Made by a program: the position numbers and the translations under genes
The notes under the pieces: generated by a model
Databases searched by the model: none
Seen by the model: the letters and a program-made list of their open reading frames with translations, nothing else
Told to the model about the DNA's origin: nothing
Assembly (NCBI GenBank): GCA_010692635.1
Contig: JAAHGL010000028.1
Coordinates: forward strand, 1-64,000
DNA: 64,000 bases
Origin: Symploca sp. SIO2C1
Lineage (GTDB): Bacteria; Cyanobacteriota; Cyanobacteriia; Cyanobacteriales; Coleofasciculaceae
Direction: 5' to 3'
Shown: positions 1 through 64,000 of the stretch, piece after piece
How the letters are laid out: the number at the start of each line of letters is the position of its first letter
Numbering within the stretch: the stretch's first letter is position 1

Positions 1-126
1 TCTTTTGGTCGGAAGTAACTATGATGGAAAGCCGTGTGACGCGAAAGTGTCACGCACGGTTTGGGGAGAGGAATGAAGAAACACATCAACCGCAAGGTTG
101 GAAGGTGCGCTTTGTTCCTACTCCAT
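1..126 (+). mobile_element. 3' end of an inner group II intron (domains V and VI), nested in another intron
   Basis: Bases 29-62 fold as a canonical 34-nt group II domain V: an outer 8-bp helix starting AAGCCGTG, a 2-nt CG bulge, an inner 6-bp helix and a GAAA tetraloop. Domain VI follows, with GGAG-AGGAA near 65 pairing with TTCCT-A-CTCC, leaving A120 bulged as the likely branch point. The intron would end at about 125-127. Downstream sequence resumes exactly in the conserved RT motif I-S-P-L-L-A-N, whose usual preceding T-P-Q-G-G is missing, so this intron sits inside the reverse transcriptase gene of the outer intron. The 5' part lies outside the window. Confidence 0.75.
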
Positions 127-1094
127 TTAGTCCATTATTAGCAAATATTGCTCTACATGGAATGATTAGCCACATTGAGAAAACAATAAAAGGAACCAAG
201 GTAATCAGATACGCAGATGACTTTGTTATCCTCGGAAATACCTTACAAGACATCCATATTGCCAAGGCAAGTGCAAGTGAATGGTTAAGCTCCTACGGGT
301 TGAGAATTAAAGAAAGTAAGACCAGAATTGTACATACAAGGGAAGGCTTCGACTTTCTAGGATTCAATGTCCGACAGTATAAGGTTGGAAAATATAAATC
401 AGGGAAAAACCCACATGGAAGGAGAATAGGATTTAAAGTCTTAATAAAACCCTCCAAGAAGGCAATACAGAAACACTACGACCACCTAAAGGAAGTAATA
501 ACCAAATACAAAAAAGCCCCTCAAGAAGCACTAATAAACAGGGTAAATCCAATAATAAGAGGATGGAGTAACTATTACTCAACAACAGTAAGCAGTGAAA
601 CATTTTCAAAAATGGATCACCTACTATGGAATGCATTGAAGGCTTGGGTCAAATCTAGAACAAGGAAAACAGACTACGATAATCTGGCAAAATATTTCCA
701 ACCAAAAGATGGGTACAAATGGACATTCCAAACACCCAGTGGAAGATTTTGCATGATTAGACACTCAGAAACCAAGATAACACGACATATCAAAGTACGG
801 GGTAGAAAAAGCCCATACAATGGTGACCTAGTTTATTGGAGTCAAAGAGGGATGAAACTACCTGGAGTTAAAACCAGAGTAAAGAACCTTCTAGTGAGAC
901 AAAAAGGTGTATGTCCGGTGTGTAAACAATATTTCATGTCAGATGATTTGATGGAAATTGACCACATCGTTCCAACCTCAATAGGTGGCAAGGATTGGTA
1001 TACCAACCTTCAATTACTACACAAACACTGTCACGATTTCAAGACGGCTAGAGATGGAAGCATCAATCAAGATATTGATTGGGTAACCTTCTAG
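127..1094 (+). CDS. Group II intron reverse transcriptase/maturase, C-terminal part (interrupted by inner intron)
   Basis: This is the C-terminal part of a group II intron-encoded protein, which acts in intron splicing and retrohoming. It begins inside the RT domain at S-P-L-L-A-N-I-A-L-H-G-M, followed by the catalytic box R-Y-A-D-D. Next come the maturase (X) domain with its G-F-D-F-L-G-F region and W-S-N-Y-Y motif, and a C-terminal HNH endonuclease with C-P-V-C, D-H-I-V-P and a late H-K-H-C. The open frame extends upstream to base 21, but those codons belong to the inner intron's domains V and VI and are not RT protein. The N-terminal half must lie beyond the left edge, upstream of the inner intron. 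The catalytic residues visible here look intact. Confidence 0.85.
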
Positions 1095-1204
1095 TTCCGT
1101 ACCCATAACAAGGGCTACTTGAACTAGGAGCCGTATGAGTCTAAAGGTTCATGTACGGTTCTGAATGGGAGGGGTAGCAGGCGACTGCTATCTCGACCCC
1201 TAAT
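127..1204 (+). mobile_element. 3' portion of the outer group II intron, domain V at 1128-1161
   Basis: After the reverse transcriptase stop there is a second domain V: outer helix GAGCCGTA/TACGGTTC, a 2-nt TG bulge and an inner helix capped by TAAA. Domain VI follows, with AGGGGTAGCAG pairing with CTGCTA and CCCC and a bulged A near 1196. The intron 3' end is then near 1203-1204, just before the L,D-transpeptidase stop region. The insertion lies outside any visible gene, beyond the 3' end of the minus-strand neighbour. Confidence 0.8.
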
Positions 1205-1228
1205 CCTGAAACGGAGATAGCTGTAGTT

Positions 1229-1933
1229 CTATGGAACAATCTCAACCAAGCTTCCGCTGCTAACAAACTGATAAATCTCATCTACATCAGTGTTCTTGAG
1301 AGAAGGACATCCCCATGTCCAGTTTGAGCGTTGCTCAATCAGGGTATCATTTCCAATGGGCACACCATGAATACCTATTTCCCCACCAATGGGAAGTCCC
1401 CAATTTATCTGTCCCTCTAACTTTGCCCGAAAGTGTTCTCGCCAAGATTGCGGTGTTGGGTAATTTAACCAGATGAATTTTGACCAGCTTGGATGAGGAT
1501 AGAGATCGTGGATATGATAGACGCCTTCAGGGGTTTTCCGATCTCCTTCATGAAGTTTGTCCCCAGTGGGATTGCTACCAAAAACCACTGGATAGGATTT
1601 AATGGGTTGGAGGTTGTAAAAGACAGTCAATCTATAATGAGACTTCTCAATAAGAATCGAAACTTTTTCTGGTTCTACATCTTCTTCTTGCAAAAGCTCT
1701 TGTAATGACTGCTGGTAGTTATTGAGTTGTTTACCCTCCATTGAGGGATGAACAGGTTGTTTCGGGTGGCAAGAGGTCAAGCAAAGTACAGACGGGATTT
1801 CTGAGGGAGGCATCACAAAACCAAGTCGATTAAGCAGAAAGTAAAACGCAGCTCCACAGCCAAAAAGAGCGGTGAAGGTGAGCAAACGTCTTCTGGTTTT
1901 ACTAATTCTTCTTGAGACTAATTTTTGTGCCAT
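1229..1933 (-). CDS. L,D-transpeptidase (YkuD family), membrane anchored
   Basis: This is a predicted L,D-transpeptidase of 234 residues, which would cross-link peptidoglycan or attach proteins to it in the periplasm. A basic N-terminus (many K and R) precedes one hydrophobic segment at about residues 19-40, a signal anchor. The catalytic domain covers roughly 90-234. The family signature is visible as I-G-I-H-G followed by W-G-C-P-S-L-K-N, with the catalytic cysteine near residue 207. The motif has C-P-S-L where many relatives have C-I-R-L. The gene is monocistronic in appearance and its 3' end abuts the group II intron. Family assignment is firm; the exact reaction and substrate are inferred. 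Confidence 0.85.
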   Translation of the reverse strand: MAQKLVSRRISKTRRRLLTFTALFGCGAAFYFLLNRLGFVMPPSEIPSVLCLTSCHPKQPVHPSMEGKQLNNYQQSLQELLQEEDVEPEKVSILIEKSHYRLTVFYNLQPIKSYPVVFGSNPTGDKLHEGDRKTPEGVYHIHDLYPHPSWSKFIWLNYPTPQSWREHFRAKLEGQINWGLPIGGEIGIHGVPIGNDTLIEQRSNWTWGCPSLKNTDVDEIYQFVSSGSLVEIVP

Positions 1934-1986
1934 ATCTTATTGAAATTGAAGCTCAGAAACTCCAGTTTCAATGATAGGAGAGTTTC

Positions 1987-2487
1987 TTATGCGCTCTTTA
2001 CCGAATCGCAGAGAAGCTCCATTTCCACAAAACGCCGAAAATTATCTGCATGGACAACTTTGACCCGCTGCCAGTGTTGTCTCACAGACTGGTAAGCGAA
2101 AACATTCCGTGCATCTCGTTTGAAGCCTTCAAAATGGCTTTGGCTTATGATACCGTTGGTGAAGTTCAGATAGCCAATTAGCACTTGGTTAATCAGAAAT
2201 TCGGCAATCTTCTCAAGCTCCCAAGTACTGGGATCTAAGTCATTGGCTTTGGTGAAATTTTCCAGCAGTGAAGGGTTGTTGAGAATCCCTAAGAAAAGTT
2301 CGCGGTGTCCATCGATGATTTGAGATTGAGCTTGGCTGTAGGTGCTTGCGATTTGGTGTTGTACTTGCTCCATTAGGATTGTAACCGTCTGGCGGGTTGT
2401 TATCCATAAGAGAATATTGGCAGCGGTTGTTATGAATGTAAACAGCACAATCAACAGTGCTGACAGCTCATTGATGCTTAGGTGCAT
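1987..2487 (-). CDS. Hypothetical membrane-anchored protein
   Basis: This encodes a protein of 166 residues that I do not recognise. The N-terminus has one strongly hydrophobic segment at about residues 8-30. A long, mostly helical cytoplasmic-looking region follows, rich in Q, E and F, with A-R-N-V-F and Q-S-V-R-Q-H-W-Q-R-V stretches. This layout of a short anchor plus a helical domain is common among uncharacterised cyanobacterial proteins. It lies 12 bp downstream of the DUF2442 gene on the same strand, so the two may be co-transcribed. No catalytic motif is visible. Confidence 0.6.
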   Translation of the reverse strand: MHLSINELSALLIVLFTFITTAANILLWITTRQTVTILMEQVQHQIASTYSQAQSQIIDGHRELFLGILNNPSLLENFTKANDLDPSTWELEKIAEFLINQVLIGYLNFTNGIISQSHFEGFKRDARNVFAYQSVRQHWQRVKVVHADNFRRFVEMELLCDSVKSA

Positions 2488-2499
2488 ATCAGTCCCTTG

Positions 2500-2832
2500 T
2501 TAAGCCTTTCTTGGTTGCTTTTCTTCTGCGTCTCCCTCTCCATCATCTATTCCAGCTTCATAAAGAAACTCTGGTGCAAAGTCAGCACCGTTAGACCAAG
2601 TGATAGTACCTAACTCTTCATCAAAACGCACCCTCGAAAAGAATTGCTCATCCTGTAGTGGTACGAATACATCTCCGGTGCGTTCTTTAAAGACAGGTTC
2701 TTTGAGGTCAACAATTTTAACCGAGCCATCTCGAAACCATACCTTTACTTTATACTCACCAGCATATACGGCATCTTCAACTACCCAATGAAGTCCGTTA
2801 AAGTGGTCGGATTTTTTCGGGTTGCTGTCCAT
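2500..2832 (-). CDS. DUF2442 domain protein (copy 1)
   Basis: This 110-residue protein belongs to the DUF2442 family. The diagnostic parts are V-K-V-W-F-R-D-G-S-V-K-I-V-D-L near residues 28-42 and W-S-N-G-A-D-F-A-P-E-F-L-Y-E near 79-92. The closely similar copy at 24138-24452 shares both blocks. The start codon overlaps the 3' end of an upstream DUF4160 gene by 35 bp, the same arrangement as in the other two cassettes of this window, but here the DUF4160 partner is broken. Function is unknown; a small regulatory or toxin-antitoxin-like role is only a guess from the repeated pairing. Confidence 0.8.
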   Translation of the reverse strand: MDSNPKKSDHFNGLHWVVEDAVYAGEYKVKVWFRDGSVKIVDLKEPVFKERTGDVFVPLQDEQFFSRVRFDEELGTITWSNGADFAPEFLYEAGIDDGEGDAEEKQPRKA

Positions 2833-3055
2833 TTCTGCATCGCTCCCAATTAGTCATTAGTTCTTGTTGGTGATACCGCGCCCATCTCACTACTTTCCCG
2901 TGAATACGAGGAGGTAGATTGCCTGAAAGTATTCCCAAAGTTTTAATATCGAATGATGCCTCAAATCCTTGATATTAGACATGGAAATGTGGCGGTGCAT
3001 GATCATCAAAATACATGACAATGGCAATATTTGAAAATCGGCAAATTACAGGCAT
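2798..3055 (-). pseudogene. DUF4160 gene with in-frame stop (copy 1)
   Basis: Reading this strand from the ATG at 3055 gives M-P-V-I-C-R-F, then D-D-H-A-P-P-H-F-H-V, a TAA, and then Y-Q-G-F-E-A and a continuous frame to a normal stop. The total length is 258 bp, identical to the intact copy at 24421-24678, and the landmarks H-P-P-H-F-H, Y-Q-G-F and L-P-P-R align without indels. The TAA at codon 27 replaces a residue that is His in the intact copy. It is therefore a recently inactivated paralogue, unless the base is a sequencing error. It overlaps the DUF2442 start by 35 bp. Confidence 0.8.
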
Positions 3056-3236
3056 AAGAGTATCTCCCAAGCAAGGAGTTTCCCAAAGACTTGTCTGCTC
3101 TTAGGGAACACTTATTATTAAAAAGTCATATTGTTCTAGTAACTTGTCTCTGAATTTACTCTTCGACAAGAGTTTCTTTAAGTTCCAGCACTTACATCCT
3201 TAGTTGCTGGTTTTCTTCGGTCAAAATCTTCTTCAT

Positions 3237-3617
3237 TTATTGCAAGCTGTCCTCATGACCTCGTACCAACTTTTGAGAAATCAGAGCATTGAGAGAGATA
3301 CCAGCTTGTGCTGCTTCCATTGCCAGTACTTTATGTAGGCGTTTGTCGATTCGCACATTGAACTGACCACTGTAGTTTTTATTCGCTGGTGCAACAGGGA
3401 TAGGCTCTCCATGTTTTTTGTAACTCTCCTTTACGCCTTCCCAGGCAGTATGAAGCTCTTCCAAGGCTGATTCGGGATTATCAGCAAAGGCAGCAGATTC
3501 TTGGTTTGACCAAAGCTGTGCAGGAGTTGCAGCGGAGTATGGGAAGACCTGCATTTTTGCGGGGTACAAGCTGGAAGGGAGCTGTGGTGGCGGTAGCAGC
3601 GGTGTATGCGATCGCAT
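3237..3617 (-). pseudogene. HicB-like antitoxin, N-terminally truncated
   Basis: The C-terminal half reads as a HicB-family antitoxin: A-L-E-E-L followed by an E-P-I-P-V-A-P linker and a ribbon-helix-helix-like end with S-G-Q-F-N-V-R-I, L-A-M-E-A-A and S-L-N-A-L-I. The usual N-terminal HicB fold (W-S-x-E-D, P-E-L-P-G) is reduced to W-S-N-Q-E and then jumps to F-A-D-N-P-E, which suggests an internal deletion. Upstream codons run into a different coding remnant on the opposite strand, so the first 25 or so residues are probably not HicB. No HicA toxin gene is adjacent. It may retain DNA binding, but it looks like a decayed orphan. Confidence 0.6.
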
Positions 3618-3712
3618 TTTCAGGGGTGAGTCTTGTGGCGTTGGGGTTGTATTTGAGGGATAGACCGCTTCTTATTGAGACTCATCAAGAGATTCAGAGG
3701 TTGTTGGAGTAG
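3537..3712 (+). pseudogene. Remnant of a single-TM protein (C-terminal piece)
   Basis: A plus-strand frame holds one clean hydrophobic segment (G-A-V-V-A-V-A-A-V-Y-A-I-A-F), then L-Y-L-R-D-R-P-L-L and an acidic helix to the stop. A HIP1 site (GCGATCGC) lies at about 3607. The upstream part of this frame overlaps the HicB-like gene antisense and is not convincing as coding. I read this as the last 55 or so codons of a membrane protein joined to the HicB remnant by a deletion or insertion. The parent family is not recognised. Confidence 0.35.
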
Positions 3713-3735
3713 GGGGGGGTAGGAGAAAGGGAGCA

Positions 3736-6700
3736 TCACTTAATAGGACAGACTTTGCGATCTTCTGGATGTGTGACGAAGTAATCTTTAAGCCAGTTGC
3801 ATCCTTGCTCAAGTAATTGCTCCAAATTGTATATAGGAAAAATACTTGCAGTATCATCATTTACAACAAAGATATAGCGCCCATTATTACTAAAATCGGC
3901 AATTGTAGCTCTATCTTTGTTGTTTATTAAACGAATTTGCCGTCCTCTCAAGTCCCATAAACGAGCAGTACCGTCATCGGAGGCAGTCACAACTTTCTTT
4001 CCATCAGGACTAAAATTTGCTTCTACAACTGATTCTTGATGTCCTCTGAGTTCAGCTAAAAGTTCACCAGAGAGATTCCATAAACGAGCAGTGCCGTCAT
4101 CGGAGGCAGTCACAACTTTCTTTCCATCAGGACTAAAATTTGCCTCTACAACTGATTCTTTATGTCCTCTGAGTTCAGCTAAAAGTTCACCAGAGAGATT
4201 CCATAAACGAGCAGTGCCGTCATCGGAGGCAGTCACAACTTTCTTTCCATCAGGACTAAAATTTGCATTCCAAATAGTACCTTTATGTCCTTTCAGTTTA
4301 GCTACGAGAGTACCAGATAAGTTCCATATATGAGCAGTTTTGTCATCAGATGCAGTAAGAATATATTGACCATTTTTACTGAATTTTGCATCATTAACAT
4401 CGCCTTGATGTCCCTTAAGTTCAGCTACTAGTCTTCCTGATAAATCCCAGACAAATACGGTATCGTCACGAGTATCTCTAGGTCCTACAACAATGTACTT
4501 TCCATTGGGACTGAAATTAGCTGTCATACGTGGTCCTTTAGAAGTTTCTGGAAATGAATCGATTTTTGTCTCATAAACTCCTGAGTTTGGGTTATACTCT
4601 TCAGTTAAAACCTGAGTTCCTATCCCTATAGACGTATCTTGTTCTCCGAGAAGTTCAACAACTTGAATTTCAGTCAGTAAATTACCCTTCATGTCCCAAA
4701 TTCGCGCAGTACCATCGTAGGAAGTCGTTACTAAATGTTTTCTATCGGGACTAAAGGCAGCACTATTAATTATGCTTTGATGACCTTTTAATTTGATGAT
4801 TTTTTTCCTTGATAATTTCGATAAGCGGACAATATTTTTGTCAGTAGTGGCAGCAAAATTACCATCTGGGCTAAAATTAACTTTAGCATGATTATCAGTA
4901 TTATTTTCCGTTTTTAATAAGAGATCTCCAGGTAAATCCCATATTTTAATAATGCGGTTTTGAAGGTTGTATATATATTTACCATTTGGGGAAAATTTCA
5001 AATTAATTACTCTATTTTTTGACTCTTCAATTTCACCTAATAACTTTCCTGAAATATCCCATACTTTCACATTACGATCTTCGGATATAGACATTATTGA
5101 GTTCCCCTTTGGGGAAATTTTTATAGTTTCAATCTTATCTACGCCAGACCAAGGTATTTGATTTTGAGATGAACTAGGCTTGATTTCAGCTAAAGGATTA
5201 CCTGCTAAATCCCAAATTTTTATAGACCCCTTATTGTTAAGCAAAACAACATAATTATTTTCGCTAATAATAAATTCTTTAATGTCTTGTTTTGGTATTT
5301 CAATTTCACCTAAAATATTTCCTTTGATGTCTACAGTATAAATATTGCCTTCGGTTTTTGTGAAAACAAAATACTTTCCTTTTGCTTGAAATTTTATGTC
5401 ATCAACGGTGTTAATTCCAGGTGTTTCAAATGATGCAATTTTATGATTAATTTTGGATATTTGTGTAATTCCATCAGTGTACTTTGCTACAGTATGTTGC
5501 TTATCTTCACTAATACGAAATTGTGATAGTCTACGCTGTTTTAATAATAAATTTCCTGATAAGTCCCAAATCCTTATATAACGAAAAGAGCTAGTTATAA
5601 TGTACTGTCCATTAGCACTAAATTCAGTAACGTCATTGACTATCTCCTGATTAGAAGGAATTATGGCAAGTTGTTTTCCTGATAAATCCCAGACCCGAAT
5701 ATTTTTCTCGTCCCTTGACTCAGTAATAATGTGTTGATTATTTGGACTAACAATAACCTGATTTATTTTCTCTTTGTGTCCAATAAGACTCGATTTTATT
5801 TGACCTGATTCATCCAAGATATAAGCGGTATTATTATCTGAAGAAATAATAAGTTTCTGTCCATCAGGAAGGAACTTAGCCACTTGTATTGTTTTACTCT
5901 TGATATTAGATATCTGCGTTCCTGAATGATTCCATAGCGTGGCAATACCGTCACGAGAAGCTGTCAAGATATTTTTGCCATCAGGACTAAAATTAATTGT
6001 GGTAACATCATCTTGAAGCTGGAGATAATTTTGCTCACTGATATTATCAACAATAGTCTGTAAGGCAAGAACTGGACTAGCAGCAGCATAGTCTGCTTGT
6101 TCCAAATCTTGGTTGTCATCAGCTAGTTTTTTTAATCTTTTTGCTGCCTTGATTGCTGTTAATAATGCTTGAAGTTGCTCTCCATAGTTAAAATCTTCTA
6201 AGGCACTATTTCCAATTCTCTCCAAAACTGTTCCTTCCTGAGCAATCTGTCTAAGCCTCTCTGCTTTATCAGCTTCTTCATCCGCCTGTGCTGCTGCTAT
6301 TTTTGCTGATCTTTCTCTTTGCTCTGCTTCTTTTAGGCTGACCTCAGCAGTTACTAACCCTTGTTCTGCCTGTTGCCTCTGCTGTTCAGTGTTCGCAAGT
6401 TGTGTTTCTGTGGTGGAAAGTTGTTGTTCTGCTTGTTGCTTCTGTTGTTCGGTGTTTGCAAGTTGCTGGTTTGTTTTTTTCAGGTTAGATTGCGAGGACT
6501 CTAGCTGCTTTCCTGTTTCCTGTAAACTTAGTTGAGTCGTCGCAAGCTGTTTTGTCGCTTCTTTTTCTCGCGCCTCTGCTTTGCTAGCTTGTGCTTCTGC
6601 GTTATTGGCTCTGTTCTCTTCCTTGTTAGCTTTTTGAGTTGCTTGTTCTGTCTGTTCTTGTGCGTTGATTGCTTGCCATGTTGCTCCCACTGCTGCTGTG

Positions 6701-8028
6701 AAGGAACAAATCAGAATGACAGCACTGATCCATCCAGCTCTTTGGATGATTTTACTTGCGTGGAACTTCTGACTCTCGTCTAGGTATTTATAATCTTGAG
6801 TACTAAGGCTTTTTCCGGCTGACCATTCCTGAGCCTCTTGTAGCTTTTTGCCACGCAAGAGAAAAGATGAGTTACTTCGATGGGAATTTTCCCAGCCTGT
6901 CATTTTTTCGGAGTAGGGGCGCAGCTTCTCGAATCCTTCATCAATCCATTTGTGATTGAAAACACTTTCGTAAACGCGGTTAAAAACTTTGAGTTTGCCA
7001 TCTCGCTTGACTACCAACCCCGAAAGCCGGAGTTCCTTTTGCTCAGGAATGTTATCGGCTTGAATACTTCCGTCCCTCAAAATCTGCCGATACAGCTCCA
7101 GCAGTCGTCCGGTATGTTGCTTCTTGTTCCCTAGGACTCTATCTTGAATAGTTCGCAAATGCTCCGGTTCATCTTGGGATTCCCAATTGTTGATGATGTG
7201 GGTTTCCACTAATTCGTCAATACTCAGCTTGCCACCATTGGCTTCTTTTACGACCAACTGACAAAGCTTCTGTGTTAGAAAGGGTTGCCCCCCCGTCCAG
7301 CCGAGAATTTCTTTGATTGTCTTGTCGGAATCACTGACTACTCTGTTGAGACCATTGATTAAGGGGGTGATCTCATCATCAAGCCGAAAACCTTGTAGTT
7401 CAATTCCACTCCCAATGTTAAAAGGAGTACAGGACTTATCATTAATCAAGTCATGTGGACTTGCAACTCCCAACAGAGCGAATGTAAGACGTTCATAGGC
7501 AGGTTTGTCGCCACGATGGTCATAAAAGAAGCGAATGAGAGCGAAAAAATCATCAAGAGAAAAATTTTGAGATAGTACTCCATCGATTTCATCAACAAAA
7601 ATGACGACTTGCTGTGTAGCTTCTGTGAGCAGCATATCGTCAACAAAGAGGCGCAAACGTTCGACAGGCGAAAAGCGTTCTCGCTTGTCCCACCAAGTCA
7701 TCCAGTCTATTTTGTCATCTAAATCGCAACTTTCAACTATGGCATTGATAATTCCTGCGTACCATTGTTCAGAAGTTACTGCTTCGCCCCTTCCAATTCC
7801 AGTGAGGTCAACAGCCGCACAGACGAACCCCTTACTTTTGAGTTTTCGCATCGTGTGCTTTCGTAAGCTTGACTTTCCCATCTGGCGGGAATTTAGGACA
7901 TAGCAAAACTCACCTTTAGATAATTGCTGGTAAAACTCTTTATCAGCCTGACGCTCCACATAACTTGGAGCATTAGCCGGAAGGCTGCCACCAACTTGAT
8001 AAAAGTTGCTTATCTCCGATGTTGTCAT
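3736..8028 (-). CDS. AAA-like (STAND-type) ATPase with TM segment, coiled coil and WD40 propellers
   Basis: This 1430-residue protein has the common cyanobacterial layout of an N-terminal AAA-like domain and C-terminal WD40 repeats. The P-loop is S-R-Q-M-G-K-S-S at about residues 47-54 and the Walker B is I-F-V-D-E-I-D near 143. A P-F-L-T-Q-K-L sensor-like region follows near 250. A hydrophobic segment at about 430-452 is followed by a Q/A/E-rich coiled coil to about 600. WD40 repeats fill about 670-1400; three consecutive ones are nearly identical. Proteins of this type are thought to be signalling ATPases that use the propeller as a sensor. The start overlaps the preceding gene's stop (ATGA), so the two are translationally coupled. 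Confidence 0.85.
3961..4329 (-). repeat. Three near-identical 123-bp WD40 repeat units
   Basis: Units starting at 3961, 4084 and 4207 each span 123 bp (41 codons) and differ at only a few bases, while other WD repeats of the same gene have diverged strongly. This points to recent duplication or gene conversion inside the propeller. Confidence 0.9.
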
Positions 8029-9338
8029 TGCTTTGATTCCTTGCAGAGAACACGGTGGAAGTACTCACGGTAGAGGTGGCAACGAGGCATAACGTAATTG
8101 TTTTCCTGCTTTACCAGCCCCATACTGTGGAGTTGGAAAGTCTGCACGGAATCAAGTTCCACCCAGCCTGATGTGCTGACTACCTTTTTCATTGCTTCAG
8201 ATAGTGCTGGTGCTTCTTGCAGCATCAGTAAGAGTGAGCGTAGATGATGGCTATAAACCCCAGCCTCTGTGGAAGCGTTTTTTCGCAACTGTTCCAGGGA
8301 GGTTTTTCCAGTGCAAACATGGTATGCTGCTAACTGTACTAGATAGGGATGTCCTCCTATCATATTCGTTAATTGCTGTATCTGTTCCTTTGTCCACGCA
8401 TCTGCTCCACGCCTCTTGGTTAGGTCTTGTATCTGTTGCTTATCAAACTCTCGTAGCTCCACAGGTACTCCAACGTTGAAAGGAGAAATTTTAGTGTTTT
8501 GTGGAATATACACTTCTGTTGAATGGGCAAGTGCAAGGCGCAGTCGTTTCCAGGTAGTACCATTTTCATTATTTGATTTTTCATGCCAACTGCGTAGCAG
8601 GAGTAAGAAAGATTCAGACCATTCTTTATAGGGAAATAATCGATCTACTCCATCAAGCGCGAGAAAGAGAGGGGGATTGCCTTGTGATAGGAAATGTCTT
8701 CTGAAGTAATTGTTGCAGTTATCACTACTTCCCAAGATTTTTGTGTTCCAAACTTCGTCAACCTGGTTTTTTAGCTCCAGCTCTTCACTTATCTTGGCGC
8801 AGAGCCAGCGTAGGAAGCGATCTAATCCTGTTAAAATTTCTTTTTCTACACTTCCAAGGTTTAGGTAGACAGTGTTGTATTTTTCCCTCCGTGCATAAGC
8901 AAGAATATTAAAGAGCAAGGACGTTTTGCCCATTAGCTTTGGTGCTTTAATCCGAATGAGCGAACCAGGCTTAACGAGTGTTTCGTAACATAGGGATTCT
9001 GTATTAGGACGCTCTAGGTAAAAGGGAGAGTTTGGAGGGAGTGCCCCCTCTGGGAACCAGGAGGTCGGATCACCAGCTTCCTCATCCGAATCTTGGGGAG
9101 TGTCGGACAAGTCTTCTAAATCAGCAATCTCTTGTGGGTCAACCCCCAACTTGTTACAAATATCTTTGAAATTCTGAATACCGACAGGTTTGCCGTTTAG
9201 AAAGGGACTAAGTGTAGCTCGTGATATACATAGATTGTCAGCAAGGCGTTTTTGAGTAGGGTAACCTTTATCTATGACCGCTTGCTTGACTCTTTCAATT
9301 TGGTCTTGACGAACTTTCAGTTTTTTGGATATACCCAT
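8025..9338 (-). CDS. HTH domain fused to an AAA-like ATPase
   Basis: This is a 437-residue protein. Residues about 12-70 form a helix-turn-helix of the XRE/vsf-1 type often found at the front of cyanobacterial AAA proteins, with T-Q-K-R-L-A-D-N-L and [12 protein letters not shown]. An acidic linker follows. The AAA-like domain begins with S-P-F-Y-L-E-R-P, has a P-loop A-P-K-L-M-G-K-T-S near 130-138, a Walker B-like [11 protein letters not shown] near 225, and G-G-H-P-Y-L-V-Q near 330. The last Walker B acid is D-G-V-D rather than D-E. It lacks WD40 repeats. It overlaps the following STAND gene by 4 bp, so the pair probably works together, perhaps as DNA-bound and membrane-bound partners. Confidence 0.8.
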
Positions 9339-9680
9339 CGATTCAGATATTTTTCCAGATACTTCTGTCTTCTGAGGAGTTATTCAGAAAGAAGCAGTAG
9401 TTTTCAGGACGTTTTAGCAATTTTGTTTACAAGTATTTCATTACCAATATGCTAAAAATGGCTTCTTCCTAAACAATCTGGTGGAAGCCAGTTTGATAAT
9501 AGATTTTTATCGTGACAGTCGTAGCACTTATTCATCAGCTAAAGAAAATATGAAATGCTGACTTAAGTAGGTGAACGTAATTAAACCAACAATAGCCAAA
9601 GCTGGAAGTCTTGTTTAGTAAGGAACCTGGCTTTTCAGATTTTATGTTTATTTATGCCTACCTATTTATGACTTCCTCAT
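9339..9680. other. Intergenic region between divergent genes, no gene seen
   Basis: This 342-bp stretch separates the HTH-ATPase operon from the plus-strand gene at 9712 and must carry both promoters. It has no convincing open frame. The right half has three spaced TTTATG motifs between about 9646 and 9670. No perfect -35/-10 pair was recognised. Confidence 0.5.
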
Positions 9681-9710
9681 AACCTTACTGCTGCAAGCAG
9701 GAGTAAGGTT
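9681..9710 (+). promoter_or_regulatory. Near-perfect hairpin that contains the Shine-Dalgarno of the next gene
   Basis: AACCTTACT-G-CTGC-AA-GCAG-G-AGTAAGGTT is a 30-bp palindrome with a single mismatched pair. The AGGAG ribosome-binding site lies in its right arm and the ATG follows one base after it. In RNA the hairpin would hide the ribosome-binding site; in DNA it could be an operator. Confidence 0.6.
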
Positions 9711-9711
9711 G

Positions 9712-10116
9712 ATGGAATACGGTCAGAAAGTTTGGGTTTGTGTTGATGGTGAGTTGTTTGAGGCAAAAGTAAGTAACATTTACGATGAGGATAATCGAGT
9801 ACACATCGACTGGTGGTACCGTAAGGGAAAACTTGGCACCCTCCTCAAACCTATTCTTACTGAAGTCTTTGATCTTGAAACCAAACAAATGGTTCGAGGT
9901 TTTAGAAGAAGAAGAAGTCCAAAGGTTTGTTACTTCATGGAAAAAATAAATCCACCTCGAATAACTCAAAAAGTGAGGATTCACTACAAAAACGAAGCGC
10001 TTGAAGGAACGATTCAGAGTTTTTCTGAAATGGGTGAGCGAATGATCGTTGCTATAAACGATGCCAACTGCATCGAAGTACCTCGTCAGATCGTTTCGTG
10101 GATTTTGGAGTCCTAA
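9712..10116 (+). CDS. Hypothetical protein, two similar halves
   Basis: This 134-residue protein is not recognised. The start at 9712 is preferred over an in-frame TTG one codon upstream because AGGAG lies about 8 bases before it. The N-terminal half (G-Q-K-V-W-V-C-V-D-G-E-L-F-E-A-K-V) and the C-terminal half (T-Q-K-V-R-I-H-Y-K-N-E-A-L-E-G-T-I) look like two versions of the same small beta fold, as in SH3- or Tudor-like modules. The middle is basic (F-R-R-R-R-S). This could fit nucleic-acid or protein binding, but that is inference. An opposite-strand frame of similar length is judged a shadow. Confidence 0.55.
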   Translation: MEYGQKVWVCVDGELFEAKVSNIYDEDNRVHIDWWYRKGKLGTLLKPILTEVFDLETKQMVRGFRRRRSPKVCYFMEKINPPRITQKVRIHYKNEALEGTIQSFSEMGERMIVAINDANCIEVPRQIVSWILES

Positions 10117-10296
10117 TACACTTTCAAACACAGGCAAGTTTTTGAGGTTGTTCTTTCTCGATAAGGTTGAAGATAGCCTACTCTTGCTTGCTGATTTCGC
10201 CAAAAATAGTAATAGCTGTTTAACAGATTTGACACTCATTAATGCTTTAATTGGCGTTGAAAGATATTGCTATAAGTATAATTTTTACAGATTTTC

Positions 10297-10329
10297 AAAA
10301 TTTAGACAAAATTTAGACAAAATTTAGAC
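10297..10329 (+). repeat. Three perfect tandem 11-bp repeats (AAAATTTAGAC), iteron-like
   Basis: AAAATTTAGAC occurs three times without spacing, so the period is about one helical turn. A partial copy (TTAGACAAAAT) follows at about 10345, and TTTAGACAAAAT appears again within the partition-like region near 12335. Helically phased repeats like this are typical of iterons, parS-like sites or cooperative operators. Confidence 0.7.
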
Positions 10330-10374
10330 ATCCATTGATATTTCTTAGACAAAATAGCCGCTACAACAATAGAA

Positions 10375-10402
10375 AGACCAGCACCAGCAGAGGAGCTGGT
10401 CT
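10375..10402 (+). repeat. Inverted repeat AGACCAGC / GCTGGTCT
   Basis: An 8-bp perfect stem with a 12-nt loop lies just upstream of the gene at 10433. No T-tract follows, so it is an operator or leader hairpin rather than an intrinsic terminator. Confidence 0.5.
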
Positions 10403-10432
10403 CCAAACAAACGTAAATAGATTCTCTCAATT

Positions 10433-10693
10433 ATGAACCAGATCACAGCGAATCCCCAAACCACAACGAACACCCAAAACCAAGAGCTTGCCAACTACCA
10501 GATTGCAATGTCAATCTTAAAACCCCTCATCCCTTCTGGTTTAAGAGTTGAGTTTTACATAAACTTCCTTGGCGATCCAGAAGTTATCGCCCAGAGCCAG
10601 CTTCTTTCAGGAGCAGAGCGATTGGAGTTCCTGATTGCCGCTTTCGACCACATCAAAGATGCTTTACGACAAGCTCGACAGTTTCATCTGTAG
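10433..10693 (+). CDS. Small hypothetical protein
   Basis: This encodes 86 residues. The first 20 are N/T/Q-rich and probably disordered. The rest is amphipathic: I-A-M-S-I-L-K-P-L-I-P, V-E-F-Y-I-N-F-L-G-D-P and a helix with A-E-R-L-E-F-L-I-A-A-F-D-H-I-K. No family is recognised. It lies downstream of the iteron-like array and inverted repeat, which may control it. Codon structure and the absence of competing frames support it as a gene. Its 3' end overlaps a possible 36-residue frame. Confidence 0.5.
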   Translation: MNQITANPQTTTNTQNQELANYQIAMSILKPLIPSGLRVEFYINFLGDPEVIAQSQLLSGAERLEFLIAAFDHIKDALRQARQFHL

Positions 10694-10769
10694 CGACCTC
10701 ATCGAAATAGCTCAGCTTGAGACCACTGTAGACCCAAAGCTGCTTGAGAAAGTAGCAGCTTGCGACTAA
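10659..10769 (+). CDS. Possible 36-residue overlapping small ORF
   Basis: An ATG inside the end of the preceding gene opens a +1 frame of 36 residues beginning M-L-Y-D-K-L-D-S-F-I and ending V-A-A-C-D. It is acidic and amphipathic. The overlap of 35 bp suggests translational coupling if real. There is no strong ribosome-binding site, so chance remains quite possible. Confidence 0.3.
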   Translation: MLYDKLDSFICSDLIEIAQLETTVDPKLLEKVAACD

Positions 10770-10781
10770 CGGACGAAAGAC

Positions 10782-10819
10782 AGGCGAGTGACTGGACTTC
10801 CACTTTAAAGCACTCGCCT
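10782..10819 (+). terminator. Hairpin AGGCGAGTG / CACTCGCCT
   Basis: A perfect 9-bp GC-rich stem with a 20-nt loop lies between the small genes and the NYN gene. The tail is TTCACAAC rather than a run of T, so it is a weak terminator candidate or a processing hairpin. Confidence 0.45.
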
Positions 10820-10851
10820 TCACAACAAAAGACTAACAAGGAGTTACAAGT

Positions 10852-11595
10852 ATGTTGTCTAAGACTCAATTTCCCAAAGAAGGGATGGCTATAGGCGGGG
10901 CAATTGCAGCAGGGCTGTCTGCTCTAGTTTTCAAGCAAATAGCACTCTTGCCTATTGCTATCGCTGTACCGCTTTATTTGAACCAATTCAACCTAAAACG
11001 CTCGTTGAAAGATGTTGCCTCTGACATAGGAAGCATCAACAAGACAATTACCCAATTAGAATTTTCATCTGCTTCTGCTCCCATTTCTCCAGCCAATCCC
11101 CCTTCCCCAAAACAAGGTACTGCCTTATTCATCGACGGCAATAATGTCAAATTCAGTACTGACAAAGTTGGTGTCAAAAAAATAGTCTATGAAGAACTCG
11201 TCAAAAGTCTTGTTGAAGATGGATCTGAAATTAAAGGCGTATATTTTTTCTTGGCACTTGACCCCAAAAGTAAAGGGCAAAATAAATTTGCCTCTTACTT
11301 AAAGCGTATCGGTTTTGAGGTTCGGGAGCAGCACATCCGTCGATACGCTGACAAAATTCAAGACACAGACATTGATGTTTTGTTGACCACCGAAATGCTG
11401 GATGTTGGCAAGGGGTGTGAGCGAATAATTCTGGCTACAGGAGACAAGGATTTTGTATCGCCTATTTCTTACCTAAAGCGAGATGGTACACACATAACTA
11501 TTGCTGGTTTTGAGGACACTACAAGCGAGGCATTAAAGAGTATTGCCGATATCTTTGTCAATATCTTAGACCTTCCTGGAGTGTGTCTTTCATAA
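10852..11595 (+). CDS. NYN-domain (LabA/DUF88-like) protein with N-terminal membrane segment
   Basis: This is a 247-residue protein. Residues about 10-45 are hydrophobic (G-G-A-I-A-A-G-L-S-A-L and P-I-A-I-A-V-P-L), a membrane hairpin. A short helix and a P/S-rich linker lead to a NYN domain at about 90-240: A-L-F-I-D-G-N-N-V-K, then D-T-D-I-D-V-L-L, then I-L-A-T-G-D-K-D-F. These carry the acidic residues of the PIN-like metal site, so ribonuclease activity is plausible. NYN proteins are linked to RNA processing, and LabA to clock output. The start has AAGGAG seven bases upstream. A membrane-tethered NYN nuclease is somewhat unusual. Confidence 0.8.
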   Translation: MLSKTQFPKEGMAIGGAIAAGLSALVFKQIALLPIAIAVPLYLNQFNLKRSLKDVASDIGSINKTITQLEFSSASAPISPANPPSPKQGTALFIDGNNVKFSTDKVGVKKIVYEELVKSLVEDGSEIKGVYFFLALDPKSKGQNKFASYLKRIGFEVREQHIRRYADKIQDTDIDVLLTTEMLDVGKGCERIILATGDKDFVSPISYLKRDGTHITIAGFEDTTSEALKSIADIFVNILDLPGVCLS

Positions 11596-11725
11596 GTTAA
11601 AAAATCTCAAGCAGTAATGGTTTTTGCCACCTTTTTTTTCAATTAGAGAGAAGGTTTATCGCTAACCAGAGTGCATCTACCTTTCGCCTCACCATCAAAA
11701 AGGAAAGATTATGTACTCAAATCTT

Positions 11726-11747
11726 CAGCGCGTACTGCGCTGTTTTT
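11726..11747 (+). terminator. Rho-independent terminator
   Basis: CAGCGC and GCGCTG form a 6-bp GC stem with a 5-nt loop, followed directly by TTTTT. It lies about 130 bp after the NYN gene. A 12-codon frame (M-Y-S-N-L-Q-R-V-L-R-C-F) runs through it, so an attenuator-like leader cannot be excluded. Confidence 0.65.
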
Positions 11748-11870
11748 AGTATTGGAAGCAGTATGAATTTAGCTATTTTTTTTCAGCTATTTCCTAGAAG
11801 CATATAGCCGTTGTATCGTTTCCAGTAGCTTCGCCATTGTTACAATTGCTTCATACAGGCGCTTTACGCT

Positions 11871-12023
11871 TCAATGTTTATCTCCACTCTCTTTTTCTAA
11901 TTGTCTCACCTCCGGTCTTTCCGCCCAAATGTGTTTGTGATAGCAACGTTTACAAACTCTTGGTGGACAGTAGCCTTTTCCTGTCTTTGTGTATTTGAGT
12001 TGAAAGAATAGAGTGGAGGTAAT
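11871..12023 (-). pseudogene. Cys/His-rich short frame without a start codon
   Basis: On the minus strand a 50-codon open frame reads G-Y-C-P-P-R-V-C-K-R-C-Y-H-K-H-I-W-A-E-R-P-E and ends G-D-K-H. The C-x4-C-x2-C-x-H-x-H spacing looks like a small zinc knuckle and the composition is protein-like, but no ATG, GTG or TTG in a suitable place opens the frame. It may be a relic of a larger gene or a very small gene with an unusual start. Confidence 0.3.
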
Positions 12024-12047
12024 TCACTGTGATTCAGAAAGGAAGCT

Positions 12048-12302
12048 ATGAGTAGCAAGCGCCCGAAGATTCAAGCCTATGTGAAACAAGAGCTGTACGA
12101 GCGTTTCGTAGAGTGGAAGAGGAGCAAGGGTATTAGACAAGACAGTGAGGCGATAAACGTGCTTTTTGCCGAAGTTTTTAGTCCCTCAATTTCTGCCGGT
12201 GATTCTTTGAGTGAATCACTTCTTAAATTACTCCTTGCAAACAAAAATGAGGAACCACACTACTCAGAAATAGCGCTGTTGCGGGGAAAGTTGAGCGCCT
12301 GA
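12048..12302 (+). CDS. RHH-like DNA-binding protein, short (0-frame) product
   Basis: The 0-frame product is 84 residues. The N-terminus R-P-K-I-Q-A-Y-V-K-Q-E-L-Y-E-R-F followed by a helix and S-E-A-I-N-V-L-F-A-E-V-F resembles a ribbon-helix-helix DNA-binding domain of the CopG/accessory type. The start has AAGGAAG about 6 bases upstream. It precedes a ParA-like gene, so it is a candidate partition or relaxosome partner. The frame ends soon after a GGGAAAG heptamer, and a -1 shift there gives a 140-residue protein. The N-terminal domain would be shared by both products. Confidence 0.6.
   Translation: MSSKRPKIQAYVKQELYERFVEWKRSKGIRQDSEAINVLFAEVFSPSISAGDSLSESLLKLLLANKNEEPHYSEIALLRGKLSA
12284..12290 (+). 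promoter_or_regulatory. Candidate -1 ribosomal frameshift site G-GGA-AAG
   Basis: The heptamer lies in the correct phase (codons CGG GGA AAG) for X-XXY-YYZ slippage. The same heptamer is the known slippery site of the lambda G/GT tail-assembly genes. A -1 shift at codon 81 continues into the long downstream frame; the 0 frame meets TGA 10 bases later. Confidence 0.5.
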
Positions 12303-12469
12303 GTGAAGCCGTGTCTGCTTTATCTCAGGCTCAGTTTAGACAAAATGAATCACTTAATGAATTACCCGTAAATCACGGTAAATCACCTGTAAATTTTTCT
12401 TCCTCACCACGAGAAACCATACGGTTTCCAGAGCCGAGCCAAGAAGAGATAAGGAGAAAATTTCGCTAA
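12290..12469 (+). other. -1 frame extension of the RHH-like gene (59 codons)
   Basis: After the slippery site the -1 frame reads V-E-R-L-S-E-A-V-S-A-L-S-Q-A-Q-F, then a Pro/Ser-rich linker and a basic end E-P-S-Q-E-E-I-R-R-K-F-R, stopping 16 bp before the ParA-like ATG. The first part continues the helical heptad pattern of the 0-frame product smoothly. Either it is expressed by programmed frameshifting, or one A has been lost from the A run and the gene is a simple frameshift mutant. Confidence 0.55.
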
Positions 12470-12485
12470 GTAAAGCCTTTATTTT

Positions 12486-13202
12486 ATGGGAACCATAAAT
12501 CTTTTTGGTGGAGAAAAAGGAGGAGTGGGAAAATCATTTGTCTGTCGCGCTGCTGTTCAGTATCATATTGACAAAGAGAAAGAATTTTCCCTGTTTGATG
12601 CCGACCCCACTAACTCCGATGTTGACCGCATTTATCAAGCGTTCAGCAAGGTAGCTATTATTAGTGAGGGACGCGAATACGAACAGATGGCATACCCCAT
12701 CTACAATGAAGCGATAGAGAAGAGAAGTGTCTTAGTTAATCTTCCCGCCCAAGTTTTTATCCCGTTACATAAGTGGATTGAACGCAACGGCTTGCTAGAG
12801 ATTGCCAAGAACGATGGTGTAGAGTTTTGTATGTGGTTTATCTCTGATGGAGGTTACGATAGCCTCAAGCTGCTCAGAGAGTCTTTGGAGACCTACGGGA
12901 CAAGCATTCCTCATATCTTTGTGAAAAACAATGGGCGTTGCTTTGACTGGCGACACGTAGACAATGACAAGCCGCTTCAATCACAGCTCAAAAAGTACCA
13001 CGTCAAAACTATTGAGTTTCCAGAGTTTATTGATAACGCGCACCGGAATTACATCGACATCAACAGTCTGACCTTTGGAGATGCTGCACAGTCGAAAGAC
13101 CAGAACTCTATTTTTCGGCAGCACGTAACGCAATTTTTACGACAAGCATACACTGCGTTTGAAGAGACAGGGGTGTTTGAAGATGAAGCCGCTAAGCAAT
13201 GA
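12486..13202 (+). CDS. ParA/MinD-type ATPase (plasmid partition or mobilisation)
   Basis: This 238-residue ATPase has a deviant Walker A, G-G-E-K-G-G-V-G-K-S, at residues 8-17 and F-D-A-D-P-T-N-S-D at about 36-44. These place it in the ParA/MinD/SIMIBI group. The rest resembles TraL- or MobD-like ATPases of conjugative and mobilisable elements more than classical ParA, because the usual second acidic motif is not obvious. It lies between the RHH-like gene and a membrane-anchored helical protein, overlapping the latter by 20 bp. A role in plasmid partition, or in delivering the relaxosome, is inferred from this context. Confidence 0.75.
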   Translation: MGTINLFGGEKGGVGKSFVCRAAVQYHIDKEKEFSLFDADPTNSDVDRIYQAFSKVAIISEGREYEQMAYPIYNEAIEKRSVLVNLPAQVFIPLHKWIERNGLLEIAKNDGVEFCMWFISDGGYDSLKLLRESLETYGTSIPHIFVKNNGRCFDWRHVDNDKPLQSQLKKYHVKTIEFPEFIDNAHRNYIDINSLTFGDAAQSKDQNSIFRQHVTQFLRQAYTAFEETGVFEDEAAKQ

Positions 13203-13965
13203 AGAGCTACTTGATAGAGCTTTAGAGGGTGAGTCAGCAGAGGTCAAAGCCCGTGTGAGGGATATAGTGATTAAGCTTGGTATTCACCCGAATGATCCGT
13301 TTTTCATTATTTCGATAGCATTAGGACATCTTCAGACGTTGATAGAGGATAGCCCGCAGGAATGGCAAGTTTTATTTGGAAGTTTTGAGGAGGAACTGAG
13401 TGAATGGGCGACCACCAATCTCAAAACGCTGTCGCTTCTGACACAGCGTACCGAAACAATGGAGCGACTGGCAAGCAGCTCCGAACAGCTCAGCAGTATC
13501 TTAACCGACTTGACGCAAGCGTGCAGCAGTCTTGTGAAGCAGCTACCGCAATCGAATCAGCAGTTGTTGTTCTACGTGAAGCAGTTAGAGAATTCAAACA
13601 AGGAGTTAATCAGCTCGTTGAACAGCATCCAGAGCAAACTCGCCGCACAAGAACGCCAGGTAGAGATGTTAGCCGCAGGGGTCACCACCACGAATCAGTT
13701 TCTTACGTCCAAGAGGAAGAAAACGACCTCGATTGGGATTGGTCAAGATAGTGCATTGCAGGTTTTGGCTTGTGCTTTGCTTGTTTTTGTTGTTGTTATC
13801 ATCTTCAGTTTCATCAGCAGTGCGGTTAATCTCTCTCTTGTTAGGAGCACGAACCAGCGTACTGAATTACTGCTTCACAAAGCGGAGCGGTTAGAGTGCC
13901 TTGCGGGAATTAAGGATCGAGAGAGTGCAGATTGTCAGGGGTTATTACCAAACCAGGTTGAGTGA
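13183..13965 (+). CDS. Membrane-anchored coiled-coil plasmid protein (DUF6753-like)
   Basis: The ATG at 13183 lies inside the end of the ParA-like gene and yields 260 residues. The N-terminal domain contains I-K-L-G-I-H-P-N-D-P-F-F and L-I-E-D-S-P-Q-E-W, which I associate with cyanobacterial plasmid proteins of the DUF6753 type; that label is from memory and tentative. A long S/Q/L-rich coiled coil (about 70-175) is followed by a basic K-R-K-K patch and one strong TM helix near 198-220. The 3' end overlaps the convergent coupling-protein gene by 56 bp. It may tether the ParA-like ATPase to the membrane. Confidence 0.6.
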   Translation: MKPLSNEELLDRALEGESAEVKARVRDIVIKLGIHPNDPFFIISIALGHLQTLIEDSPQEWQVLFGSFEEELSEWATTNLKTLSLLTQRTETMERLASSSEQLSSILTDLTQACSSLVKQLPQSNQQLLFYVKQLENSNKELISSLNSIQSKLAAQERQVEMLAAGVTTTNQFLTSKRKKTTSIGIGQDSALQVLACALLVFVVVIIFSFISSAVNLSLVRSTNQRTELLLHKAERLECLAGIKDRESADCQGLLPNQVE

Positions 13966-16003
13966 TTACGTATAAGTCGTCTTCATCATCAATCTCCTCC
14001 TCCTCATTCAGGTCGGATACCATTTGAACCCACGGTTCGCTTGGTTGTGGGGTTTGTTCATCGTCTTCTTGATCTGACTCTGAAGGTTGTGTTTCAACAT
14101 TTTGCCAGTATTCAGGCTCAAGATACTCAGGGGGAACGTTAGCCTTAGTTGGTTCAACCGGATCGGGTTGTGGGAGCATAGTATCGACGAGCTGACCCGA
14201 TAGAGTTACCTTCCACAACCTCTCGACGGTAGGAGAGAGATAGAAACCAGTAAGCCCCCGTTCTCTGGTTGGTTCTGGGAGTCGCATAAGCTCATCAGGC
14301 ATAACGACCGGACGCTTCTCAAAATGCTCTGCATTGGCGAACGATGTTTTTCCATCTGAATGTGTTACGGTCTCTCTATATTCAATAAGCTCTCTATCGC
14401 CAAAGATGTTTTGTGTGACCCATTGAGCATCTTTTGGACCGCATTTGAAGATAGCCCAATTCTTTATCTGACCAAGTAAAAAGTCACCCTTATTTTCTCC
14501 GTAGGTATCGTGTACACCACTGATACCTTGAATGCCCAGAACGAGGGTAGCTCCCTTTGAATTGAGATTAAACAAAAGCCTATCTAAACTTTGACCAAGC
14601 TTTCCAAGTACCAGTACTTCGTCGAGGAAAAACCAGGTGCGCCCGATGTTTGTTCTATCTTTTGGCTCTGGTTTGTCACCGATGAGATCAACTATCCGCT
14701 GTATAAGAAACTGATTTACCTTCTTCATTGTGGAGGTATACTTATCTGATGAAGTGCCAAGGACAAGGGCATAATTACCTTGTGGATTTTCCGGTTTATC
14801 CCTCGCCCATTCGGTAAGACTTGTAGCACCGTTCTTTGTACGGAGATGTCGCCACGCTGTAGCAACTGTTTCAAGCTGACTGATTTGACTGCGTATAGTT
14901 GCCATTATTTCGGCACCACTTCTGGTTTCCCTGAAATATGCGTTAATAACATCTTGACCTGTACTTGTCAGCTCAAGCACTGCCCGTATTTTCTGAGGAC
15001 TTCTTAGAGTCTGAACTACGTCATAGAGATCCCAATCTTCATCCTTTTCTCTCTTCCGATAGATGTAATATATAAATATTGCTCTGAGAACATCTTGAGC
15101 AGAAAGGTAGAAGAACTTATTCTGTCCTGTTGCCTGCTGCTGTTTTTCAACAAAGAGCGCCGCCAATTCATCAGCGAGAGCTGGATCGGTACAATCTGCT
15201 GAGATATCCCAGGCGTAGGCACGATTATCAAAGGGAGATAATATCTTGTATGGTACTCCCATACCTTTGAGCAGAGGCACATATTCTGGTTTGTCGTCAT
15301 AAATCAGGGCACGAGTCTCAGGATTTTTTCCTATAAGAGGAAGTACTGACTTCATCAGCATCTTAAGGCTTAAAGTCTTACCTGACTTGTTAACCCCCAA
15401 AAAACAGTAGTGATTTGTATCTTGGATTCTTGGCAGATAGGCTCCTCCAAAGTAGGGACAACCCTCTTCTGTTCCTGATGATGATGTTTGCTCTTTGTCT
15501 GACATAGCTTGTACCTCTTCAACAGTTGTTTCTCTGAGACCTCGTAGTATATTTTCTTGTGAACTCTCTTGATGAGTTGGCAGAAAATCCCTCACCAAAA
15601 GAAAAGCGATAGGAGTGACGACAACTGCACCTATTAAGAACGCGAATTGATTTGATACCACCCCTTGTAGTAAAAAATAGGTTATTCCAAATGCTACAAA
15701 TGGAAAACAGAATAGAGCCGCTACTTGCGCGAGGAGAGAGAGAACTGTTTCCCACTTTTTCTGCACGAATGCAGCATTTATAGCTGGTAGATAGTAAACC
15801 TCGATGGCAATAATCCAAGCTATAGCCAAGAGCACCGTTGCCTTTCCCAGCAGGTTTCCTTGATTAAAGAAAGAGAGTCCAGCTTCGTTAAAAATAAGAT
15901 TGAGAATGGGGAGAGCGATCTGAGCGAGCAGAATCAGCAGAAATGTTGTAGCGCAGAGAACAACGAGCTTGGCTACTAACTCTTTTAGTAGATTTGTTTC
16001 CAT
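13910..16003 (-). CDS. Type IV coupling protein, TraD/TrwB/VirD4 family
   Basis: This 697-residue protein would be the conjugative coupling ATPase that links the relaxosome to the mating channel. The first 145 or so residues hold several TM helices. A P-loop G-V-N-K-S-G-K-T lies near residue 203 and a Walker B F-F-L-D-E-V near 461, with L-L-F-N-L-N-S-K-G-A-T-L-V-L-G-I-Q-G beyond, all typical of the TrwB/TraD ATPase fold. The C-terminal tail is long, acidic and Pro/Gln-rich, often a relaxosome-contact region. It is the last gene of the minus-strand run relaxase, small membrane protein, coupling protein. The last 56 bp overlap the convergent gene. Confidence 0.85.
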   Translation of the reverse strand: METNLLKELVAKLVVLCATTFLLILLAQIALPILNLIFNEAGLSFFNQGNLLGKATVLLAIAWIIAIEVYYLPAINAAFVQKKWETVLSLLAQVAALFCFPFVAFGITYFLLQGVVSNQFAFLIGAVVVTPIAFLLVRDFLPTHQESSQENILRGLRETTVEEVQAMSDKEQTSSSGTEEGCPYFGGAYLPRIQDTNHYCFLGVNKSGKTLSLKMLMKSVLPLIGKNPETRALIYDDKPEYVPLLKGMGVPYKILSPFDNRAYAWDISADCTDPALADELAALFVEKQQQATGQNKFFYLSAQDVLRAIFIYYIYRKREKDEDWDLYDVVQTLRSPQKIRAVLELTSTGQDVINAYFRETRSGAEIMATIRSQISQLETVATAWRHLRTKNGATSLTEWARDKPENPQGNYALVLGTSSDKYTSTMKKVNQFLIQRIVDLIGDKPEPKDRTNIGRTWFFLDEVLVLGKLGQSLDRLLFNLNSKGATLVLGIQGISGVHDTYGENKGDFLLGQIKNWAIFKCGPKDAQWVTQNIFGDRELIEYRETVTHSDGKTSFANAEHFEKRPVVMPDELMRLPEPTRERGLTGFYLSPTVERLWKVTLSGQLVDTMLPQPDPVEPTKANVPPEYLEPEYWQNVETQPSESDQEDDEQTPQPSEPWVQMVSDLNEEEEIDDEDDLYVITQPGLVITPDNLHSLDP

Positions 16004-16025
16004 GGCAGTAAAAGGAGTGACTACC

Positions 16026-16499
16026 TTATCTCAAATTCTGAAAATAGTTTTTTTTGCCTGTTATAAAGCTGTTATGGAATCTATAGGTTACATCGGCAGA
16101 GACAAGCCCTAAGAAACCCGCGATAAATGGAGGCAAGCCGACAGTTTCACGGAGTAAAGAATAGACAAAGAATCCGACGAGTGGCATTGCCAGCATCCCG
16201 AGTACCCACAACCCGAACCAAGAAGCGATTACCCGAACAACACTTTCATTTGAATTGAGGTGTGGTATTTCAGCAAACATACCGCTGACTGCGGCAAACA
16301 GAGGCAATACGAACTGTAGCGCATATGCCAATAACACGATTTGTAGGAGCATTGTATACGGCTGCCCGATAGCGTCTATAAATTCTCCCAAGATTTGCCA
16401 AAGTACAGAGTAGCTTATTGCAACGATAATGGGGGCACCAATAATGTTGAATAGATACTTGAATATGGTTAAATCACCATGCTGTTTGCGTTCTGACAT
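16026..16499 (-). CDS. Small polytopic membrane protein of the conjugation operon
   Basis: This encodes 157 residues with three or four hydrophobic helices: I-I-G-A-P-I-I-V-A-I near 19, L-L-Q-I-V-L-L-A-Y-A-L near 51, V-L-G-M-L-A-M-P-L-V-G-F near 98, and P-F-I-A-G-F-L-G-L-V near 123. The family is not recognised. A strong GGAGGAG ribosome-binding site precedes the ATG. It sits 12 bp behind the relaxase stop and 22 bp before the coupling protein, so it is surely co-transcribed with both. A role as accessory membrane factor in transfer is inferred from position. Confidence 0.65.
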   Translation of the reverse strand: MSERKQHGDLTIFKYLFNIIGAPIIVAISYSVLWQILGEFIDAIGQPYTMLLQIVLLAYALQFVLPLFAAVSGMFAEIPHLNSNESVVRVIASWFGLWVLGMLAMPLVGFFVYSLLRETVGLPPFIAGFLGLVSADVTYRFHNSFITGKKNYFQNLR

Positions 16500-16511
16500 A
16501 CTCCTCCAGGG

Positions 16512-19145
16512 CTACCGTTGGTGACTGCGTTGTTGTTCCTTTTGGTATGAAGCGCCCTGGTGGTGCGTTTTTTGAGTGAGGGAGAGAGCAAGTTCTTTGT
16601 TTTGCTCCTGCTGCATCTGTTTTTCGAGTTGTCTTAGTTCTGGTCCAGCAGATGCTTTATCGAGATAAAATCTGGTTTTTTCCTTTGCTCGTGAAGCTTG
16701 TACGTAGGTCATGTGCAGGTTTTGCATAGCGCCTCCTGCTAAGACGTAGGCATTTTTTTTAACAGTAATGCCTTGTCCCTTATGGGTTGTGATAGCATAA
16801 CCGAGCTTTATCGCATTGTAGCGTTTTAGGTTTAGCGTAACTACTTTTCCGTTATCGAGTTTGGCTGTTAGCTCATGGGTAAAGGGATTGAGCTTTTTTA
16901 CGATGCCAAGCGTTCCGTTTTCTACCCCGTATTCTCGTGAGTTTTTGGTAAACATGATGCGATCACCAACATAAAACTTCTCACTGTTAGCTTTGAGGTA
17001 GCCTTTAAGAGGTAGATACGATGCTTGGAGTCGAGACCGCTGTGCCTCGCGATTGAGGCTGGTTGCCTCCTGGTTTGTTCCTGCGATGATAAGATGTTCC
17101 TTTGGTTTTTTTGCTCCTCCCTGTTGCTCCCAATCAGCGATGAGTTTTTGCATTGCCTTATTTCGACTTTGGGCGACGGTAAGTAGCCCCCGTTTTTTGT
17201 ACTCAACGAGTGCCTGTTTTGCCTGTCCCTTTGAGAAGTGAAGAACTGCCTTCTTAGCCCACTCCTCTTTTTGCCTGAAGTTAGTTGTTAGTTCAGCAAA
17301 GCCGAGTCGTTGAGCAAAGTACCTAAATGGTCCCCCTGATTCAATGGGCTGAAGCTGATCCCAATCCCCGACTAATACAAGCTTGGCTCTGGAGCGTTGC
17401 GCTTCTTCTATCAGCCGAATCATCTGTCGAGTTCCCACCATCCCCGCTTCATCGACTACAATAACTGTGCGCTCATTCAGCTTCAGTGGTGAATGTTTCA
17501 CCAGTGGCTTAACTATCTTTTTGAAGGGCTTGGTGAGGGTATTTTTTATCTGGCGAGCGGTTTTGCTCTTATCAATTTCGTAGAGAAGTTTTTCGATAGA
17601 CATCGTGCTTTTGAATCCGCTGTCTTGTAGACCATTTGCTGCTTTTGCTGCTACTGCTGTGCCGATAACCTGATATCCTTCCTGTTCCCATGCAGAGCGT
17701 GCCGCCCCCAAGGTAAAGCTCTTTCCCGCACCAGCTCTTCCAGCGATGATCTGAATACTTCCGCTCCGCTCGGTCATGTGGCGCAGAGCCACCTCCTGGT
17801 CATGAGAAAGCTGTTTTCCATCAACTTCAAGTTTTCGTACCACCTTTGTTACCGTTGATTCCTTGACCTGATGGGCGTTATTGTGTTGCATGAGATCAAC
17901 AGCGGCGAGCATATTTTTCTCTATGGACAGCATCTCCTTGGTGGTGTACACGACCTCCTTTTCCGGTTTTTTCTGACGGAATACGTTGCGTTCAAGGCGC
18001 ACAACACGTTCTGAGCTAAGAAAATCTTTGACTCCATTAATAATTCGTTCAGCTCCGACTCCTGTTGTTTGCAGCTCTTCAGCGACGGCACGAATCAATG
18101 CCTGTTCAGAGAAGAAGCTATTCTTTGAAAGAAGACTTTTGTGGTCTCTATCTTCTGGGTTCCAGGTTGTAAGATTCTTGATAGTACTTGTTACCAGATT
18201 ATCCCGCTCTGTTTCAGCCTTAAGTACCTTCTCAAAGCGGTAGAGTAGCTTATAAGACTTAAAGCCATGCTCATCACACACCGTCTGCCATATTTTATAG
18301 AGTTCCTTGCGGGGGAGATGAGATTTTTTCTGCCTTGTCTCAACGGCAGCGGTTGCCGCCGCCTTTGCACTGAGCACCTGTCCATTTTCGCTGAGTAGCC
18401 CTCGTTGTTTAAGAGCTTCAAGAATCTCCTTGCGTCGAGTGGAAAATGCTTCAATGAGTGTGTCTGGGACTCCCTTAACCTCAAACCAAGTTCTCTTCTT
18501 GACCAGCTCTATACCGAGTCGATTCTGAAGTTGTTGTGCTAATTCAGCCCGGTAGAGTGCTCCCGCAGCCATTTTGAGTTGAAAGAAGATTTTACTCTCT
18601 AAGGCGCGTGTTTTTCCATCCTTGGTAACCCCGATATTTAAAATGAGAGCATGAGTATGCAGTTGGCAGTCCTGAGCGCGAGAAGTGAGATGTTCAAATG
18701 CTCCAATAACGAGGTGAGCCGCCTCATAAGTTTGTCCACCTTTGCCTCGTGCAACGACTGCATGTTCTTCCAAGAATGCGAGAGCTTTTTTCACCGCCTC
18801 AAGGTGGGCTTGTCGAATCTCTTGCTGTACATCTTGGCTGCTACTTGCCAGGAGTATGCTGACACTTTTAGGAGCCGAGAAAGTTGCATCCCATCCAGGA
18901 CGATGACTCCATTTCTCCGTTTTAATCCCTGCACTCTCTATGAGTTTTGTTGTGCCATCTGGAGAAAATCCATTGAAGCAGTGACGAAACTCCTCTTTGT
19001 TAATTTGCCCGAAGAGACCGAGTTTTTCTGCGCCCTTTCCTAGCCACTTACCTGGTGGTTCTCCGCCATTGATATAGTAGTCTTCCTGTGCGAGTTCGAG
19101 GTAGTAAAGCTCCTTTCCTCCACTCAATCCACCGATTGAAAGCAT
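16512..19145 (-). CDS. MobF-family conjugative relaxase-helicase (TrwC/TraI type)
   Basis: This is an 877-residue relaxase. The start at 19145 is chosen because MobF relaxases begin M-L-S-I and AAAGGAAAAA lies just upstream; the frame stays open 20 codons further. The N-terminal HUH domain has F-S-A-P-K-S-V-S near 90 and the metal-binding Q-L-H-T-H-A-L-I-L-N near 160. Tyrosine pairs near the start (Y-Y-L-E-L-A-Q-E-D-Y-Y) supply the nicking tyrosine. The helicase part has Walker A G-R-A-G-A-G-K-S near 468, V-V-D-E-A-G-M-V-G near 563 and T-T-H-K-G-Q-G near 785. It would nick oriT and unwind the transferred strand. Confidence 0.9.
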   Translation of the reverse strand: MLSIGGLSGGKELYYLELAQEDYYINGGEPPGKWLGKGAEKLGLFGQINKEEFRHCFNGFSPDGTTKLIESAGIKTEKWSHRPGWDATFSAPKSVSILLASSSQDVQQEIRQAHLEAVKKALAFLEEHAVVARGKGGQTYEAAHLVIGAFEHLTSRAQDCQLHTHALILNIGVTKDGKTRALESKIFFQLKMAAGALYRAELAQQLQNRLGIELVKKRTWFEVKGVPDTLIEAFSTRRKEILEALKQRGLLSENGQVLSAKAAATAAVETRQKKSHLPRKELYKIWQTVCDEHGFKSYKLLYRFEKVLKAETERDNLVTSTIKNLTTWNPEDRDHKSLLSKNSFFSEQALIRAVAEELQTTGVGAERIINGVKDFLSSERVVRLERNVFRQKKPEKEVVYTTKEMLSIEKNMLAAVDLMQHNNAHQVKESTVTKVVRKLEVDGKQLSHDQEVALRHMTERSGSIQIIAGRAGAGKSFTLGAARSAWEQEGYQVIGTAVAAKAANGLQDSGFKSTMSIEKLLYEIDKSKTARQIKNTLTKPFKKIVKPLVKHSPLKLNERTVIVVDEAGMVGTRQMIRLIEEAQRSRAKLVLVGDWDQLQPIESGGPFRYFAQRLGFAELTTNFRQKEEWAKKAVLHFSKGQAKQALVEYKKRGLLTVAQSRNKAMQKLIADWEQQGGAKKPKEHLIIAGTNQEATSLNREAQRSRLQASYLPLKGYLKANSEKFYVGDRIMFTKNSREYGVENGTLGIVKKLNPFTHELTAKLDNGKVVTLNLKRYNAIKLGYAITTHKGQGITVKKNAYVLAGGAMQNLHMTYVQASRAKEKTRFYLDKASAGPELRQLEKQMQQEQNKELALSLTQKTHHQGASYQKEQQRSHQR

Positions 19146-19158
19146 TTCTGTTTTTCCT

Positions 19159-19554
19159 TTAGTCGAGAGGTAAATTTTTTCGGCTCCACTGCTTGGCGAC
19201 TTCACGACACTTTTTTCTCAAATCTTCACATTTTGCTACCTGCTTTTGAGAAGCCCCTGGCTCTGGATCTGTTCGCTTTGGTACAGCGATCATTTCACTC
19301 AGCATTGCCTCTGCTGTGGTGATAAGATTGAGGTTTACTCGTGCAATCTCTTCTTTTACCTCTTGCAGTACTTGTTGTTGTTCTTCTAACTCTTGGTGGA
19401 GATTTTTTAGATCTTGCCTTTCCAATGCATCTATCACGAGCTTTTTGGCAAAGAGGTGTGTTCCCAAGTTTGATTCTTTTCCGAACCTTGTGAGTAGTTT
19501 GAGATAGCTAGATGGTAAGCGAAATTGAATGAGATTATCTTCTCTGGTCACCAT
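19159..19554 (-). CDS. Relaxosome accessory protein, RHH/coiled-coil
   Basis: This 131-residue protein precedes the relaxase with a 13-bp gap. The N-terminus I-Q-F-R-L-P-S-S-Y-L-K-L-L-T-R-F resembles the beta strand and first helix of a ribbon-helix-helix domain. A Q/E-rich coiled coil (L-H-Q-E-L-E-E-Q-Q-Q-V-L-Q-E-V) and a basic C-terminus follow. Size, position and layout match accessory proteins of MobF systems, such as TrwA, that bind oriT and help the relaxase. The family assignment is by analogy. Its promoter must lie in the candidate oriT region upstream. Confidence 0.65.
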   Translation of the reverse strand: MVTREDNLIQFRLPSSYLKLLTRFGKESNLGTHLFAKKLVIDALERQDLKNLHQELEEQQQVLQEVKEEIARVNLNLITTAEAMLSEMIAVPKRTDPEPGASQKQVAKCEDLRKKCREVAKQWSRKNLPLD

Positions 19555-19799
19555 AATTCCTTCCTAAAATAAAAGGCTTTCACCCCTGTATACAGCCTGA
19601 ATACTTTAGTTTCAGGAGTTTTCTATCTGCTTAATTTCTGTTTGTCGTACAGGGTGTGTACCCGTGAATTCCTTATCTTGTAAGGCTTTCTGTTGTTGCA
19701 CCACCTGTAAAGTAGACCCGCAGGGTCAGTCAGGTGTGCGCGAGTAAATCGCAGATTTACGAGCTCTTCAAGAGAGAAAAAACATAGGGGGTAAAAGTG
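19555..19799. other. Candidate oriT region with nested inverted repeats
   Basis: This 245-bp stretch lies behind the accessory protein and relaxase genes, the usual oriT position. It contains GGGT-GTGT-ACCC (19652-19663), GACCC-GCA-GGGTC (19715-19727) nested within CACCTG/CAGGTG (19702-19736), and GTAAATC-GCA-GATTTAC (19744-19760). No nic site could be identified by similarity. It also separates divergent transcription units, so promoters are here too. Confidence 0.5.
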
Positions 19800-20141
19800 A
19801 TGATTATGGATTACGAAGATGGTTTAAGGTACGGGGCTGTATTCGGCAGTATGATCGGAGCTGGAACAATGATTCTGATACCGATAATGACCGATTTTGT
19901 GAAAGGTGTTGGTAGTCGCCTGACTTCGCAAAAACGCAAAGGAGAACACGAGATCGGTGCGGCTGTTGTTGCGGTACTGCGTCAAGTTAGTACGCAGCTT
20001 GAAGATATAACCGATGTCGCAAAAACGCTGATCGAACATTCACGTTCTCGTTCTCAGAAATACGCTAAGAATCAGGTAGCGGAATCTCGGAAGCCACATA
20101 ACAAACACGCGCAACACATAAACGGTGCGGTGCAGGGATAA
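19800..20141 (+). CDS. Small membrane protein next to oriT candidate
   Basis: This encodes 113 residues. ATG 19800 follows AGGGGGT at good spacing; an in-frame GTG one codon upstream and an ATG two codons downstream are alternatives. A hydrophobic segment (V-F-G-S-M-I-G-A-G-T-M-I-L-I-P-I-M) at about 13-30 is followed by a basic stretch and an amphipathic helix (A-A-V-V-A-V-L-R-Q-V), then a K/H/S-rich tail. No family is recognised. As the first gene transcribed away from the oriT candidate it may be an early transfer or establishment gene, but that is inference from position. Confidence 0.5.
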   Translation: MIMDYEDGLRYGAVFGSMIGAGTMILIPIMTDFVKGVGSRLTSQKRKGEHEIGAAVVAVLRQVSTQLEDITDVAKTLIEHSRSRSQKYAKNQVAESRKPHNKHAQHINGAVQG

Positions 20142-20160
20142 ACGTCACATCATGACTCGG

Positions 20161-20230
20161 AGTTATCCACATTGTGGGAAATCTGGAGCCTATCAAAAGG
20201 GGCGGAAGATTTTCCATACTGTGGATAACT
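20161..20230. other. Candidate replication origin: inverted repeat with two perfect DnaA boxes
   Basis: TTATCCACA at 20163-20171 and TGTGGATAA at 20220-20228 are perfect matches to the E. coli DnaA box, in opposite orientation. They lie in a larger inverted repeat of 24 bp per arm (20161-20184 and 20207-20230) that matches at about 21 of 24 positions. The centre is a GC-rich 22-bp spacer. This suggests DnaA-dependent replication or a DnaA-controlled promoter. Confidence 0.55.
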
Positions 20231-20258
20231 CTCTCTGCATAATGACACAAATTTACGA

Positions 20259-20325
20259 GGAGAGGAAAGGATTAAAGATGCGAGATAGGAGGTAGTTCTC
20301 TGCGGTCTTTCCTCCCCTTTTTTTA
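20259..20325 (+). terminator. Imperfect hairpin followed by a T-run
   Basis: GGAGAGGAAAGG near 20259 pairs with TCTTTCCTCCCC near 20306, and TTTTTTT follows. The loop is long (35 nt). It could end transcripts from the oriT side before the J-domain gene. Confidence 0.5.
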
Positions 20326-20382
20326 AGAAGCCCGAAAGCATAGATGTATCGTGGCTTAAATATCAATAAGGGAGAAAATATC

Positions 20383-20877
20383 ATGATAAATTACTTTAAC
20401 GGAATAATCGGCGTTGAAAAAATTAAGACTCGATACCGAGAACTAGCTTTGCAACACCATCCCGACAGAGGGGGTAATCTCGAAACAATGCAGGAGATCA
20501 ACCGCCAGTATCATGAGCGACTTAAAGCAAGTGATAAATCAACTTCACGCGGTAGTAACGGCGAGTCGCACACGTATTACTATAATGAAGAGCGGGAAAC
20601 GATAGTAGCCGAAAAACTTGCGGAGGTTATCGCACGAAATCTATCCAATATACGCATTATGCTAGTCGGAACATGGTTATGGGTTGATGGTGAGACAAAG
20701 GCGGTGAAAGACCAGCTTAAAGAGCTAGGCTTTCGATGGCATGGGGAACGGGGAAAATGGTATTGGAATACGGGAAACTATCGGCGAGGTAGAAGCAATG
20801 CAGATTTCGGCACTATCGCCGCGAAGTACGGATACAAGGAGTACAATTCTGAAGAAAAGAAACGTATTTCTGCGTAA
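20383..20877 (+). CDS. J-domain (DnaJ-like) plasmid protein
   Basis: The product from ATG 20383 has 164 residues; this start has AAGGGAGAAA upstream, better than the in-frame ATG at 20344. A short J domain is seen as I-K-T-R-Y-R-E-L-A-L-Q-H-H-P-D-R-G-G with the HPD motif that stimulates Hsp70 ATPase. A second domain (V-G-T-W-L-W-V-D-G, G-F-R-W-H, G-K-W-Y-W, A-A-K-Y-G) is the one commonly found behind J domains in plasmid and phage proteins. It probably recruits the host DnaK to a plasmid process such as replication. The location 150 bp from the DnaA-box repeat fits that idea. Confidence 0.75.
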   Translation: MINYFNGIIGVEKIKTRYRELALQHHPDRGGNLETMQEINRQYHERLKASDKSTSRGSNGESHTYYYNEERETIVAEKLAEVIARNLSNIRIMLVGTWLWVDGETKAVKDQLKELGFRWHGERGKWYWNTGNYRRGRSNADFGTIAAKYGYKEYNSEEKKRISA

Positions 20878-20998
20878 AGAAAAAAAATAGCCAAAAATGC
20901 TTGACTTTAGCAACTGAAAATGGAACTATAAACCTGTTAGCGAAGCTAGCAAGTCGGGTGTAAACTAACCGTTCTTTTTGGCTTTCCGTCCTGTTGCC
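20878..20998 (-). other. Region after the tnpB-like gene; possible guide-RNA scaffold or element end
   Basis: In IS200/IS605 elements the guide (omega/re) RNA covers the 3' end of tnpB and the right end. This 121-bp segment has small hairpins, including TAGC-GAA-GCTA near 20939-20949, and no coding frame. No insertion-sequence end was recognised with certainty, so the guide RNA is a hypothesis. Confidence 0.3.
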
Positions 20999-22060
20999 TC
21001 AAGAAGCTTTCAGCAACGAACGTTCAGGCGAGTTTACTGTCGCCCCTAATAAATCTGTAGCACCACGAACATCAGCGAAGCATTCCTGTTTTTCATTACC
21101 CTTGACGAGTATTATAGGAACGCCAGCTATTCGAGCTTTGTACTCAATGAATTGCCTGAGCTGATAGAAACTCCAACTGTTTAGTCTTCGCTTCATAAGC
21201 TTAGTTTTTATTTCGGGGTTTGTTCTCTCCCTCACCCCTGTAAGCTCTTCAAGTGCCAGCATTGCGCCATTTTCCTTGGCTTTTTTCACTATGTCTGTAC
21301 TGATGTTGTGGTTAACGCCAGTAGCAAAGCGTCTTTCTCTCCTCGACAACCGTTTCAAGACTTTTCGGCAGTTACGCCGAGTAGTCCGTGTGCCTTTCGA
21401 GGCTTTTTTCTGTAAAGAGCGCCGTACTCTGGTGTAGCGGTCACGTACCTCCCTGAGCTTTGAACCGCTGTATACTTCCCCCGTACTAAGAGCAGCAATC
21501 GTTTCCAGACCGAACTTTACTCCGATAATCTGTTCTCCTGCAATGGGAGGGGAAGTAAGATATTTAACCTGGAGATTAATGTAATACTGGTTGCCTCGTT
21601 TTACAAGTGTTGCACTGGTTGGTTCTGTGCCCGTAAGCAGTTTTTTCTGATATTCCCCAATTTCTAGTCTCAAGCGCTCTCTGCCTCCGACGAGAGAGAG
21701 GCTTACTGTCCAGTCTTTTTCCCTGAATGATATAGTACGGGCATTGTAGTCAATGCTGGTTGGTCGAAATGTTTTAACTTGTTGCTTTCGCTCATGTGCC
21801 GATTTACGATTTGCCGCGACTCGCCCCAGAGCTGCGATAACGAGGTTAGAGTTGACATGTGGGTACTGCTCACGAAGCTGATGATAGATTGCTGACTGAA
21901 GTTTAAGCTTGTTCCTTACGCTTGGGTCAACGTCTGCATTGATGTGGCGACATACGTTACAGAAACCGTCCAGGGTTGCCTCTAGTTTTTCTCTCTGATT
22001 ATCAGTGACGGCAAGCTTGCACGATACGGTGAGATATTGTTCGTTGTTTGCGATTACCAT
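20999..22060 (-). CDS. TnpB-like protein with altered RuvC-I and no zinc finger (probably nuclease-dead)
   Basis: This 353-residue protein is a TnpB/OrfB relative: an N-terminal wedge-like region, then L-V-K-R-G-N-Q-Y-Y-I-N-L-Q-V just before the RuvC domain. RuvC-I normally reads G-[IV]-D-x-G; here it is G-V-K-F-G, with Lys182 in place of the catalytic Asp. RuvC-II is kept (L-A-L-E-E-L-T-G, Glu271). The four-Cys zinc finger expected between V-P-I-I-L-V and the RuvC-III Asp is deleted, leaving G-N-E-K-Q-E-C-F before A-D-V-R-G-A-T. The frame is otherwise full and undamaged. No tnpA is present. It may be a decayed transposon gene or a domesticated RNA-guided DNA-binding protein. Confidence 0.75.
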   Translation of the reverse strand: MVIANNEQYLTVSCKLAVTDNQREKLEATLDGFCNVCRHINADVDPSVRNKLKLQSAIYHQLREQYPHVNSNLVIAALGRVAANRKSAHERKQQVKTFRPTSIDYNARTISFREKDWTVSLSLVGGRERLRLEIGEYQKKLLTGTEPTSATLVKRGNQYYINLQVKYLTSPPIAGEQIIGVKFGLETIAALSTGEVYSGSKLREVRDRYTRVRRSLQKKASKGTRTTRRNCRKVLKRLSRRERRFATGVNHNISTDIVKKAKENGAMLALEELTGVRERTNPEIKTKLMKRRLNSWSFYQLRQFIEYKARIAGVPIILVKGNEKQECFADVRGATDLLGATVNSPERSLLKAS

Positions 22061-22136
22061 CCTGCTTGCCCCAGACTTTGCTTTTCTTAAAGCCCTTCAT
22101 ATTCATATCACATCTCGCACACTGATTCTATTGAAT

Positions 22137-22751
22137 ATGAGCCAGCATAATCTAAAGGAGAAGATTAATACTCTGTGCAATGAGATTCAGTCCACTTTGG
22201 TTCCTATTGAACTTCTAACAGTGGAGGAAAGTAAAGGCATAATTAAACGTTTTGTCGCGGCTACCGAAGGCAATTTTCAATGCTGGTTGGCAACAGCTTT
22301 GATTGCTTCACGTTCAAGTGATGTTCGTTCTACCGTCGAGAAAAATTTGCAGGTTGAAATTCAAGAAAATCATAGTTCAATGCTGAGGAAATTCGCCGTT
22401 AATGCTCATGCTGAGCCGGATGCAGTAGACTTTCGTGTGGTTTCTCAAGCTGTTGAACAAGTTCGTTGGCTTGTAGCTGAGTGTTCAGGACTAAAGTGTA
22501 TAGCTTTAATTGCCATGCTTGAAAGTGTTAGCTTTATCTATCCGTATCTGTCATCTCTTGCCAGAAAAGCCGGAAGTGATGATTTAACATACACAAATAT
22601 TCATGAAATTGAAGATCCTGACCATGCAGAGCAGTTCTCTAAAGCACTCTCTGACGAGATGACATTTGGATATAACAACCCTGAACAGGATATTGATGAA
22701 GTTATTTCAGTTCTATCAGATTTATATCGTTCGATATTTAGGTGTCATTAA
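22137..22751 (+). CDS. Heme-oxygenase-fold (HDO-like) iron-containing redox enzyme, tentative
   Basis: The product is 204 residues from ATG 22137. It is all-helical, with spaced acidic and His residues resembling the iron-containing redox enzyme family of heme-oxygenase-like diiron proteins: E-I-Q-E-N-H near residue 80, H-A-E near 94, A-M-L-E-S near 125, and N-I-H-E-I-E-D-P-D-H-A-E-Q-F near 160 that fits H-x4-D-x2-H. The ExxH element is not exact, so metal ligation is uncertain. Members of this fold act on small substrates such as amino or fatty acids. The gene is divergent from the tnpB-like gene with 76 bp between the starts, so they may share control. Confidence 0.5.
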   Translation: MSQHNLKEKINTLCNEIQSTLVPIELLTVEESKGIIKRFVAATEGNFQCWLATALIASRSSDVRSTVEKNLQVEIQENHSSMLRKFAVNAHAEPDAVDFRVVSQAVEQVRWLVAECSGLKCIALIAMLESVSFIYPYLSSLARKAGSDDLTYTNIHEIEDPDHAEQFSKALSDEMTFGYNNPEQDIDEVISVLSDLYRSIFRCH

Positions 22752-22822
22752 ATGGGTTATCCAAATTCAGTGGCATTGGATAATGGTTAAAAGGTTTGAA
22801 TTTTTGAGTGTGCATGAAAAAG

Positions 22823-22922
22823 CTACTGGTTTCCTAAAAAATCACTCTGATATACCTTTATCATCTTTTCGATGTCTCGAAGTTGTTTATCGCTAAATCT
22901 GAAGTTTCTCCTTAACTTTATC
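22823..22922 (-). pseudogene. C-terminal fragment of a DUF4160 gene
   Basis: Bases 22831-22922 are identical to 25436-25527 except at one position. In that copy they encode I-K-L-R-R-N-F-G-F-S-D-K-Q-L and so on to the end of a DUF4160 protein. Here only the C-terminal third is left, with no start and a replaced last few codons. It is a recent duplication remnant. Confidence 0.85.
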
Positions 22923-22979
22923 TACTGTTTTTTCTTTTTTAAGGAAAGGAGATCAATTCAGAGAATAGGTGAGCCGAGT

Positions 22980-23231
22980 TTACTTTTTGTTTTTTTGAAC
23001 GATTTTTTTCTTAAGAGAAGTTTCTTCAACCTCTTGTGCCATCATGTTCATAAACTCATCACCAGAGAGACCAGATAATCGCCAGAGCTTTACGAGTTTT
23101 TTGGCATTGAGAGATTCGGTTCGTTCTTCAAACGCAATCCATGCTCGCGTGTCTCCAAGTTCCATCAATTTGTACATTTCATAGGGATTCTTTTTGAGAA
23201 CTTTTTCCCTGATTTTTCTAATAAAATGCAT
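22980..23231 (-). CDS. Small basic hypothetical protein
   Basis: This encodes 83 residues. It is rich in K and E, with I-R-K-I-R-E-K-V-L-K-K-N-P near the front, D-T-R-A-W-I-A-F-E in the middle and a very basic tail. No family is recognised. The ATG is preceded by AAGGGA at good spacing. It is transcribed divergently from the RadC-like gene, and the palindrome ACACTATAGTGT between them may control both. Its 3' end is next to the DUF4160 fragment. Confidence 0.55.
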   Translation of the reverse strand: MHFIRKIREKVLKKNPYEMYKLMELGDTRAWIAFEERTESLNAKKLVKLWRLSGLSGDEFMNMMAQEVEETSLKKKIVQKNKK

Positions 23232-23250
23232 AATTTATCCCTTAAAATGA

Positions 23251-23281
23251 TTGACTACTGTATGTATTTACACTATAGTGT
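23251..23281 (+). promoter_or_regulatory. Sigma-70 promoter overlapped by a 12-bp palindrome
   Basis: TTGACT, a 17-bp spacer and TATAGT form a strong promoter for the RadC-like gene. The -10 box lies within the perfect palindrome ACACTATAGTGT (23270-23281), a likely repressor site. Confidence 0.7.
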
Positions 23282-23393
23282 TTTTATCACGTTAAGGGAA
23301 GACAACCTTTAACACAAACGAAAAAAGATGGAGTGAAGAAAGAGCTTTAGCTGGCCTACTTCCTCACCCCGAATCCAATAAAGGATAACTACT

Positions 23394-23912
23394 ATGATAG
23401 ATAATAATGTTTCCTGTGTCACTCAAAGAGAGGTTGTTAAACATGCCGCTGAAGTTCATTCATTCGAGAAGCAGTCAGAGACACTTCACATTATTAGAGA
23501 AGCTACAGTCCGTTATAGAAAACTCACTGCGGTAAAGCAGCAGATAAAAGGAGTCGAGGATGTTCCTTCACTTTTTTGGAAGCTTGTACGAAATAGAGTT
23601 CAGGAAAACTTCTGTGCATTTTATCTCGATACAGATCATGCGGTTGTTTCAGCATCGCTTCTCTTTTTGGGTACGGCGGATAAGGCTCAGGTACATCCTC
23701 GCGAAATATATCAGGTTGCTGTTCTCACTGGTGCGGTAGCAATTATCGTAGCTCACAACCATCCGTCAGGAAACTCTCGCGAAAGTAGTGCGGATCGGCT
23801 TATGACCAAACGGCTCAAGGAAGCTGGAGAGCTCTTAGGAATTAAGCTTCTTGATAGTATTGTGATCGGAGATCCTGATATCAATTCAGCTTTGAGTAGA
23901 GGGTGGTTGTAA
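23394..23912 (+). CDS. RadC-like JAB (MPN+) domain protein
   Basis: This is a 172-residue RadC-family protein without the N-terminal helix-hairpin-helix region of chromosomal RadC. The JAB metal site is visible as A-H-N-H-P-S-G-N-S near 121-129 with the Asp of S-S-A-D-R-L about ten residues on, plus the upstream acidic E-N-F of V-Q-E-N-F. Such short RadC proteins are very common on plasmids and genomic islands; the catalytic role (isopeptidase-like) is unproven. A strong promoter with palindrome lies 113 bp upstream, AAAGGA precedes the ATG, and a perfect terminator follows, so the gene is an independent unit. Confidence 0.85.
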   Translation: MIDNNVSCVTQREVVKHAAEVHSFEKQSETLHIIREATVRYRKLTAVKQQIKGVEDVPSLFWKLVRNRVQENFCAFYLDTDHAVVSASLLFLGTADKAQVHPREIYQVAVLTGAVAIIVAHNHPSGNSRESSADRLMTKRLKEAGELLGIKLLDSIVIGDPDINSALSRGWL

Positions 23913-23920
23913 TAAAAATA

Positions 23921-23964
23921 AAGGATGGTGGAGATCTTACCTATAAGGTCTCCACCGTCCTTTT
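23921..23964 (+). terminator. Rho-independent terminator of the RadC-like gene
   Basis: AAGGATGGTGGAGA pairs with TCTCCACCGTCCTT over 14 bp with one G-T pair, a 14-nt loop and a closing TTTT. It lies 8 bp after the stop codon. Confidence 0.9.
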
Positions 23965-24137
23965 AAGGGGGAGATGTTGCTGTCGTCCTGCTCAAGCGAT
24001 AAGTAGTTTGCAAGGGAAAATAACCTTATGTTGTGTTTTTCTGCTAAGAAAGAGTCATATTTTGTGTTTGCTTCATCTACGCGATGACTTTTTAGACAGC
24101 CTGGTACTTTTGGTCAGTGAACCCCAATTTTGCTTGT

Positions 24138-24452
24138 CTAAGCTCTCCGTTTTTGCTTTTCCTCTTCGTATTTCATTGCGTCTATCCCCGCCTCATAAAG
24201 AAATTCTGGGGCGATGTCAGCACCATTAGTCCAGACGATAGTTGAAGCGTCTTGGTCATATCTGAGTTGAGCAAATAGCTCTACATCTTTGAGTGGTTCA
24301 AACATTTCTCCTGTGAGTTGACTTTCCAAGTCAACGATTTTTACAGAACCATCTCGAAACCAGACCTTTACCTTATATTCTTCCAGGTACTCAGCATCTT
24401 CAACAATCCAGTGAAGTCCGTTATAGGGGCGCAATTTTTCTTGGTTGTTCAT
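24138..24452 (-). CDS. DUF2442 domain protein (copy 2)
   Basis: This 104-residue protein is a close relative of the one at 2500-2832: both share G-L-H-W, V-E-D-A, V-K-V-W-F-R-D-G-S-V-K-I-V-D-L and N-G-A-D-x-A-P-E-F-L-Y-E-A-G-I-D. It overlaps the upstream DUF4160 gene by 32 bp, so the two are translationally coupled. The tail is charged (E-E-E-K-Q-K-R-R). The function of the family is not established. The pairing three times in one window suggests a stable two-protein module. Confidence 0.85.
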   Translation of the reverse strand: MNNQEKLRPYNGLHWIVEDAEYLEEYKVKVWFRDGSVKIVDLESQLTGEMFEPLKDVELFAQLRYDQDASTIVWTNGADIAPEFLYEAGIDAMKYEEEKQKRRA

Positions 24453-24678
24453 TTTTCAAGCACCTTTTCCAATTTTCCAAAAGTTTGTCCTGATGTTCAG
24501 TCGCCCATCGCTTTACTATTCTTGCCAGTCGTGGGGGAAGTTCACCAGCAAGCATTGTACCCTCTTGGATAGACCATACAGATCTAAATCCCTGATAGTG
24601 AGCATGAAAATGTGGTGGCTCATGATCAAGTGGGTACATAAATATTTTGATTCCTAAGAATCGGCAGATCTCTGGCAT
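24421..24678 (-). CDS. DUF4160 protein (copy 2, intact)
   Basis: This 85-residue DUF4160 protein begins M-P-E-I-C-R-F-L-G-I-K-I-F-M-Y and has the family motif D-H-E-P-P-H-F-H-A near residues 18-26, Y-Q-G-F near 28 and L-P-P-R-L-A-R-I-V near 49-57. The His-rich motif could bind metal or act in catalysis, but no activity is known to me. It is the intact homologue of the interrupted copy at 2798-3055, with the same length and overlap. An 8-bp inverted repeat just upstream (24697-24725) may be its operator. Confidence 0.85.
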   Translation of the reverse strand: MPEICRFLGIKIFMYPLDHEPPHFHAHYQGFRSVWSIQEGTMLAGELPPRLARIVKRWATEHQDKLLENWKRCLKNEQPRKIAPL

Positions 24679-24696
24679 TTATTATCCCTAAAATGT

Positions 24697-24725
24697 AGCT
24701 GTCTAACCAAGAACGTCAGACAGCT
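24697..24725 (-). promoter_or_regulatory. Inverted repeat AGCTGTCT / AGACAGCT upstream of DUF4160 copy 2
   Basis: A perfect 8-bp inverted repeat with a 13-nt spacer lies about 20 bp before the DUF4160 start on the minus strand. It could be an operator bound by a cassette product, or a terminator-like hairpin of the upstream gene; no T-run follows. Confidence 0.5.
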
Positions 24726-24857
24726 TGGATAATAAGTTATGAAAAAGCAATCTTTTTTGAGCAACTTTAGTCTGTTTTTTTTAGCCAACCCTGCCACTTT
24801 ATTGAACAGATGAGGAATGCCGCCTGACACGACACTCCTTACCCTGGTAATTAAGCG

Positions 24858-25052
24858 TTAACTCTTATCTTCATCTGTTTTGACCTTCTTGAACTGTCTG
24901 GCAATCTGCCATCCATTATTCACCAAAACAACAGAACAACTAACTGCTTGGAGCCAGGGCAAAGTCTTGAGTAGCTGCTGTTCAAGATTACCACTATTGA
25001 AACCAAGTGAAAGACTCATAAAGAGTGCTGAAAAATTGCCAATCTGAAACAT
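24858..25052 (-). CDS. Very small hypothetical protein
   Basis: This encodes 64 residues. The first half is hydrophobic (F-S-A-L-F-M-S-L-S-L-G-F) and a second hydrophobic run (W-L-Q-A-V-S-C-S-V-V-L-V) is followed by a basic end, Q-F-K-K-V-K-T-D-E-D. It could be a small membrane protein. No clear ribosome-binding site is present and no family is recognised, so the gene is uncertain. It lies between two DUF4160-DUF2442 cassettes on the same strand. Confidence 0.35.
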   Translation of the reverse strand: MFQIGNFSALFMSLSLGFNSGNLEQQLLKTLPWLQAVSCSVVLVNNGWQIARQFKKVKTDEDKS

Positions 25053-25153
25053 TATTTATTTTCCAAATTTTGTTATTTCTAGTAAGCCCTGTATTTTCTG
25101 TATTTTTATATGTGCTATAACGTAGAAGTCGAGACCACTTTTGTCTTGTTCTC

Positions 25154-25429
25154 TTAAGATTTTTTGTATCGAATGAGTTGAGCCTGTTTTGCTTCTTTAA
25201 TGAGACCGTAAATGGTAATATCTTCATCTAATTCTTCCCAATGAATCCCAATGCCGAGCTTATCTACCTCCCACTTGGCAAGCTGTTCATCTGTTGCTTG
25301 AGCAAGCCGAGGGAATCGACTGCGAGAAGTCGGGATAATGGTTCCATCATCAAGGATGACCTCGAAGGTTTCAGGAGTAAGAAGGATATCAACGACTTTG
25401 TACGAACAATCAAGTGCTGAAATATTCAT
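25154..25429 (-). CDS. DUF2442 domain protein (copy 3, different subfamily)
   Basis: This 91-residue protein belongs to the second kind of DUF2442 proteins: F-E-V-I-L-D-D-G-T near residues 23-31, P-R-L-A-Q-A-T near 39-45 and G-I-G-I-H-W-E-E-L-D-E-D-I near 60-72. It is not closely similar to copies 1 and 2. It overlaps the DUF4160 gene upstream by 20 bp. The C-terminus is basic. Together with the RHH gene upstream it forms a three-gene unit; function is unknown. Confidence 0.8.
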   Translation of the reverse strand: MNISALDCSYKVVDILLTPETFEVILDDGTIIPTSRSRFPRLAQATDEQLAKWEVDKLGIGIHWEELDEDITIYGLIKEAKQAQLIRYKKS

Positions 25430-25646
25430 GCCATTTTCCTAAAAAATCACTCTGATATACCTTTATCATCTTTTCGATGTCTCGAAGTTGTTTATCGCTA
25501 AATCCGAAGTTTCTCCTTAACTTTATCGGCTCGATTTCAAAGACAGCCTCACAACCACTTTTCTTGACATGAACATGAGGTGGTTCATGCTCATCACTAT
25601 AAAAACTGAATTTATATCCTTTGACTTCAAGTAATTTAGGATTCAT
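25410..25646 (-). CDS. DUF4160 protein (copy 3)
   Basis: This 78-residue DUF4160 protein has the family motif D-E-H-E-P-P-H-V-H-V near residues 18-27 and ends D-F-L-G-K-W-H-E-Y-F. It differs clearly from copy 2. The last third of the gene is duplicated at 22831-22922. It lies 27 bp behind an RHH antitoxin-like gene and overlaps the DUF2442 gene, so the order is RHH, DUF4160, DUF2442. That order would fit an autoregulated toxin-antitoxin-like operon, but toxicity is not shown by sequence. Confidence 0.85.
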   Translation of the reverse strand: MNPKLLEVKGYKFSFYSDEHEPPHVHVKKSGCEAVFEIEPIKLRRNFGFSDKQLRDIEKMIKVYQSDFLGKWHEYFST

Positions 25647-25673
25647 TTTTGGGATGACCTTTTATTAACACCC

Positions 25674-25847
25674 CTAATTTGCTGGTGTTTTTTTGTTTCC
25701 CTTCTGCTCCTTGCGACGTTTGATGTCTTCTCTAATAAGGGTGCGTACATATTCACTTGGGGTACTGTAGTGGTCTGCTTCTACCACGGTCTCCACCTTC
25801 TTTTTGAGAGCTTTAGGGAGTGAAATATTCATGGATGTCATGTTCAT
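25674..25847 (-). CDS. ParD/CopG-like RHH antitoxin (orphan)
   Basis: This small protein has a typical ParD-type ribbon-helix-helix: M-N-I-S-L-P-K-A-L-K-K-K-V-E as strand and helix one, then Y-S-T-P-S-E-Y-V-R-T-L-I-R-E-D as helix two. A very basic, Lys-rich tail follows. Three ATG codons (25847, 25841, 25832) and an upstream TTG are possible starts; the RHH itself needs only the last. ParD normally precedes a ParE toxin, but here the next gene is DUF4160. Either the toxin was lost or DUF4160/DUF2442 took its place. Confidence 0.7.
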   Translation of the reverse strand: MNMTSMNISLPKALKKKVETVVEADHYSTPSEYVRTLIREDIKRRKEQKGNKKTPAN

Positions 25848-25883
25848 AAGGGAGAAGTTATCATCACCTCCATTAGTTGTCAA

Positions 25884-26464
25884 TAATTGGCAGTTATTGA
25901 CAGCGATGCTATTCCTTTATTCTCTGTTTAGATGGGGTTAGAGTGAGGTTGGAACGAAACCGCTTGCAGGATTTAAGGCGGTGTTTTGCTCAGGCAAATT
26001 GCAAACATCTCTCAAAGTCTCCCCTGCACCAAGTGATGTTTCCCATTTGTTCCTGAAACCTTATGGTGAGTTTTTTGTTTGTAGACAATTTACCATTGTC
26101 TTGCAAATAGAGCAGTAGTTGCGATATGGGCTTAACAGATAGAGTGACGTGTAATGGGTATTTCGCTATGTAACTTTCTATTTCTGGTGTTCAGAAATTT
26201 AATCAAAAATACTTTAAAAATTGGCTTAGCTAAGCTATTACGCTATTCGGTAATACTTACAATGCGCAAAGTCTATAAGCGTTTATTCTCGTTTTTTTGC
26301 TTTTAATGTAAGAGATTTTAATAGCCAAAAGCTAGGCGAAATTAAGCCATTTTTTAGTTTTGCTCTCCTGACACGGATACCTTTTGACCAGTCGCCACAT
26401 CTCAGAATAAAACGCTGACACACAACCAAGGGCGCTTTTCGTTCCTTTGCTCAGGTTACCCCTA
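25884..26464. other. 581-bp intergenic region, no gene seen
   Basis: All frames are broken here. I see AT-rich segments near 26190-26330, no T-run terminator and no clear promoter pair. It separates the cassette region from yjbQ and might be a boundary between accessory and core sequence. Confidence 0.4.
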
Positions 26465-26881
26465 CTACTCCCCATAAATTGTCACCACAATTTTTCGTTG
26501 ACGTGGCTTAATATCACATTCGAGGTGAAAAATTTGCTGCCAAGTTCCTAACTCTAACGAGCCATTCTTTACTGGTACGGTTAGCGAAGGTCCCAACCAA
26601 GTTGCTTGCAAGTGAGAATGCCCATTGCCATCGTGCCACATTTGCTCATGTCCATATTCCCGACTTGGTGGAATCAGCTTATTTAAGATTTCGGGTAAAT
26701 CCCTTTGTAATCCGGGTTCAAACTCAATCGTACCAATAGATGCTGTACTGCCAATATTAAAGATGTGAACCATTCCTGTCTTGATGCCAGAGTTCTGGAC
26801 GATCGCATTTACCTTACCTGTAAGGTCATGCATATCTCCATGATTTTTCGTAGAAATTTGGATTTGCTCCTGATGAATCAT
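26465..26881 (-). CDS. yjbQ: YjbQ / UPF0047 family protein (secondary thiamine-phosphate synthase-like)
   Basis: The start at 26881 gives 138 residues, the usual family length; an upstream in-frame ATG would add 14 unconserved residues. The family pattern is clear: N-I-G-S-T-A-S-I-G-T-I-E near 45-56, H-S-H-L-Q-A-T-W-L-G-P-S near 88-99 and L-G-T-W-Q-Q-I-F near 112-119. The relatives have a low thiamine-phosphate synthase activity in E. coli, but the main role is unknown. The conserved His and the trimeric fold suggest a metal site. This is normally a chromosomal gene, which makes it noteworthy beside plasmid-type genes. Confidence 0.9.
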   Translation of the reverse strand: MIHQEQIQISTKNHGDMHDLTGKVNAIVQNSGIKTGMVHIFNIGSTASIGTIEFEPGLQRDLPEILNKLIPPSREYGHEQMWHDGNGHSHLQATWLGPSLTVPVKNGSLELGTWQQIFHLECDIKPRQRKIVVTIYGE

Positions 26882-27030
26882 AAAACCCGACGCACTGCAT
26901 GATCGCAACGACTCACATCCCACTATAGATTACAGGGCTTACACTTTCTTAGTGAAGTCTCGCAAAGCTTTCAGGCTGTTGCCGGACAAGATAGAAAATT
27001 CAATTTTAGGGAATGGAAATAATAGTTTCC

Positions 27031-27258
27031 TCAGCTGGACGCTTCGCTCAAGGGTGCTTGAGCTAAATCACGGATCAGTGGAAGTTTGGAATGAAGATAA
27101 GCTCTGATACTCGAAATATCATCTACATCCAGCCAGGTTTCCCGCTCCAATCTCACAAGAAGCTGTTGAGCCAGTTCTGCATCACTCAGTCGTAGAAGTG
27201 TACTGATTTGCATGGCTTCAATTAAAGACCAAAATTGTCGTAAAGCTGAAATAGTCAT
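27031..27258 (-). CDS. Small conserved cyanobacterial hypothetical protein
   Basis: The product from ATG 27258 has 75 residues; GGAG lies 9 bases before it. It is alpha-helical, with I-S-A-L-R-Q-F-W-S-L-I-E, L-L-R-L-S-D-A-E-L-A-Q-Q-L and a final L-I-R-D-L-A. I recall similar short proteins in many filamentous cyanobacteria, but I have no function to offer. It stands alone between YjbQ and a gene-free stretch. Confidence 0.6.
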   Translation of the reverse strand: MTISALRQFWSLIEAMQISTLLRLSDAELAQQLLVRLERETWLDVDDISSIRAYLHSKLPLIRDLAQAPLSEASS

Positions 27259-27273
27259 GATTAAACGCTCCAC

Positions 27274-27678
27274 CCCAACAATGTTTTATGCGCTCATAGA
27301 CAAGCTGTCTTACATTAGCCTACACCCAAATCTTAAGAAAATCTTAAAATATTAATGGAGGAAGTCGGGTTATTGACATAACTTGATGCAAGTTAACAAA
27401 CTGCAAAATTCCTCTGTATCTGGCATTGAGCCTGGAGATGGACATAGCATTTGGAAGAGCTGGCAGTTATGCTGCTCAGGTTAATGAGGCGCAAGGGTAT
27501 CAGAAAGTATAACTTTAGAGACAATATAGGCACACTGTCCGTGGGTGAGCGAAAAAATGGTTGGGGGGAGGAGTTAGGTTAGCGCTCGATACACGCTACT
27601 TGATGCAGGGATGGACTTTGAGAGATGTTTGCAATTGAGGAGAAAACTCATGGACAGCGGTAAGCGTTATTGCACGAA
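27274..27678. other. 405-bp intergenic region, no gene recognised
   Basis: No supported gene is present. A short plus-strand frame near 27420-27510 (A-F-G-R-A-G-S-Y-A-A-Q-V-N) looks protein-like but has no start signal and is too short to assign; it may be a relic. Confidence 0.4.
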
Positions 27679-27954
27679 ATGAAGAGAGTGATGCTCACCT
27701 ATCAGGTTGAACAGTGGAAGAGTGCTCGGTGGCAACGGGACGATCGCTTTTATTTGTGTGAGGTGAAGGAGGATCTCTGGAGTAACTGGTTGGTAATGAG
27801 GCAGTGGGGCGGTGTAAGCTCTGGTAGATGGGGAGCAAAGGAGACAGTGTGCAATAGTTTTGCAGAAGCCGAGGCACTTTTTGATGCAGTCGCCAAACGT
27901 AGGGAGAAGAGAGGATATGTGTTAGTGGAGCAAAAAACGGCGAAGGAGAAATGA
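27679..27954 (+). CDS. WGR domain protein
   Basis: The 91-residue product is essentially one WGR domain: R-F-Y-L-C-E-V, then L-V-M-R-Q-W-G-G-V with the W-G core, G-R-W-G and a C-terminal helix F-A-E-A-E-A-L-F-D-A-V-A-K-R-R. Tyr and Trp residues match the fold that in PARPs and bacterial proteins binds nucleic acid ends. ATG 27691 is an alternative start with AAGAGAG upstream. It is a stand-alone domain, a form common in cyanobacteria. Direct binding to DNA or RNA is expected from the family but unproven. Confidence 0.8.
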   Translation: MKRVMLTYQVEQWKSARWQRDDRFYLCEVKEDLWSNWLVMRQWGGVSSGRWGAKETVCNSFAEAEALFDAVAKRREKRGYVLVEQKTAKEK

Positions 27955-27970
27955 GCCTGGTAGGTTTTTA

Positions 27971-28013
27971 CTATAGTGCAATTTTGCGATAGTATATTTG
28001 TACTGCACTGTAG
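27971..28013. repeat. Inverted repeat CTATAGTGCA / TGCACTGTAG
   Basis: A 10-bp imperfect inverted repeat (one mismatch) with a 23-nt spacer follows the WGR stop. It could be an operator for the Rpn gene downstream or a weak terminator. Confidence 0.45.
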
Positions 28014-28134
28014 AATCATATTCTGCAACAACTTGTCGCAGAAATTTGGTTGCTTCAGGAAATTTGGCAGAAGTGGCAAGCTATTAACGGTATTTGTTTG
28101 TGAGTAGTTATCAAACTTCAGGGGTATTGAGAGA

Positions 28135-29157
28135 GTGACATCTGCCATCGATCATGATGCCATATTCAAAGAGTTACTATCAGTTTTTTTTCTTGACTTT
28201 ATAGAGCTATTTGTCCCGCAAGTTCTTGAATATGCTGAGATAAGCAATTTTAGCTTGGAGCCGACAGAAACGGTTCGGGAAGTATTTAGCCCTTTCAGTA
28301 AAGGCAAGAAGAAGGTGGCTGATGTAGTAGCTCGTGTCTCCTTTCGAGACAGTGCCACCTGCTTTTTGATTCATGTTGAATCACAGTCGAGTGCTTACAG
28401 CAAAGAGGATTTTAGGTGGCGAATGTTTCATTATTTCTCTCGCCTCCATGAGAAGTTTCGTGTGCCTGTATATCCCATTGCTTTGTTTACCTTTGACGAA
28501 CCAGAACAAAAGCAGGAAAATAGTTATGTAGTTAGTTTTCCCGACCGGGAAGTATTAAAGTTTAGCTTTGTAAGTATTCAACTCAATAGGCTGAACTGGC
28601 GAGATTTTCTTGAGCGCGACAATCCGGTGGCATCAGCGTTGATGGCGAAGATGAAGATAGCACCGGAAGAACGTCCCCAGGTAAAAGTCGAGTGTTTACG
28701 GCTACTTGCTACTTTTGAATTGGACAGAGAGAAAATGGAGTTAATCTCTGGCTTTATTGGAACCTATTTGCGCTTAAGTGAGGATGAGGAAGAGAGTTTT
28801 CAGCAAATACTAGAATCAATGGAGATAGAAGAAAAGGAGCGTGTGATGCAAATTGTTACTGATTGGCAAGAGAAAGGACGCGAAGAGGGGTTAAAGCAGG
28901 GACGAGTCGAAGGATTGCAGCAGGGTAAGCAGCAGGATATTCTCCAGCTCCTTGAGATTAGGTTTGAAGATGTAGCACAGGAATTGAAGCTCCTAATTAA
29001 GAAGTTAGATGATATTGAGCTACTCGGAAAACTTTTTGTTCAGGCAGTGACTATTCAGTCTTTAGATGATTTTGAATCTGTCGTCAGTCAGTATGTTACT
29101 GAGGAAGAAGAAGGTAATGTTATTGATGATGATAGTGCAGAGGAAGAAGAGGATTAG
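28135..29157 (+). CDS. Rpn/PD-(D/E)XK-type nuclease with DUF4351 C-terminus
   Basis: This 340-residue protein starts with GTG and reads D-H-D-A-I-F-K-E-L-L-S-V-F-F, the Rpn-like family opening. The nuclease core is suggested by A-D-V-V-A-R-V near 61-67 and I-H-V-E-S-Q-S near 79-85, giving the D...E-x-Q/K pattern. The C-terminal part has G-R-E-E-G-L-K-Q-G-R repeats and a DUF4351 domain (I-L-Q-L-L-E-I-R-F, L-L-G-K-L-F). Relatives such as E. coli RpnA promote recombination and cleave DNA. Dozens occur in cyanobacterial genomes. It has an acidic tail, D-D-S-A-E-E-E-E-D. Confidence 0.85.
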   Translation: MTSAIDHDAIFKELLSVFFLDFIELFVPQVLEYAEISNFSLEPTETVREVFSPFSKGKKKVADVVARVSFRDSATCFLIHVESQSSAYSKEDFRWRMFHYFSRLHEKFRVPVYPIALFTFDEPEQKQENSYVVSFPDREVLKFSFVSIQLNRLNWRDFLERDNPVASALMAKMKIAPEERPQVKVECLRLLATFELDREKMELISGFIGTYLRLSEDEEESFQQILESMEIEEKERVMQIVTDWQEKGREEGLKQGRVEGLQQGKQQDILQLLEIRFEDVAQELKLLIKKLDDIELLGKLFVQAVTIQSLDDFESVVSQYVTEEEEGNVIDDDSAEEEED

Positions 29158-29181
29158 CCTCATGTCTGATTGTTTAACCTC

Positions 29182-29222
29182 TTGACTACGACCGTTAGGT
29201 TGCGTATATTACGGTGTAATAT
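29182..29222 (+). promoter_or_regulatory. Promoter with overlapping inverted repeat, ahead of the vapD relic
   Basis: TTGACT, a 17-bp spacer and TATATT make a strong sigma-70 promoter. The -10 is covered by ATATTAC-GGT-GTAATAT (29206-29222), a typical autoregulation site of a toxin-antitoxin gene. Confidence 0.65.
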
Positions 29223-29344
29223 GGGATATTTGTAAAAAATCTATTGTGTTCCAGGTGGGTATATGAGAGACACCATAAACTAGTATAAAGTGGCTAATCT
29301 TACGCCTGAGACTGAACATACGTGGTGTCTGAGCGGGGTCTTTT

Positions 29345-29506
29345 ATGTATGCTATTACTTTTGACCTTGATAGTGATACTTTGAGTAAGTCATATCTGAA
29401 TTAATCTTGGAGAAATGCCTGCTCGGATATTTGTAAAACACTGATTTGATTGGCAATAGGTAGAGGCGCTTACTTTTTGTCTACGAAGGTAAAGGTATCT
29501 GCATAG
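29345..29506 (+). pseudogene. vapD: vapD-like gene remnant (virulence-associated protein D)
   Basis: From the ATG the frame reads M-Y-A-I-T-F-D-L-D-S-D-T-L, the typical VapD N-terminus, then stops (TAA) after S-Y-L-N. The same frame goes on as S-W-R-N-A-C-S-D-I-C-K-T-L-I, stops again (TGA), and continues to G-R-G-A-Y-F-L-S, which fits the following VapD segment. VapD is a small Cas2-like endoribonuclease toxin. Two in-frame stops and a missing end show it is dead. A strong promoter with inverted repeat survives upstream. Confidence 0.75.
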
Positions 29507-29974
29507 CCACGCTAGTACAAAAATTAATATTTATAGATACCCGTTTCTTATTTAACATTCAATAATTTTTGATGCCCACGAATTGATTAAGTCGATTTCT
29601 GAGCTTTTCTCTTTGTCAAAGAGTCTACTGACTCTTGAATTTATCTAAACCTAATTATTAAGTGAAATATACCTCCATCTGAGCCAAAAGAAAAGTAAAA
29701 ATTGCTTATTTATCGACAGATTTCTTAAAAAACTAAGGATTGGGCTTAGTAGCTCCTCGTAATCTTCATCAAATCTTGTTGAAGTGGGAGTAGTCCTTCT
29801 GAGAGAGAGGAGCTATATTGTAAGTGAGTATTTGTACTTCTCTCTGAAACGCAGTCTGCCTACCTGGTGCAAATAGTGATGAAGGGTATTGAAACGCAAG
29901 AGAGCTAGACGTTAAGACTCAAACGAGTTTGTCATAGACCCCGCAGTACACCCTTTGAAAACCTATCTGTCCCA
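29507..29974. other. Long upstream region of the giant gene
   Basis: No gene is seen in this 468-bp stretch. It is AT-rich to about 29720 and then becomes purine-rich with GAGAGAGAGGAG near 29798. It should include the promoter of the giant gene; no certain -35/-10 pair was found and there is no good Shine-Dalgarno before the ATG at 29975. Confidence 0.4.
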
Positions 29975-32900
29975 ATGGAAGGACTTACCGATCCGACATC
30001 AGGAGAGAGTTGGTTGTGGGGTGAGCATAGTCTCCAGTTGCCACCGTCCTACAATCCTTTTACTCAGCCTGTTGACAATTCAACGTACCCCCTCGGACAA
30101 GTGCTGCACACAGCATTTGAAGAGTTAGGCAGCACAGTCAATCAACACAATTTTGATGATTGGCAATCGAGCCAGTTTTGGCAAGAAGGTATTGCGTCTA
30201 ATTCCTTTAGTCATGCCGTAGCACTTACCGGAAGCGAGGAAAGCGTTTTTCCGGTGGGAAATTTCCCCCATGATGAACTTCTCCACCGTGTATCCCCTCA
30301 CCACATAGACTCATTAGGCGATGTCTTCACCGTACCAGGCGCACCAGAAGAGTCAGTAACCCTTTCTTTTGAGTGGACAACACGCAAAGCTGCATTTGAT
30401 AGCGAGGTTGGGGTCTTTGTTATTGATGAGCAGGGGAGAGTTAACGGAGTAGCCCCTCATGAAGCGGGATATGCTCTAGCAGCACTGAGCAGTCCAACCC
30501 GACAAATTCTGTTTTCCAGTGGTCAAGGAGCAGGTGCAAGTCGTACCTTAACCTTTCAAGGAGGCAGTCGCCTTGGCTTCTATATCATCCAGGATAATAC
30601 GGCAGAGTATTGGCTAAAGCATAATCCGAACAATATACCAGGGAACGGTTCCCTGGCTTTTTTTTCAATCAATGGAGTCAACCCCGATCTGTTTGACCAT
30701 AGCCATGCACAAACACACGGTGATGGTAGTTGGGAGTTAGCCTGGGAAGATTTAACCGGAGGGGGAGACCAAGACTTTGATGACGTTGTATTTCGGGTGT
30801 CTCAAGTGCCTCAAGTGCAGGTATCTCAGGTCGAAGCAACTAGTTTACCCGGTCAAGTATTCCAGAGTCCAGGAGTAGCTGGACAAACAGTTACCACCAA
30901 CTTTAACTGGCTTAGCCGGAGTGCAGCCTACAACAATGAGATGGGACTGTATCTGGTAGATGATCCTTCTGGACGGATTGGCAACCTGCTTCCTGGTGAC
31001 CCAGGCTATGCCGCTGCTGCTCTGTCTTCTGAACGGCGGCAAGTTATCTTTGAAAGTGGTGAAAGAGCAGGAGCTACTGAGAGTTTAGAACTTCCCGCTC
31101 AGTCCTATTTTGGTTGGTACTTAATCCAAAATGCCACCACCCACCATTTTCTGAGCCAAAATCCTGAAAACCAGATAGGCGGTGGTCCACTTGCCTTTTT
31201 CTCCTTTTCTGGTGGTAACCCTGATGACTTCGAGCATATTCAGGTTCGCTCCGAAAGGGAACTAGCGTGGGAAGACTTAACAGGAGGAGGCGATCGCGAT
31301 TTTAATGATCTAGTCTTTAGCTATGAGTTTGACACTCCCACAGGAACTCCTCACCAGCTTAGTCAGATTGCGATTAACGATGTAACGGTTACAGAAGAGG
31401 ATGATGGTCAAGGTGTTGCTGAGTTTACCATCAGTTTATCGCAACCGAGCAACGCACCTATTATTGTTGACTTTATCACGGGGGAGGACACCGCAACAGC
31501 GGGAGAAGATTTTCAGTCGATAAGTGGCAGTGTGATCTTTGCAGCGGGAGAAACCAGCCAGAGTTTAGTTGTGCCGCTGCTCTGGGATAGACAGCATGAG
31601 GATGATGAGCAGTTCTTTATCCAACTCAGTAACCCTGTCAATGCTGAGATTGTTGATGCTCAAGGGATTGGTACGATTGAAGATAATGATCCTCTGCCAC
31701 AGTTAGCGATCGCTGATGTCAGTGTAGTGGAAGGGGATACTGGCACAACCCAAATGCTCTTTACCGTGAGCCTTTCTGCTGCCAGTGACCAGCCTGTAAC
31801 GGTAGAGTATACCAGCCAAGATGGTACAGCAGTAGCAGGTCAAGATTATCAAGCAGTCAGTGGCACATTAACCTTTGAGCCAGGTGGGGCACTTAGTCAA
31901 ACCATTGCAGTACTGGTGCAAGGAGATACTGTTGCTGAACTTGATGAAAGCGTTATTCTGAATCTGAGTAATGCGACTAATGCTGAGATTGTTGATACTC
32001 AAGGGATTGGCACGATTGAGGATGATGATCCTCTACCACAGTTAGCGATCGCTGATGTCAGTGTAGTGGAAGGGGATACTGGCACAACCCAAATGCTCTT
32101 TACCGTTAGCCTCTCTGCTGCCAGTAACCAGCCTGTAACCGTAGAGTATGCCAGCCAAGATGGTACAGCAGTGGCGGGTCAAGATTATCAAGCCGTCAGT
32201 GGCACATTAACCTTTGAACCAGGTGGGGTACTCAGTCAAACCATTGCAGTGTTGGTACAAGGAGATACTGTTGATGAACTTGATGAAGCCGTCATTCTGA
32301 ACCTGAGTAATCCTGTCAATGCTGAGATTGTTGATACTCAAGCAGTAGGCACGATTGAAGATGATGATGATAATCGGCTCATTGAAACAGATATTGTTCT
32401 GCAAGAAGGCAGCTCATTTCAGGTAAGCTACGAACTACCGATTGAGATTCCCGCAGAACCTTCAGTTTTGCGCTTCACGTATGCTGACTTGGTATTTGAT
32501 ACCGCCACTCTCAATGCTATCAACGATGCCTTTGAAGTAGCCCTGGTTGATGAACAAGGTAATTCTTTAGTCCATACACTTGCTACGAATCAAGATGCCT
32601 TCTTCAATGTGACGGAAGGCGAATCAAGTGCTGTAGCCGCTGGTGTAACTATTGATGGTCAAACGGTCAGTCTTAACCTAGCAGGACTACCCCCTGAAAC
32701 AGCAGGAACACTAATACTGCGTTTAGTTAACGATGACGGGGATAGTAATACCTCAGTTCGCATCACTGATATTAGCCTTCAGCCAACAGATGAGACAAGC
32801 CCCACTGACGTTACCCCCGTTGTTGCCGGAGTAGCTACCGAACAAGCCATTGACTTTGCAGGCTTATTGGATGTCTCAGCAAGTACCCAAGCTGAATACA

Positions 32901-35900
32901 GTCGCACCTCATTGAATCAAGCCTCAGACATTTTATTGGCTGAGGTAGCAATTCGCAACACAGGAACCTACAGTATTGGCTCCCCTCTGTTAGTAGCTGT
33001 TACCAATATCAGTGACCCCACCGTTTCGGTAGTTAATGCAGATGGGTTCACGCCTGATGGATTACCTTATTATGATTTTAGTAATTTAATTGAACAGTCC
33101 CTAGACCCCACTGAACTAACAGCGACTAAGCCGTTTAGCTTCTGGAATCCCAACGGTATTCAGTTTACCTACGATGTGGTAGTTTTAGCGGGTATCAACG
33201 CTGCTCCAGAGATTGGAAGCACTCCAGGGCTTGAGGTGATAGCAGGGCAGTCGTACCTGTATGATGTTGAAGCCACCGACCCTGATAATGACTCACTAAG
33301 CTACGAACTGGTGGTTGCTCCGGTGGGGATGAGCATTGATGAAAACACTGGTCTAATTACCTGGGAGACCACCACAAACGATATTGCCAACCATGCAATT
33401 ACCGTCCAGGTGAGTGATGGAAGAGGTGGCACAACGGAGCAAACCTATACGGTGTCGGTGATTGAAGAGCCTCCAAACCGACCACCTATCTTTACCTCAA
33501 CACCAGTTGTTGATGCTCAGATTAACCAGCCGTACATTTATGATTCTCACGCCATTGACCCTGATAGTGATCCGTTAGAGTACAGTTTGGTTATTGGACC
33601 AGAAGGGATGCGGGTTGACCCGGAAACGGGAGTTGTTGAGTGGACACCACCACCAGTCTTGGCTTTAGGCGATACGGTACTTGGTCAGATTGGCTTACCA
33701 GGGGAGACCAATGAGTTTACCTTAAGTGGTGTTACAGGTCAGCGTCTCTACTTGGATAACCTACAAAGTTTTAGTGGCTGGCAAGTTGATATTTTTACTC
33801 CTAGTGGACTGGAAGTTGATAGAGAAAATGGTTTATTTACACTGACCGAAACTGGAAATTACCGAGTAGTTGTCGGTGGTAGCGGAGACCAAACAGGCAG
33901 CTACGGATTTAGCATTATTGACCCCAATTTACTCCCAGAAACTCCCTTTGATACGGTCATTGAAGGTCAGCTTAGTCCCGGAAGTGAGTCTGATTTATTC
34001 CGTTTCAATGGACTTTCTGGACAAAAACTATTCTTTGACCAACTGAGCAAGAATGGAAATGTGGATTGGGTGCTACTTGACTCTGGTAATCGCATTGTTG
34101 CCGAGAACTATTCAATGAATGATCTGGAGCTGTATTTACCCCGAAATGGTGAGTACATCCTGGCAGTGCGAGGAAAATCTGGTTTTACCGATATTGTTGA
34201 TTATAGTTTTGAAATTGTTACACCGGATGAAATTACCAACCCACTCTTGTTGGGGAGTAATGATACGCCAAACAGTATAAGCGGCAGTATTAGTGAACCA
34301 GGGGAAGAGGACTTCTTTACGTTTACGGGTAGTAAGGGACAACGACTCTACTTAGATCGTCTCAATGCCATCAACAATAGCTCAATTACCGTAATGATTG
34401 AGAGTCCGAGTGGTCAAGAGTTCTTTAGTTATTATGATCGTCGTCGCTTAGTCCCTCAAAACTTTGATTCTGGGCATGAATGGTCTCCCATTACTTTAAC
34501 CGAAGATGGTATATACCGAGTTCGGATTGATGGAGTTGGCGATGATGTAGGAGATTATAGCTTCAGCTTACGCGATTTTGATTTAGCAACCCCTATTGAT
34601 TTAGATCAGCTTTATTCAGGAACCCTTACTCCTGGAGAAGCAAGCCATCTCTATCAGTTTGAAGCATTAGAAGGACAACGACTGTTTCTCGATTATCAAG
34701 ATGACGCTGGTAACTATCCCAACAGAACAAGGTGGGTTCTGTATGACTCTGGAAATCGCCGAGTCGATTATGCTTATACGGGTAATCATATAGAGGTTGT
34801 ACTGGATCATACCGATACGTACACTCTTGCCATCGAAGGGGACAAGGAGGATATTCCGGTTAATTATTCCTTTGAGGTTATCACTCCAGATACGAATACT
34901 AGTACGTTAGCATTTAATACTCCTATTATTGATGCCATTACCGAAAAAGGTGAGCAGGATGTCTTTATCTTTGAGGGAACCCAAGGACAGCGTATCTTCT
35001 TTGATGTGCTACAGGAATCAAATCACCGAATCGATTTTGTTACCCCTAGCGGTCAAAAACTGCTGGATTCACTAGTAGCAAACTCATACGAGCTTGAATG
35101 GTATCGAAGTCCTTTTATTCTGCCGGAAGATGGCACGTACCAAATTCTCTTTGATGGAAGCGACGGCAATACAGGGTCTTATGAGTTTCAGGTGGTTGAT
35201 GTTAGCAATGCCCCAATTTTATCAGCCGAGACACCAATCACTAACACCCTTACTCCAGGTAACTCCATTGATTTCTACCAGTTTGAGGGGAGTAAAGGAG
35301 ATCGCATCTACCTTGATAACAACACCACTTCTCAAAGTCTTTTTTCCCATGTTTTTAGTCCAGGCGGTCAGCTCATTACTAGAACCTCTAACAACCGCTT
35401 TGGTAATAATCAGTTAGACTTGGAATTTGTGTTGCCGGGAGATGGCACGTACTTCTGGATGCTTCGAGGCGAAGGCGATGAACCAATTGACTACACAATA
35501 GAACTGGTCTCGACAACAGCACCACCTGCACCAATTAGCTTAAACACCACGGTTGATAACGCCATCACCAAGCTAGGTGAACAAGACGCTTATACGTTTG
35601 CAGGCAATGCAGGTCAGCGAGTTATCTTTGATGCCTTGGCTGGTAATAGTAACATCACCGTCGAAATTAAAAATCCATTAGGTGACGTTGTTTTTGGCGG
35701 TAATTTGGGGAGTGATAGCTATCCTTTTACCCTCTTAGAGACTGGCACTTATGAAATTACCATTGATGGGAATAATGCTACCACAGGTGACTACAGCTTT
35801 GCTTTAAGAGAAAGTGCGTTACCTCTAACCGTTGGTACGCCTTTAACTGGAACGCTTGCAGCTCAAGAAACACTTCTCTATGAGTTTGTGGGGAGTGCAG

Positions 35901-38900
35901 GAGAAATCCTCAATTTTGATAGCCTCAGTGCTGCATCAGGCGGAGAATGGGTACTCTATGCGCCGAATAATAGGTTGCTTGAGTCATCAAGTCTTGGCTC
36001 AGACTTTACTCACACCTTACCCGCAGACGGAACATATCTACTTGCGCTGCGTAATAACTTAAATGGCGGGTTAAGCTATGATATCCAACTCAATGATATT
36101 TCTCCTACACCTGTTGTTTCAACAGGATTAGGTCAACTCTACAGTGGGGAAATGTCTACTTTTGGTGAAGTTGATGAGTACACCTTTACAGCTAATACCG
36201 GGACATTATTCTACTTTGATGGACTTCAGGATATTCCCAATCTGAGGGCTCGTCTCTATAACCCTGATGGCACAACTCTCTTCTCTAGCACCCCTGTTGC
36301 CGGAGATCGTGGTCTTTATCGCTTGACCCAAACAGGCGAGTATACCGTAAGAGTTAATGGATTGAATACAACAGGCAGCTACGAATTCAACTTAGTTGAT
36401 GTAGAGGCAATCGCCTCTGATATTTCCTTTGATACAGTTATCAATACCTCATTGGAGCCAAGGGAATCAGCCTTCTACAAATTTACCGGAACTTCTGGAC
36501 AACAGACATTTTTTGATGGCTTAGATGCCAATGATCTGAATGTTACGGCAAGGATTTTTGACTCCACTGGTCATCAAATCGTATCTACCAACACCACAGA
36601 TAATTCTGGCTTACAGACACTTCCCTTTGATGGTGACTACTACCTGCTGCTAGATTCTGAAAATTCTGATAGTACGACAGTAAATTGGCGACTATTAGAC
36701 CCCTCTAATGCCACACCTCTTGCTCTTGATACGTTAATCTCTGGAGATTTTGGTGACAGCAAACGAGAAACCTTCTTTTACTCGTTTACAGGCAATGAAG
36801 GTCAAAAATTCTACTTTGATAGAACCGTTGGCGGAACTCCTACCTATCCGAGAGGTTCCAACAATACCTATGCTGTTTACAGCCCCGACGGACAACAAGT
36901 TTTTTCACAATATTTATTGTATGATACTGAGTTAGCCAGCTTGCCAAAAGATGGACAATACCTCTTAGAAATCTCTGGTAACGCTGATGCCAATAATGAC
37001 TATGGAATTCAGATTGTTACTCCTATTGATGAGACAGCATCTATTAATTTTGGTGAAGTTATTGCTGGTGATATTTTAGAAGCCGGACAGACCAATACCT
37101 ACACCTTTACCGGAACGGAAAATCAGCGGTTGATTTTCGATAGTTTAAGTCAGGCGAGTAATTACAATATCCTCTCAGCCGAGATTTATAGTCCGAGCGG
37201 AAAACAACTCATTGATTACGATTTCAGGTATAATGATCCAGATGCCTTTACGCTTCATGAAAGTGGCACGTATCAGGTCGTTGTTGATGCTAGTGGTACG
37301 AATACATCTTCTTATAGCTTCCGGTTACTCGACTTTGCTGATGCTACCGAAGTTAATTTAGATACTCCCTTTAATGGGAACCTGGGTGATTCTAAACTAG
37401 AAACAGACCTTTATCGCTTTACAGGTGAGAAAGACCAGCGAGTTTACTTTGACCGCCTAGAAGGTCAAGCCTATAACACATATGTCCTGTCTGCTCCGGA
37501 TGGTCACCAGATGTTCTCTCGGTGGTTGAGCGAGGACTATTATCCAACGATACTTCCTACTGATGGGGAATATTTTATTTCGTTTATCGGTAATGGCAGC
37601 AGTAACAACTCCAATTACAGCATGAATCTGGTTACGCCAGATTGGTTGACGACTGAACATACAATCGGTGAGACAATTAGTGGTGAGATTGGCGAAGCCG
37701 GAGAGGTTGACTATTACACCTTTACAGGTCAGCCAGGACAAGTACTCCGGTTTGATAGTCTGTTCCCGTCTCAGGATATTTCTGCTACCTTGCGTACACC
37801 TAGCGGTCGTCAGATTTGGAATGAAGATGTTGACCGAGACATTTTTTCAGACACAATTATCTTGGATGAGACGGGAACATATACGTTGTCTGTTGATGCA
37901 CCGTGGGATAGTACAGGCGAGTATGCATTCCGGTTCTTAGATTTTGAGCAAGCGATAGATGCGGATCTAGATCAGAGAATTTCAGGCACATTTGGCAGTC
38001 AGGGCAATGACTCTATTATTTATAAATTTGATGTAGAAGCGGGACAACGACTTTACTTCAAGGAAACGGCAAGCGGAAATAGCTATCAAGGCTCATATTC
38101 TTTCCACGATTCTAGTGGCAACCGACTGTTCCACAATTACAACCTCTGGGATTTAGATAGCTCTGGAACAGTCATTGAAAAGAGTGGTGAATATTTCCTT
38201 GTACTGTCGGGAAGCAATGGTTCAAACTATGATTTTGAGATTGTTACACCAGAATTTGTCTCAACAGAATATACCATTGGCGATGCGGTTTTTGAAGAAA
38301 TTAGCGAGGCTGGTGAACAGGATTGGTACTCCTTTGATGGGGTTGCTGGACAGCAAATCTATCTTGATAGCTTGCTTAATGCCAACGGTGAAATAACACG
38401 AAGGATTTATTCTCCTACTGGTAAAGCTATAACTCGAAATTATTCCAACGAGCTGAGCAGGAATAGTGATGTTATTACCTTAGAGGAAACGGGAACTTAT
38501 AGATTTACCGTTGATGCGAGTTGGTCAAACACCGGAGAATATGGTTTCCGTTTATTAGATGTTGGCAATGCAGAGACACTAGACTTTAATACGCCGATTT
38601 CCGGTGATTTCGGTGATAGTAACCTCGAAACACAGCTCTATCAATTTTCAGGAGAAAAAGGTGAGCACATCTTCTTCGATAGGATTGATGGAGATCGCAA
38701 CAATTACTATACTCTCTACCCGGCAAATGGAGAGCGCTTATTCTTTCAATCCCTCACCAGGGATAGGGATTTTGCCTTACCGGAGACGGGTAATTATCTG
38801 CTGGCGTTAGTTGGCAATGGCTCTGCCAATAATACTTATTCCTTGGAGGTTATAGCTCCAGATTTAGTCACAGAAACGCTTCAGTTGGGACAGACGGTTA

Positions 38901-41900
38901 ATGGTACTATCAACGAGCTTGGACAATACCATACCTACACCTTTGAAGGGGAGGTTGGACAACAGTTATTCTTCGATATTTTGGGAAGGGACAATCCCTT
39001 AAGTACTAATCTTTATTCTCCCACAGGCAAGCTCGTTATCGATGAGGATACTGAAGGGGATTGGTTGCCATTTACCCTGACAGAATCGGGAACGTATCGA
39101 TTAGTTGTTGATAGTGATGGTAAGTCGTCTAATGGGAATCAGTATTACAACACAGGTGACTACAGCTTTACTTTAAGCGATCGCGCTGTTGCTCCTGCCC
39201 TTGAGCTTGCAACTCCTCTTTCTGGAACTCTTGAACCTGGCAATTCTGTTGACTTGTACCAGTTTACTGGAACCCAAGGCACAACACTCAACTTTGACCT
39301 CGATGCTAACCAATGGGGGGGAGCTAACTGGATACTGTATGACCCTGGCAATCAGGCGATTGCTACCCCTGCTTGGAATAGCCCCGATTTTGAAGTAACT
39401 TTACCTTCTGATGGCTCATATACATTAGCAATCCAAGGTTCTAGTGGCAGTCCTGTCAACTATAGTTTCCAGGTAACCGATACCTCCGTTGATGCTGTTG
39501 AGAATACAGGTTTTGGTGTTGTTCAAAGCGGTTCTATTGATAGCAGCGGTCAAGTTGATAGTTATACCTTCACTGCTAATGCTGGCACGAAAGCGTTCTT
39601 TGATAGTCAAGACAGTTCTAGTTCAGCTCTGCGTTTTCGCTTAGTGAATCCAGACGGTAGCTACGTCATCAACAATCAATATGTACCGTATGACCAACTA
39701 CCGGAAAACTTCCAACTTAATCAAACAGGGGAGTACACCTTAGAAGTTTATGGACAAAACGGAACGGGTACTGGTAATTATCAGTTCCAGTTGCTTGAAC
39801 TTCCAGAAGACTTCTCCTCTCCAACGCTTATTCCCCTAGAGATTGGAACGGTTATCCAGGGAACACTAGATCCTGGTCGTTCTGCTCAAGCGTACAGTTT
39901 TATTGGGGGAACCGGAGAATCCATTTACTTCAATGGCATAGAGGGGAATAATGTCACGGTTCGGCTGTATGCTCCCAATGGTACGCAAGTCTTCTCTGTT
40001 GGAGATGTTGAATCCAGAGATCGTGGTCCCTATACGCTGACACAGGATGGTATGTACCATCTGGTACTTCAGGGAGGACAAGATAGTGCAGCCAACTACG
40101 AGTTTCAACTGCTGGACTTTGATAGTGGACAGGAATTGAAGTTCAACCTGCCTAATTCTGGCACACTGGAGTCTGGTTCACAAAATAAGCTCTATCAATT
40201 TAGCGGGGAAGCTGGTCAGACTTTCTTCTTTGACTCTCGTACCAATAGTTCTAGTAATTGGAAGCTCTATGACACTGGTAATAGGTTGATTCGGGAAGAG
40301 CAGTTAAAAGATGATTTTGAGGTAACACTTGACCAAGATGGGACGTATACGCTCATGCTTGGAGGAGGCTCTAATAATCAGCTTGACTATGATTTTAGGG
40401 TATTTACTTACGACGAAAAACAGTATCTGGATAGCATCATTCCCGGTACAGGTGAAGATTCCAGCACTGATGCTTTCTCTCTCGGTTCATTCGCCGTCAA
40501 ACTTGCAGTTGAAGATGGACAAGGTGGAATCGGATTCCAAGATTATCAAATTCGCTTATTGCCTGATCCAGAAAATAATGAACCCGTCATAACAAGTAAG
40601 CCCGAAACTAGTATGGGGCTAAATCAAGTGGTTTATACCTATCAAATAGAAGGCTTTGACCTTGATAATGATGAGCTTACCTATCGTTTAGTTGACTCTC
40701 CATCTGGTGCTTACCTCAAACGAGATACGGGCAAACTTTGGTGGCTTCCTGAAAATCCTTTGACGGTTGGCGAAACCTATGAATTTACCGTAGAAGTCAA
40801 TGATCGTCGTGGTGGTGCTACTCAACAAACCTTCACGGTAGAAGTTGAAGATAACGATGTCAGAAAAGGCTTTGGTGAGATTAGTGGTACTGTTTGGAAT
40901 GATAACAATAGTGACCGTCAGCGAGGGATTACAGAAAGTGGTGCAGCAGGAGTACAAGTTTATCTCGATCTGAATGCTAATGGAAAAGTTGATCCTGATG
41001 AACCGATTGAAATAACGGCAATTGATAATCCGTTTACCCCAGATGTAGATGAAACAGGGCAGTACAAGTTTACTGATTTAACTCCAGGCACGTATATCGT
41101 TCGAGAAGTAGAGCCTGATGGTTTTCTTCAAACCTTCCCGAACGAACCATTAAGGGTAACAAACGATGGCATACTTCTAGCCGGAAGTTTATCTTTGTTG
41201 CAACCCAACCCAGATATTTCAGCTACGTTTGTTGGTAGAGCTGGTATTTCCACTGACGGCTTTGGCAGCAATCTAAATTTCAATCCTGGCGGTTCTGGAA
41301 CAATTCAAGCTGACGTTCCCACAGGTTCTACTGTAGAATATGCCTTCTTGCACGTTGCCACACGCGCTTTCGGTGAAGCCGATAATCCTGAAGAGGCTTT
41401 TCGACCAGATGCGGTTGGTTTTGAGGGAACACCCATTGCTCTGAGTTGGTTAGACAATGTTCAAGATACACCACCTAGACTTAATTTTGAAACAGGACGT
41501 GCAGACGTAACTTCGATAGTAGCTGAAAAGGTCGGTAGTGGCGGTGGAATATTTGACTTTCAACTGGATGAATACCAAGATTTACAGTCTGGCAATGAAG
41601 CAATTGAGGGAATTAGTTTAACTGTCATTTATTCCAATCCCAATCTACCAGAAAGAACCCTGATGGTTTTTGAAGGTGGTCTGACTGGAGAAGCCCCTCA
41701 AAGCAATGTTGTTTCTTGGGGAGAACCACTGGATACTACTAGTCCAGATTTTAGCTCTCAATTAGCATTAGGAATCCAGTATAGTGAGCAACCAAGATAT
41801 TCAGTCGGAACTCAGTTTACTACTGTTGATATTAATGGCGAACGACTCACTAGTTCTGCTGGAAATTCAAATGATGGCATAACCATTAGAGATCGATTTA

Positions 41901-44900
41901 TCTCAGTTAATGGGGCGCTGGTTAGCGTCGGTGGAGTTGGAGACTCCCTTAATAATCCAACAGATCCATTTGATACCACAAATAATGGTGATGACGAACT
42001 GTACAATCTGGTTCCATTTATAAATGATGGGGATACAGCTTTAAGAGTAGATACCGCCAATCCTTCCAATGATGATTCAATTTTCCTTGCTGCTCTGACA
42101 CTTCCAAATGTTGCTGAATTAGATTCTTCAGGTTTCTATAGTGTTAACGTTTCTCAAGGAGAAGTTATAGCGAATCTTGATTTTGGTAATGGTAGAACCG
42201 CCGCAACAGTTCAGAATGAATCTCCTACTTTTATCAGTGAGCCACCCACCACCATTACCATTGGCAACCAGCTAAGATATGAGGCTCAAGCTGTTGATGC
42301 TGTGCCAGATAATGATTGGCTTTACTATGACTTATTGGTTAATCCAGAAGGGATGGCGATTGATCCTTCAACTGGTGTTATTTACTGGAGTCCAACTTCA
42401 GAACAGGTTGGCACTGTTGATGTGGTTCTTCGAGTCCAGGATTTGTATGGTGGGAGAGACCTACAGCACTTTAGGTTAGAGGTTCAACCACCGAATACTG
42501 CACCAACTTTCACCTCTGACCCGACTGAAGCTACCTCACCTCAAGTTGGCAAACCCTTTGAGTACAACGCTGTAGCGATTGACGCAGATGGTGACCCGAT
42601 TACCTATGAACTAGCCACCGCTGCACCCAACGGCGTAACCCTTGATTCAACCTCTGGAGTACTGAGCTGGACTCCCACCGATAATCAATTAGGCAACCAC
42701 GAAATTATCCTCAAAGCTACGGATGATAAGGGCGGGGAATCAACACAGACGCTCAACTTAACAGTGATTGAGCCACAGCCCAACACTGCACCAAGCATCA
42801 CCTCCCTACCACGTAACGTAACACGGGTCAATACCCCTTATCTCTATCAGCTTGCGGTGGAAGAACCTGATGGTGACCCCTTGACCTTTACCCTCATCAA
42901 TGCACCAGCAGGGATGACCGTGAACCAGTCAGGACTGTTGAGTTGGCAACCAACCGCTCCTCAGATTGGTTCTCACACCGTTACCCTCACAGTCGAAGAT
43001 GGACAGGGTGGCAGTGATACACAGTCCTACAATCTGGATGTACGCCATCAGGCAGCAAACTACGCACCAGAAATCACTTCTGAGCCACTGTATCTAACCA
43101 ATATTGAACGATTCTATCAGTATCAGGCAACTGCCACTGACCCGGATGGGGATGCTCTGTTCTGGGAATTAACCCAAGCTCCAGAAGGTATGGTGATTGA
43201 CCCACAAACGGGTGTAGTGAGCTGGCAACCAGAACTAAGCCAAGTGGGTGAGCATACTATAACCGCTCAAGTCACCGATGCGTTAGGCGCATTTGCTACT
43301 CAGACCTTTACCTTAGAAGCGCGGGGAGTAAATACACCACCACAGATTCTTTCCATACCCCCAACAGAAATAGGGATTAACCAGACATACCGCTACACCA
43401 CCCAAGCAACAGATCCAGAAGGTGACCCCTTGAGCTTTAGCTTAGGAGCGCATCCCGAAGGCATGACCATTGATGAGACCACAGGAGAGGTGCAGTGGAC
43501 ACCCACTCAGGTTGGGACTCAGGAAGTAGAGGTGGTGGTACGAGATACCCAAGGAGGGGTGAATCGCCAGGTGTATGCTGTGGTTGTTACTTCTGCTGCG
43601 GTTAATCAAGCTCCCACGATTACCTCAACTCCAACGTTCTTAGCAGATACGGTTGATAGCTACCAATATCAGCTTGCCGCTACAGATCCAGATGGTGACC
43701 CACTAATCTACTCGCTGTTGGTGCAGCCAAGCGGGATGAGCATCGATGAGAACGGTTTGTTGCAGTGGTTGCCAATGACCAGTCAACTAGGCGACCATAC
43801 GGTTACGGTAGCAGCTTTTGATTCTTTGGGATTGGGAGCAACCCAAACCTACACACTCCAGGTAACTGAAGTCAATCAAGCTCCGGTTATTAGCTCCACT
43901 CCCATTGAAGCTGTAGCAGCCGAGACTCCCTACCACTACGATATCTGGGCATCTGACCCAGATGGAGAACCAATTACCTACACTTTGGTTAATGCTCCCG
44001 CTGGCATGGCGATAGATGAGTTAGGGCGCATTACCTGGTCGCCGAGCGTAACAGATATTGGTAATTATCCCATTGAAGTTGCGGTTACCGACAGTCGCGG
44101 TGCGGTGACCACACAGACCTATAATTTAGTTGTTGAAGCTGACCAAGATGCTCCACAGGTTAATTTAGTAGTCAGTGAGTCACAGGTAGATGTTGGAAAT
44201 TCTGTTACCTTAAGAGCCTCAGCAACCGATAATGTCGGGGTTGAGTTTTTAACGCTTACGGTAAATGGAACACCTGTGGCTCTGGATGCTCAAGGACGTG
44301 CCACGGTGCAACTGGATGCCGTTGGCACGATTGAGGCGGTGGTTACGGCAACGGATGCCGCAGGCAACAGTAGCAGCACTACTCAAAGCATTGTCGTTAT
44401 CGACCCCACTGATACCGAAGCACCTGTGGTTGAGCTGATTTCTCTTGAAGGTGGGACTCCCTTTACCACACCGATTACTGCTCCCACGGATATTATCGGT
44501 ACTGTAAGCGATGATAATCTACTCTCCTACACCCTTTCTGTAGCACCTCTGGCGGGGGGAGATTTTGTTGAGATTGCCAGTGGGACTAATCCTGTCACTG
44601 ATGGATTTGTCGCAGACTTTGATCCTTCAGTCTTGCAAAATGATACCTATCGTTTGCGCTTGTCTGCCACTGATGCCGCAGGACTAACGGCTTATGATGA
44701 AACCTTAGTTGATGTAACGGGAGAGCTGAAACTTGGTAACTTCCAGCTTTCATTTACCGACCTCTCTATTCCGGTTTCAGGTATTCCCATCCAGGTAACC
44801 CGCACCTATGATACCCTGACCTCTAGCACCACTGATGACTTTGGTTACGGCTGGCGGTTAGAGTTCCGTGATACGGACTTACGCACCAGTTTAGGCAAGG

Positions 44901-47900
44901 ATGAGGAACTTGAAGAGTTTGGTATCAGCTCCAAAGGCTTTGAGGAAGGAGAACGGGTGTACATCACCCTCCCCGGTGGCAAACGAGAAGCCTTTACCTT
45001 CAAACCTCAAATTAAACCTATCTCTCGCTTCTTCCCACCCATCGGCGGTGCAGATACGAACCTCTACACGCCAGCCTTTGAGTCAGAGTCAGGTTCAACC
45101 AGTACGCTGACAGTCAAGAACGTTGACCTGATTCGTACAGAAACAGGGGAGTTTGCCAGTCTCAACGGTGGCTTGTACAACCCTGCTAATGGACTCTACG
45201 GCTTTGGCGGTTACTATGAACTTACCACCAAAGAGGGCATTGTTTACCGCATTGATGGTTTAACGGGTGATGTGAATACGGTAACCGACCGTAACAACAA
45301 TACCCTTACCTTCACCGATGCAGGAATCTCTAGCTCCACAGGTCAAGAGATTACCTTTGAGCGCAATGCAACAGGTCAAATTACCGCTGTCATTGACCCT
45401 GAAGGGAATCGGGTTACTTACGAGTACGATGCTCTGGGTGATTTAGTTGCGGTAACTGACCGAGAAGGTAATGTCACTCACTTTGATTATCATGATGAGC
45501 GTCCCCATTATTTAGAAGAGATCATCGACCCCCTCGGACGCACAGGTGTTCGTTCTGAGTATGATGAACAGGGACGCTTGGTGAATCTCTTTGATGCCGA
45601 TGGCAATCTGGTTGAGCTAATTCACGACCCTGATAACTCCATTGAGACGGTCAAAGACCAGTTTGGCAATACTACCATCTATGAGTATGACGAACGAGGT
45701 AATGTTCTTACCGAGATAGACGCTCTTGGTGGTATCACCAGCCGTACTTACGATGATGATAACAACACGCTCACCGAAACTGACCCGTTAGGCAATACCA
45801 CCACCTTTACCTATGATGATGATGGTGATGGTGATGTCTTAACTGAGACTGACCCCTTGGGGAATGTAACCCGCTACACCTACGACCGATTCGGGAATGT
45901 TCTTACCACCACCGACCCCACAGGACAAACCATCACCAATACCTATGATACACGGGGTAATCTCACGCAGATTGCTGGACAGGCAAGTGGGACACTGACC
46001 TTTAGCTATGATGCCTTTGGTAATCTAACCTCAATGGAGGATGGCTCTGGCACTAACAGTTTTGTCTATGACGCTGCTGGTAATATTACCAGTCAAACCG
46101 ATGCTCTGGGTAATACCACAACTTTCACCTATGACAGCAATGGCAATCGGTTGAGTGAAACCACCTCCCAGACAACCCCTGATGGAGTACGGACGCTGGT
46201 TACCGAAATGGTCTATGATTCCGAAGGGCGAGTCATCCAGACTACCAACGCTGAAGGGGGTATTACCCAAACCGTTTATGACGCAGCGGGTAATCGCATT
46301 GAAGAGATTGATGCTTTGGGACGCTCTACGAAGTATATTTACGATGAGCGTGGTCAGCTCACAGAAAGCATCTATCCCGACGCTACCCCTGATGATGACT
46401 CAGATAATCCGCGCACTCGCACTGAATATGACCTTGCAGGTCAGGTAGTCGCTGAAATTGATGAGTTAGGACACCGTACCGCCTTTGTCTATGATGCGTT
46501 AGGTCGCCAGACTCAAACCATCTATCCAGATGATACACCTGATGACCTCTTAGATAACCCGCGCACTCGCACTGAGTATGATGCAGCAGGTCGAGTGGTG
46601 GCTGAGATTGATGAGAGAGGCAACCGTACTGAGTTTGTCTATGATGCCGCCGGAAGGCTGATTAAAACCATTCTGCCAGATGATACCCCTGGTGACCTGT
46701 CTGATAATCCCCGCAGCAGTAGCACTTATGATGCAGCGGGACGGCAGTTGACCCAGACTGACCCCTTGGGGCAGGTAACTCGCTTCCTGTATGATGACCT
46801 GGGGCGTCCGGTTGGTCAGGAGTATGCAGACGGTACAACTACTTCTGTTGAGTTTGACACAGCAGGTCGGGTGGTTGGTCGAACTGACCAGGCAGGACAA
46901 ACTACAGGCTTTGAATACGATGCTTTAGGGCGTCTGACGGCAGTTGTTGATGCCTTGGGACACCGTACTGAGTATACCTATGATGAGCAGGGAAATCTCA
47001 TTACTCAAACCGATGCTAACGGTCATATTACTCGCTATGAATATGATGGCTTAGGTAGGCGTACTGCAACGGAATTAGAGTTGGGGCAGCGGTCAAGTAC
47101 AACCTATAATGCTGTAGGCAATGCCCTGAGTACCACAGACTTTAATGGCGATACCATCACCTATGAATATGATGAGAGAAACCGCCTGATTTTCAAAGAT
47201 TTGCCAGGTGATGAGTTTGATGTCGCCTTTACCTACACTGATAATGGACTGCGAGAAACGGTTACTGATGGGCGGGGTACAACTACTTACAGTTATGATG
47301 AACGCGATCGCTTATTACAACGCATTGACCCTGATGGTCGCAGTATAGCCTACACCTATGATGAGGCAGGCAACCGCACCTCGGTTGAGATTCCCTCTGG
47401 TAGTACAGCTTACACCTTTGATGAGCAGAACCGTTTGCAGACCGTTACTGACCCCGATGGTGGTGTAACTACTTATACCTATAATGCTTTAGGGAATCTC
47501 ATTCGCACTGACTTTGCCAATGGTACAGTTGAGATTCGTGAATATGATCAGCTACATCGCCTGGTTTATCTGGAGAATAGTGGTGCTGATGGGGTGATTA
47601 ACAGCTTCCGCTATACGTTGGATGAGACGGGCAACCGTACAGCAGTTGAAGAGCATGACGGACGGCGGGTGGAGTACCGTTATGATGAACTCTATCGCCT
47701 GACACAAGAAGCTATCTTTGACCCTGGTGCAACAGAGGCTAACCGTACTATTGAGTATGCCTATGATGAGGTAGGAAATCGTCTCAGCAGGGAAGATTCT
47801 GAAGAAGGGGTTACGCTTTATACCTATGATGATAATGACCGTTTGCTCACGGCTACCACTGATGGGGTGGAGACGAGTTATGCCTATGATGATAATGGCA

Positions 47901-49114
47901 ATACTGTCTCAAAGGCTACTGGTGGTGAAAGCGTTGGTTATCAGTGGAACGCTGAGAATCGGTTAATTGCTGCGGATACTGATGGTGATGGAACGGTTGA
48001 TGTAACCAATCAGTATGATGCTAACGGGATTCGGGTTAGTCAGACTGTTGGTGGTGAAGAGACACGGTTTTTAATTGATGGGAATCGCCCGTATGCTCAG
48101 GTGGTTGAGGAGTATACGCCTGGTGGGGTGATTAAGGTTTCCTATGTGCATGGACATGATTTGATTTCTCAGGATAGGGATGGTGAGCAGTCTTTCTATC
48201 ATGTGGATGGGTTGGGGAGTACCAGGGCGTTGAGTGATGAGAGTGGGGTAGGGAGTGACCAGTATATTTATGATGCGTTTGGGCAGGTTTTAACTAGGAT
48301 TGGGGATACTGATAATTCGTATCTGTTTGCAGGTGAGCAGAGGGATACTGGTTTAGGGTTGGATTATCTCAGGGCGAGGTATTTTGATACTGAAACTGGT
48401 AGGTTCTATGGGCGTGATCCATTTAAAGGTTTCTTGAACAATCCGATAACACTTAATAAACATCTGTATGCCAATGCTAATCCCGTTATAAATACTGACC
48501 CAACAGGTCTGGTTTCTATAAATGAGCAAGTTCAGGCAACAGGACTCAGAAGCGTTTTAAGTAATGTTTCTTTATTCTTCCAGAAATCAACAATTACAAA
48601 TTTAAGTCAATATACTGATTATTTTATTGCTGCACTAAATCTTGGAACAAGTTTGCTGTATGCCAAGTATTTGGGCTTTGATACTTCGATGTCTCTAAAG
48701 TTTAGAACTAGAGAAGAGGTTTATACAGTTGGCACGAAAATCAGTAAGGGTGGAAACCTTGAAATCTCAGTCAATGCTGCTCCCACACTATCTTTTACGC
48801 AACCAGGAAGAAAAAAATCATACGGCGGTACTACACTAAAACTAGTGTTTAACCCCAAAAATAACTACAAATTTATACCAGAACAAAGTCGGATTGAATT
48901 GCCTGGTAGTTTCTCTTTTAAATCACCATTATTCAGCATAGGATTTGAGGGTTCTATTGGTTTAGGTGTTTCAAGAGATAGCTATAGTACCATTGAGCTT
49001 AAGTTGGCTTTTGAATTCCTAACAAAGCTTGGTTTCTCCATTGATATTGTACCGTTTGATAAATTAGGATTTTTCGACATCAATAATATCAACAAAGAAA
49101 TTAAATACTTATAG
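29975..49114 (+). CDS. Giant multidomain RHS/YD-repeat surface protein (6379 aa)
   Basis: This single uninterrupted frame encodes: two DUF4114 domains (about residues 122-275 and 302-451, each ending W-E-D-L-T-G-G-G-D-x-D-F), three Calx-beta domains (466-796), two putative-Ig repeats (1076-1225), 22 PPC-like beta repeats (1228-3475), another putative-Ig, a SdrD-B-like domain (3635-3730, G-T-V-W-N-D), an unassigned region, seven putative-Ig repeats (4085-4720), two Ig-like domains, and an RHS part from about 4916 with YD repeats and the core hallmark R-A-R-Y-F-D-T-E-T-G-R-F. The motif P-V-I-N-T-D-P-T-G-L fits the RHS cleavage signature. A 200-residue tip follows. No signal peptide is seen, as in type I-secreted cyanobacterial proteins. 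It is probably an adhesin or contact-dependent toxin. Confidence 0.9.
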   Translation: MEGLTDPTSGESWLWGEHSLQLPPSYNPFTQPVDNSTYPLGQVLHTAFEELGSTVNQHNFDDWQSSQFWQEGIASNSFSHAVALTGSEESVFPVGNFPHDELLHRVSPHHIDSLGDVFTVPGAPEESVTLSFEWTTRKAAFDSEVGVFVIDEQGRVNGVAPHEAGYALAALSSPTRQILFSSGQGAGASRTLTFQGGSRLGFYIIQDNTAEYWLKHNPNNIPGNGSLAFFSINGVNPDLFDHSHAQTHGDGSWELAWEDLTGGGDQDFDDVVFRVSQVPQVQVSQVEATSLPGQVFQSPGVAGQTVTTNFNWLSRSAAYNNEMGLYLVDDPSGRIGNLLPGDPGYAAAALSSERRQVIFESGERAGATESLELPAQSYFGWYLIQNATTHHFLSQNPENQIGGGPLAFFSFSGGNPDDFEHIQVRSERELAWEDLTGGGDRDFNDLVFSYEFDTPTGTPHQLSQIAINDVTVTEEDDGQGVAEFTISLSQPSNAPIIVDFITGEDTATAGEDFQSISGSVIFAAGETSQSLVVPLLWDRQHEDDEQFFIQLSNPVNAEIVDAQGIGTIEDNDPLPQLAIADVSVVEGDTGTTQMLFTVSLSAASDQPVTVEYTSQDGTAVAGQDYQAVSGTLTFEPGGALSQTIAVLVQGDTVAELDESVILNLSNATNAEIVDTQGIGTIEDDDPLPQLAIADVSVVEGDTGTTQMLFTVSLSAASNQPVTVEYASQDGTAVAGQDYQAVSGTLTFEPGGVLSQTIAVLVQGDTVDELDEAVILNLSNPVNAEIVDTQAVGTIEDDDDNRLIETDIVLQEGSSFQVSYELPIEIPAEPSVLRFTYADLVFDTATLNAINDAFEVALVDEQGNSLVHTLATNQDAFFNVTEGESSAVAAGVTIDGQTVSLNLAGLPPETAGTLILRLVNDDGDSNTSVRITDISLQPTDETSPTDVTPVVAGVATEQAIDFAGLLDVSASTQAEYSRTSLNQASDILLAEVAIRNTGTYSIGSPLLVAVTNISDPTVSVVNADGFTPDGLPYYDFSNLIEQSLDPTELTATKPFSFWNPNGIQFTYDVVVLAGINAAPEIGSTPGLEVIAGQSYLYDVEATDPDNDSLSYELVVAPVGMSIDENTGLITWETTTNDIANHAITVQVSDGRGGTTEQTYTVSVIEEPPNRPPIFTSTPVVDAQINQPYIYDSHAIDPDSDPLEYSLVIGPEGMRVDPETGVVEWTPPPVLALGDTVLGQIGLPGETNEFTLSGVTGQRLYLDNLQSFSGWQVDIFTPSGLEVDRENGLFTLTETGNYRVVVGGSGDQTGSYGFSIIDPNLLPETPFDTVIEGQLSPGSESDLFRFNGLSGQKLFFDQLSKNGNVDWVLLDSGNRIVAENYSMNDLELYLPRNGEYILAVRGKSGFTDIVDYSFEIVTPDEITNPLLLGSNDTPNSISGSISEPGEEDFFTFTGSKGQRLYLDRLNAINNSSITVMIESPSGQEFFSYYDRRRLVPQNFDSGHEWSPITLTEDGIYRVRIDGVGDDVGDYSFSLRDFDLATPIDLDQLYSGTLTPGEASHLYQFEALEGQRLFLDYQDDAGNYPNRTRWVLYDSGNRRVDYAYTGNHIEVVLDHTDTYTLAIEGDKEDIPVNYSFEVITPDTNTSTLAFNTPIIDAITEKGEQDVFIFEGTQGQRIFFDVLQESNHRIDFVTPSGQKLLDSLVANSYELEWYRSPFILPEDGTYQILFDGSDGNTGSYEFQVVDVSNAPILSAETPITNTLTPGNSIDFYQFEGSKGDRIYLDNNTTSQSLFSHVFSPGGQLITRTSNNRFGNNQLDLEFVLPGDGTYFWMLRGEGDEPIDYTIELVSTTAPPAPISLNTTVDNAITKLGEQDAYTFAGNAGQRVIFDALAGNSNITVEIKNPLGDVVFGGNLGSDSYPFTLLETGTYEITIDGNNATTGDYSFALRESALPLTVGTPLTGTLAAQETLLYEFVGSAGEILNFDSLSAASGGEWVLYAPNNRLLESSSLGSDFTHTLPADGTYLLALRNNLNGGLSYDIQLNDISPTPVVSTGLGQLYSGEMSTFGEVDEYTFTANTGTLFYFDGLQDIPNLRARLYNPDGTTLFSSTPVAGDRGLYRLTQTGEYTVRVNGLNTTGSYEFNLVDVEAIASDISFDTVINTSLEPRESAFYKFTGTSGQQTFFDGLDANDLNVTARIFDSTGHQIVSTNTTDNSGLQTLPFDGDYYLLLDSENSDSTTVNWRLLDPSNATPLALDTLISGDFGDSKRETFFYSFTGNEGQKFYFDRTVGGTPTYPRGSNNTYAVYSPDGQQVFSQYLLYDTELASLPKDGQYLLEISGNADANNDYGIQIVTPIDETASINFGEVIAGDILEAGQTNTYTFTGTENQRLIFDSLSQASNYNILSAEIYSPSGKQLIDYDFRYNDPDAFTLHESGTYQVVVDASGTNTSSYSFRLLDFADATEVNLDTPFNGNLGDSKLETDLYRFTGEKDQRVYFDRLEGQAYNTYVLSAPDGHQMFSRWLSEDYYPTILPTDGEYFISFIGNGSSNNSNYSMNLVTPDWLTTEHTIGETISGEIGEAGEVDYYTFTGQPGQVLRFDSLFPSQDISATLRTPSGRQIWNEDVDRDIFSDTIILDETGTYTLSVDAPWDSTGEYAFRFLDFEQAIDADLDQRISGTFGSQGNDSIIYKFDVEAGQRLYFKETASGNSYQGSYSFHDSSGNRLFHNYNLWDLDSSGTVIEKSGEYFLVLSGSNGSNYDFEIVTPEFVSTEYTIGDAVFEEISEAGEQDWYSFDGVAGQQIYLDSLLNANGEITRRIYSPTGKAITRNYSNELSRNSDVITLEETGTYRFTVDASWSNTGEYGFRLLDVGNAETLDFNTPISGDFGDSNLETQLYQFSGEKGEHIFFDRIDGDRNNYYTLYPANGERLFFQSLTRDRDFALPETGNYLLALVGNGSANNTYSLEVIAPDLVTETLQLGQTVNGTINELGQYHTYTFEGEVGQQLFFDILGRDNPLSTNLYSPTGKLVIDEDTEGDWLPFTLTESGTYRLVVDSDGKSSNGNQYYNTGDYSFTLSDRAVAPALELATPLSGTLEPGNSVDLYQFTGTQGTTLNFDLDANQWGGANWILYDPGNQAIATPAWNSPDFEVTLPSDGSYTLAIQGSSGSPVNYSFQVTDTSVDAVENTGFGVVQSGSIDSSGQVDSYTFTANAGTKAFFDSQDSSSSALRFRLVNPDGSYVINNQYVPYDQLPENFQLNQTGEYTLEVYGQNGTGTGNYQFQLLELPEDFSSPTLIPLEIGTVIQGTLDPGRSAQAYSFIGGTGESIYFNGIEGNNVTVRLYAPNGTQVFSVGDVESRDRGPYTLTQDGMYHLVLQGGQDSAANYEFQLLDFDSGQELKFNLPNSGTLESGSQNKLYQFSGEAGQTFFFDSRTNSSSNWKLYDTGNRLIREEQLKDDFEVTLDQDGTYTLMLGGGSNNQLDYDFRVFTYDEKQYLDSIIPGTGEDSSTDAFSLGSFAVKLAVEDGQGGIGFQDYQIRLLPDPENNEPVITSKPETSMGLNQVVYTYQIEGFDLDNDELTYRLVDSPSGAYLKRDTGKLWWLPENPLTVGETYEFTVEVNDRRGGATQQTFTVEVEDNDVRKGFGEISGTVWNDNNSDRQRGITESGAAGVQVYLDLNANGKVDPDEPIEITAIDNPFTPDVDETGQYKFTDLTPGTYIVREVEPDGFLQTFPNEPLRVTNDGILLAGSLSLLQPNPDISATFVGRAGISTDGFGSNLNFNPGGSGTIQADVPTGSTVEYAFLHVATRAFGEADNPEEAFRPDAVGFEGTPIALSWLDNVQDTPPRLNFETGRADVTSIVAEKVGSGGGIFDFQLDEYQDLQSGNEAIEGISLTVIYSNPNLPERTLMVFEGGLTGEAPQSNVVSWGEPLDTTSPDFSSQLALGIQYSEQPRYSVGTQFTTVDINGERLTSSAGNSNDGITIRDRFISVNGALVSVGGVGDSLNNPTDPFDTTNNGDDELYNLVPFINDGDTALRVDTANPSNDDSIFLAALTLPNVAELDSSGFYSVNVSQGEVIANLDFGNGRTAATVQNESPTFISEPPTTITIGNQLRYEAQAVDAVPDNDWLYYDLLVNPEGMAIDPSTGVIYWSPTSEQVGTVDVVLRVQDLYGGRDLQHFRLEVQPPNTAPTFTSDPTEATSPQVGKPFEYNAVAIDADGDPITYELATAAPNGVTLDSTSGVLSWTPTDNQLGNHEIILKATDDKGGESTQTLNLTVIEPQPNTAPSITSLPRNVTRVNTPYLYQLAVEEPDGDPLTFTLINAPAGMTVNQSGLLSWQPTAPQIGSHTVTLTVEDGQGGSDTQSYNLDVRHQAANYAPEITSEPLYLTNIERFYQYQATATDPDGDALFWELTQAPEGMVIDPQTGVVSWQPELSQVGEHTITAQVTDALGAFATQTFTLEARGVNTPPQILSIPPTEIGINQTYRYTTQATDPEGDPLSFSLGAHPEGMTIDETTGEVQWTPTQVGTQEVEVVVRDTQGGVNRQVYAVVVTSAAVNQAPTITSTPTFLADTVDSYQYQLAATDPDGDPLIYSLLVQPSGMSIDENGLLQWLPMTSQLGDHTVTVAAFDSLGLGATQTYTLQVTEVNQAPVISSTPIEAVAAETPYHYDIWASDPDGEPITYTLVNAPAGMAIDELGRITWSPSVTDIGNYPIEVAVTDSRGAVTTQTYNLVVEADQDAPQVNLVVSESQVDVGNSVTLRASATDNVGVEFLTLTVNGTPVALDAQGRATVQLDAVGTIEAVVTATDAAGNSSSTTQSIVVIDPTDTEAPVVELISLEGGTPFTTPITAPTDIIGTVSDDNLLSYTLSVAPLAGGDFVEIASGTNPVTDGFVADFDPSVLQNDTYRLRLSATDAAGLTAYDETLVDVTGELKLGNFQLSFTDLSIPVSGIPIQVTRTYDTLTSSTTDDFGYGWRLEFRDTDLRTSLGKDEELEEFGISSKGFEEGERVYITLPGGKREAFTFKPQIKPISRFFPPIGGADTNLYTPAFESESGSTSTLTVKNVDLIRTETGEFASLNGGLYNPANGLYGFGGYYELTTKEGIVYRIDGLTGDVNTVTDRNNNTLTFTDAGISSSTGQEITFERNATGQITAVIDPEGNRVTYEYDALGDLVAVTDREGNVTHFDYHDERPHYLEEIIDPLGRTGVRSEYDEQGRLVNLFDADGNLVELIHDPDNSIETVKDQFGNTTIYEYDERGNVLTEIDALGGITSRTYDDDNNTLTETDPLGNTTTFTYDDDGDGDVLTETDPLGNVTRYTYDRFGNVLTTTDPTGQTITNTYDTRGNLTQIAGQASGTLTFSYDAFGNLTSMEDGSGTNSFVYDAAGNITSQTDALGNTTTFTYDSNGNRLSETTSQTTPDGVRTLVTEMVYDSEGRVIQTTNAEGGITQTVYDAAGNRIEEIDALGRSTKYIYDERGQLTESIYPDATPDDDSDNPRTRTEYDLAGQVVAEIDELGHRTAFVYDALGRQTQTIYPDDTPDDLLDNPRTRTEYDAAGRVVAEIDERGNRTEFVYDAAGRLIKTILPDDTPGDLSDNPRSSSTYDAAGRQLTQTDPLGQVTRFLYDDLGRPVGQEYADGTTTSVEFDTAGRVVGRTDQAGQTTGFEYDALGRLTAVVDALGHRTEYTYDEQGNLITQTDANGHITRYEYDGLGRRTATELELGQRSSTTYNAVGNALSTTDFNGDTITYEYDERNRLIFKDLPGDEFDVAFTYTDNGLRETVTDGRGTTTYSYDERDRLLQRIDPDGRSIAYTYDEAGNRTSVEIPSGSTAYTFDEQNRLQTVTDPDGGVTTYTYNALGNLIRTDFANGTVEIREYDQLHRLVYLENSGADGVINSFRYTLDETGNRTAVEEHDGRRVEYRYDELYRLTQEAIFDPGATEANRTIEYAYDEVGNRLSREDSEEGVTLYTYDDNDRLLTATTDGVETSYAYDDNGNTVSKATGGESVGYQWNAENRLIAADTDGDGTVDVTNQYDANGIRVSQTVGGEETRFLIDGNRPYAQVVEEYTPGGVIKVSYVHGHDLISQDRDGEQSFYHVDGLGSTRALSDESGVGSDQYIYDAFGQVLTRIGDTDNSYLFAGEQRDTGLGLDYLRARYFDTETGRFYGRDPFKGFLNNPITLNKHLYANANPVINTDPTGLVSINEQVQATGLRSVLSNVSLFFQKSTITNLSQYTDYFIAALNLGTSLLYAKYLGFDTSMSLKFRTREEVYTVGTKISKGGNLEISVNAAPTLSFTQPGRKKSYGGTTLKLVFNPKNNYKFIPEQSRIELPGSFSFKSPLFSIGFEGSIGLGVSRDSYSTIELKLAFEFLTKLGFSIDIVPFDKLGFFDINNINKEIKYL
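31701..32378 (+). repeat. Two near-identical 339-bp Calx-beta units
   Basis: Copies starting at 31701 and 32040 (113 codons each) differ at few bases, while the first Calx-beta domain is more diverged. This shows recent internal duplication. Confidence 0.85.
33655..40410 (+). repeat. Array of 22 PPC-like repeats, about 102 codons each, in two alternating types
   Basis: Each unit has an acidic start (G-E-x-D-x-Y-x-F), G-Q-R-L-x-F-D in the middle and T-G-x-Y-x-x-x-x-D-G near the end. Most odd units end T-G-D-Y-S-F-x-L-x-D and most even units end N-Y-S-F-E-V-x-T-P-D, so the real period is about 205 codons. At DNA level they have diverged considerably. Confidence 0.8.
48513..49114 (+). other. 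C-terminal tip of the RHS protein, 200 codons, function unknown
   Basis: After the D-P-T-G-L motif the sequence changes character: it becomes AT-rich and loses the YD pattern. Residues include L-Y-A-K-Y-L-G-F-D-T, beta-like stretches with many K, F and S, and the end I-N-K-E-I-K-Y-L. RHS proteins carry variable toxins in this place. No known toxin motif is visible. Confidence 0.6.
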
Positions 49115-49130
49115 AATTAATAAATTCATT

Positions 49131-49622
49131 CTATAAATGTTTACTTTTGCTGATTTCAATTTTCATTTTTTGAAGTATTGTTATTGGCAACATAAATAGA
49201 ACTCCAGATACAAAAAGCACAATTACAATTCCAATAATCCAGATATTCCAGTCTGCACCAGCTCTGATAACTGCATTTTGTGGATTAGTTGGATTAACAT
49301 ACACTTTTAACTGGTCACCAGTCGAATATTCGTTAGCTTTTTTTTCTGCCAAGAACTCAAGTCTAGCTAGATTATTGGGAGAGAGGGAGTATTGGTCAGT
49401 AATATACTTTGTTCCCTCAAATGAATACTGATATCGAATAACTGGAAAATATCCTACAGACTTCCTCTTTATTCTTTTCTCAACAACGCTTGAGATAATC
49501 TCTGCATCTGTTAACACCCACTTTCGTTTGACTTCATCTCCGCGTATTTCTGGAAATAAAAACTGACTAAAAAATATATAGGAAGCATAGCCAATTAAAA
49601 ATAAACCAAAAGCATAGCGCAT
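49131..49622 (-). CDS. DUF3592-type membrane protein
   Basis: This 163-residue protein has a TM helix at about 3-22, a beta-rich extracytoplasmic part with Y-F-P-V-I-R-Y-Q-Y-S-F-E-G and V-Y-V-N-P-T-N-P-Q-N-A-V, and a second TM helix near 125-150. These features match DUF3592. The gene is AT-rich like the RHS tip and lies 16 bp from it in convergent orientation. Immunity genes of RHS toxins normally follow on the same strand, so an immunity role is only a possibility; a chance neighbour is as likely. Confidence 0.75.
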   Translation of the reverse strand: MRYAFGLFLIGYASYIFFSQFLFPEIRGDEVKRKWVLTDAEIISSVVEKRIKRKSVGYFPVIRYQYSFEGTKYITDQYSLSPNNLARLEFLAEKKANEYSTGDQLKVYVNPTNPQNAVIRAGADWNIWIIGIVIVLFVSGVLFMLPITILQKMKIEISKSKHL

Positions 49623-49642
49623 AAGAATAACCCGAAATGGAC

Positions 49643-49813
49643 GAGCCAGTCAAGTAGCCTTCACCAGCGGTAAAAATATTGTTGTCAAACCGCTATAATC
49701 ACCTTTTTAAAAGGCTTAAACACAAAGGTTCAGATGCCGTAAAAGTTGCAGCGATTGCTCAAAAATACACAAAAACTCTTCCCAACCTCGACACCAACCT
49801 TTTAAATATCTGA
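49643..49813 (+). pseudogene. Fragment of a paralogue of the gene at 51210
   Basis: The DNA here aligns with 51357-51532: both contain GCCAGTCAAGTAGCCTT, AAATAT-GTTG, the CACAAAG-TTCAGATG block and AAAACTCTTCCCAACCT. The reading frame has a stop (P-L then TAA) and a short deletion. Only about a quarter of the parent is left. Confidence 0.75.
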
Positions 49814-49871
49814 ACCCTTTAAGTTAAAACCCTCCCCTTGTGCTTGTTCGAGTAATTTCTACTTCATTCTC

Positions 49872-50231
49872 TTAACTTCCGACTTTCGACTTCTGAAGGC
49901 GATCACACCATTGTTGAGCGACGGTTGCTACCTGTTCGCGCTCAGCTTCATTCGCCCAGACTTCTGACCAATTCAGCTTCCAACGGGAGAGAGAGCGCTG
50001 AAGTTCCAATAACTCCGTGGCAATCTGCATATCTGTTTCTAAATTAATTGTAGGTACTGTCCATTCCACAAAGAATTGACTCTCTCGAATTAAATGTTGC
50101 ACCACAATATCATTACTTCCTTGGCGTACCAGGATATGTAACCGCATCAAATTCAATGCCAGATTTCCTAACTGACTTTCCCTGTTCCCCTGTAGATAAT
50201 GGGTTTTGAGTAGATCCCAATTTATTGCCAT
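49872..50231 (-). CDS. Hypothetical helical protein downstream of DUF5674
   Basis: This encodes 119 residues, mainly helical: L-K-T-H-Y-L-Q-G-N-R-E-S-Q-L-G-N-L-A-L near the front, L-E-L-Q-R-S-L-S-R-W in the middle and Q-Q-W-C-D-R-L at the end. No family is recognised with certainty. It overlaps the DUF5674 gene by 10 bp and is surely co-expressed with it. The pair may be a two-protein module of toxin-antitoxin type, which is inference from size and overlap only. Confidence 0.6.
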   Translation of the reverse strand: MAINWDLLKTHYLQGNRESQLGNLALNLMRLHILVRQGSNDIVVQHLIRESQFFVEWTVPTINLETDMQIATELLELQRSLSRWKLNWSEVWANEAEREQVATVAQQWCDRLQKSKVGS

Positions 50232-50569
50232 TGGACATCACCTAAGAGAGACTTCACAATTTGGTTAATACGACTGCGAAGAGCAGAATCTTGAATTTTC
50301 ATTGAGCGATTATTGGCACTAGGGCGAATATTGATGATCGACTCATACCCCACAGTCTGATTAAACGGATACCAATCTGCTCCCCAAATATTCTTCTGCT
50401 CACAACCATCACCGAGAAGAACCTGTTCGCAATCTACATGAAGTTCTCCTCCTCCTGCCAAAACCCCAAGCTCCACATCTACAGCCAGTTTAATATAAAT
50501 TCCAAGAGCATCGAGCATCTCATGCATTTGTGCAGGTGTTGCACGGTCTCGAATAATGTGGATGAGCAA
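50222..50569 (-). CDS. DUF5674 family protein
   Basis: This 115-residue protein matches DUF5674: I-H-I-I-R-D-R-A-T-P-A-Q-M near the start, Y-I-K-L-A-V-D-V-E and L-A-G-G-G-E-L-H-V-D-C near 29-48, then W-G-A-D-W-Y-P and I-N-I-R-P-S-A-N-N-R-S-M. The conserved A-V-D-V-E and H-x-D-C residues could form an active site, but the role is unknown. It starts an overlapping two-gene unit. The family is frequent in cyanobacteria beside other small cassettes. Confidence 0.85.
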   Translation of the reverse strand: MLIHIIRDRATPAQMHEMLDALGIYIKLAVDVELGVLAGGGELHVDCEQVLLGDGCEQKNIWGADWYPFNQTVGYESIINIRPSANNRSMKIQDSALRSRINQIVKSLLGDVQWQ

Positions 50570-50608
50570 TGATTACTAAACCCTCAAAATAGTATGGTCT
50601 CTGCAATC

Positions 50609-50770
50609 TTATCGCTCCTCTGAAGCAGCAAAAGCTAACTGTTGCTCAACAGAGTAACCCGTCATCTCAGCCTCAATAGTAGTGAGGACATCCAGACCTC
50701 TTGCTCTTAAAATAGTAGCTACCAAATGAGCAATATCCTCACCAGTGTAGAGTGAAGCAAAAATTTTCAT
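50609..50770 (-). pseudogene. DUF5615-like PIN-type toxin, truncated to 53 residues
   Basis: The frame reads M-K-I-F-A-S-L-Y-T-G-E-D-I-A-H-L, then L-R-A-R-G-L-D-V-L-T-T-I-E-A-E-M and L-A-F-A-A-S-E-E-R before TAA. This is the first half of a DUF5615 (PIN-like) protein, which normally continues with a T-H-N-x-x-D-F segment. The N-terminal acidic position (K-I-L-x-D-E/N-x in relatives) is also changed to F-A-S-L. It overlaps the DUF433 gene by 4 bp (ATGA), the usual pairing. As the C-terminal catalytic part is absent, it is probably inactive. Confidence 0.75.
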
Positions 50771-51060
50771 TCCGCTTTCAATACTTTGCGAACTGCGGGA
50801 TGAATCAGGTTATCAGGGATGTGGTTTCGCTCAATATACTCATTGATTTCAGCCTGGTTATCCAAATAAAAACTCAGGGCATCAAAGACTTGAGCCAGGG
50901 TAAGCTGAGGATACTGTGTGGGAATTTCTTCAGGAGGAGTCCCCAATCGCCATAAGCCGACAATGACTCGTACAGATATGCGAGTCCCGATGATAATCGG
51001 TTCACCGCTTAAAATCTCTGGATTGCGAGTGACATATCTGGAAACGGCTGTAGTGGTCAT
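50767..51060 (-). CDS. DUF433 family protein (VapB-like antitoxin)
   Basis: This 97-residue protein is of the DUF433 type: R-N-P-E-I-L-S-G-E-P-I-I-I-G-T-R-I-S-V near 13-31, L-G-T-P-P-E-E-I near 41 and P-Q-L-T-L-A-Q-V-F-D-A-L-S-F-Y near 52-66. These proteins contain an HTH and form a putative toxin-antitoxin pair with DUF5615 genes, as here by a 4-bp overlap. Since the toxin partner is truncated, this antitoxin may now be without target. Confidence 0.85.
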   Translation of the reverse strand: MTTTAVSRYVTRNPEILSGEPIIIGTRISVRVIVGLWRLGTPPEEIPTQYPQLTLAQVFDALSFYLDNQAEINEYIERNHIPDNLIHPAVRKVLKAE

Positions 51061-51209
51061 CAATAAAACCCCATAAGGGATAGCTGGTTCTCATTGTAGA
51101 GCCATATTGCTCCAGCCAAACTCTCTCTCGAACTTTTCGCTGAATCGTGCTAACCCATCCAGAATACAGAAGTTAAGATAGCGCCTGTCATTACTTCCCA
51201 AACACCATC

Positions 51210-51926
51210 ATGGAACAAATCCCCAACATCCAAGAACTCTCAATAGTCCTCACTGTCCCGAACCACAATCCCACGCTTCTGACTCCAGACTTTCTCGCAG
51301 GTAGCGGCATCATCCCTACCGATTGGGAACTGTCCCGTCCCCCCGTACTCAGTGCCAGAGCCAGTCAAGTAGCCTTTACGAGTGGTACAAATATCGTTGC
51401 TCAACCTGGTACAATCACCTTCTCCGAAACCCTCAACCACAAAGATTCAGATGAGGTACAAGTAGCAGCGATCGCAAAAAAATATGCCAAAACTCTTCCC
51501 AACTTAGATTATCAAGCTATTGGCATTAATCCCAAACGCTTCATCACCTTTGAGAATGAGCCAGACGGAGGCAGAAACTACATCACCAAAACTCTCTTTG
51601 CACCTGGTTCCTGGCAAGATGTTGGTACAGAACCTCTCCAGGCTAGCATCAACCTCGTCTATACTTTAGAACATCGTCAACTAAGACTAACCATCGGTGA
51701 AGCCAAACTAAAGCTCCCCGATAAAGACTCCGTTTCAGCCATCTTGTTTGCTGGCAATTTCCACTATACAGTCACCGGAGAAACAGCAGAAGAACGAATC
51801 AAGCACCTGCAAGAGCAGCTTGATAATTGGCAAAGCGATTTAGAAGCGTTTCAAGAGATTATTGATACCAAATTCCTGTCTCAACCAAAATCTGAAACAA
51901 TCCTCTCCATTCGAGATGCGGTGTAG
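51210..51926 (+). CDS. Hypothetical protein, cyanobacterial
   Basis: This is a 238-residue protein without a family I can name. N-terminal and middle parts are beta-rich (I-V-L-T-V-P-N-H-N-P, Q-V-A-F-T-S-G-T-N-I, I-T-F-S-E-T-L-N). The last 50 residues are helical, with E-E-R-I-K-H-L-Q-E-Q-L-D-N-W and F-Q-E-I-I-D-T-K-F. No signal peptide or TM helix is seen. A decayed partial copy is at 49643-49813, so the gene has been duplicated locally. Proline/threonine rich loops suggest a structural or ligand-binding role, but no more can be said. Confidence 0.65.
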   Translation: MEQIPNIQELSIVLTVPNHNPTLLTPDFLAGSGIIPTDWELSRPPVLSARASQVAFTSGTNIVAQPGTITFSETLNHKDSDEVQVAAIAKKYAKTLPNLDYQAIGINPKRFITFENEPDGGRNYITKTLFAPGSWQDVGTEPLQASINLVYTLEHRQLRLTIGEAKLKLPDKDSVSAILFAGNFHYTVTGETAEERIKHLQEQLDNWQSDLEAFQEIIDTKFLSQPKSETILSIRDAV

Positions 51927-52159
51927 ATTGCGTTATTTGAGGTGAGGCTTTGTTCTGTGCGGAAGGAGAGAAGTGATTCTTGCAGAAATTTATGCCAGCC
52001 GGAAGAAGAATAGAGATTTCATCAACCCTTTACACAAACCTCATCAACTCTTCATGCAACAGTGGTTACAACCCTTTCTCTATAGGGGATAATTAAATTA
52101 ACTTTGAAAGAGAGACATACTCTCGCTAAGCAAGCCTTTTATAAATAACTGCTATATTT

Positions 52160-52445
52160 ACCACCGACCCGCCTGTACAGCTCAGGCGGGTAATTAAATG
52201 GCTGAAAAGCTGCTGCCGCTGTAAGCGATTTGGCACAAGTTCACTTTGTTGAATCTCCCACGCTGTAACATCCCTGGTGGGCTAATTGTGCAACAGCTTG
52301 TTGCATAATTAGCGTGGGGACACGTTCGTATTCCGCAGACGGTGTCTGCGTAATTGAGCAGAGTAAGGGATATTTTCCAGACAGTGTATGGAAAATTCCT
52401 TCACTAACCACCAATCGCCCCACGATAGCTATCGTAATAATTACC
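52160..52445 (+). ncRNA. Candidate large structured RNA with competing helices and possible pseudoknot
   Basis: No coding frame is supported here, but stems follow each other densely: ACCCGCCTG/CAGGCGGGT (52167-52191), CTAATTGTGCAACA with TGTTGCATAATTAG (52282-52312), CGCAGAC-GGT-GTCTGCG (52334-52350), ATTTTCCA/TGGAAAAT (52372-52396) and ACGATAGCTATCGT (52422-52435). Long-range pairs are CCCACGCT with AGCGTGGG (52257 with 52311), CGTGGGG with CCCCACG (52313 with 52418), which exclude each other, and TGGTGG with CCACCA (52275 with 52408), which would make a pseudoknot. The strand is not certain. It may be a leader of the methyltransferase gene or an independent RNA. Confidence 0.5.
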
Positions 52446-52472
52446 GTGTAAATTGCTATTTTTAAAGAGAAG

Positions 52473-53330
52473 GTGGAGCAGAGTGGTTTTTCAAGACCAG
52501 AAATTTCCCTTCAAGGAACTCTCTCTGAGAGTGCGTTTTTAGTAAATGCACTCAGGAGCCGTGACGAAGCTATAAGCCGAGATGGATATGCGTATCTGTG
52601 GGTAACAGAGGAAGTACAAAAGATTACCCAAGAGTATATGGCAGCGATGGGTCACTATGACGGAGTAGAACTTGCTCTTCGCAGTCGATTTTTTCTTGAA
52701 TGTATGGAGAGGTTTGAATGTTGCCATCCTGAAGGATATTTTATCAATTTAGGAGCAGGATTTACCTCTTATCCTTACCTACTAAAGCAAGAATCTAAAT
52801 GGATTGAAGTAGATCTGCCAGAGGTAACAAGTTGGAAGAGAGTGGAAGTTGAGCGGTTTATTCGAGAAGGAGTTTTGCCCACACGTACTGTTAAGTATTT
52901 ATCCTGCAACCTCAATAGCCCAGAAGGGATTGATGACTTACAGAATAACCTTGATTCTATTATGCAAGGGAGTCCATCATTTGTGTTGCTAGAGGGAGTG
53001 AGTTATTACTTAGAACGTTCCTGTTTTGAGTATCTACTAAAGATGTTGAGTATGGTGCAAGCTCCAGGTTCTTTTCTTGCACTCGATTACTGGCAACCTT
53101 CCTTGAGTCAGAGTGAGCAGATAAGAAGGCTTCGGAGATTTTTTGCCTCACATTTTTCCCAAGATGAGCAAGACTACACGTTTATAGATAGCTCATTTTT
53201 TTGCTCACTAGACGGCTATTTAGTTGTTGAGCAAACAGATGCACCGCAACTTCATTGCCGTTATTACCATGAAGCCAATTTGGATGTTTCTGCAACACTA
53301 GCAGAGCATTATGTGCTGCTCAAAACCTGA
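52473..53330 (+). CDS. SAM-dependent methyltransferase, leucine carboxyl methyltransferase (LCM) family
   Basis: This 285-residue enzyme is of the LCM/PPM family, class I SAM-dependent O-methyltransferases. The SAM site is visible as F-I-N-L-G-A-G-F-T-S-Y-P near 92-103 and W-I-E-V-D-L-P-E-V near 112-120. S-R-F-F-L-E-C-M precedes it near 71, and F-V-L-L-E-G-V-S-Y-Y-L lies near 170. Bacterial members often act on secondary metabolites. The start is GTG with GAGAAGG immediately upstream, poorly spaced, so an internal start is possible. The gene has no same-strand partner nearby; a structured region precedes it. Confidence 0.8.
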   Translation: MEQSGFSRPEISLQGTLSESAFLVNALRSRDEAISRDGYAYLWVTEEVQKITQEYMAAMGHYDGVELALRSRFFLECMERFECCHPEGYFINLGAGFTSYPYLLKQESKWIEVDLPEVTSWKRVEVERFIREGVLPTRTVKYLSCNLNSPEGIDDLQNNLDSIMQGSPSFVLLEGVSYYLERSCFEYLLKMLSMVQAPGSFLALDYWQPSLSQSEQIRRLRRFFASHFSQDEQDYTFIDSSFFCSLDGYLVVEQTDAPQLHCRYYHEANLDVSATLAEHYVLLKT

Positions 53331-53916
53331 TTAGTAGAAAAGGAAATTTCGACGCTAATAGCAGAATTATGCAAGTCAGCGGAGCTGACTATACATTGAT
53401 TTGGCAAACATTTCAAGGAGCAGATAGCACAACAACGTTCTCTTGAGCTATATTGTTTTTGAGTTTGTACTCATTGATTCGATTCCATTGGGTATGTCTT
53501 TTGACAAGTATTCTTGTTGTTGTAATAGACGTACCTTATTTTTTTCTCAGTCATTTCACCTCCCCATTTCCGCATCCCCCCCGCGTGGCATTTTGGCACA
53601 GTCGGACTCCGCAGCAAGGAACCGCTTCGCTCTGCACTTCGTTCCGTCCTTGCTGCGGAGCCTCCCGACTGTGCCTTAAAAATGACCACGGGGGGATGCT
53701 TTTGTTCTTTTTTGCTCTGTTCAGATAATAGCAATTTACTTAATAGAATCTCGGCATTTTTTCTCGATGAACGTGATAAAAATTCCTCTCTTTATATACA
53801 CAATATGTAACATAATTTGCCGTTTTTTTGAGGAATTACCTGTTATAATAGAGGGACAAGATAAAAGATATGAGGCATCGCTACACCTCGTATCGCGCAC
53901 AACAGGTTTTTGAACA
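53331..53916. other. Intergenic region containing a long inverted-repeat element
   Basis: Apart from the 128-bp inverted repeat at 53572-53699, no supported gene is present in these 586 bp. The frames inside the repeat on both strands are low-complexity shadows. The segment 53740-53870 is AT-rich and may hold the promoter of the next gene. Confidence 0.45.
53572..53699. repeat. 128-bp palindromic element (long hairpin)
   Basis: The ends GCATCCCCCC and GGGGGGATGC are perfectly inverted. Further pairs inside include GTGG/CCAC, GGCACAGTCGG with CCGACTGTGCC, and CTCCGCAGCAAGGA with TCCTTGCTGCGGAG. The loop is about 24 nt (ACCGCTTCGCTCTGC and so on). Arms of about 50 bp with few mismatches suggest a miniature mobile element or a strong bidirectional terminator. 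Confidence 0.75.
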
Positions 53917-54414
53917 ATGCAAGATTTCATTTTCGCTACAGCTTTGTTTTTGGTTTATTTTTGTGCTGCAAGCTGTTTTCTATACAATCCAGAATCGGCA
54001 ACAGCAGTCACAACCTTGCCAGCAACTTCTGAACCCAAAGAAGAAGTTGTTGTTGACACACCACAGGTTCCACAAGAGCTGGAGGTTTCTATTGAGATTG
54101 ATGGCAACGATTGGACAGAAGAAGAACGAGCAGTAATCAGTTCCAATCCTGCCATTCTTGAGTCTTTCTTGCCTCCGGTAACACCACAAGAGTCATCCCT
54201 TGATGAGCTTTTGGAAGGTATTGAAGTAGAGCAAATTACGCTTCGGCAAGCGAGGAAAATTGCTAAGCGGCTTGGTATTAAGCAGACCGTTACTAACAAC
54301 GGGAAGAAGAAGGACAAGCCCTTGAACTGGCTGAGACGTGAGATTCGGCAGTCGCTAGAGAAAAGCCCAGAGACGGCTGCACCCGTGATTCATGAAGTGT
54401 TGAGTGTTGCTTAA
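53917..54414 (+). CDS. Hypothetical membrane-anchored protein
   Basis: This encodes 165 residues. Residues 3-22 are hydrophobic (F-I-F-A-T-A-L-F-L-V-Y-F-C-A-A-S-C) and may be a signal anchor or, because of the Cys, a lipoprotein-like signal. An acidic P/T/E-rich linker follows, then a C-terminal helical domain with I-T-L-R-Q-A-R-K-I-A-K-R-L-G-I, K-K-K-D-K-P and L-R-R-E-I-R-Q-S-L. The latter looks like a small SAP- or winged-helix-type DNA-binding module. It is followed after 10 bp by a 35-residue membrane peptide, so they probably form an operon. Confidence 0.55.
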   Translation: MQDFIFATALFLVYFCAASCFLYNPESATAVTTLPATSEPKEEVVVDTPQVPQELEVSIEIDGNDWTEEERAVISSNPAILESFLPPVTPQESSLDELLEGIEVEQITLRQARKIAKRLGIKQTVTNNGKKKDKPLNWLRREIRQSLEKSPETAAPVIHEVLSVA

Positions 54415-54424
54415 GGAGGAAGTT

Positions 54425-54532
54425 ATGACACTCAACAAGTCAACATTGCAATTTGCGGGTATGACGCTACTGTATACAACGGCTCTTCTACTTGCCCCGA
54501 TATGGATTGAACTCATTAGCCGTCTGCCGTAA
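54425..54532 (+). CDS. 35-residue single-TM small protein
   Basis: ATG 54425 has a perfect AAGGAGGAA ribosome-binding site. The product reads M-T-L-N-K-S-T-L-Q-F-A-G-M-T, then a hydrophobic helix L-L-Y-T-T-A-L-L-L-A-P-I-W-I and the end S-R-L-P. It begins 10 bp after the preceding membrane-anchored protein and is followed by a strong terminator. The ideal start signal and operon position support a real small membrane protein; its role could be partnering the upstream protein. Confidence 0.65.
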   Translation: MTLNKSTLQFAGMTLLYTTALLLAPIWIELISRLP

Positions 54533-54550
54533 GCCCGACAAAGGTTTAAG

Positions 54551-54606
54551 CCCCTTGGCTTGAACCTCAGATCCCGCCAGATGTGAGGTTCAAGCCACCC
54601 CAAGGT
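54551..54606 (+). terminator. Strong Rho-independent terminator
   Basis: GGCTTGAACCTCA and TGAGGTTCAAGCC form a perfect 13-bp stem with a 14-nt loop, flanked by CCTTGG/CCAAGG-like sequence and followed by GGTTTTTC. It ends the two-gene unit upstream. Confidence 0.85.
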
Positions 54607-54710
54607 TTTTCATCTACCACCATTTCAAAGGGGAAGGCAGTGCCACCAGACTTGCAATCCAAGCACTGTCTTACCCCCAACAGATTCCTACCTCTCTTGG
54701 AGATAGCCCT

Positions 54711-55928
54711 ATGAATATCTTTACACAGCAATTAACACAACAAGATATCGTAATTGAATCTTTACTGTCACAACTGACAGAAGCAAAAGCAAGAAAAGAA
54801 AACCTGGAACAGAGTCAAGCAACGTGCCAAACTGCAATAGAGAGCGTTGAGGCTGCCATCAAAGAGATAAAGAACCAAGGTATTGTTGAAACCCTGCCTC
54901 TCTTTAGAGCTGAATTGGAGCAGCTTTTTGATGGTAATAATAGTAACACTGGTAGTAGTAGTGACCCTCCTGAGCCAGAAGAAGAGATAATCTGCGATAG
55001 TGATTCTGGAATGAGAGATATCCAGAATGCTCCACATGAATCTTCTACAGCCAAACCATTAGCAACCATCCAAGATCCAGAGACCGGAACGCAGTACACT
55101 GTTACCGCCGTTGAGGATAGTCAAACTGGTGAACTGCAATACGCTGCTACCACTGTTGCACCAGCTCCCACAGACAACAGTAGTACTAGAGAGCAGGAAG
55201 CTAGTTCCTCAGTAGTAGAAGCAGAACTTACTGACAACCAGGACAAAGCTGAACATCCCGATATCGTTCACTTGGGAAAGCGAGTCATCTATTTACGGAA
55301 TGTGGGTGAATACGCCATGACAGCCTGGTTTGGGTTTGACCTGATAAAAAACGCCAAAGCCTTCATCAAAGACGCTCAATTCGCCTTCTATCACATCTCA
55401 AAAGCTGAACTCAAACGCTCATCAACCCGCACAGGCTGCAAAGTAGAAGTGGTTGTGGAAGGTGATTTAGAGATATCCCGCATTGAAGGTGCAGCCAGGA
55501 AACTATTTGACTGGCAACCGCCTGAGCAGCCCAAGCCTCAACCAAAGCCAGAGGTGCAGGAGTTTAACATTGCGGTAAGTGGTCATGCCATCCAAGTGGA
55601 ATACACCCCCCGCAAAATCGGAGACTCAGACCACCTGGCATTTAGAAGTCCCTATAACCCTCCCCGACCAATTCCGGTGAGTCAAACCGGATATCGCTCA
55701 CATTTTTGCACCAACCAAGATATTGAAGCAGTTGGCACACCAGAGGATTATGCCATAGCCTACTGCCATGCTCTGTTGCGCTCTAAAAAAGGGCAAGAGC
55801 CATCGTTAAAGCAGGTTGTTGCTGTGGCTCAAGAGGTATTACCACCACATAAGCTAACGAAAGAATCTACTCCTACACGGCAACTTAATCCAGACCAGGA
55901 AGAAGAACAACTGGCACTAGTTATTTAG
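54711..55928 (+). CDS. Hypothetical protein with N-terminal coiled coil
   Basis: This 405-residue protein is not assigned to a family. Residues 1-70 form a coiled coil (L-T-E-A-K-A-R-K-E-N-L-E-Q-S). A low-complexity acidic S/T/E region follows to about 180. The C-terminal half is folded: V-I-Y-L-R-N-V-G-E-Y-A-M-T-A-W-F-G near 196-212, C-K-V-E-V-V-V-E-G-D-L near 245, then P-Q-P-K-P linkers and a last domain with Y-A-I-A-Y-C-H-A-L-L. ATG 54711 lies after GGAGATAGCC. It precedes the PP-loop and AlkB genes on the same strand, with a hairpin in between. Confidence 0.6.
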   Translation: MNIFTQQLTQQDIVIESLLSQLTEAKARKENLEQSQATCQTAIESVEAAIKEIKNQGIVETLPLFRAELEQLFDGNNSNTGSSSDPPEPEEEIICDSDSGMRDIQNAPHESSTAKPLATIQDPETGTQYTVTAVEDSQTGELQYAATTVAPAPTDNSSTREQEASSSVVEAELTDNQDKAEHPDIVHLGKRVIYLRNVGEYAMTAWFGFDLIKNAKAFIKDAQFAFYHISKAELKRSSTRTGCKVEVVVEGDLEISRIEGAARKLFDWQPPEQPKPQPKPEVQEFNIAVSGHAIQVEYTPRKIGDSDHLAFRSPYNPPRPIPVSQTGYRSHFCTNQDIEAVGTPEDYAIAYCHALLRSKKGQEPSLKQVVAVAQEVLPPHKLTKESTPTRQLNPDQEEEQLALVI

Positions 55929-55966
55929 CCAAGCAGGAAGGGAGTTTCATCTTACCTGCCCCAATG

Positions 55967-56000
55967 AGCCTGGTGTCACCCCGTAAGCCAGCACCAGGCT
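55967..56000 (+). terminator. Hairpin AGCCTGGTG / CACCAGGCT
   Basis: A perfect 9-bp GC-rich stem with a 16-nt loop lies between the coiled-coil protein and the PP-loop gene. The tail is ATAAATCATT with no T-run, so it is a weak terminator candidate. Confidence 0.45.
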
Positions 56001-56057
56001 ATAAATCATTCCTGAAAGCACCCACGTTTCAAGTATTGCGGATATTTCTTACTCCTC

Positions 56058-57026
56058 ATGTTTTTCCACACAGAACTCATCTTTGATGAGACTCCTCCCG
56101 TAATCGACGCCATCCTAAAACGCCCAGATGCCTTGCTGGTTATCAATCTAAGCGGTGGCAAGGACAGCTATGCAATGCTGCGCTACATGGTAAGACTTCA
56201 TGCTCAACGAGGCTACCAGGCACAGATTGTAGCAGTTCATGCCAACCTGGGACTAGCCGAATGGGAAGGAACCGAGGCAATTATTCACGCCCAATGCAGT
56301 GATGTTGGTGTTCCGCTCACCGTTGTTAGACGCAGCCGAGGCGGGCTAGTCAAGCGGTTTTGGCAACGGTGGCAAACACTTCGAGCAGAAGGCAGAGATG
56401 TTCCACCGTTTAGCGACTCGAAAAATCGCTTCTGTACCTCAGATACCAAAGTGCAGCCAATAGACAAGTTTATTCGCTCCCTGCCCTGCCGCCTTGTTGT
56501 TAACTGCATGGGACTACGTGCGGAGGAAAGCCCAAAACGTGCTAAAAAGGGTCGGTGTGCAGTTCGCTCTAGTATAACAACGAAAGCACTCAAGAAATTG
56601 TTACCAGAAGAGGCTTGGGAGCAGTGGGAGGGTGGCAGGTTAGCGATTGACTGGCTACCGATTCATCACTTTCCGCTAGAGAGAGTCTGGCAGGAGGCAG
56701 GCAGCAGTAAGAAAGACTTAGAACGCAGACAACGGCTTTTTCACAAGGGGAAGATCACAGAAGCTTTTCTCGGCTGGCGAAACCACTATGCCTATGTGCT
56801 TGGAAACAAAAGGCTTTCGTGTGCGCTGTGCGTTTTTGCTGGAGCTAAAGAGCTAGCCCGTGGAGCGAGTTATCACCCGTTATTGTATGCCAATTACCGA
56901 AAACTTGAGGAGATAAGTGGCTACCAGTTCAAACAAGACCTTTCTCTTAAAAGTATTCCTCTGTTTACTCCCACAATTTCAGCACAAACACTTGCTTGCT
57001 TACTTTTAGAACTTAGAGTTGGATAA
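56058..57026 (+). CDS. PAPS reductase-family PP-loop ATPase (adenine nucleotide alpha hydrolase-like)
   Basis: This 322-residue protein has the PP-loop L-S-G-G-K-D-S-Y-A near 31-39, and conserved downstream elements: N-R-F-C-T-S-D-T-K-V-Q-P near 127-138, M-G-L-R-A-E-E-S near 157-164, L-P-I-H-H-F near 212-217 and a Cys pair in L-S-C-A-L-C-V-F-A-G near 260. This pattern fits the PAPS reductase/DndC-like group rather than assimilatory sulfate reduction, as the C-terminal E-C-G-I-H motif is absent. The family activates substrates with ATP, often to transfer sulfur. No IscS-like or other dnd gene is near. It is followed by an AlkB gene after 4 bp. Confidence 0.8.
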   Translation: MFFHTELIFDETPPVIDAILKRPDALLVINLSGGKDSYAMLRYMVRLHAQRGYQAQIVAVHANLGLAEWEGTEAIIHAQCSDVGVPLTVVRRSRGGLVKRFWQRWQTLRAEGRDVPPFSDSKNRFCTSDTKVQPIDKFIRSLPCRLVVNCMGLRAEESPKRAKKGRCAVRSSITTKALKKLLPEEAWEQWEGGRLAIDWLPIHHFPLERVWQEAGSSKKDLERRQRLFHKGKITEAFLGWRNHYAYVLGNKRLSCALCVFAGAKELARGASYHPLLYANYRKLEEISGYQFKQDLSLKSIPLFTPTISAQTLACLLLELRVG

Positions 57027-57030
57027 TACC

Positions 57031-57705
57031 ATGCAACTGTCAATCTTTAAGCGTTCACTGAAACCACTCTCAGAAGGCGCATACCACATTCCTGACTTTT
57101 TATCGCCTCAAGAACAGCAACACCTTTTGTCTACCTGCCGAAAATCGCTTCTTTCACTTCGTCTGAAAGGCTTTGACTTGGAACACCCTAAGACTCACTT
57201 TGGGGAGATGAAGGTAGGTGTTGCCTCACTCGGACATTGGTGGAGGCTTTATCAGCATTATCTCCCACCGCGTGTGCCAGTGCCAGAGCTTATCTACGAG
57301 TTTTGCCAGCGGGCAATAACAGAAGTAGGGCTTGTGACCTTTGCCGGGATTGAGACGGTCTCAGCTATCTTGCAGCACTATGACCCCTACAAAGCACCAG
57401 GAGTGAAATTAGGTCTTCATCGGGATGACAGCGAGGATACGTCACTCTTTGGAGCCGATGCCCCACCAGTCGTGTCTTTTTCCCTTGGCTGTGATGCCGT
57501 TTTTTTGTGGGGCGGAGCCGAGTATACCTCCCCAAAAGAAACAGTAATTCTTCTTTCAGGAGATGTGGTGTTGTTCGGCGGACACTCAAGACTTTTTTAT
57601 CACGGCATCAATAAAGTGCTGCCTGACACAGAGCCTACGTTCCTAAAAACACGAGGGAGACTTAACATCACCGTGCGCCAAGCGGTACGAGCTGTGCAGC
57701 AATAG
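57031..57705 (+). CDS. AlkB-like Fe(II)/2-oxoglutarate dioxygenase
   Basis: The 224-residue product starts at ATG 57031, only 4 bp after the PP-loop gene; an in-frame TTG upstream would overlap it. The dioxygenase core is clear: L-G-L-H-R-D-D-S-E near 127-135 with the H-x-D iron ligands, S-F-S-L-G-C-D-A-V-F near 150, L-L-S-G-D-V-V-L-F-G-G near 175-185, H-G-I-N-K-V with the distal His near 192, and R-L-N-I-T-V-R with the 2-oxoglutarate Arg near 212. AlkB proteins remove alkyl groups from DNA or RNA bases. Its coupling with a PP-loop enzyme suggests a joint nucleic-acid modification role. Confidence 0.85.
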   Translation: MQLSIFKRSLKPLSEGAYHIPDFLSPQEQQHLLSTCRKSLLSLRLKGFDLEHPKTHFGEMKVGVASLGHWWRLYQHYLPPRVPVPELIYEFCQRAITEVGLVTFAGIETVSAILQHYDPYKAPGVKLGLHRDDSEDTSLFGADAPPVVSFSLGCDAVFLWGGAEYTSPKETVILLSGDVVLFGGHSRLFYHGINKVLPDTEPTFLKTRGRLNITVRQAVRAVQQ

Positions 57706-57947
57706 CCTGTTAGCTGTACTCCTCTGTAGCAAGATGTACTGTACTACGGTACATAATCATCCCGCGATCGCCTACGGCACCAGCTCGGAAGCTTGGTGGG
57801 GTATCTTTTTAGCTTTGTGTTCTATTTGAGAGTATATGTCAGCAAAGATGCCTTTGTTGAACTAGAGTTGGCATCGTTACTGCTCCTGGGCTTGGGTTTT
57901 TAGCCTTAACTAAGTGCCATTCAACCTAAGTATTTACTACCATCTAT

Positions 57948-58094
57948 TCAACTATCGAAATCTGGAACTTCTAAGTTGACTCCAAACTCCACTTTGAGGA
58001 CGGGTTCAAGGTCAATTTTTCCACCAAACTCAGGATCACCATCCTGGTCTACGTCCCAATCTGTATAAACGTCTATGCTACCACCCAAGGGAAT
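57948..58094 (-). other. In-frame continuation of the repeat-rich protein beyond a TGA (48 codons)
   Basis: Directly after the TGA the same frame reads I-P-L-G-G-S-I-D-V-Y-T-D-W-D-V-D, then G-D-P-E-F-G-G-K-I-D-L-E and ends V-P-D-F-D-S with TGA. The composition is protein-like and acidic and no independent start signal exists; a TTG is the only candidate. It looks like the real C-terminal domain, cut off by a nonsense change, or reached by readthrough. Confidence 0.6.
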
Positions 58095-59774
58095 TCATTT
58101 TTCTGCATCAACAGTTGAAATTTCTACATAATCTTCTGCAATATCATAAATACCTTCACCAACTTCTCTTACAGTTGCTGCAACGCCTTCCACTATTTCA
58201 CCTGTGACTTCTAATGTTCCCTCTACTGCTTCCCCGACTACTCTTATTCTGTCTACGCTAAAGTCTTGAGCACCTTCAGCTATATTGCTAATTCCTTCCC
58301 CTATATTTCCTTCAGCTATATCGCTTATTCCCTGTCCAATCCCACTAACTGCCTTACCAACTCCACTGACGAAACTGCCACCAACTTCACCTACAGTCTC
58401 TCCAACTTCTGCGATAGTTTCTACTAAGCCTTCGACGGCTTCTCCCAAAACTCCACCGCCAGCCTCGGCGTAATCATTAATTTCTCCCAATGTCCCTTCA
58501 AGTTTCTCTCCTATGCCTTCAAGTTCTCCAGGTATCTGTGCTGCTTCCTGTATAGCATCACCAGTGTTAGTAATAACATCTCCTACTCCTTCAACAGTAT
58601 TACCAATGCCGCCCTGCTCTATTTTTTCCATTGCCACATTCATTTTTTGTGTGATATTTTCAGCAAATTCTTTGCTGATATTCTCAAGCTCTTGAATGTT
58701 TTGATCGAGTTCACTTATATTATTTTGATTTTCTAAATCATCAGCCTCCTTATTGATTTGGTTTTCTGCCTCAATTTGAGCTTCCGCGATCTCGGTCTGA
58801 CCTTCTATTCCAGCTTGAGGATCTGTATCGGTTTGCTTCTCTGTCTCAGTTTGAAGATCTGCCCCTTCACAAATTGCATCTTCACCAGGGGCTTGAGTTT
58901 GTGCCTCTTGCCCCTCTAAAGATTGGGCGGCTTCGTGTTCCTCAGGGGCAACCTCTGTTCCCGTTTGACCTTGGTCGAGCGCAGTTTGGTTATCAGCCTG
59001 ACCCTCAACATTATCGGTTTGCTTCTCTGCCTCAGTTTGAAGATCTGCCCCTTCACAAATTGCATCTTCACCAGGGGCTTGAGTTTGTGCCTCTTGCCCC
59101 TCTAAAGATTGGGCGGCTTCGTGTTCCTCAGGGGCAACCTCTGTTCCCGTTTGACCTTGGTCGAGCGCAGTTTGGTTATCAGCCTGACTCTCAACATTAT
59201 CAGCTTGGTCTTCTATATCGGCTTGAGGATCTGCCCCTTCACAAATTGCGTCTTCACCAGGGGCTTGAGTTTGGGCATCTTGACCATCTAGGGACTGGTT
59301 GGCTTCCTGTTCTTCAGGTGCGGTTCCGGCTAGAGAGGCTTCATTAGACTCGGTAACAACATTTTCATTTTCACTATTAGACGAATACTGCTCAGCAGCG
59401 GAATTATTGGCTTGATCAACTGCTCCTTCAGAGTTTTTTTCGTCAACAGAATTATTTTCTACAGAGGAACTCTCTAGACCATTGGCAGCTGAATGGGTTT
59501 GCTCGGCATGATTAGACGGAGTGTAAGAACTCTCTAGACCATTGGCAGCTGAATGGGTTTGCTCAGCATGATTAGACGGAGTGTAAGAACTCTCTAGACC
59601 ATTGGCGGCACCATTGTCGCCTGAACCTTGGCTACCAGAAGCGCTACTTTGTGCGTCTGAGGAATCGGACGAATAACTACTTGAGTCCACCGCGCTTGAG
59701 CTACTATTAGAATCTACCGTACTGGTGCTGGATTCTGTCGTACTTGAGGTGCTACTTGACTCGACTCCGCTCAT
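58095..59774 (-). CDS. Repeat-rich Ser/Gln/Glu protein with amphipathic Gly-rich C-terminus
   Basis: From ATG 59774 the product has 559 residues. A Ser-rich head (about 1-60) is followed by two and a half 20-residue repeats with S-S-Y-T-P-S-N-H-A-E-Q, an acidic region, and nearly three 62-residue repeats including Q-T-A-L-D-Q-G-Q-T-G-T-E, E-A-A-Q-S-L-E-G and A-P-G-E-D-A-I-C-E-G. A coiled coil with E-L-D-Q-N-I-Q-E-L-E-N follows. The last 200 residues are G/E/V-I rich 11-mer-like amphipathic repeats (G-E-A-V-E-G-L-V-E-T-I). No signal peptide. The frame continues past the stop. It lies 67 bp downstream of the HerA-like gene. It may be an exported or membrane-binding substrate of that ATPase. Confidence 0.65.
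   Translation of the reverse strand: MSGVESSSTSSTTESSTSTVDSNSSSSAVDSSSYSSDSSDAQSSASGSQGSGDNGAANGLESSYTPSNHAEQTHSAANGLESSYTPSNHAEQTHSAANGLESSSVENNSVDEKNSEGAVDQANNSAAEQYSSNSENENVVTESNEASLAGTAPEEQEANQSLDGQDAQTQAPGEDAICEGADPQADIEDQADNVESQADNQTALDQGQTGTEVAPEEHEAAQSLEGQEAQTQAPGEDAICEGADLQTEAEKQTDNVEGQADNQTALDQGQTGTEVAPEEHEAAQSLEGQEAQTQAPGEDAICEGADLQTETEKQTDTDPQAGIEGQTEIAEAQIEAENQINKEADDLENQNNISELDQNIQELENISKEFAENITQKMNVAMEKIEQGGIGNTVEGVGDVITNTGDAIQEAAQIPGELEGIGEKLEGTLGEINDYAEAGGGVLGEAVEGLVETIAEVGETVGEVGGSFVSGVGKAVSGIGQGISDIAEGNIGEGISNIAEGAQDFSVDRIRVVGEAVEGTLEVTGEIVEGVAATVREVGEGIYDIAEDYVEISTVDAEK
58826..59330 (-). repeat. 186-bp tandem repeats (two full, one partial)
   Basis: The landmark GCCCCTTCACAAATTGC recurs at 58861, 59047 and 59233, that is every 186 bp (62 codons). 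The first two units are almost identical, the third is diverged at its distal end. Such arrays change copy number easily. Confidence 0.9.
59468..59610 (-). repeat. 60-bp tandem repeats (two full, one partial)
   Basis: AACTCTCTAGACCATTGGC begins at 59468, 59528 and 59588. Units are 60 bp (20 codons), the two full ones differing at one base or so. Confidence 0.9.
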
Positions 59775-59840
59775 AAGCCTTTTTCCCAAAAATTAAGTTA
59801 GGACTTGAGGTATTTTTGAAAGCAATTTGTGATCAACGAA

Positions 59841-62800
59841 TTAATCTTGTTGCATATACGGTAGCAAACCATTAAGAAGATTGCCCCTCAAGTGTTCATC
59901 TAGATCAGGAAGTACCTCTCCCATTTGTATCGCAAAGCACAAGCCAACTTTCCGCTGTTCTGAGGCAGGTATTTTAGAGGATGAAAATACGTTAGGGGTA
60001 AGCAAAACACGTCGAGTAGCCATACCGCAGACCTCTCGCAATTTCTCCCACTCTGCGTTATTTGATTCATTTGTAAAGTTTTTCCTCAGTCTATCGTCTT
60101 TAACTAAGGGAGATACATAATGACGATAGGCACAGATGTTATTCGAGCAAACTTTCTCACAACCCGAATAGGGAAAGTAGTTGCCAAAGAATAATTTTCT
60201 GAAGTTTTTTTGAAAATTAGCAATCTTATCAAAAACATCAACTTGTTCATAGGAATTTGGGTCTAACCTTTCGTTCATAGGCAAAAGCTTGAGGAGTAAT
60301 TCTATAAATTGTCGTTTGATTGTTGCAATAATTTCATAGGAAACATGAAACTTATCCCCAAGTGCCTCGAATAGCTGATGAATTGACAAGGTTAAGGTAA
60401 CAGGTAATAGATTAGAAAGATCCGGCTGATGTGAAATTTTACGAACTATTTGTGTCAAAATAGGTAAGCCCGATTGAAACAGCATGGGGTCGATAATACC
60501 GGAAATAAGATACTGGCGCAAAACCTCCTGAAATTCGGGGTTATTGGCAATCCGTTGAGCATCCCGTAAATACTTTTGAACCAGTCGAGCTTCAATTGGA
60601 CTCCAGAAGAAACGGCAAAAAAGCAAAGTATTGTCTGCTTGAAACTGAGCCATAGATGTCCGAATATTCTCGGCACGAACGACTCCAAGTTCTTTCTGAT
60701 AGGGAATCCGTAATCTAAGGGGATTGTCGTCTCCCTCTCCAAAAACCGCAGCTTCGCCCGTCGCACAGGAAGCAATCCACCGAGTCTGCTCAGTATTCAT
60801 TACCATAGAGCCAGCTAGGATTTGGTGATCGTCAGCCGAAATAACACGATGAGCAATTTTGAGGTTTGTTAGTTTGATAATGTCGGAGGAGAGCTTGGAA
60901 GGGATTTGCTCTGCAATAACGATGCCTTCACCGTAGGCTCGAATCTCAGCCAAAATCTGACTGAAATCTTCAACTGCTTTACCCGCCATATTGGCGATGT
61001 CCAGTCTGGAAATACCTGATGTATCTTTAAGGATTCGATGAGCTTCCTCAACTACTGTAATGTGCTGGAGGGATGTTCCCTCTGAGAGTCCTTTAGCCCG
61101 ATAATGCTCATAAATGGACATGAGTACCAGACCAATCAGGAATGCCTTCTCGCGGTCGTCTCCAACAGCATCTAGTTCCAGAATAGTTGGTTTTTCTAAG
61201 AGCTTTTGAATGGGTATGGAGATAGGGGTATCTAACATCAGCCCTTTGCCACCAATGCGAAGACTATCAATGCGGGTTTTCAGGGCACCTTTTATATTCC
61301 TCTCAACCTCATCGTGATATCTGGCTTGGCTAACAACTGCATCTACTTTCTCGTAAAGGTCGCTTAGTGTTGGATAAGCACCAGGATGCATTTGTATAGA
61401 GTCCTCTGAACTTAATAAACCTCTAGGATTTTCACCAGTAACTGGGTCCCAACCTTTGTCTTCGTAGATTTCATAAAGGCACCGCTCCAGAATTTCAGGC
61501 AATGGCGCAAACATGGCAAAACTAGCATTGAAAACAGATTTGAGGTGATCGATATGAGTCTGTACAGATACACCCGGTAAGATCTCAAAAGGATTTAAGC
61601 GAAATGGAGATACAGTCTCATCACCTAGGGTAAAAATCTGTAGTTTGTCTTGCAGGACACTCGATTTAAGTAGCGCACGATATTCAGTTTTGGCTGGTTC
61701 AATCACCAGAAACGGAATCTTTCTACTCTCTAGCTGTTTGAGTAAATGAAATATTGTATTTGTTTTACCACTACCAATAGTGCCTGTAATCAGCGTGTGA
61801 CGAGTCAAAGCCTTTAAGTCAATTTCGTAAGGTCTTCCCGTACTTGTTTGCTGATTCAAAACATCACCAATCTGTATGGTGGGGTCAGATGTTGGCAAAG
61901 TATGAGGCGATAAATCAAAGTATGCTTGCGGATGTACAAAGAATCCGGGCATTTCTCGTGTAGGAAGATGCACCATTGCCGCCAATTCTGAGGAATTGAG
62001 CAAGTTCAGAAACGGAGTAGGATACTGAATTTTCCCTGGACCTTGAATAGCTACAAGGCTTTGCTGAGACAACGCCGAAATATCTTTGCTGATTTGTCCT
62101 GCACTTAAGACTCGGATAGGATCAGGTAATGATTTTGCTCCAGAAAAAATAGCTTTTACCGTTGCCTGGGCATGGGACAGAGTAGAGGAATCTGATGCAA
62201 AGATATAGCCGATAGACTGCCATAAACCATTAGATTTTCCAGTTTGCAGTTTATCCCAGAAATTTTCAAGTAGATTTCGATATTTCTCATTGATAGGGCG
62301 AGGTTGTCTTAAGTTAGCCGATTGCTCTGTATTATTAATATGTTCTAGTTCAGCTAGAGTATCTAGACTGAGGGATTGAAAATCTGAGGCATTAAAAGGA
62401 TGAGCTACAACTACATAAGCCCATTGTTTGCCATAAAGTGCCTGAATCAGCCGATCAATTTGATTAGATTCCAGTGGCGTTGAATTAGTGAGTGTAGGTG
62501 TGCCAGTCACAACACCCATGTAGGGTAAGTAGCTAGGGTTGAAAAGGGAGCTTAATGTTGACTGAGCCTGTAATTCAATACCAGGATATGCACTTTGGAA
62601 CAGAGAATTGATAATGTTTTCGGAGGTAGAGGAATTTTGAAAGCCAGAGTGACTATAGATAAATGCAGTTGCTAAAAGACGTATATTTTGAGCATCACCA
62701 ATGATGCCATAGATAACCGATTGCCCAACACCATAAGCTCCCGTAAGCAGGTCTTCCATTCTTTGAATGAGTGTATTTCTGGGAAAGTTTCTTTGATTGA

Positions 62801-62951
62801 TTACATCAACCCCTGGCAGACTTTTAATACCAACTAACTTGCTTGGCAATCTTTGGCAAGAGAGCCAATGTAATTTAGCTGCATCAATAGTACGCTGGCT
62901 CTCAACGAAATTTCTTTCGATATAGTCGATGTGCTTTATGGAAAAACTCAT
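59841..62951 (-). CDS. HerA/FtsK-like ATPase (DUF87-type)
   Basis: This 1036-residue protein carries a HerA-type ATPase core. Walker A is T-G-T-I-G-S-G-K-T-N near residues 395-404, followed by P-F-L-V-I-E-P-A-K-T-E-Y, typical of HerA-like pumps. Walker B is I-T-V-V-E-E-A-H-R-I-L near 640, and A-E-I-R-A-Y-G-E-G near 672 fits the arginine-finger region. The first 370 residues form an unknown N-terminal domain with V-V-A-H-P-F-N. Near the end, C-E-K-V-C-S-N-N-I-C may bind metal. HerA proteins translocate DNA or act in defence and secretion. TTG 62969 is an alternative start. Genes on both sides are co-directional. Confidence 0.8.
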   Translation of the reverse strand: MSFSIKHIDYIERNFVESQRTIDAAKLHWLSCQRLPSKLVGIKSLPGVDVINQRNFPRNTLIQRMEDLLTGAYGVGQSVIYGIIGDAQNIRLLATAFIYSHSGFQNSSTSENIINSLFQSAYPGIELQAQSTLSSLFNPSYLPYMGVVTGTPTLTNSTPLESNQIDRLIQALYGKQWAYVVVAHPFNASDFQSLSLDTLAELEHINNTEQSANLRQPRPINEKYRNLLENFWDKLQTGKSNGLWQSIGYIFASDSSTLSHAQATVKAIFSGAKSLPDPIRVLSAGQISKDISALSQQSLVAIQGPGKIQYPTPFLNLLNSSELAAMVHLPTREMPGFFVHPQAYFDLSPHTLPTSDPTIQIGDVLNQQTSTGRPYEIDLKALTRHTLITGTIGSGKTNTIFHLLKQLESRKIPFLVIEPAKTEYRALLKSSVLQDKLQIFTLGDETVSPFRLNPFEILPGVSVQTHIDHLKSVFNASFAMFAPLPEILERCLYEIYEDKGWDPVTGENPRGLLSSEDSIQMHPGAYPTLSDLYEKVDAVVSQARYHDEVERNIKGALKTRIDSLRIGGKGLMLDTPISIPIQKLLEKPTILELDAVGDDREKAFLIGLVLMSIYEHYRAKGLSEGTSLQHITVVEEAHRILKDTSGISRLDIANMAGKAVEDFSQILAEIRAYGEGIVIAEQIPSKLSSDIIKLTNLKIAHRVISADDHQILAGSMVMNTEQTRWIASCATGEAAVFGEGDDNPLRLRIPYQKELGVVRAENIRTSMAQFQADNTLLFCRFFWSPIEARLVQKYLRDAQRIANNPEFQEVLRQYLISGIIDPMLFQSGLPILTQIVRKISHQPDLSNLLPVTLTLSIHQLFEALGDKFHVSYEIIATIKRQFIELLLKLLPMNERLDPNSYEQVDVFDKIANFQKNFRKLFFGNYFPYSGCEKVCSNNICAYRHYVSPLVKDDRLRKNFTNESNNAEWEKLREVCGMATRRVLLTPNVFSSSKIPASEQRKVGLCFAIQMGEVLPDLDEHLRGNLLNGLLPYMQQD

Positions 62952-63011
62952 GGTATTTTTTTTAGACAACTTCTTTTAACAATCGCGAAACAATACGTAT
63001 CTTTACGAAGC

Positions 63012-64000
63012 CTATAGCTTATTAATGCAATACTTTTTACAATAAACACATAGAGAAGTAGTCCGATTATATACTCCAATAGGTCGTCCATTTACAAAGC
63101 CAACCAATACTTGATCTCCATCGTGCAAGTTAGAGAAAGGCTCGTCACCTTCAAGCCTAATACCTCGATAATCTAATCCCCCATCTTGATCAGAGATCTC
63201 TAGTCTAAAGTTTAGATAGCATTTGTAGTTAGTTGAGGTAGAACCGCTACTGTAATACATGTACCCACTGGAGGAACCACTAGTATAGGAGTGATCTCTA
63301 ATATCAACATTTCTGGCTACACCTCTAATTTTGATTATCTCTTGAGAGAGTTTGGAAATTTTCCGCTTATGCTTAAGCTTAGAAGCTGAAGTCTTTCGAT
63401 AGTTTCGATAAATTAAGAAGGCAGAAAAAATCAATAGTGTCCAAGCTGTAATTTTGAACCATAAACTTGAAAGTTTTTTTTGAAAAAATGGATAATAAAT
63501 TGCCGTATTTGAAAAATAATTAATAATACTAAATTCCGGTATTCTTTTTTGTAAAATGACAACAAAACCTCCTTCAAACAAGGTTGCAAAATAATACTGA
63601 TTATCATAAAAAAAGTTAGTTATTTTTAAACTTTCTCCTGATTTATGAAAAATCCTGTTGATAGAGTACCCAAATATATTGTGGCAGTCAGTATTATCGT
63701 CTCTGTTTTCATTTAAGTTTCTGATTGCGTTTACTGAAAAAGCCAAATGTTGTATAATTGAGTTCTCATCTTTTTCTGCAAGAGGAGAACCTACTGAAAC
63801 ATATTTGCTACTATGATTGGCATAGGCATTATCTTCACCTGGTATTTTAATACAGTTTTCATCAATAAATCTTAAATAGCCATCATTTATAAAAATTATG
63901 CTTATTTTATATTCAGGAAGTTCATTTTTGCTGAAATCTAAAAGATCTACTGCCAAACTATCCTTAGGGTAAAAACAATTTTTGCCATAAAAATCATCAA
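63012..64000 (-). CDS. Membrane protein with extracytoplasmic N-terminal part (5' end outside window)
   Basis: The frame remains open to the right edge (codons D-D-F-Y-G-K-N-C-F-Y-P-K-D-S before the first internal TTG), so the gene starts beyond the window. The visible part begins with a large domain, then a single TM helix (I-T-A-W-T-L-L-I-F-S-A-F-L-I-Y) near residue 180 of the visible frame. After a basic K-L-K-H-K-R-K stop-transfer there is a beta-rich domain with a Ser/Gly/Tyr stretch and G-D-Q-V-L-V-G-F-V-N-G-R-P-I-G-V, ending in C-V-Y-C-K-K-Y-C. It precedes the HerA-like gene by 60 bp and may be its membrane partner. The family is not recognised. Confidence 0.65.
   Translation of the reverse strand, partial: DDFYGKNCFYPKDSLAVDLLDFSKNELPEYKISIIFINDGYLRFIDENCIKIPGEDNAYANHSSKYVSVGSPLAEKDENSIIQHLAFSVNAIRNLNENRDDNTDCHNIFGYSINRIFHKSGESLKITNFFYDNQYYFATLFEGGFVVILQKRIPEFSIINYFSNTAIYYPFFQKKLSSLWFKITAWTLLIFSAFLIYRNYRKTSASKLKHKRKISKLSQEIIKIRGVARNVDIRDHSYTSGSSSGYMYYSSGSTSTNYKCYLNFRLEISDQDGGLDYRGIRLEGDEPFSNLHDGDQVLVGFVNGRPIGVYNRTTSLCVYCKKYCINKL

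What the first reader, a model, noticed from the sequence alone, without database searches (positions are those of the whole stretch)
20878..22136. TnpB with catalytic Asp replaced by Lys and zinc finger removed: candidate nuclease-dead RNA-guided regulator
RuvC-I reads G-V-K-F-G (Lys182), the zinc-finger block is precisely missing, yet the whole 353-codon frame is undamaged, and there is no tnpA or clear transposon end. The gene is divergent from an enzyme gene only 76 bp away. Domesticated nuclease-dead TnpB proteins acting as RNA-guided repressors are known (TldR type). This may be an independent cyanobacterial example carried on a conjugative element.
Basis: partly seen in the sequence, partly recalled or inferred. 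Interest (0 to 1): 0.75.

Follow-up and report, generated by a model that had tools for sequence, protein, structure and literature searches.

The report
Cleavage-dead TnpB kept on cyanobacterial plasmids
A gene-cutting RNA-guided protein from a jumping gene has lost its cutting site, but the protein and its guide RNA have been kept beside the DNA-transfer genes of conjugative elements in distantly related cyanobacteria, so it most likely now works as an RNA-guided on/off switch rather than as scissors.

Summary
In detail: window 20999-22060 (-) encodes a 353-aa TnpB with RuvC-I Asp replaced by Lys182 and the zinc-finger (TNB) block replaced by a short linker. It is not one decayed copy. Two other cyanobacteria (Nodosilinea sp. 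FACHB-131, Leptolyngbya sp. FACHB-60) carry orthologues, 53% identical, with Asp->Ala and the same zinc-finger loss. The three form one clade (100/99); the other relatives screened keep the Asp. All three lie in the same place: convergent with a DnaJ-like gene, next to an accessory-MobF relaxase-TraD operon. Between the two close orthologues dN/dS is 0.15-0.21. A covariance model built only from nuclease-intact omegaRNAs has a single hit in the window, 20960-21037 (-), E 8e-9, and equivalent hits in both orthologues, so the guide-RNA scaffold is kept. The first seven guide bases are conserved (ACCYGAC). In the two orthologues the first ten match a site upstream of their own relaxase operon; that site (CAC-ACCTGAC) is conserved in the window, but the window's guide mismatches it at position 4. 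Best reading: a new, independent TldR-like RNA-guided DNA-binding regulator, probably acting on conjugation. Target and repression are inferred.

The parts
20999..22060 (-). nuclease-dead TnpB (dTnpB), 353 aa; Lys182 in place of the RuvC-I Asp; zinc-finger/TNB block absent
   Evidence: NCBIfam NF040570 guided_TnpB 125.7 bits over cutoff 100; AlphaFold model mean pLDDT 82.6, Foldseek hits to Cas12f/TnpB including nuclease-dead Cas12f 9n9c
21515..21517 (-). codon of Lys182 (AAG) at the RuvC-I Asp position
   Evidence: alignments
21070..21106 (-). short linker where the zinc finger stood (about residues 319-331)
   Evidence: alignment; PF07282 absent
20960..21037 (-). omegaRNA scaffold: closing helix GTAAAC/GTTTAC, two inner hairpins, GAAAG linker; overlaps the 3' end of the ORF as in ordinary TnpB
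   Evidence: only hit of covariance model R1 in the window, 41.6 bits, E 8.3e-9; fold; alignment with orthologues
20940..20959 (-). predicted guide ACCCGACTTGCTAGCTTCGC; first 7 nt conserved as ACCYGAC in the orthologues
   Evidence: scaffold end fixed by multi-copy ordinary elements that end in GTTTAC; alignment
20344..20877 (+). DnaJ-domain-like protein, convergent neighbour conserved in all three dTnpB loci (59-62% identity)
   Evidence: a homologue lies near transfer genes of a MOBF plasmid of Acinetobacter
19797..20141 (+). small membrane-protein-like ORF on the other side of the candidate target; a similar MDYxDGxRxG start occurs in orthologue contig A
19729..19738 (-). candidate target: CAC (possible TAM) + ACCTGAC, conserved with the orthologue loci, upstream of the mob operon; mismatch to the window's own guide at position 4
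   Evidence: motif absent upstream of the relaxase of an element without dTnpB
19159..19554 (-). small relaxosome-accessory-like protein, first gene of the mob operon
   Evidence: synteny; no Pfam or NCBIfam hit
16512..19205 (-). TrwC/MobF relaxase-helicase, 47-50% identical to the orthologue elements
13910..16003 (-). TraD/TrwB-type coupling protein
22137..22751 (+). divergent ORF, weak haem-oxygenase-like match; not conserved at the orthologue loci

Best explanation
This is a domesticated, cleavage-dead TnpB that still binds its own omegaRNA and is guided by it to DNA without cutting: a TldR-like regulator that arose once in cyanobacteria and lives on MobF conjugative elements. The RNA is processed from the 3' end of the gene; its scaffold (20960-21037) ends in GTTTAC and is followed by a guide whose first seven bases, ACCYGAC, are conserved. 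WED, REC and RuvC folds are predicted intact, so RNA and DNA binding should remain, while loss of the metal-binding Asp and of the zinc finger should abolish cutting. The most likely target is the element's own control region between the small divergent gene and the accessory-relaxase-coupling operon (CAC-ACCTGAC, about 175 bp upstream of the operon in the window), where binding would block transcription of the transfer genes and/or relaxosome assembly at oriT. Shown by computation: inactivating changes, clade, synteny, purifying selection, scaffold. Inferred: RNA expression, DNA binding, the target, repression.
For: Same site lost to different residues (K in one branch, A in the other) and the same zinc-finger loss in three genomes of two cyanobacterial families; one clade, support 100/99, with a long history after the loss. 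Same gene order dTnpB><DnaJ-like ... accessory>TrwC>TraD in all three. dN/dS of dead tnpB 0.15-0.21, like the neighbouring DnaJ-like gene at 0.16-0.22. Scaffold recovered full length by a model trained only on ordinary copies: 41.6, 37.9 and 36.0 bits. Between the two close orthologues all four substitutions in paired scaffold positions keep the pair. Guide seed conserved while the following bases diverge. A ten-base guide match lies upstream of the mob operon in both orthologues; random 10-mers of that contig hit the 300 bp upstream of the operon 14 times in 20,000. The matched block CACACCTGAC is identical in the window at the homologous place and absent upstream of the relaxase of a related element that lacks dTnpB.
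Against: No expression or binding data. The window's own guide mismatches the proposed target at position 4, inside the 1-6 seed reported for an Enterobacter TldR (PMC13418256). The base pattern before the target (CCAC/GCAC) is not the TCA seen to the left of ordinary copies. In the orthologue genomes a chromosomal leader family also carries TCA+ACCTGACGCA. Only three members are known, and two are close relatives.
Confidence: 0.72

Rival explanations
1. RNA-guided regulator as above, but aimed at a host chromosomal target or at a competing plasmid or phage rather than at its own transfer region, acting as the element enters a new host.
For: In the Nodosilinea and Leptolyngbya genomes TCA+ACCTGACGCA (the left-flank triplet of ordinary copies plus ten guide bases) occurs in the 5' leaders of a small-gene family, five copies. 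dTnpB and the DnaJ-like gene lie on the side of the intergenic region away from the relaxase operon, where leading-region genes usually sit (established knowledge of conjugation; inference here).
Against: The leader family also exists in same-genus genomes without dTnpB and is not matched by the window's guide; the best window-genome match with a TCA flank falls inside a kinase gene.
Confidence: 0.25
2. Pseudogene-like relic: a TnpB that lost activity and persists by drift or hitch-hiking on the element, with the scaffold as a leftover.
For: Loss of catalytic residue and zinc finger; no intact transposon; long branch of the window copy.
Against: dN/dS 0.15-0.21, open frames in all three, retained paired scaffold, conserved seed and conserved neighbours over about 50% protein divergence.
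Confidence: 0.08
3. Protein with a function independent of a guide, for example an autoregulator that binds its own 3' mRNA or a partner of the DnaJ-like protein.
For: Conserved convergent DnaJ-like gene; the scaffold lies in the mRNA 3' end.
Against: The DnaJ-like gene occurs on many conjugative plasmids without TnpB. Conservation runs past the scaffold into exactly the seed length of the guide, which a guide-free role does not need.
Confidence: 0.1
4. Effector of a CRISPR system (Cas12f/Cas12u type) rather than a TnpB.
For: Profile and fold matches to Cas12f.
Against: No direct-repeat array at 15000-29900, better match to guided_TnpB over its cutoff, TnpB-type scaffold at its 3' end, nested with IS-type TnpB proteins in the tree.
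Confidence: 0.02

Closest known systems
TldR (TnpB-like nuclease-dead repressors; fliC-associated in enterobacterial prophages, csrA-associated in gut commensals; PMC13418256)
   Same: TnpB homologue with RuvC inactivated, guide-RNA scaffold kept next to the gene, no longer in a mobile transposon, stable linkage to non-transposon genes, conserved seed-length start of the guide.
   Different: Cyanobacterial; on MobF conjugative elements beside a DnaJ-like gene and the relaxase operon; only the RuvC-I Asp is lost (Glu and third Asp kept) together with the whole zinc finger; no flagellin or CsrA link; target not proven.
Nuclease-intact cyanobacterial TnpB of IS200/IS605-type or IS1341-type elements (e.g. 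loci L007, L040, L171-L181)
   Same: 39-51% protein identity over the alignment, same scaffold plan with GTAAAC/GTTTAC-type closing helix.
   Different: They keep GVDxG and CxxC...CxxC, occur in several copies per genome with defined ends (left flank TCA, right end GTTTAC) and variable guides.
dCas12f (nuclease-dead Cas12f, PDB 9n9c/9n9m) and Cas12m (type V-M effector with altered RuvC site, PMC10442227)
   Same: Small Cas12/TnpB-fold proteins that bind DNA by RNA guide without making double-strand breaks; among the structural hits.
   Different: 9n9c was met here only as a structural hit; Cas12m is a CRISPR effector. The protein here has its own single guide in a TnpB-type omegaRNA and no array.

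Membership tests
TldR-type TnpB regulators | belongs to the TnpB family by sequence and fold | tested here: met
   NF040570 125.7 bits over cutoff 100; tree with TnpB relatives; Foldseek to TnpB and Cas12f
TldR-type TnpB regulators | RuvC nuclease site inactivated | tested here: met
   Asp to Lys (window) or Ala (both orthologues); other relatives screened keep Asp
TldR-type TnpB regulators | guide-RNA scaffold retained beside the gene | tested here: met
   covariance model hit 20960-21037 (-), E 8.3e-9, and both orthologues
TldR-type TnpB regulators | left its transposon and linked to non-transposon genes over evolution | tested here: met
   same DnaJ-like and mob-operon neighbours in three genomes of two families
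TldR-type TnpB regulators | natural guide matches a conserved promoter or control region with TAM | tested here: inconclusive
   10-nt match upstream of the mob operon in both orthologues; the window guide mismatches position 4; flank CAC rather than TCA
TldR-type TnpB regulators | RNA-guided DNA binding and transcriptional repression | not testable with these tools
   needs RNA and binding experiments
Active IS200/IS605-type TnpB nuclease | intact RuvC DED triad | tested here: not met
   Lys182
Active IS200/IS605-type TnpB nuclease | zinc-ribbon/TNB domain (PF07282) | tested here: not met
   absent here and in both orthologues, present in the three ordinary relatives tested
Active IS200/IS605-type TnpB nuclease | transposon left end | tested here: inconclusive
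   no left-end motif found upstream, but the motif search detects only 15 of 54 ordinary copies
CRISPR type V effector | adjacent CRISPR array | tested here: not met
   no direct repeats of 20 nt or more within 200 bp at 15000-29900

The most novel reading that the evidence does not exclude
A conjugative element uses a domesticated, guide-programmed dead TnpB to control its own DNA transfer: the RNA guide aims the protein at the oriT/promoter region of the relaxase operon, giving RNA-guided control of conjugation (of itself, or of related elements sharing the site).
Probability: 0.4. Interest if true: 0.82.

Novelty: new variant of a known kind. Interest (0 to 1): 0.7.

Why it matters
The TnpB-derived RNA-guided repressors described in the held literature regulate flagellin genes from phages and gut bacteria. 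This would be an independent origin in cyanobacteria, carried by conjugative elements, with a likely role in plasmid transfer. It shows the same route (lose the cutting site, keep the guide RNA) repeated in a new setting, and gives a compact natural repressor with a guide-RNA scaffold supported by a covariance model. The two named strains (Nodosilinea sp. FACHB-131, Leptolyngbya sp. FACHB-60) make it directly testable.

Tried and rejected
Single decayed copy: rejected by orthologues with shared lesions, synteny and low dN/dS. CRISPR effector: no array. Known RNA family at the 3' end: Rfam gives only a chance match, a microRNA family far below its cutoff. Whole-genome guide matches for the window at 16 nt with up to 3 mismatches: 65 hits against 45 for the reversed pattern, no clear target. 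Further dead members: none found in 391 genomes of the order, 65 of the Nodosilinea order, 390 of the class, in IMG/VR or in phage and plasmid records at the sensitivity used. The pattern scan of GTDB genomes returned only the same two strains. Chromosomal leader family TCA+ACCTGACGCA: kept as a rival target but also present without dTnpB. Folding the 261-nt 3' region as one piece gives no unusual stability (z -0.57); the signal lies in the conserved scaffold, not in raw energy. Reading the original TldR paper failed: not held.

Full report
WHAT IS THERE. The ORF at 20999-22060 (-) is 353 codons long and undamaged. It belongs to the TnpB family (NF040570, 125.7 bits). RuvC-I reads IIGVKFG with Lys182 where relatives have Asp; RuvC-II Glu and RuvC-III Asp remain; the zinc-finger block is replaced by about a dozen residues. 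PF07282, the zinc-ribbon TNB domain, hits three of three ordinary relatives tested and neither this protein nor its orthologues. The AlphaFold model from 42 sequences has mean pLDDT 82.6, mostly 79-97 per ten-residue block up to residue 270, and a disordered tail where the zinc finger stood. Its best solved neighbours are Cas12f and TnpB complexes, including the nuclease-dead Cas12f 9n9c. The nucleic-acid-binding fold is therefore predicted intact; the cutting site is not.

NOT A SINGLE DECAYED COPY. The whole-genome search of the class found two genomes with an orthologue that also lacks the zinc finger. A GTDB scan names them Nodosilinea sp. FACHB-131 (contig NZ_JACJOF010000042.1) and Leptolyngbya sp. 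FACHB-60 (NZ_JACJOX010000077.1). In both the motif is GVALGM, Asp to Ala. With 44 ordinary relatives the three form one clade, support 100/99. About 55 aligned relatives and more than 60 further loci, some of them overlapping with these, keep the Asp wherever the position was readable. The two close orthologues give dN 0.044-0.047 and dS 0.23-0.29 for tnpB, close to 0.053-0.058 and 0.26-0.34 for the neighbouring DnaJ-like gene: purifying selection after loss of cutting.

CONSERVED PLACE. In all three elements the order is dTnpB convergent with a DnaJ-like gene, then an intergenic control region, then a small accessory gene, the MobF/TrwC relaxase and a TraD-type coupling protein. Identities are 53% (dTnpB), 59-62% (DnaJ-like) and 47-50% (relaxase). 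The genes on the other side of dTnpB are not shared. The DnaJ-like gene itself is common on conjugative plasmids (2,646 records matched, 2,196 of them conjugative); in an Acinetobacter MOBF plasmid it lies near a T4SS DNA-binding gene. It is therefore probably backbone, and dTnpB settled beside it.

THE GUIDE RNA IS KEPT. Multi-copy ordinary elements show where this family's elements end: the left flank is TCA, the right end is ...GTTTAC, and unrelated DNA (the guide) follows. In ordinary copies an in-frame hexamer in the C-terminal coding region is the exact reverse complement of the terminal hexamer, with five co-varying versions (GTAAAC/GTTTAC 22, GTAAGC/GCTTAC 15, GTAAAT/ATTTAC 5, GTAACC/GGTTAC 4, GTAAGG/CCTTAC 1; none found in 17). 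I aligned 28 ordinary scaffolds. The consensus structure has 95.6% of cells paired and 11 pairs changed on both sides, above all 500 shuffles and all slid versions. The closing helix was part of how those 28 were chosen, so its score is partly by construction; helices 2-4 were not selected for. A covariance model from these 28 alone has one hit in the 64-kb window, 20960-21037 (-), the whole model, 41.6 bits, E 8.3e-9, and one each in the two orthologue loci. With filters off, the next best score around the gene (20500-22500) is 9.3 bits. The scaffold of the dead clade is short (78-95 nt; 95-143 nt in the ordinary copies measured). Of eight differences between the two orthologue scaffolds, four fall in paired positions and all keep the pair.

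THE GUIDE AND ITS POSSIBLE TARGET. After GTTTAC the window reads ACCCGACTTGCTAGC, the orthologues ACCTGACGCATT(G/A)TTC. In ordinary copies this stretch is free to vary; here ACCYGAC is kept over about 50% protein divergence while the next bases are not. A seed of nucleotides 1-6 has been shown for an Enterobacter TldR (PMC13418256). In both orthologue contigs the first ten guide bases occur upstream of the element's own mob operon, preceded by CAC. Random 10-mers of that contig hit this 300-bp region 14 times in 20,000; the region was chosen after seeing the hit, so this is a moderate, not a decisive, figure. Alignment of the three upstream regions shows CACACCTGAC identical in the window at the corresponding place (19738-19729 -), in the same orientation to the operon. 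A related relaxase element without dTnpB (45% relaxase identity) lacks the motif upstream of its relaxase. Against this, the window's own guide has C where its site has T (position 4), and the flank is CAC, not the TCA of ordinary copies. In the orthologue genomes TCA+ACCTGACGCA also occurs in leaders of a small-gene family, but that family exists in genomes without dTnpB too. I rate self-targeting of the transfer region at about 0.4.

HOW IT MOST LIKELY WORKS. dTnpB processes or binds the 3' end of its own transcript, keeps scaffold plus guide, and is led to a site with matching seed; without the RuvC-I Asp it can open and hold the DNA but not cut it, so RNA polymerase or relaxosome proteins are blocked. 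The steps shown here are loss of the catalytic residue, retention of predicted fold and scaffold, seed conservation and selection. Expression, binding, target and repression are inferred from the TldR precedent and the anatomy.

KNOWN OR NEW. It works like a TldR and meets the TldR features that can be tested from sequence; target match is inconclusive and repression untested. It differs in host group, carrier, neighbours and probable target. No held paper turned up by these searches reports a cyanobacterial or conjugative-element member; the library lacks the original TldR paper, so prior mention in its supplementary trees cannot be excluded.

Noticed in passing
window 29975-49114 (+): One ORF of 6,379 aa with Calx-beta, DUF4114, Ig-like (He_PIG, Big_9) and many RHS repeats: a giant surface or RHS-type protein on the same contig.
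   Followed up: partly
window 24138-24678 and 25154-25646 (-): Two neighbouring pairs of overlapping small ORFs; the upstream ORFs resemble each other (about 80 aa with a DHEPPHFHAHY/DEHEPPHVHVK motif), possibly DUF4160/DUF2442-type pairs (family names from memory, not tested).
   Followed up: no
loci L221, L224, L242, L245 and G266:C37:93834: A repeated 5'-leader GGAGAAATCAACCTGACGCAGCA..AAGAGGGTTGGCAA before small genes in Nodosilinea-group genomes; function unknown.
   Followed up: partly
window 19500-19800 and equivalents in L255 and orthologue contig A: A palindrome-like CTGTAWACAG (ATGTAAACAG in contig A) lies in the mob upstream region of the relaxase elements compared, possibly an operator or oriT element.
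   Followed up: no
window 56058-57026 (+) and 59841-62969 (-): A PAPS-reductase/DndC/SspD-like protein and a large protein with HerA-like matches in its second half, possibly parts of a defence system.
   Followed up: no
window 3736-9338 (-): AAA_35 NTPase with WD40 repeats next to a second AAA_35 protein with an HTH domain.
   Followed up: no
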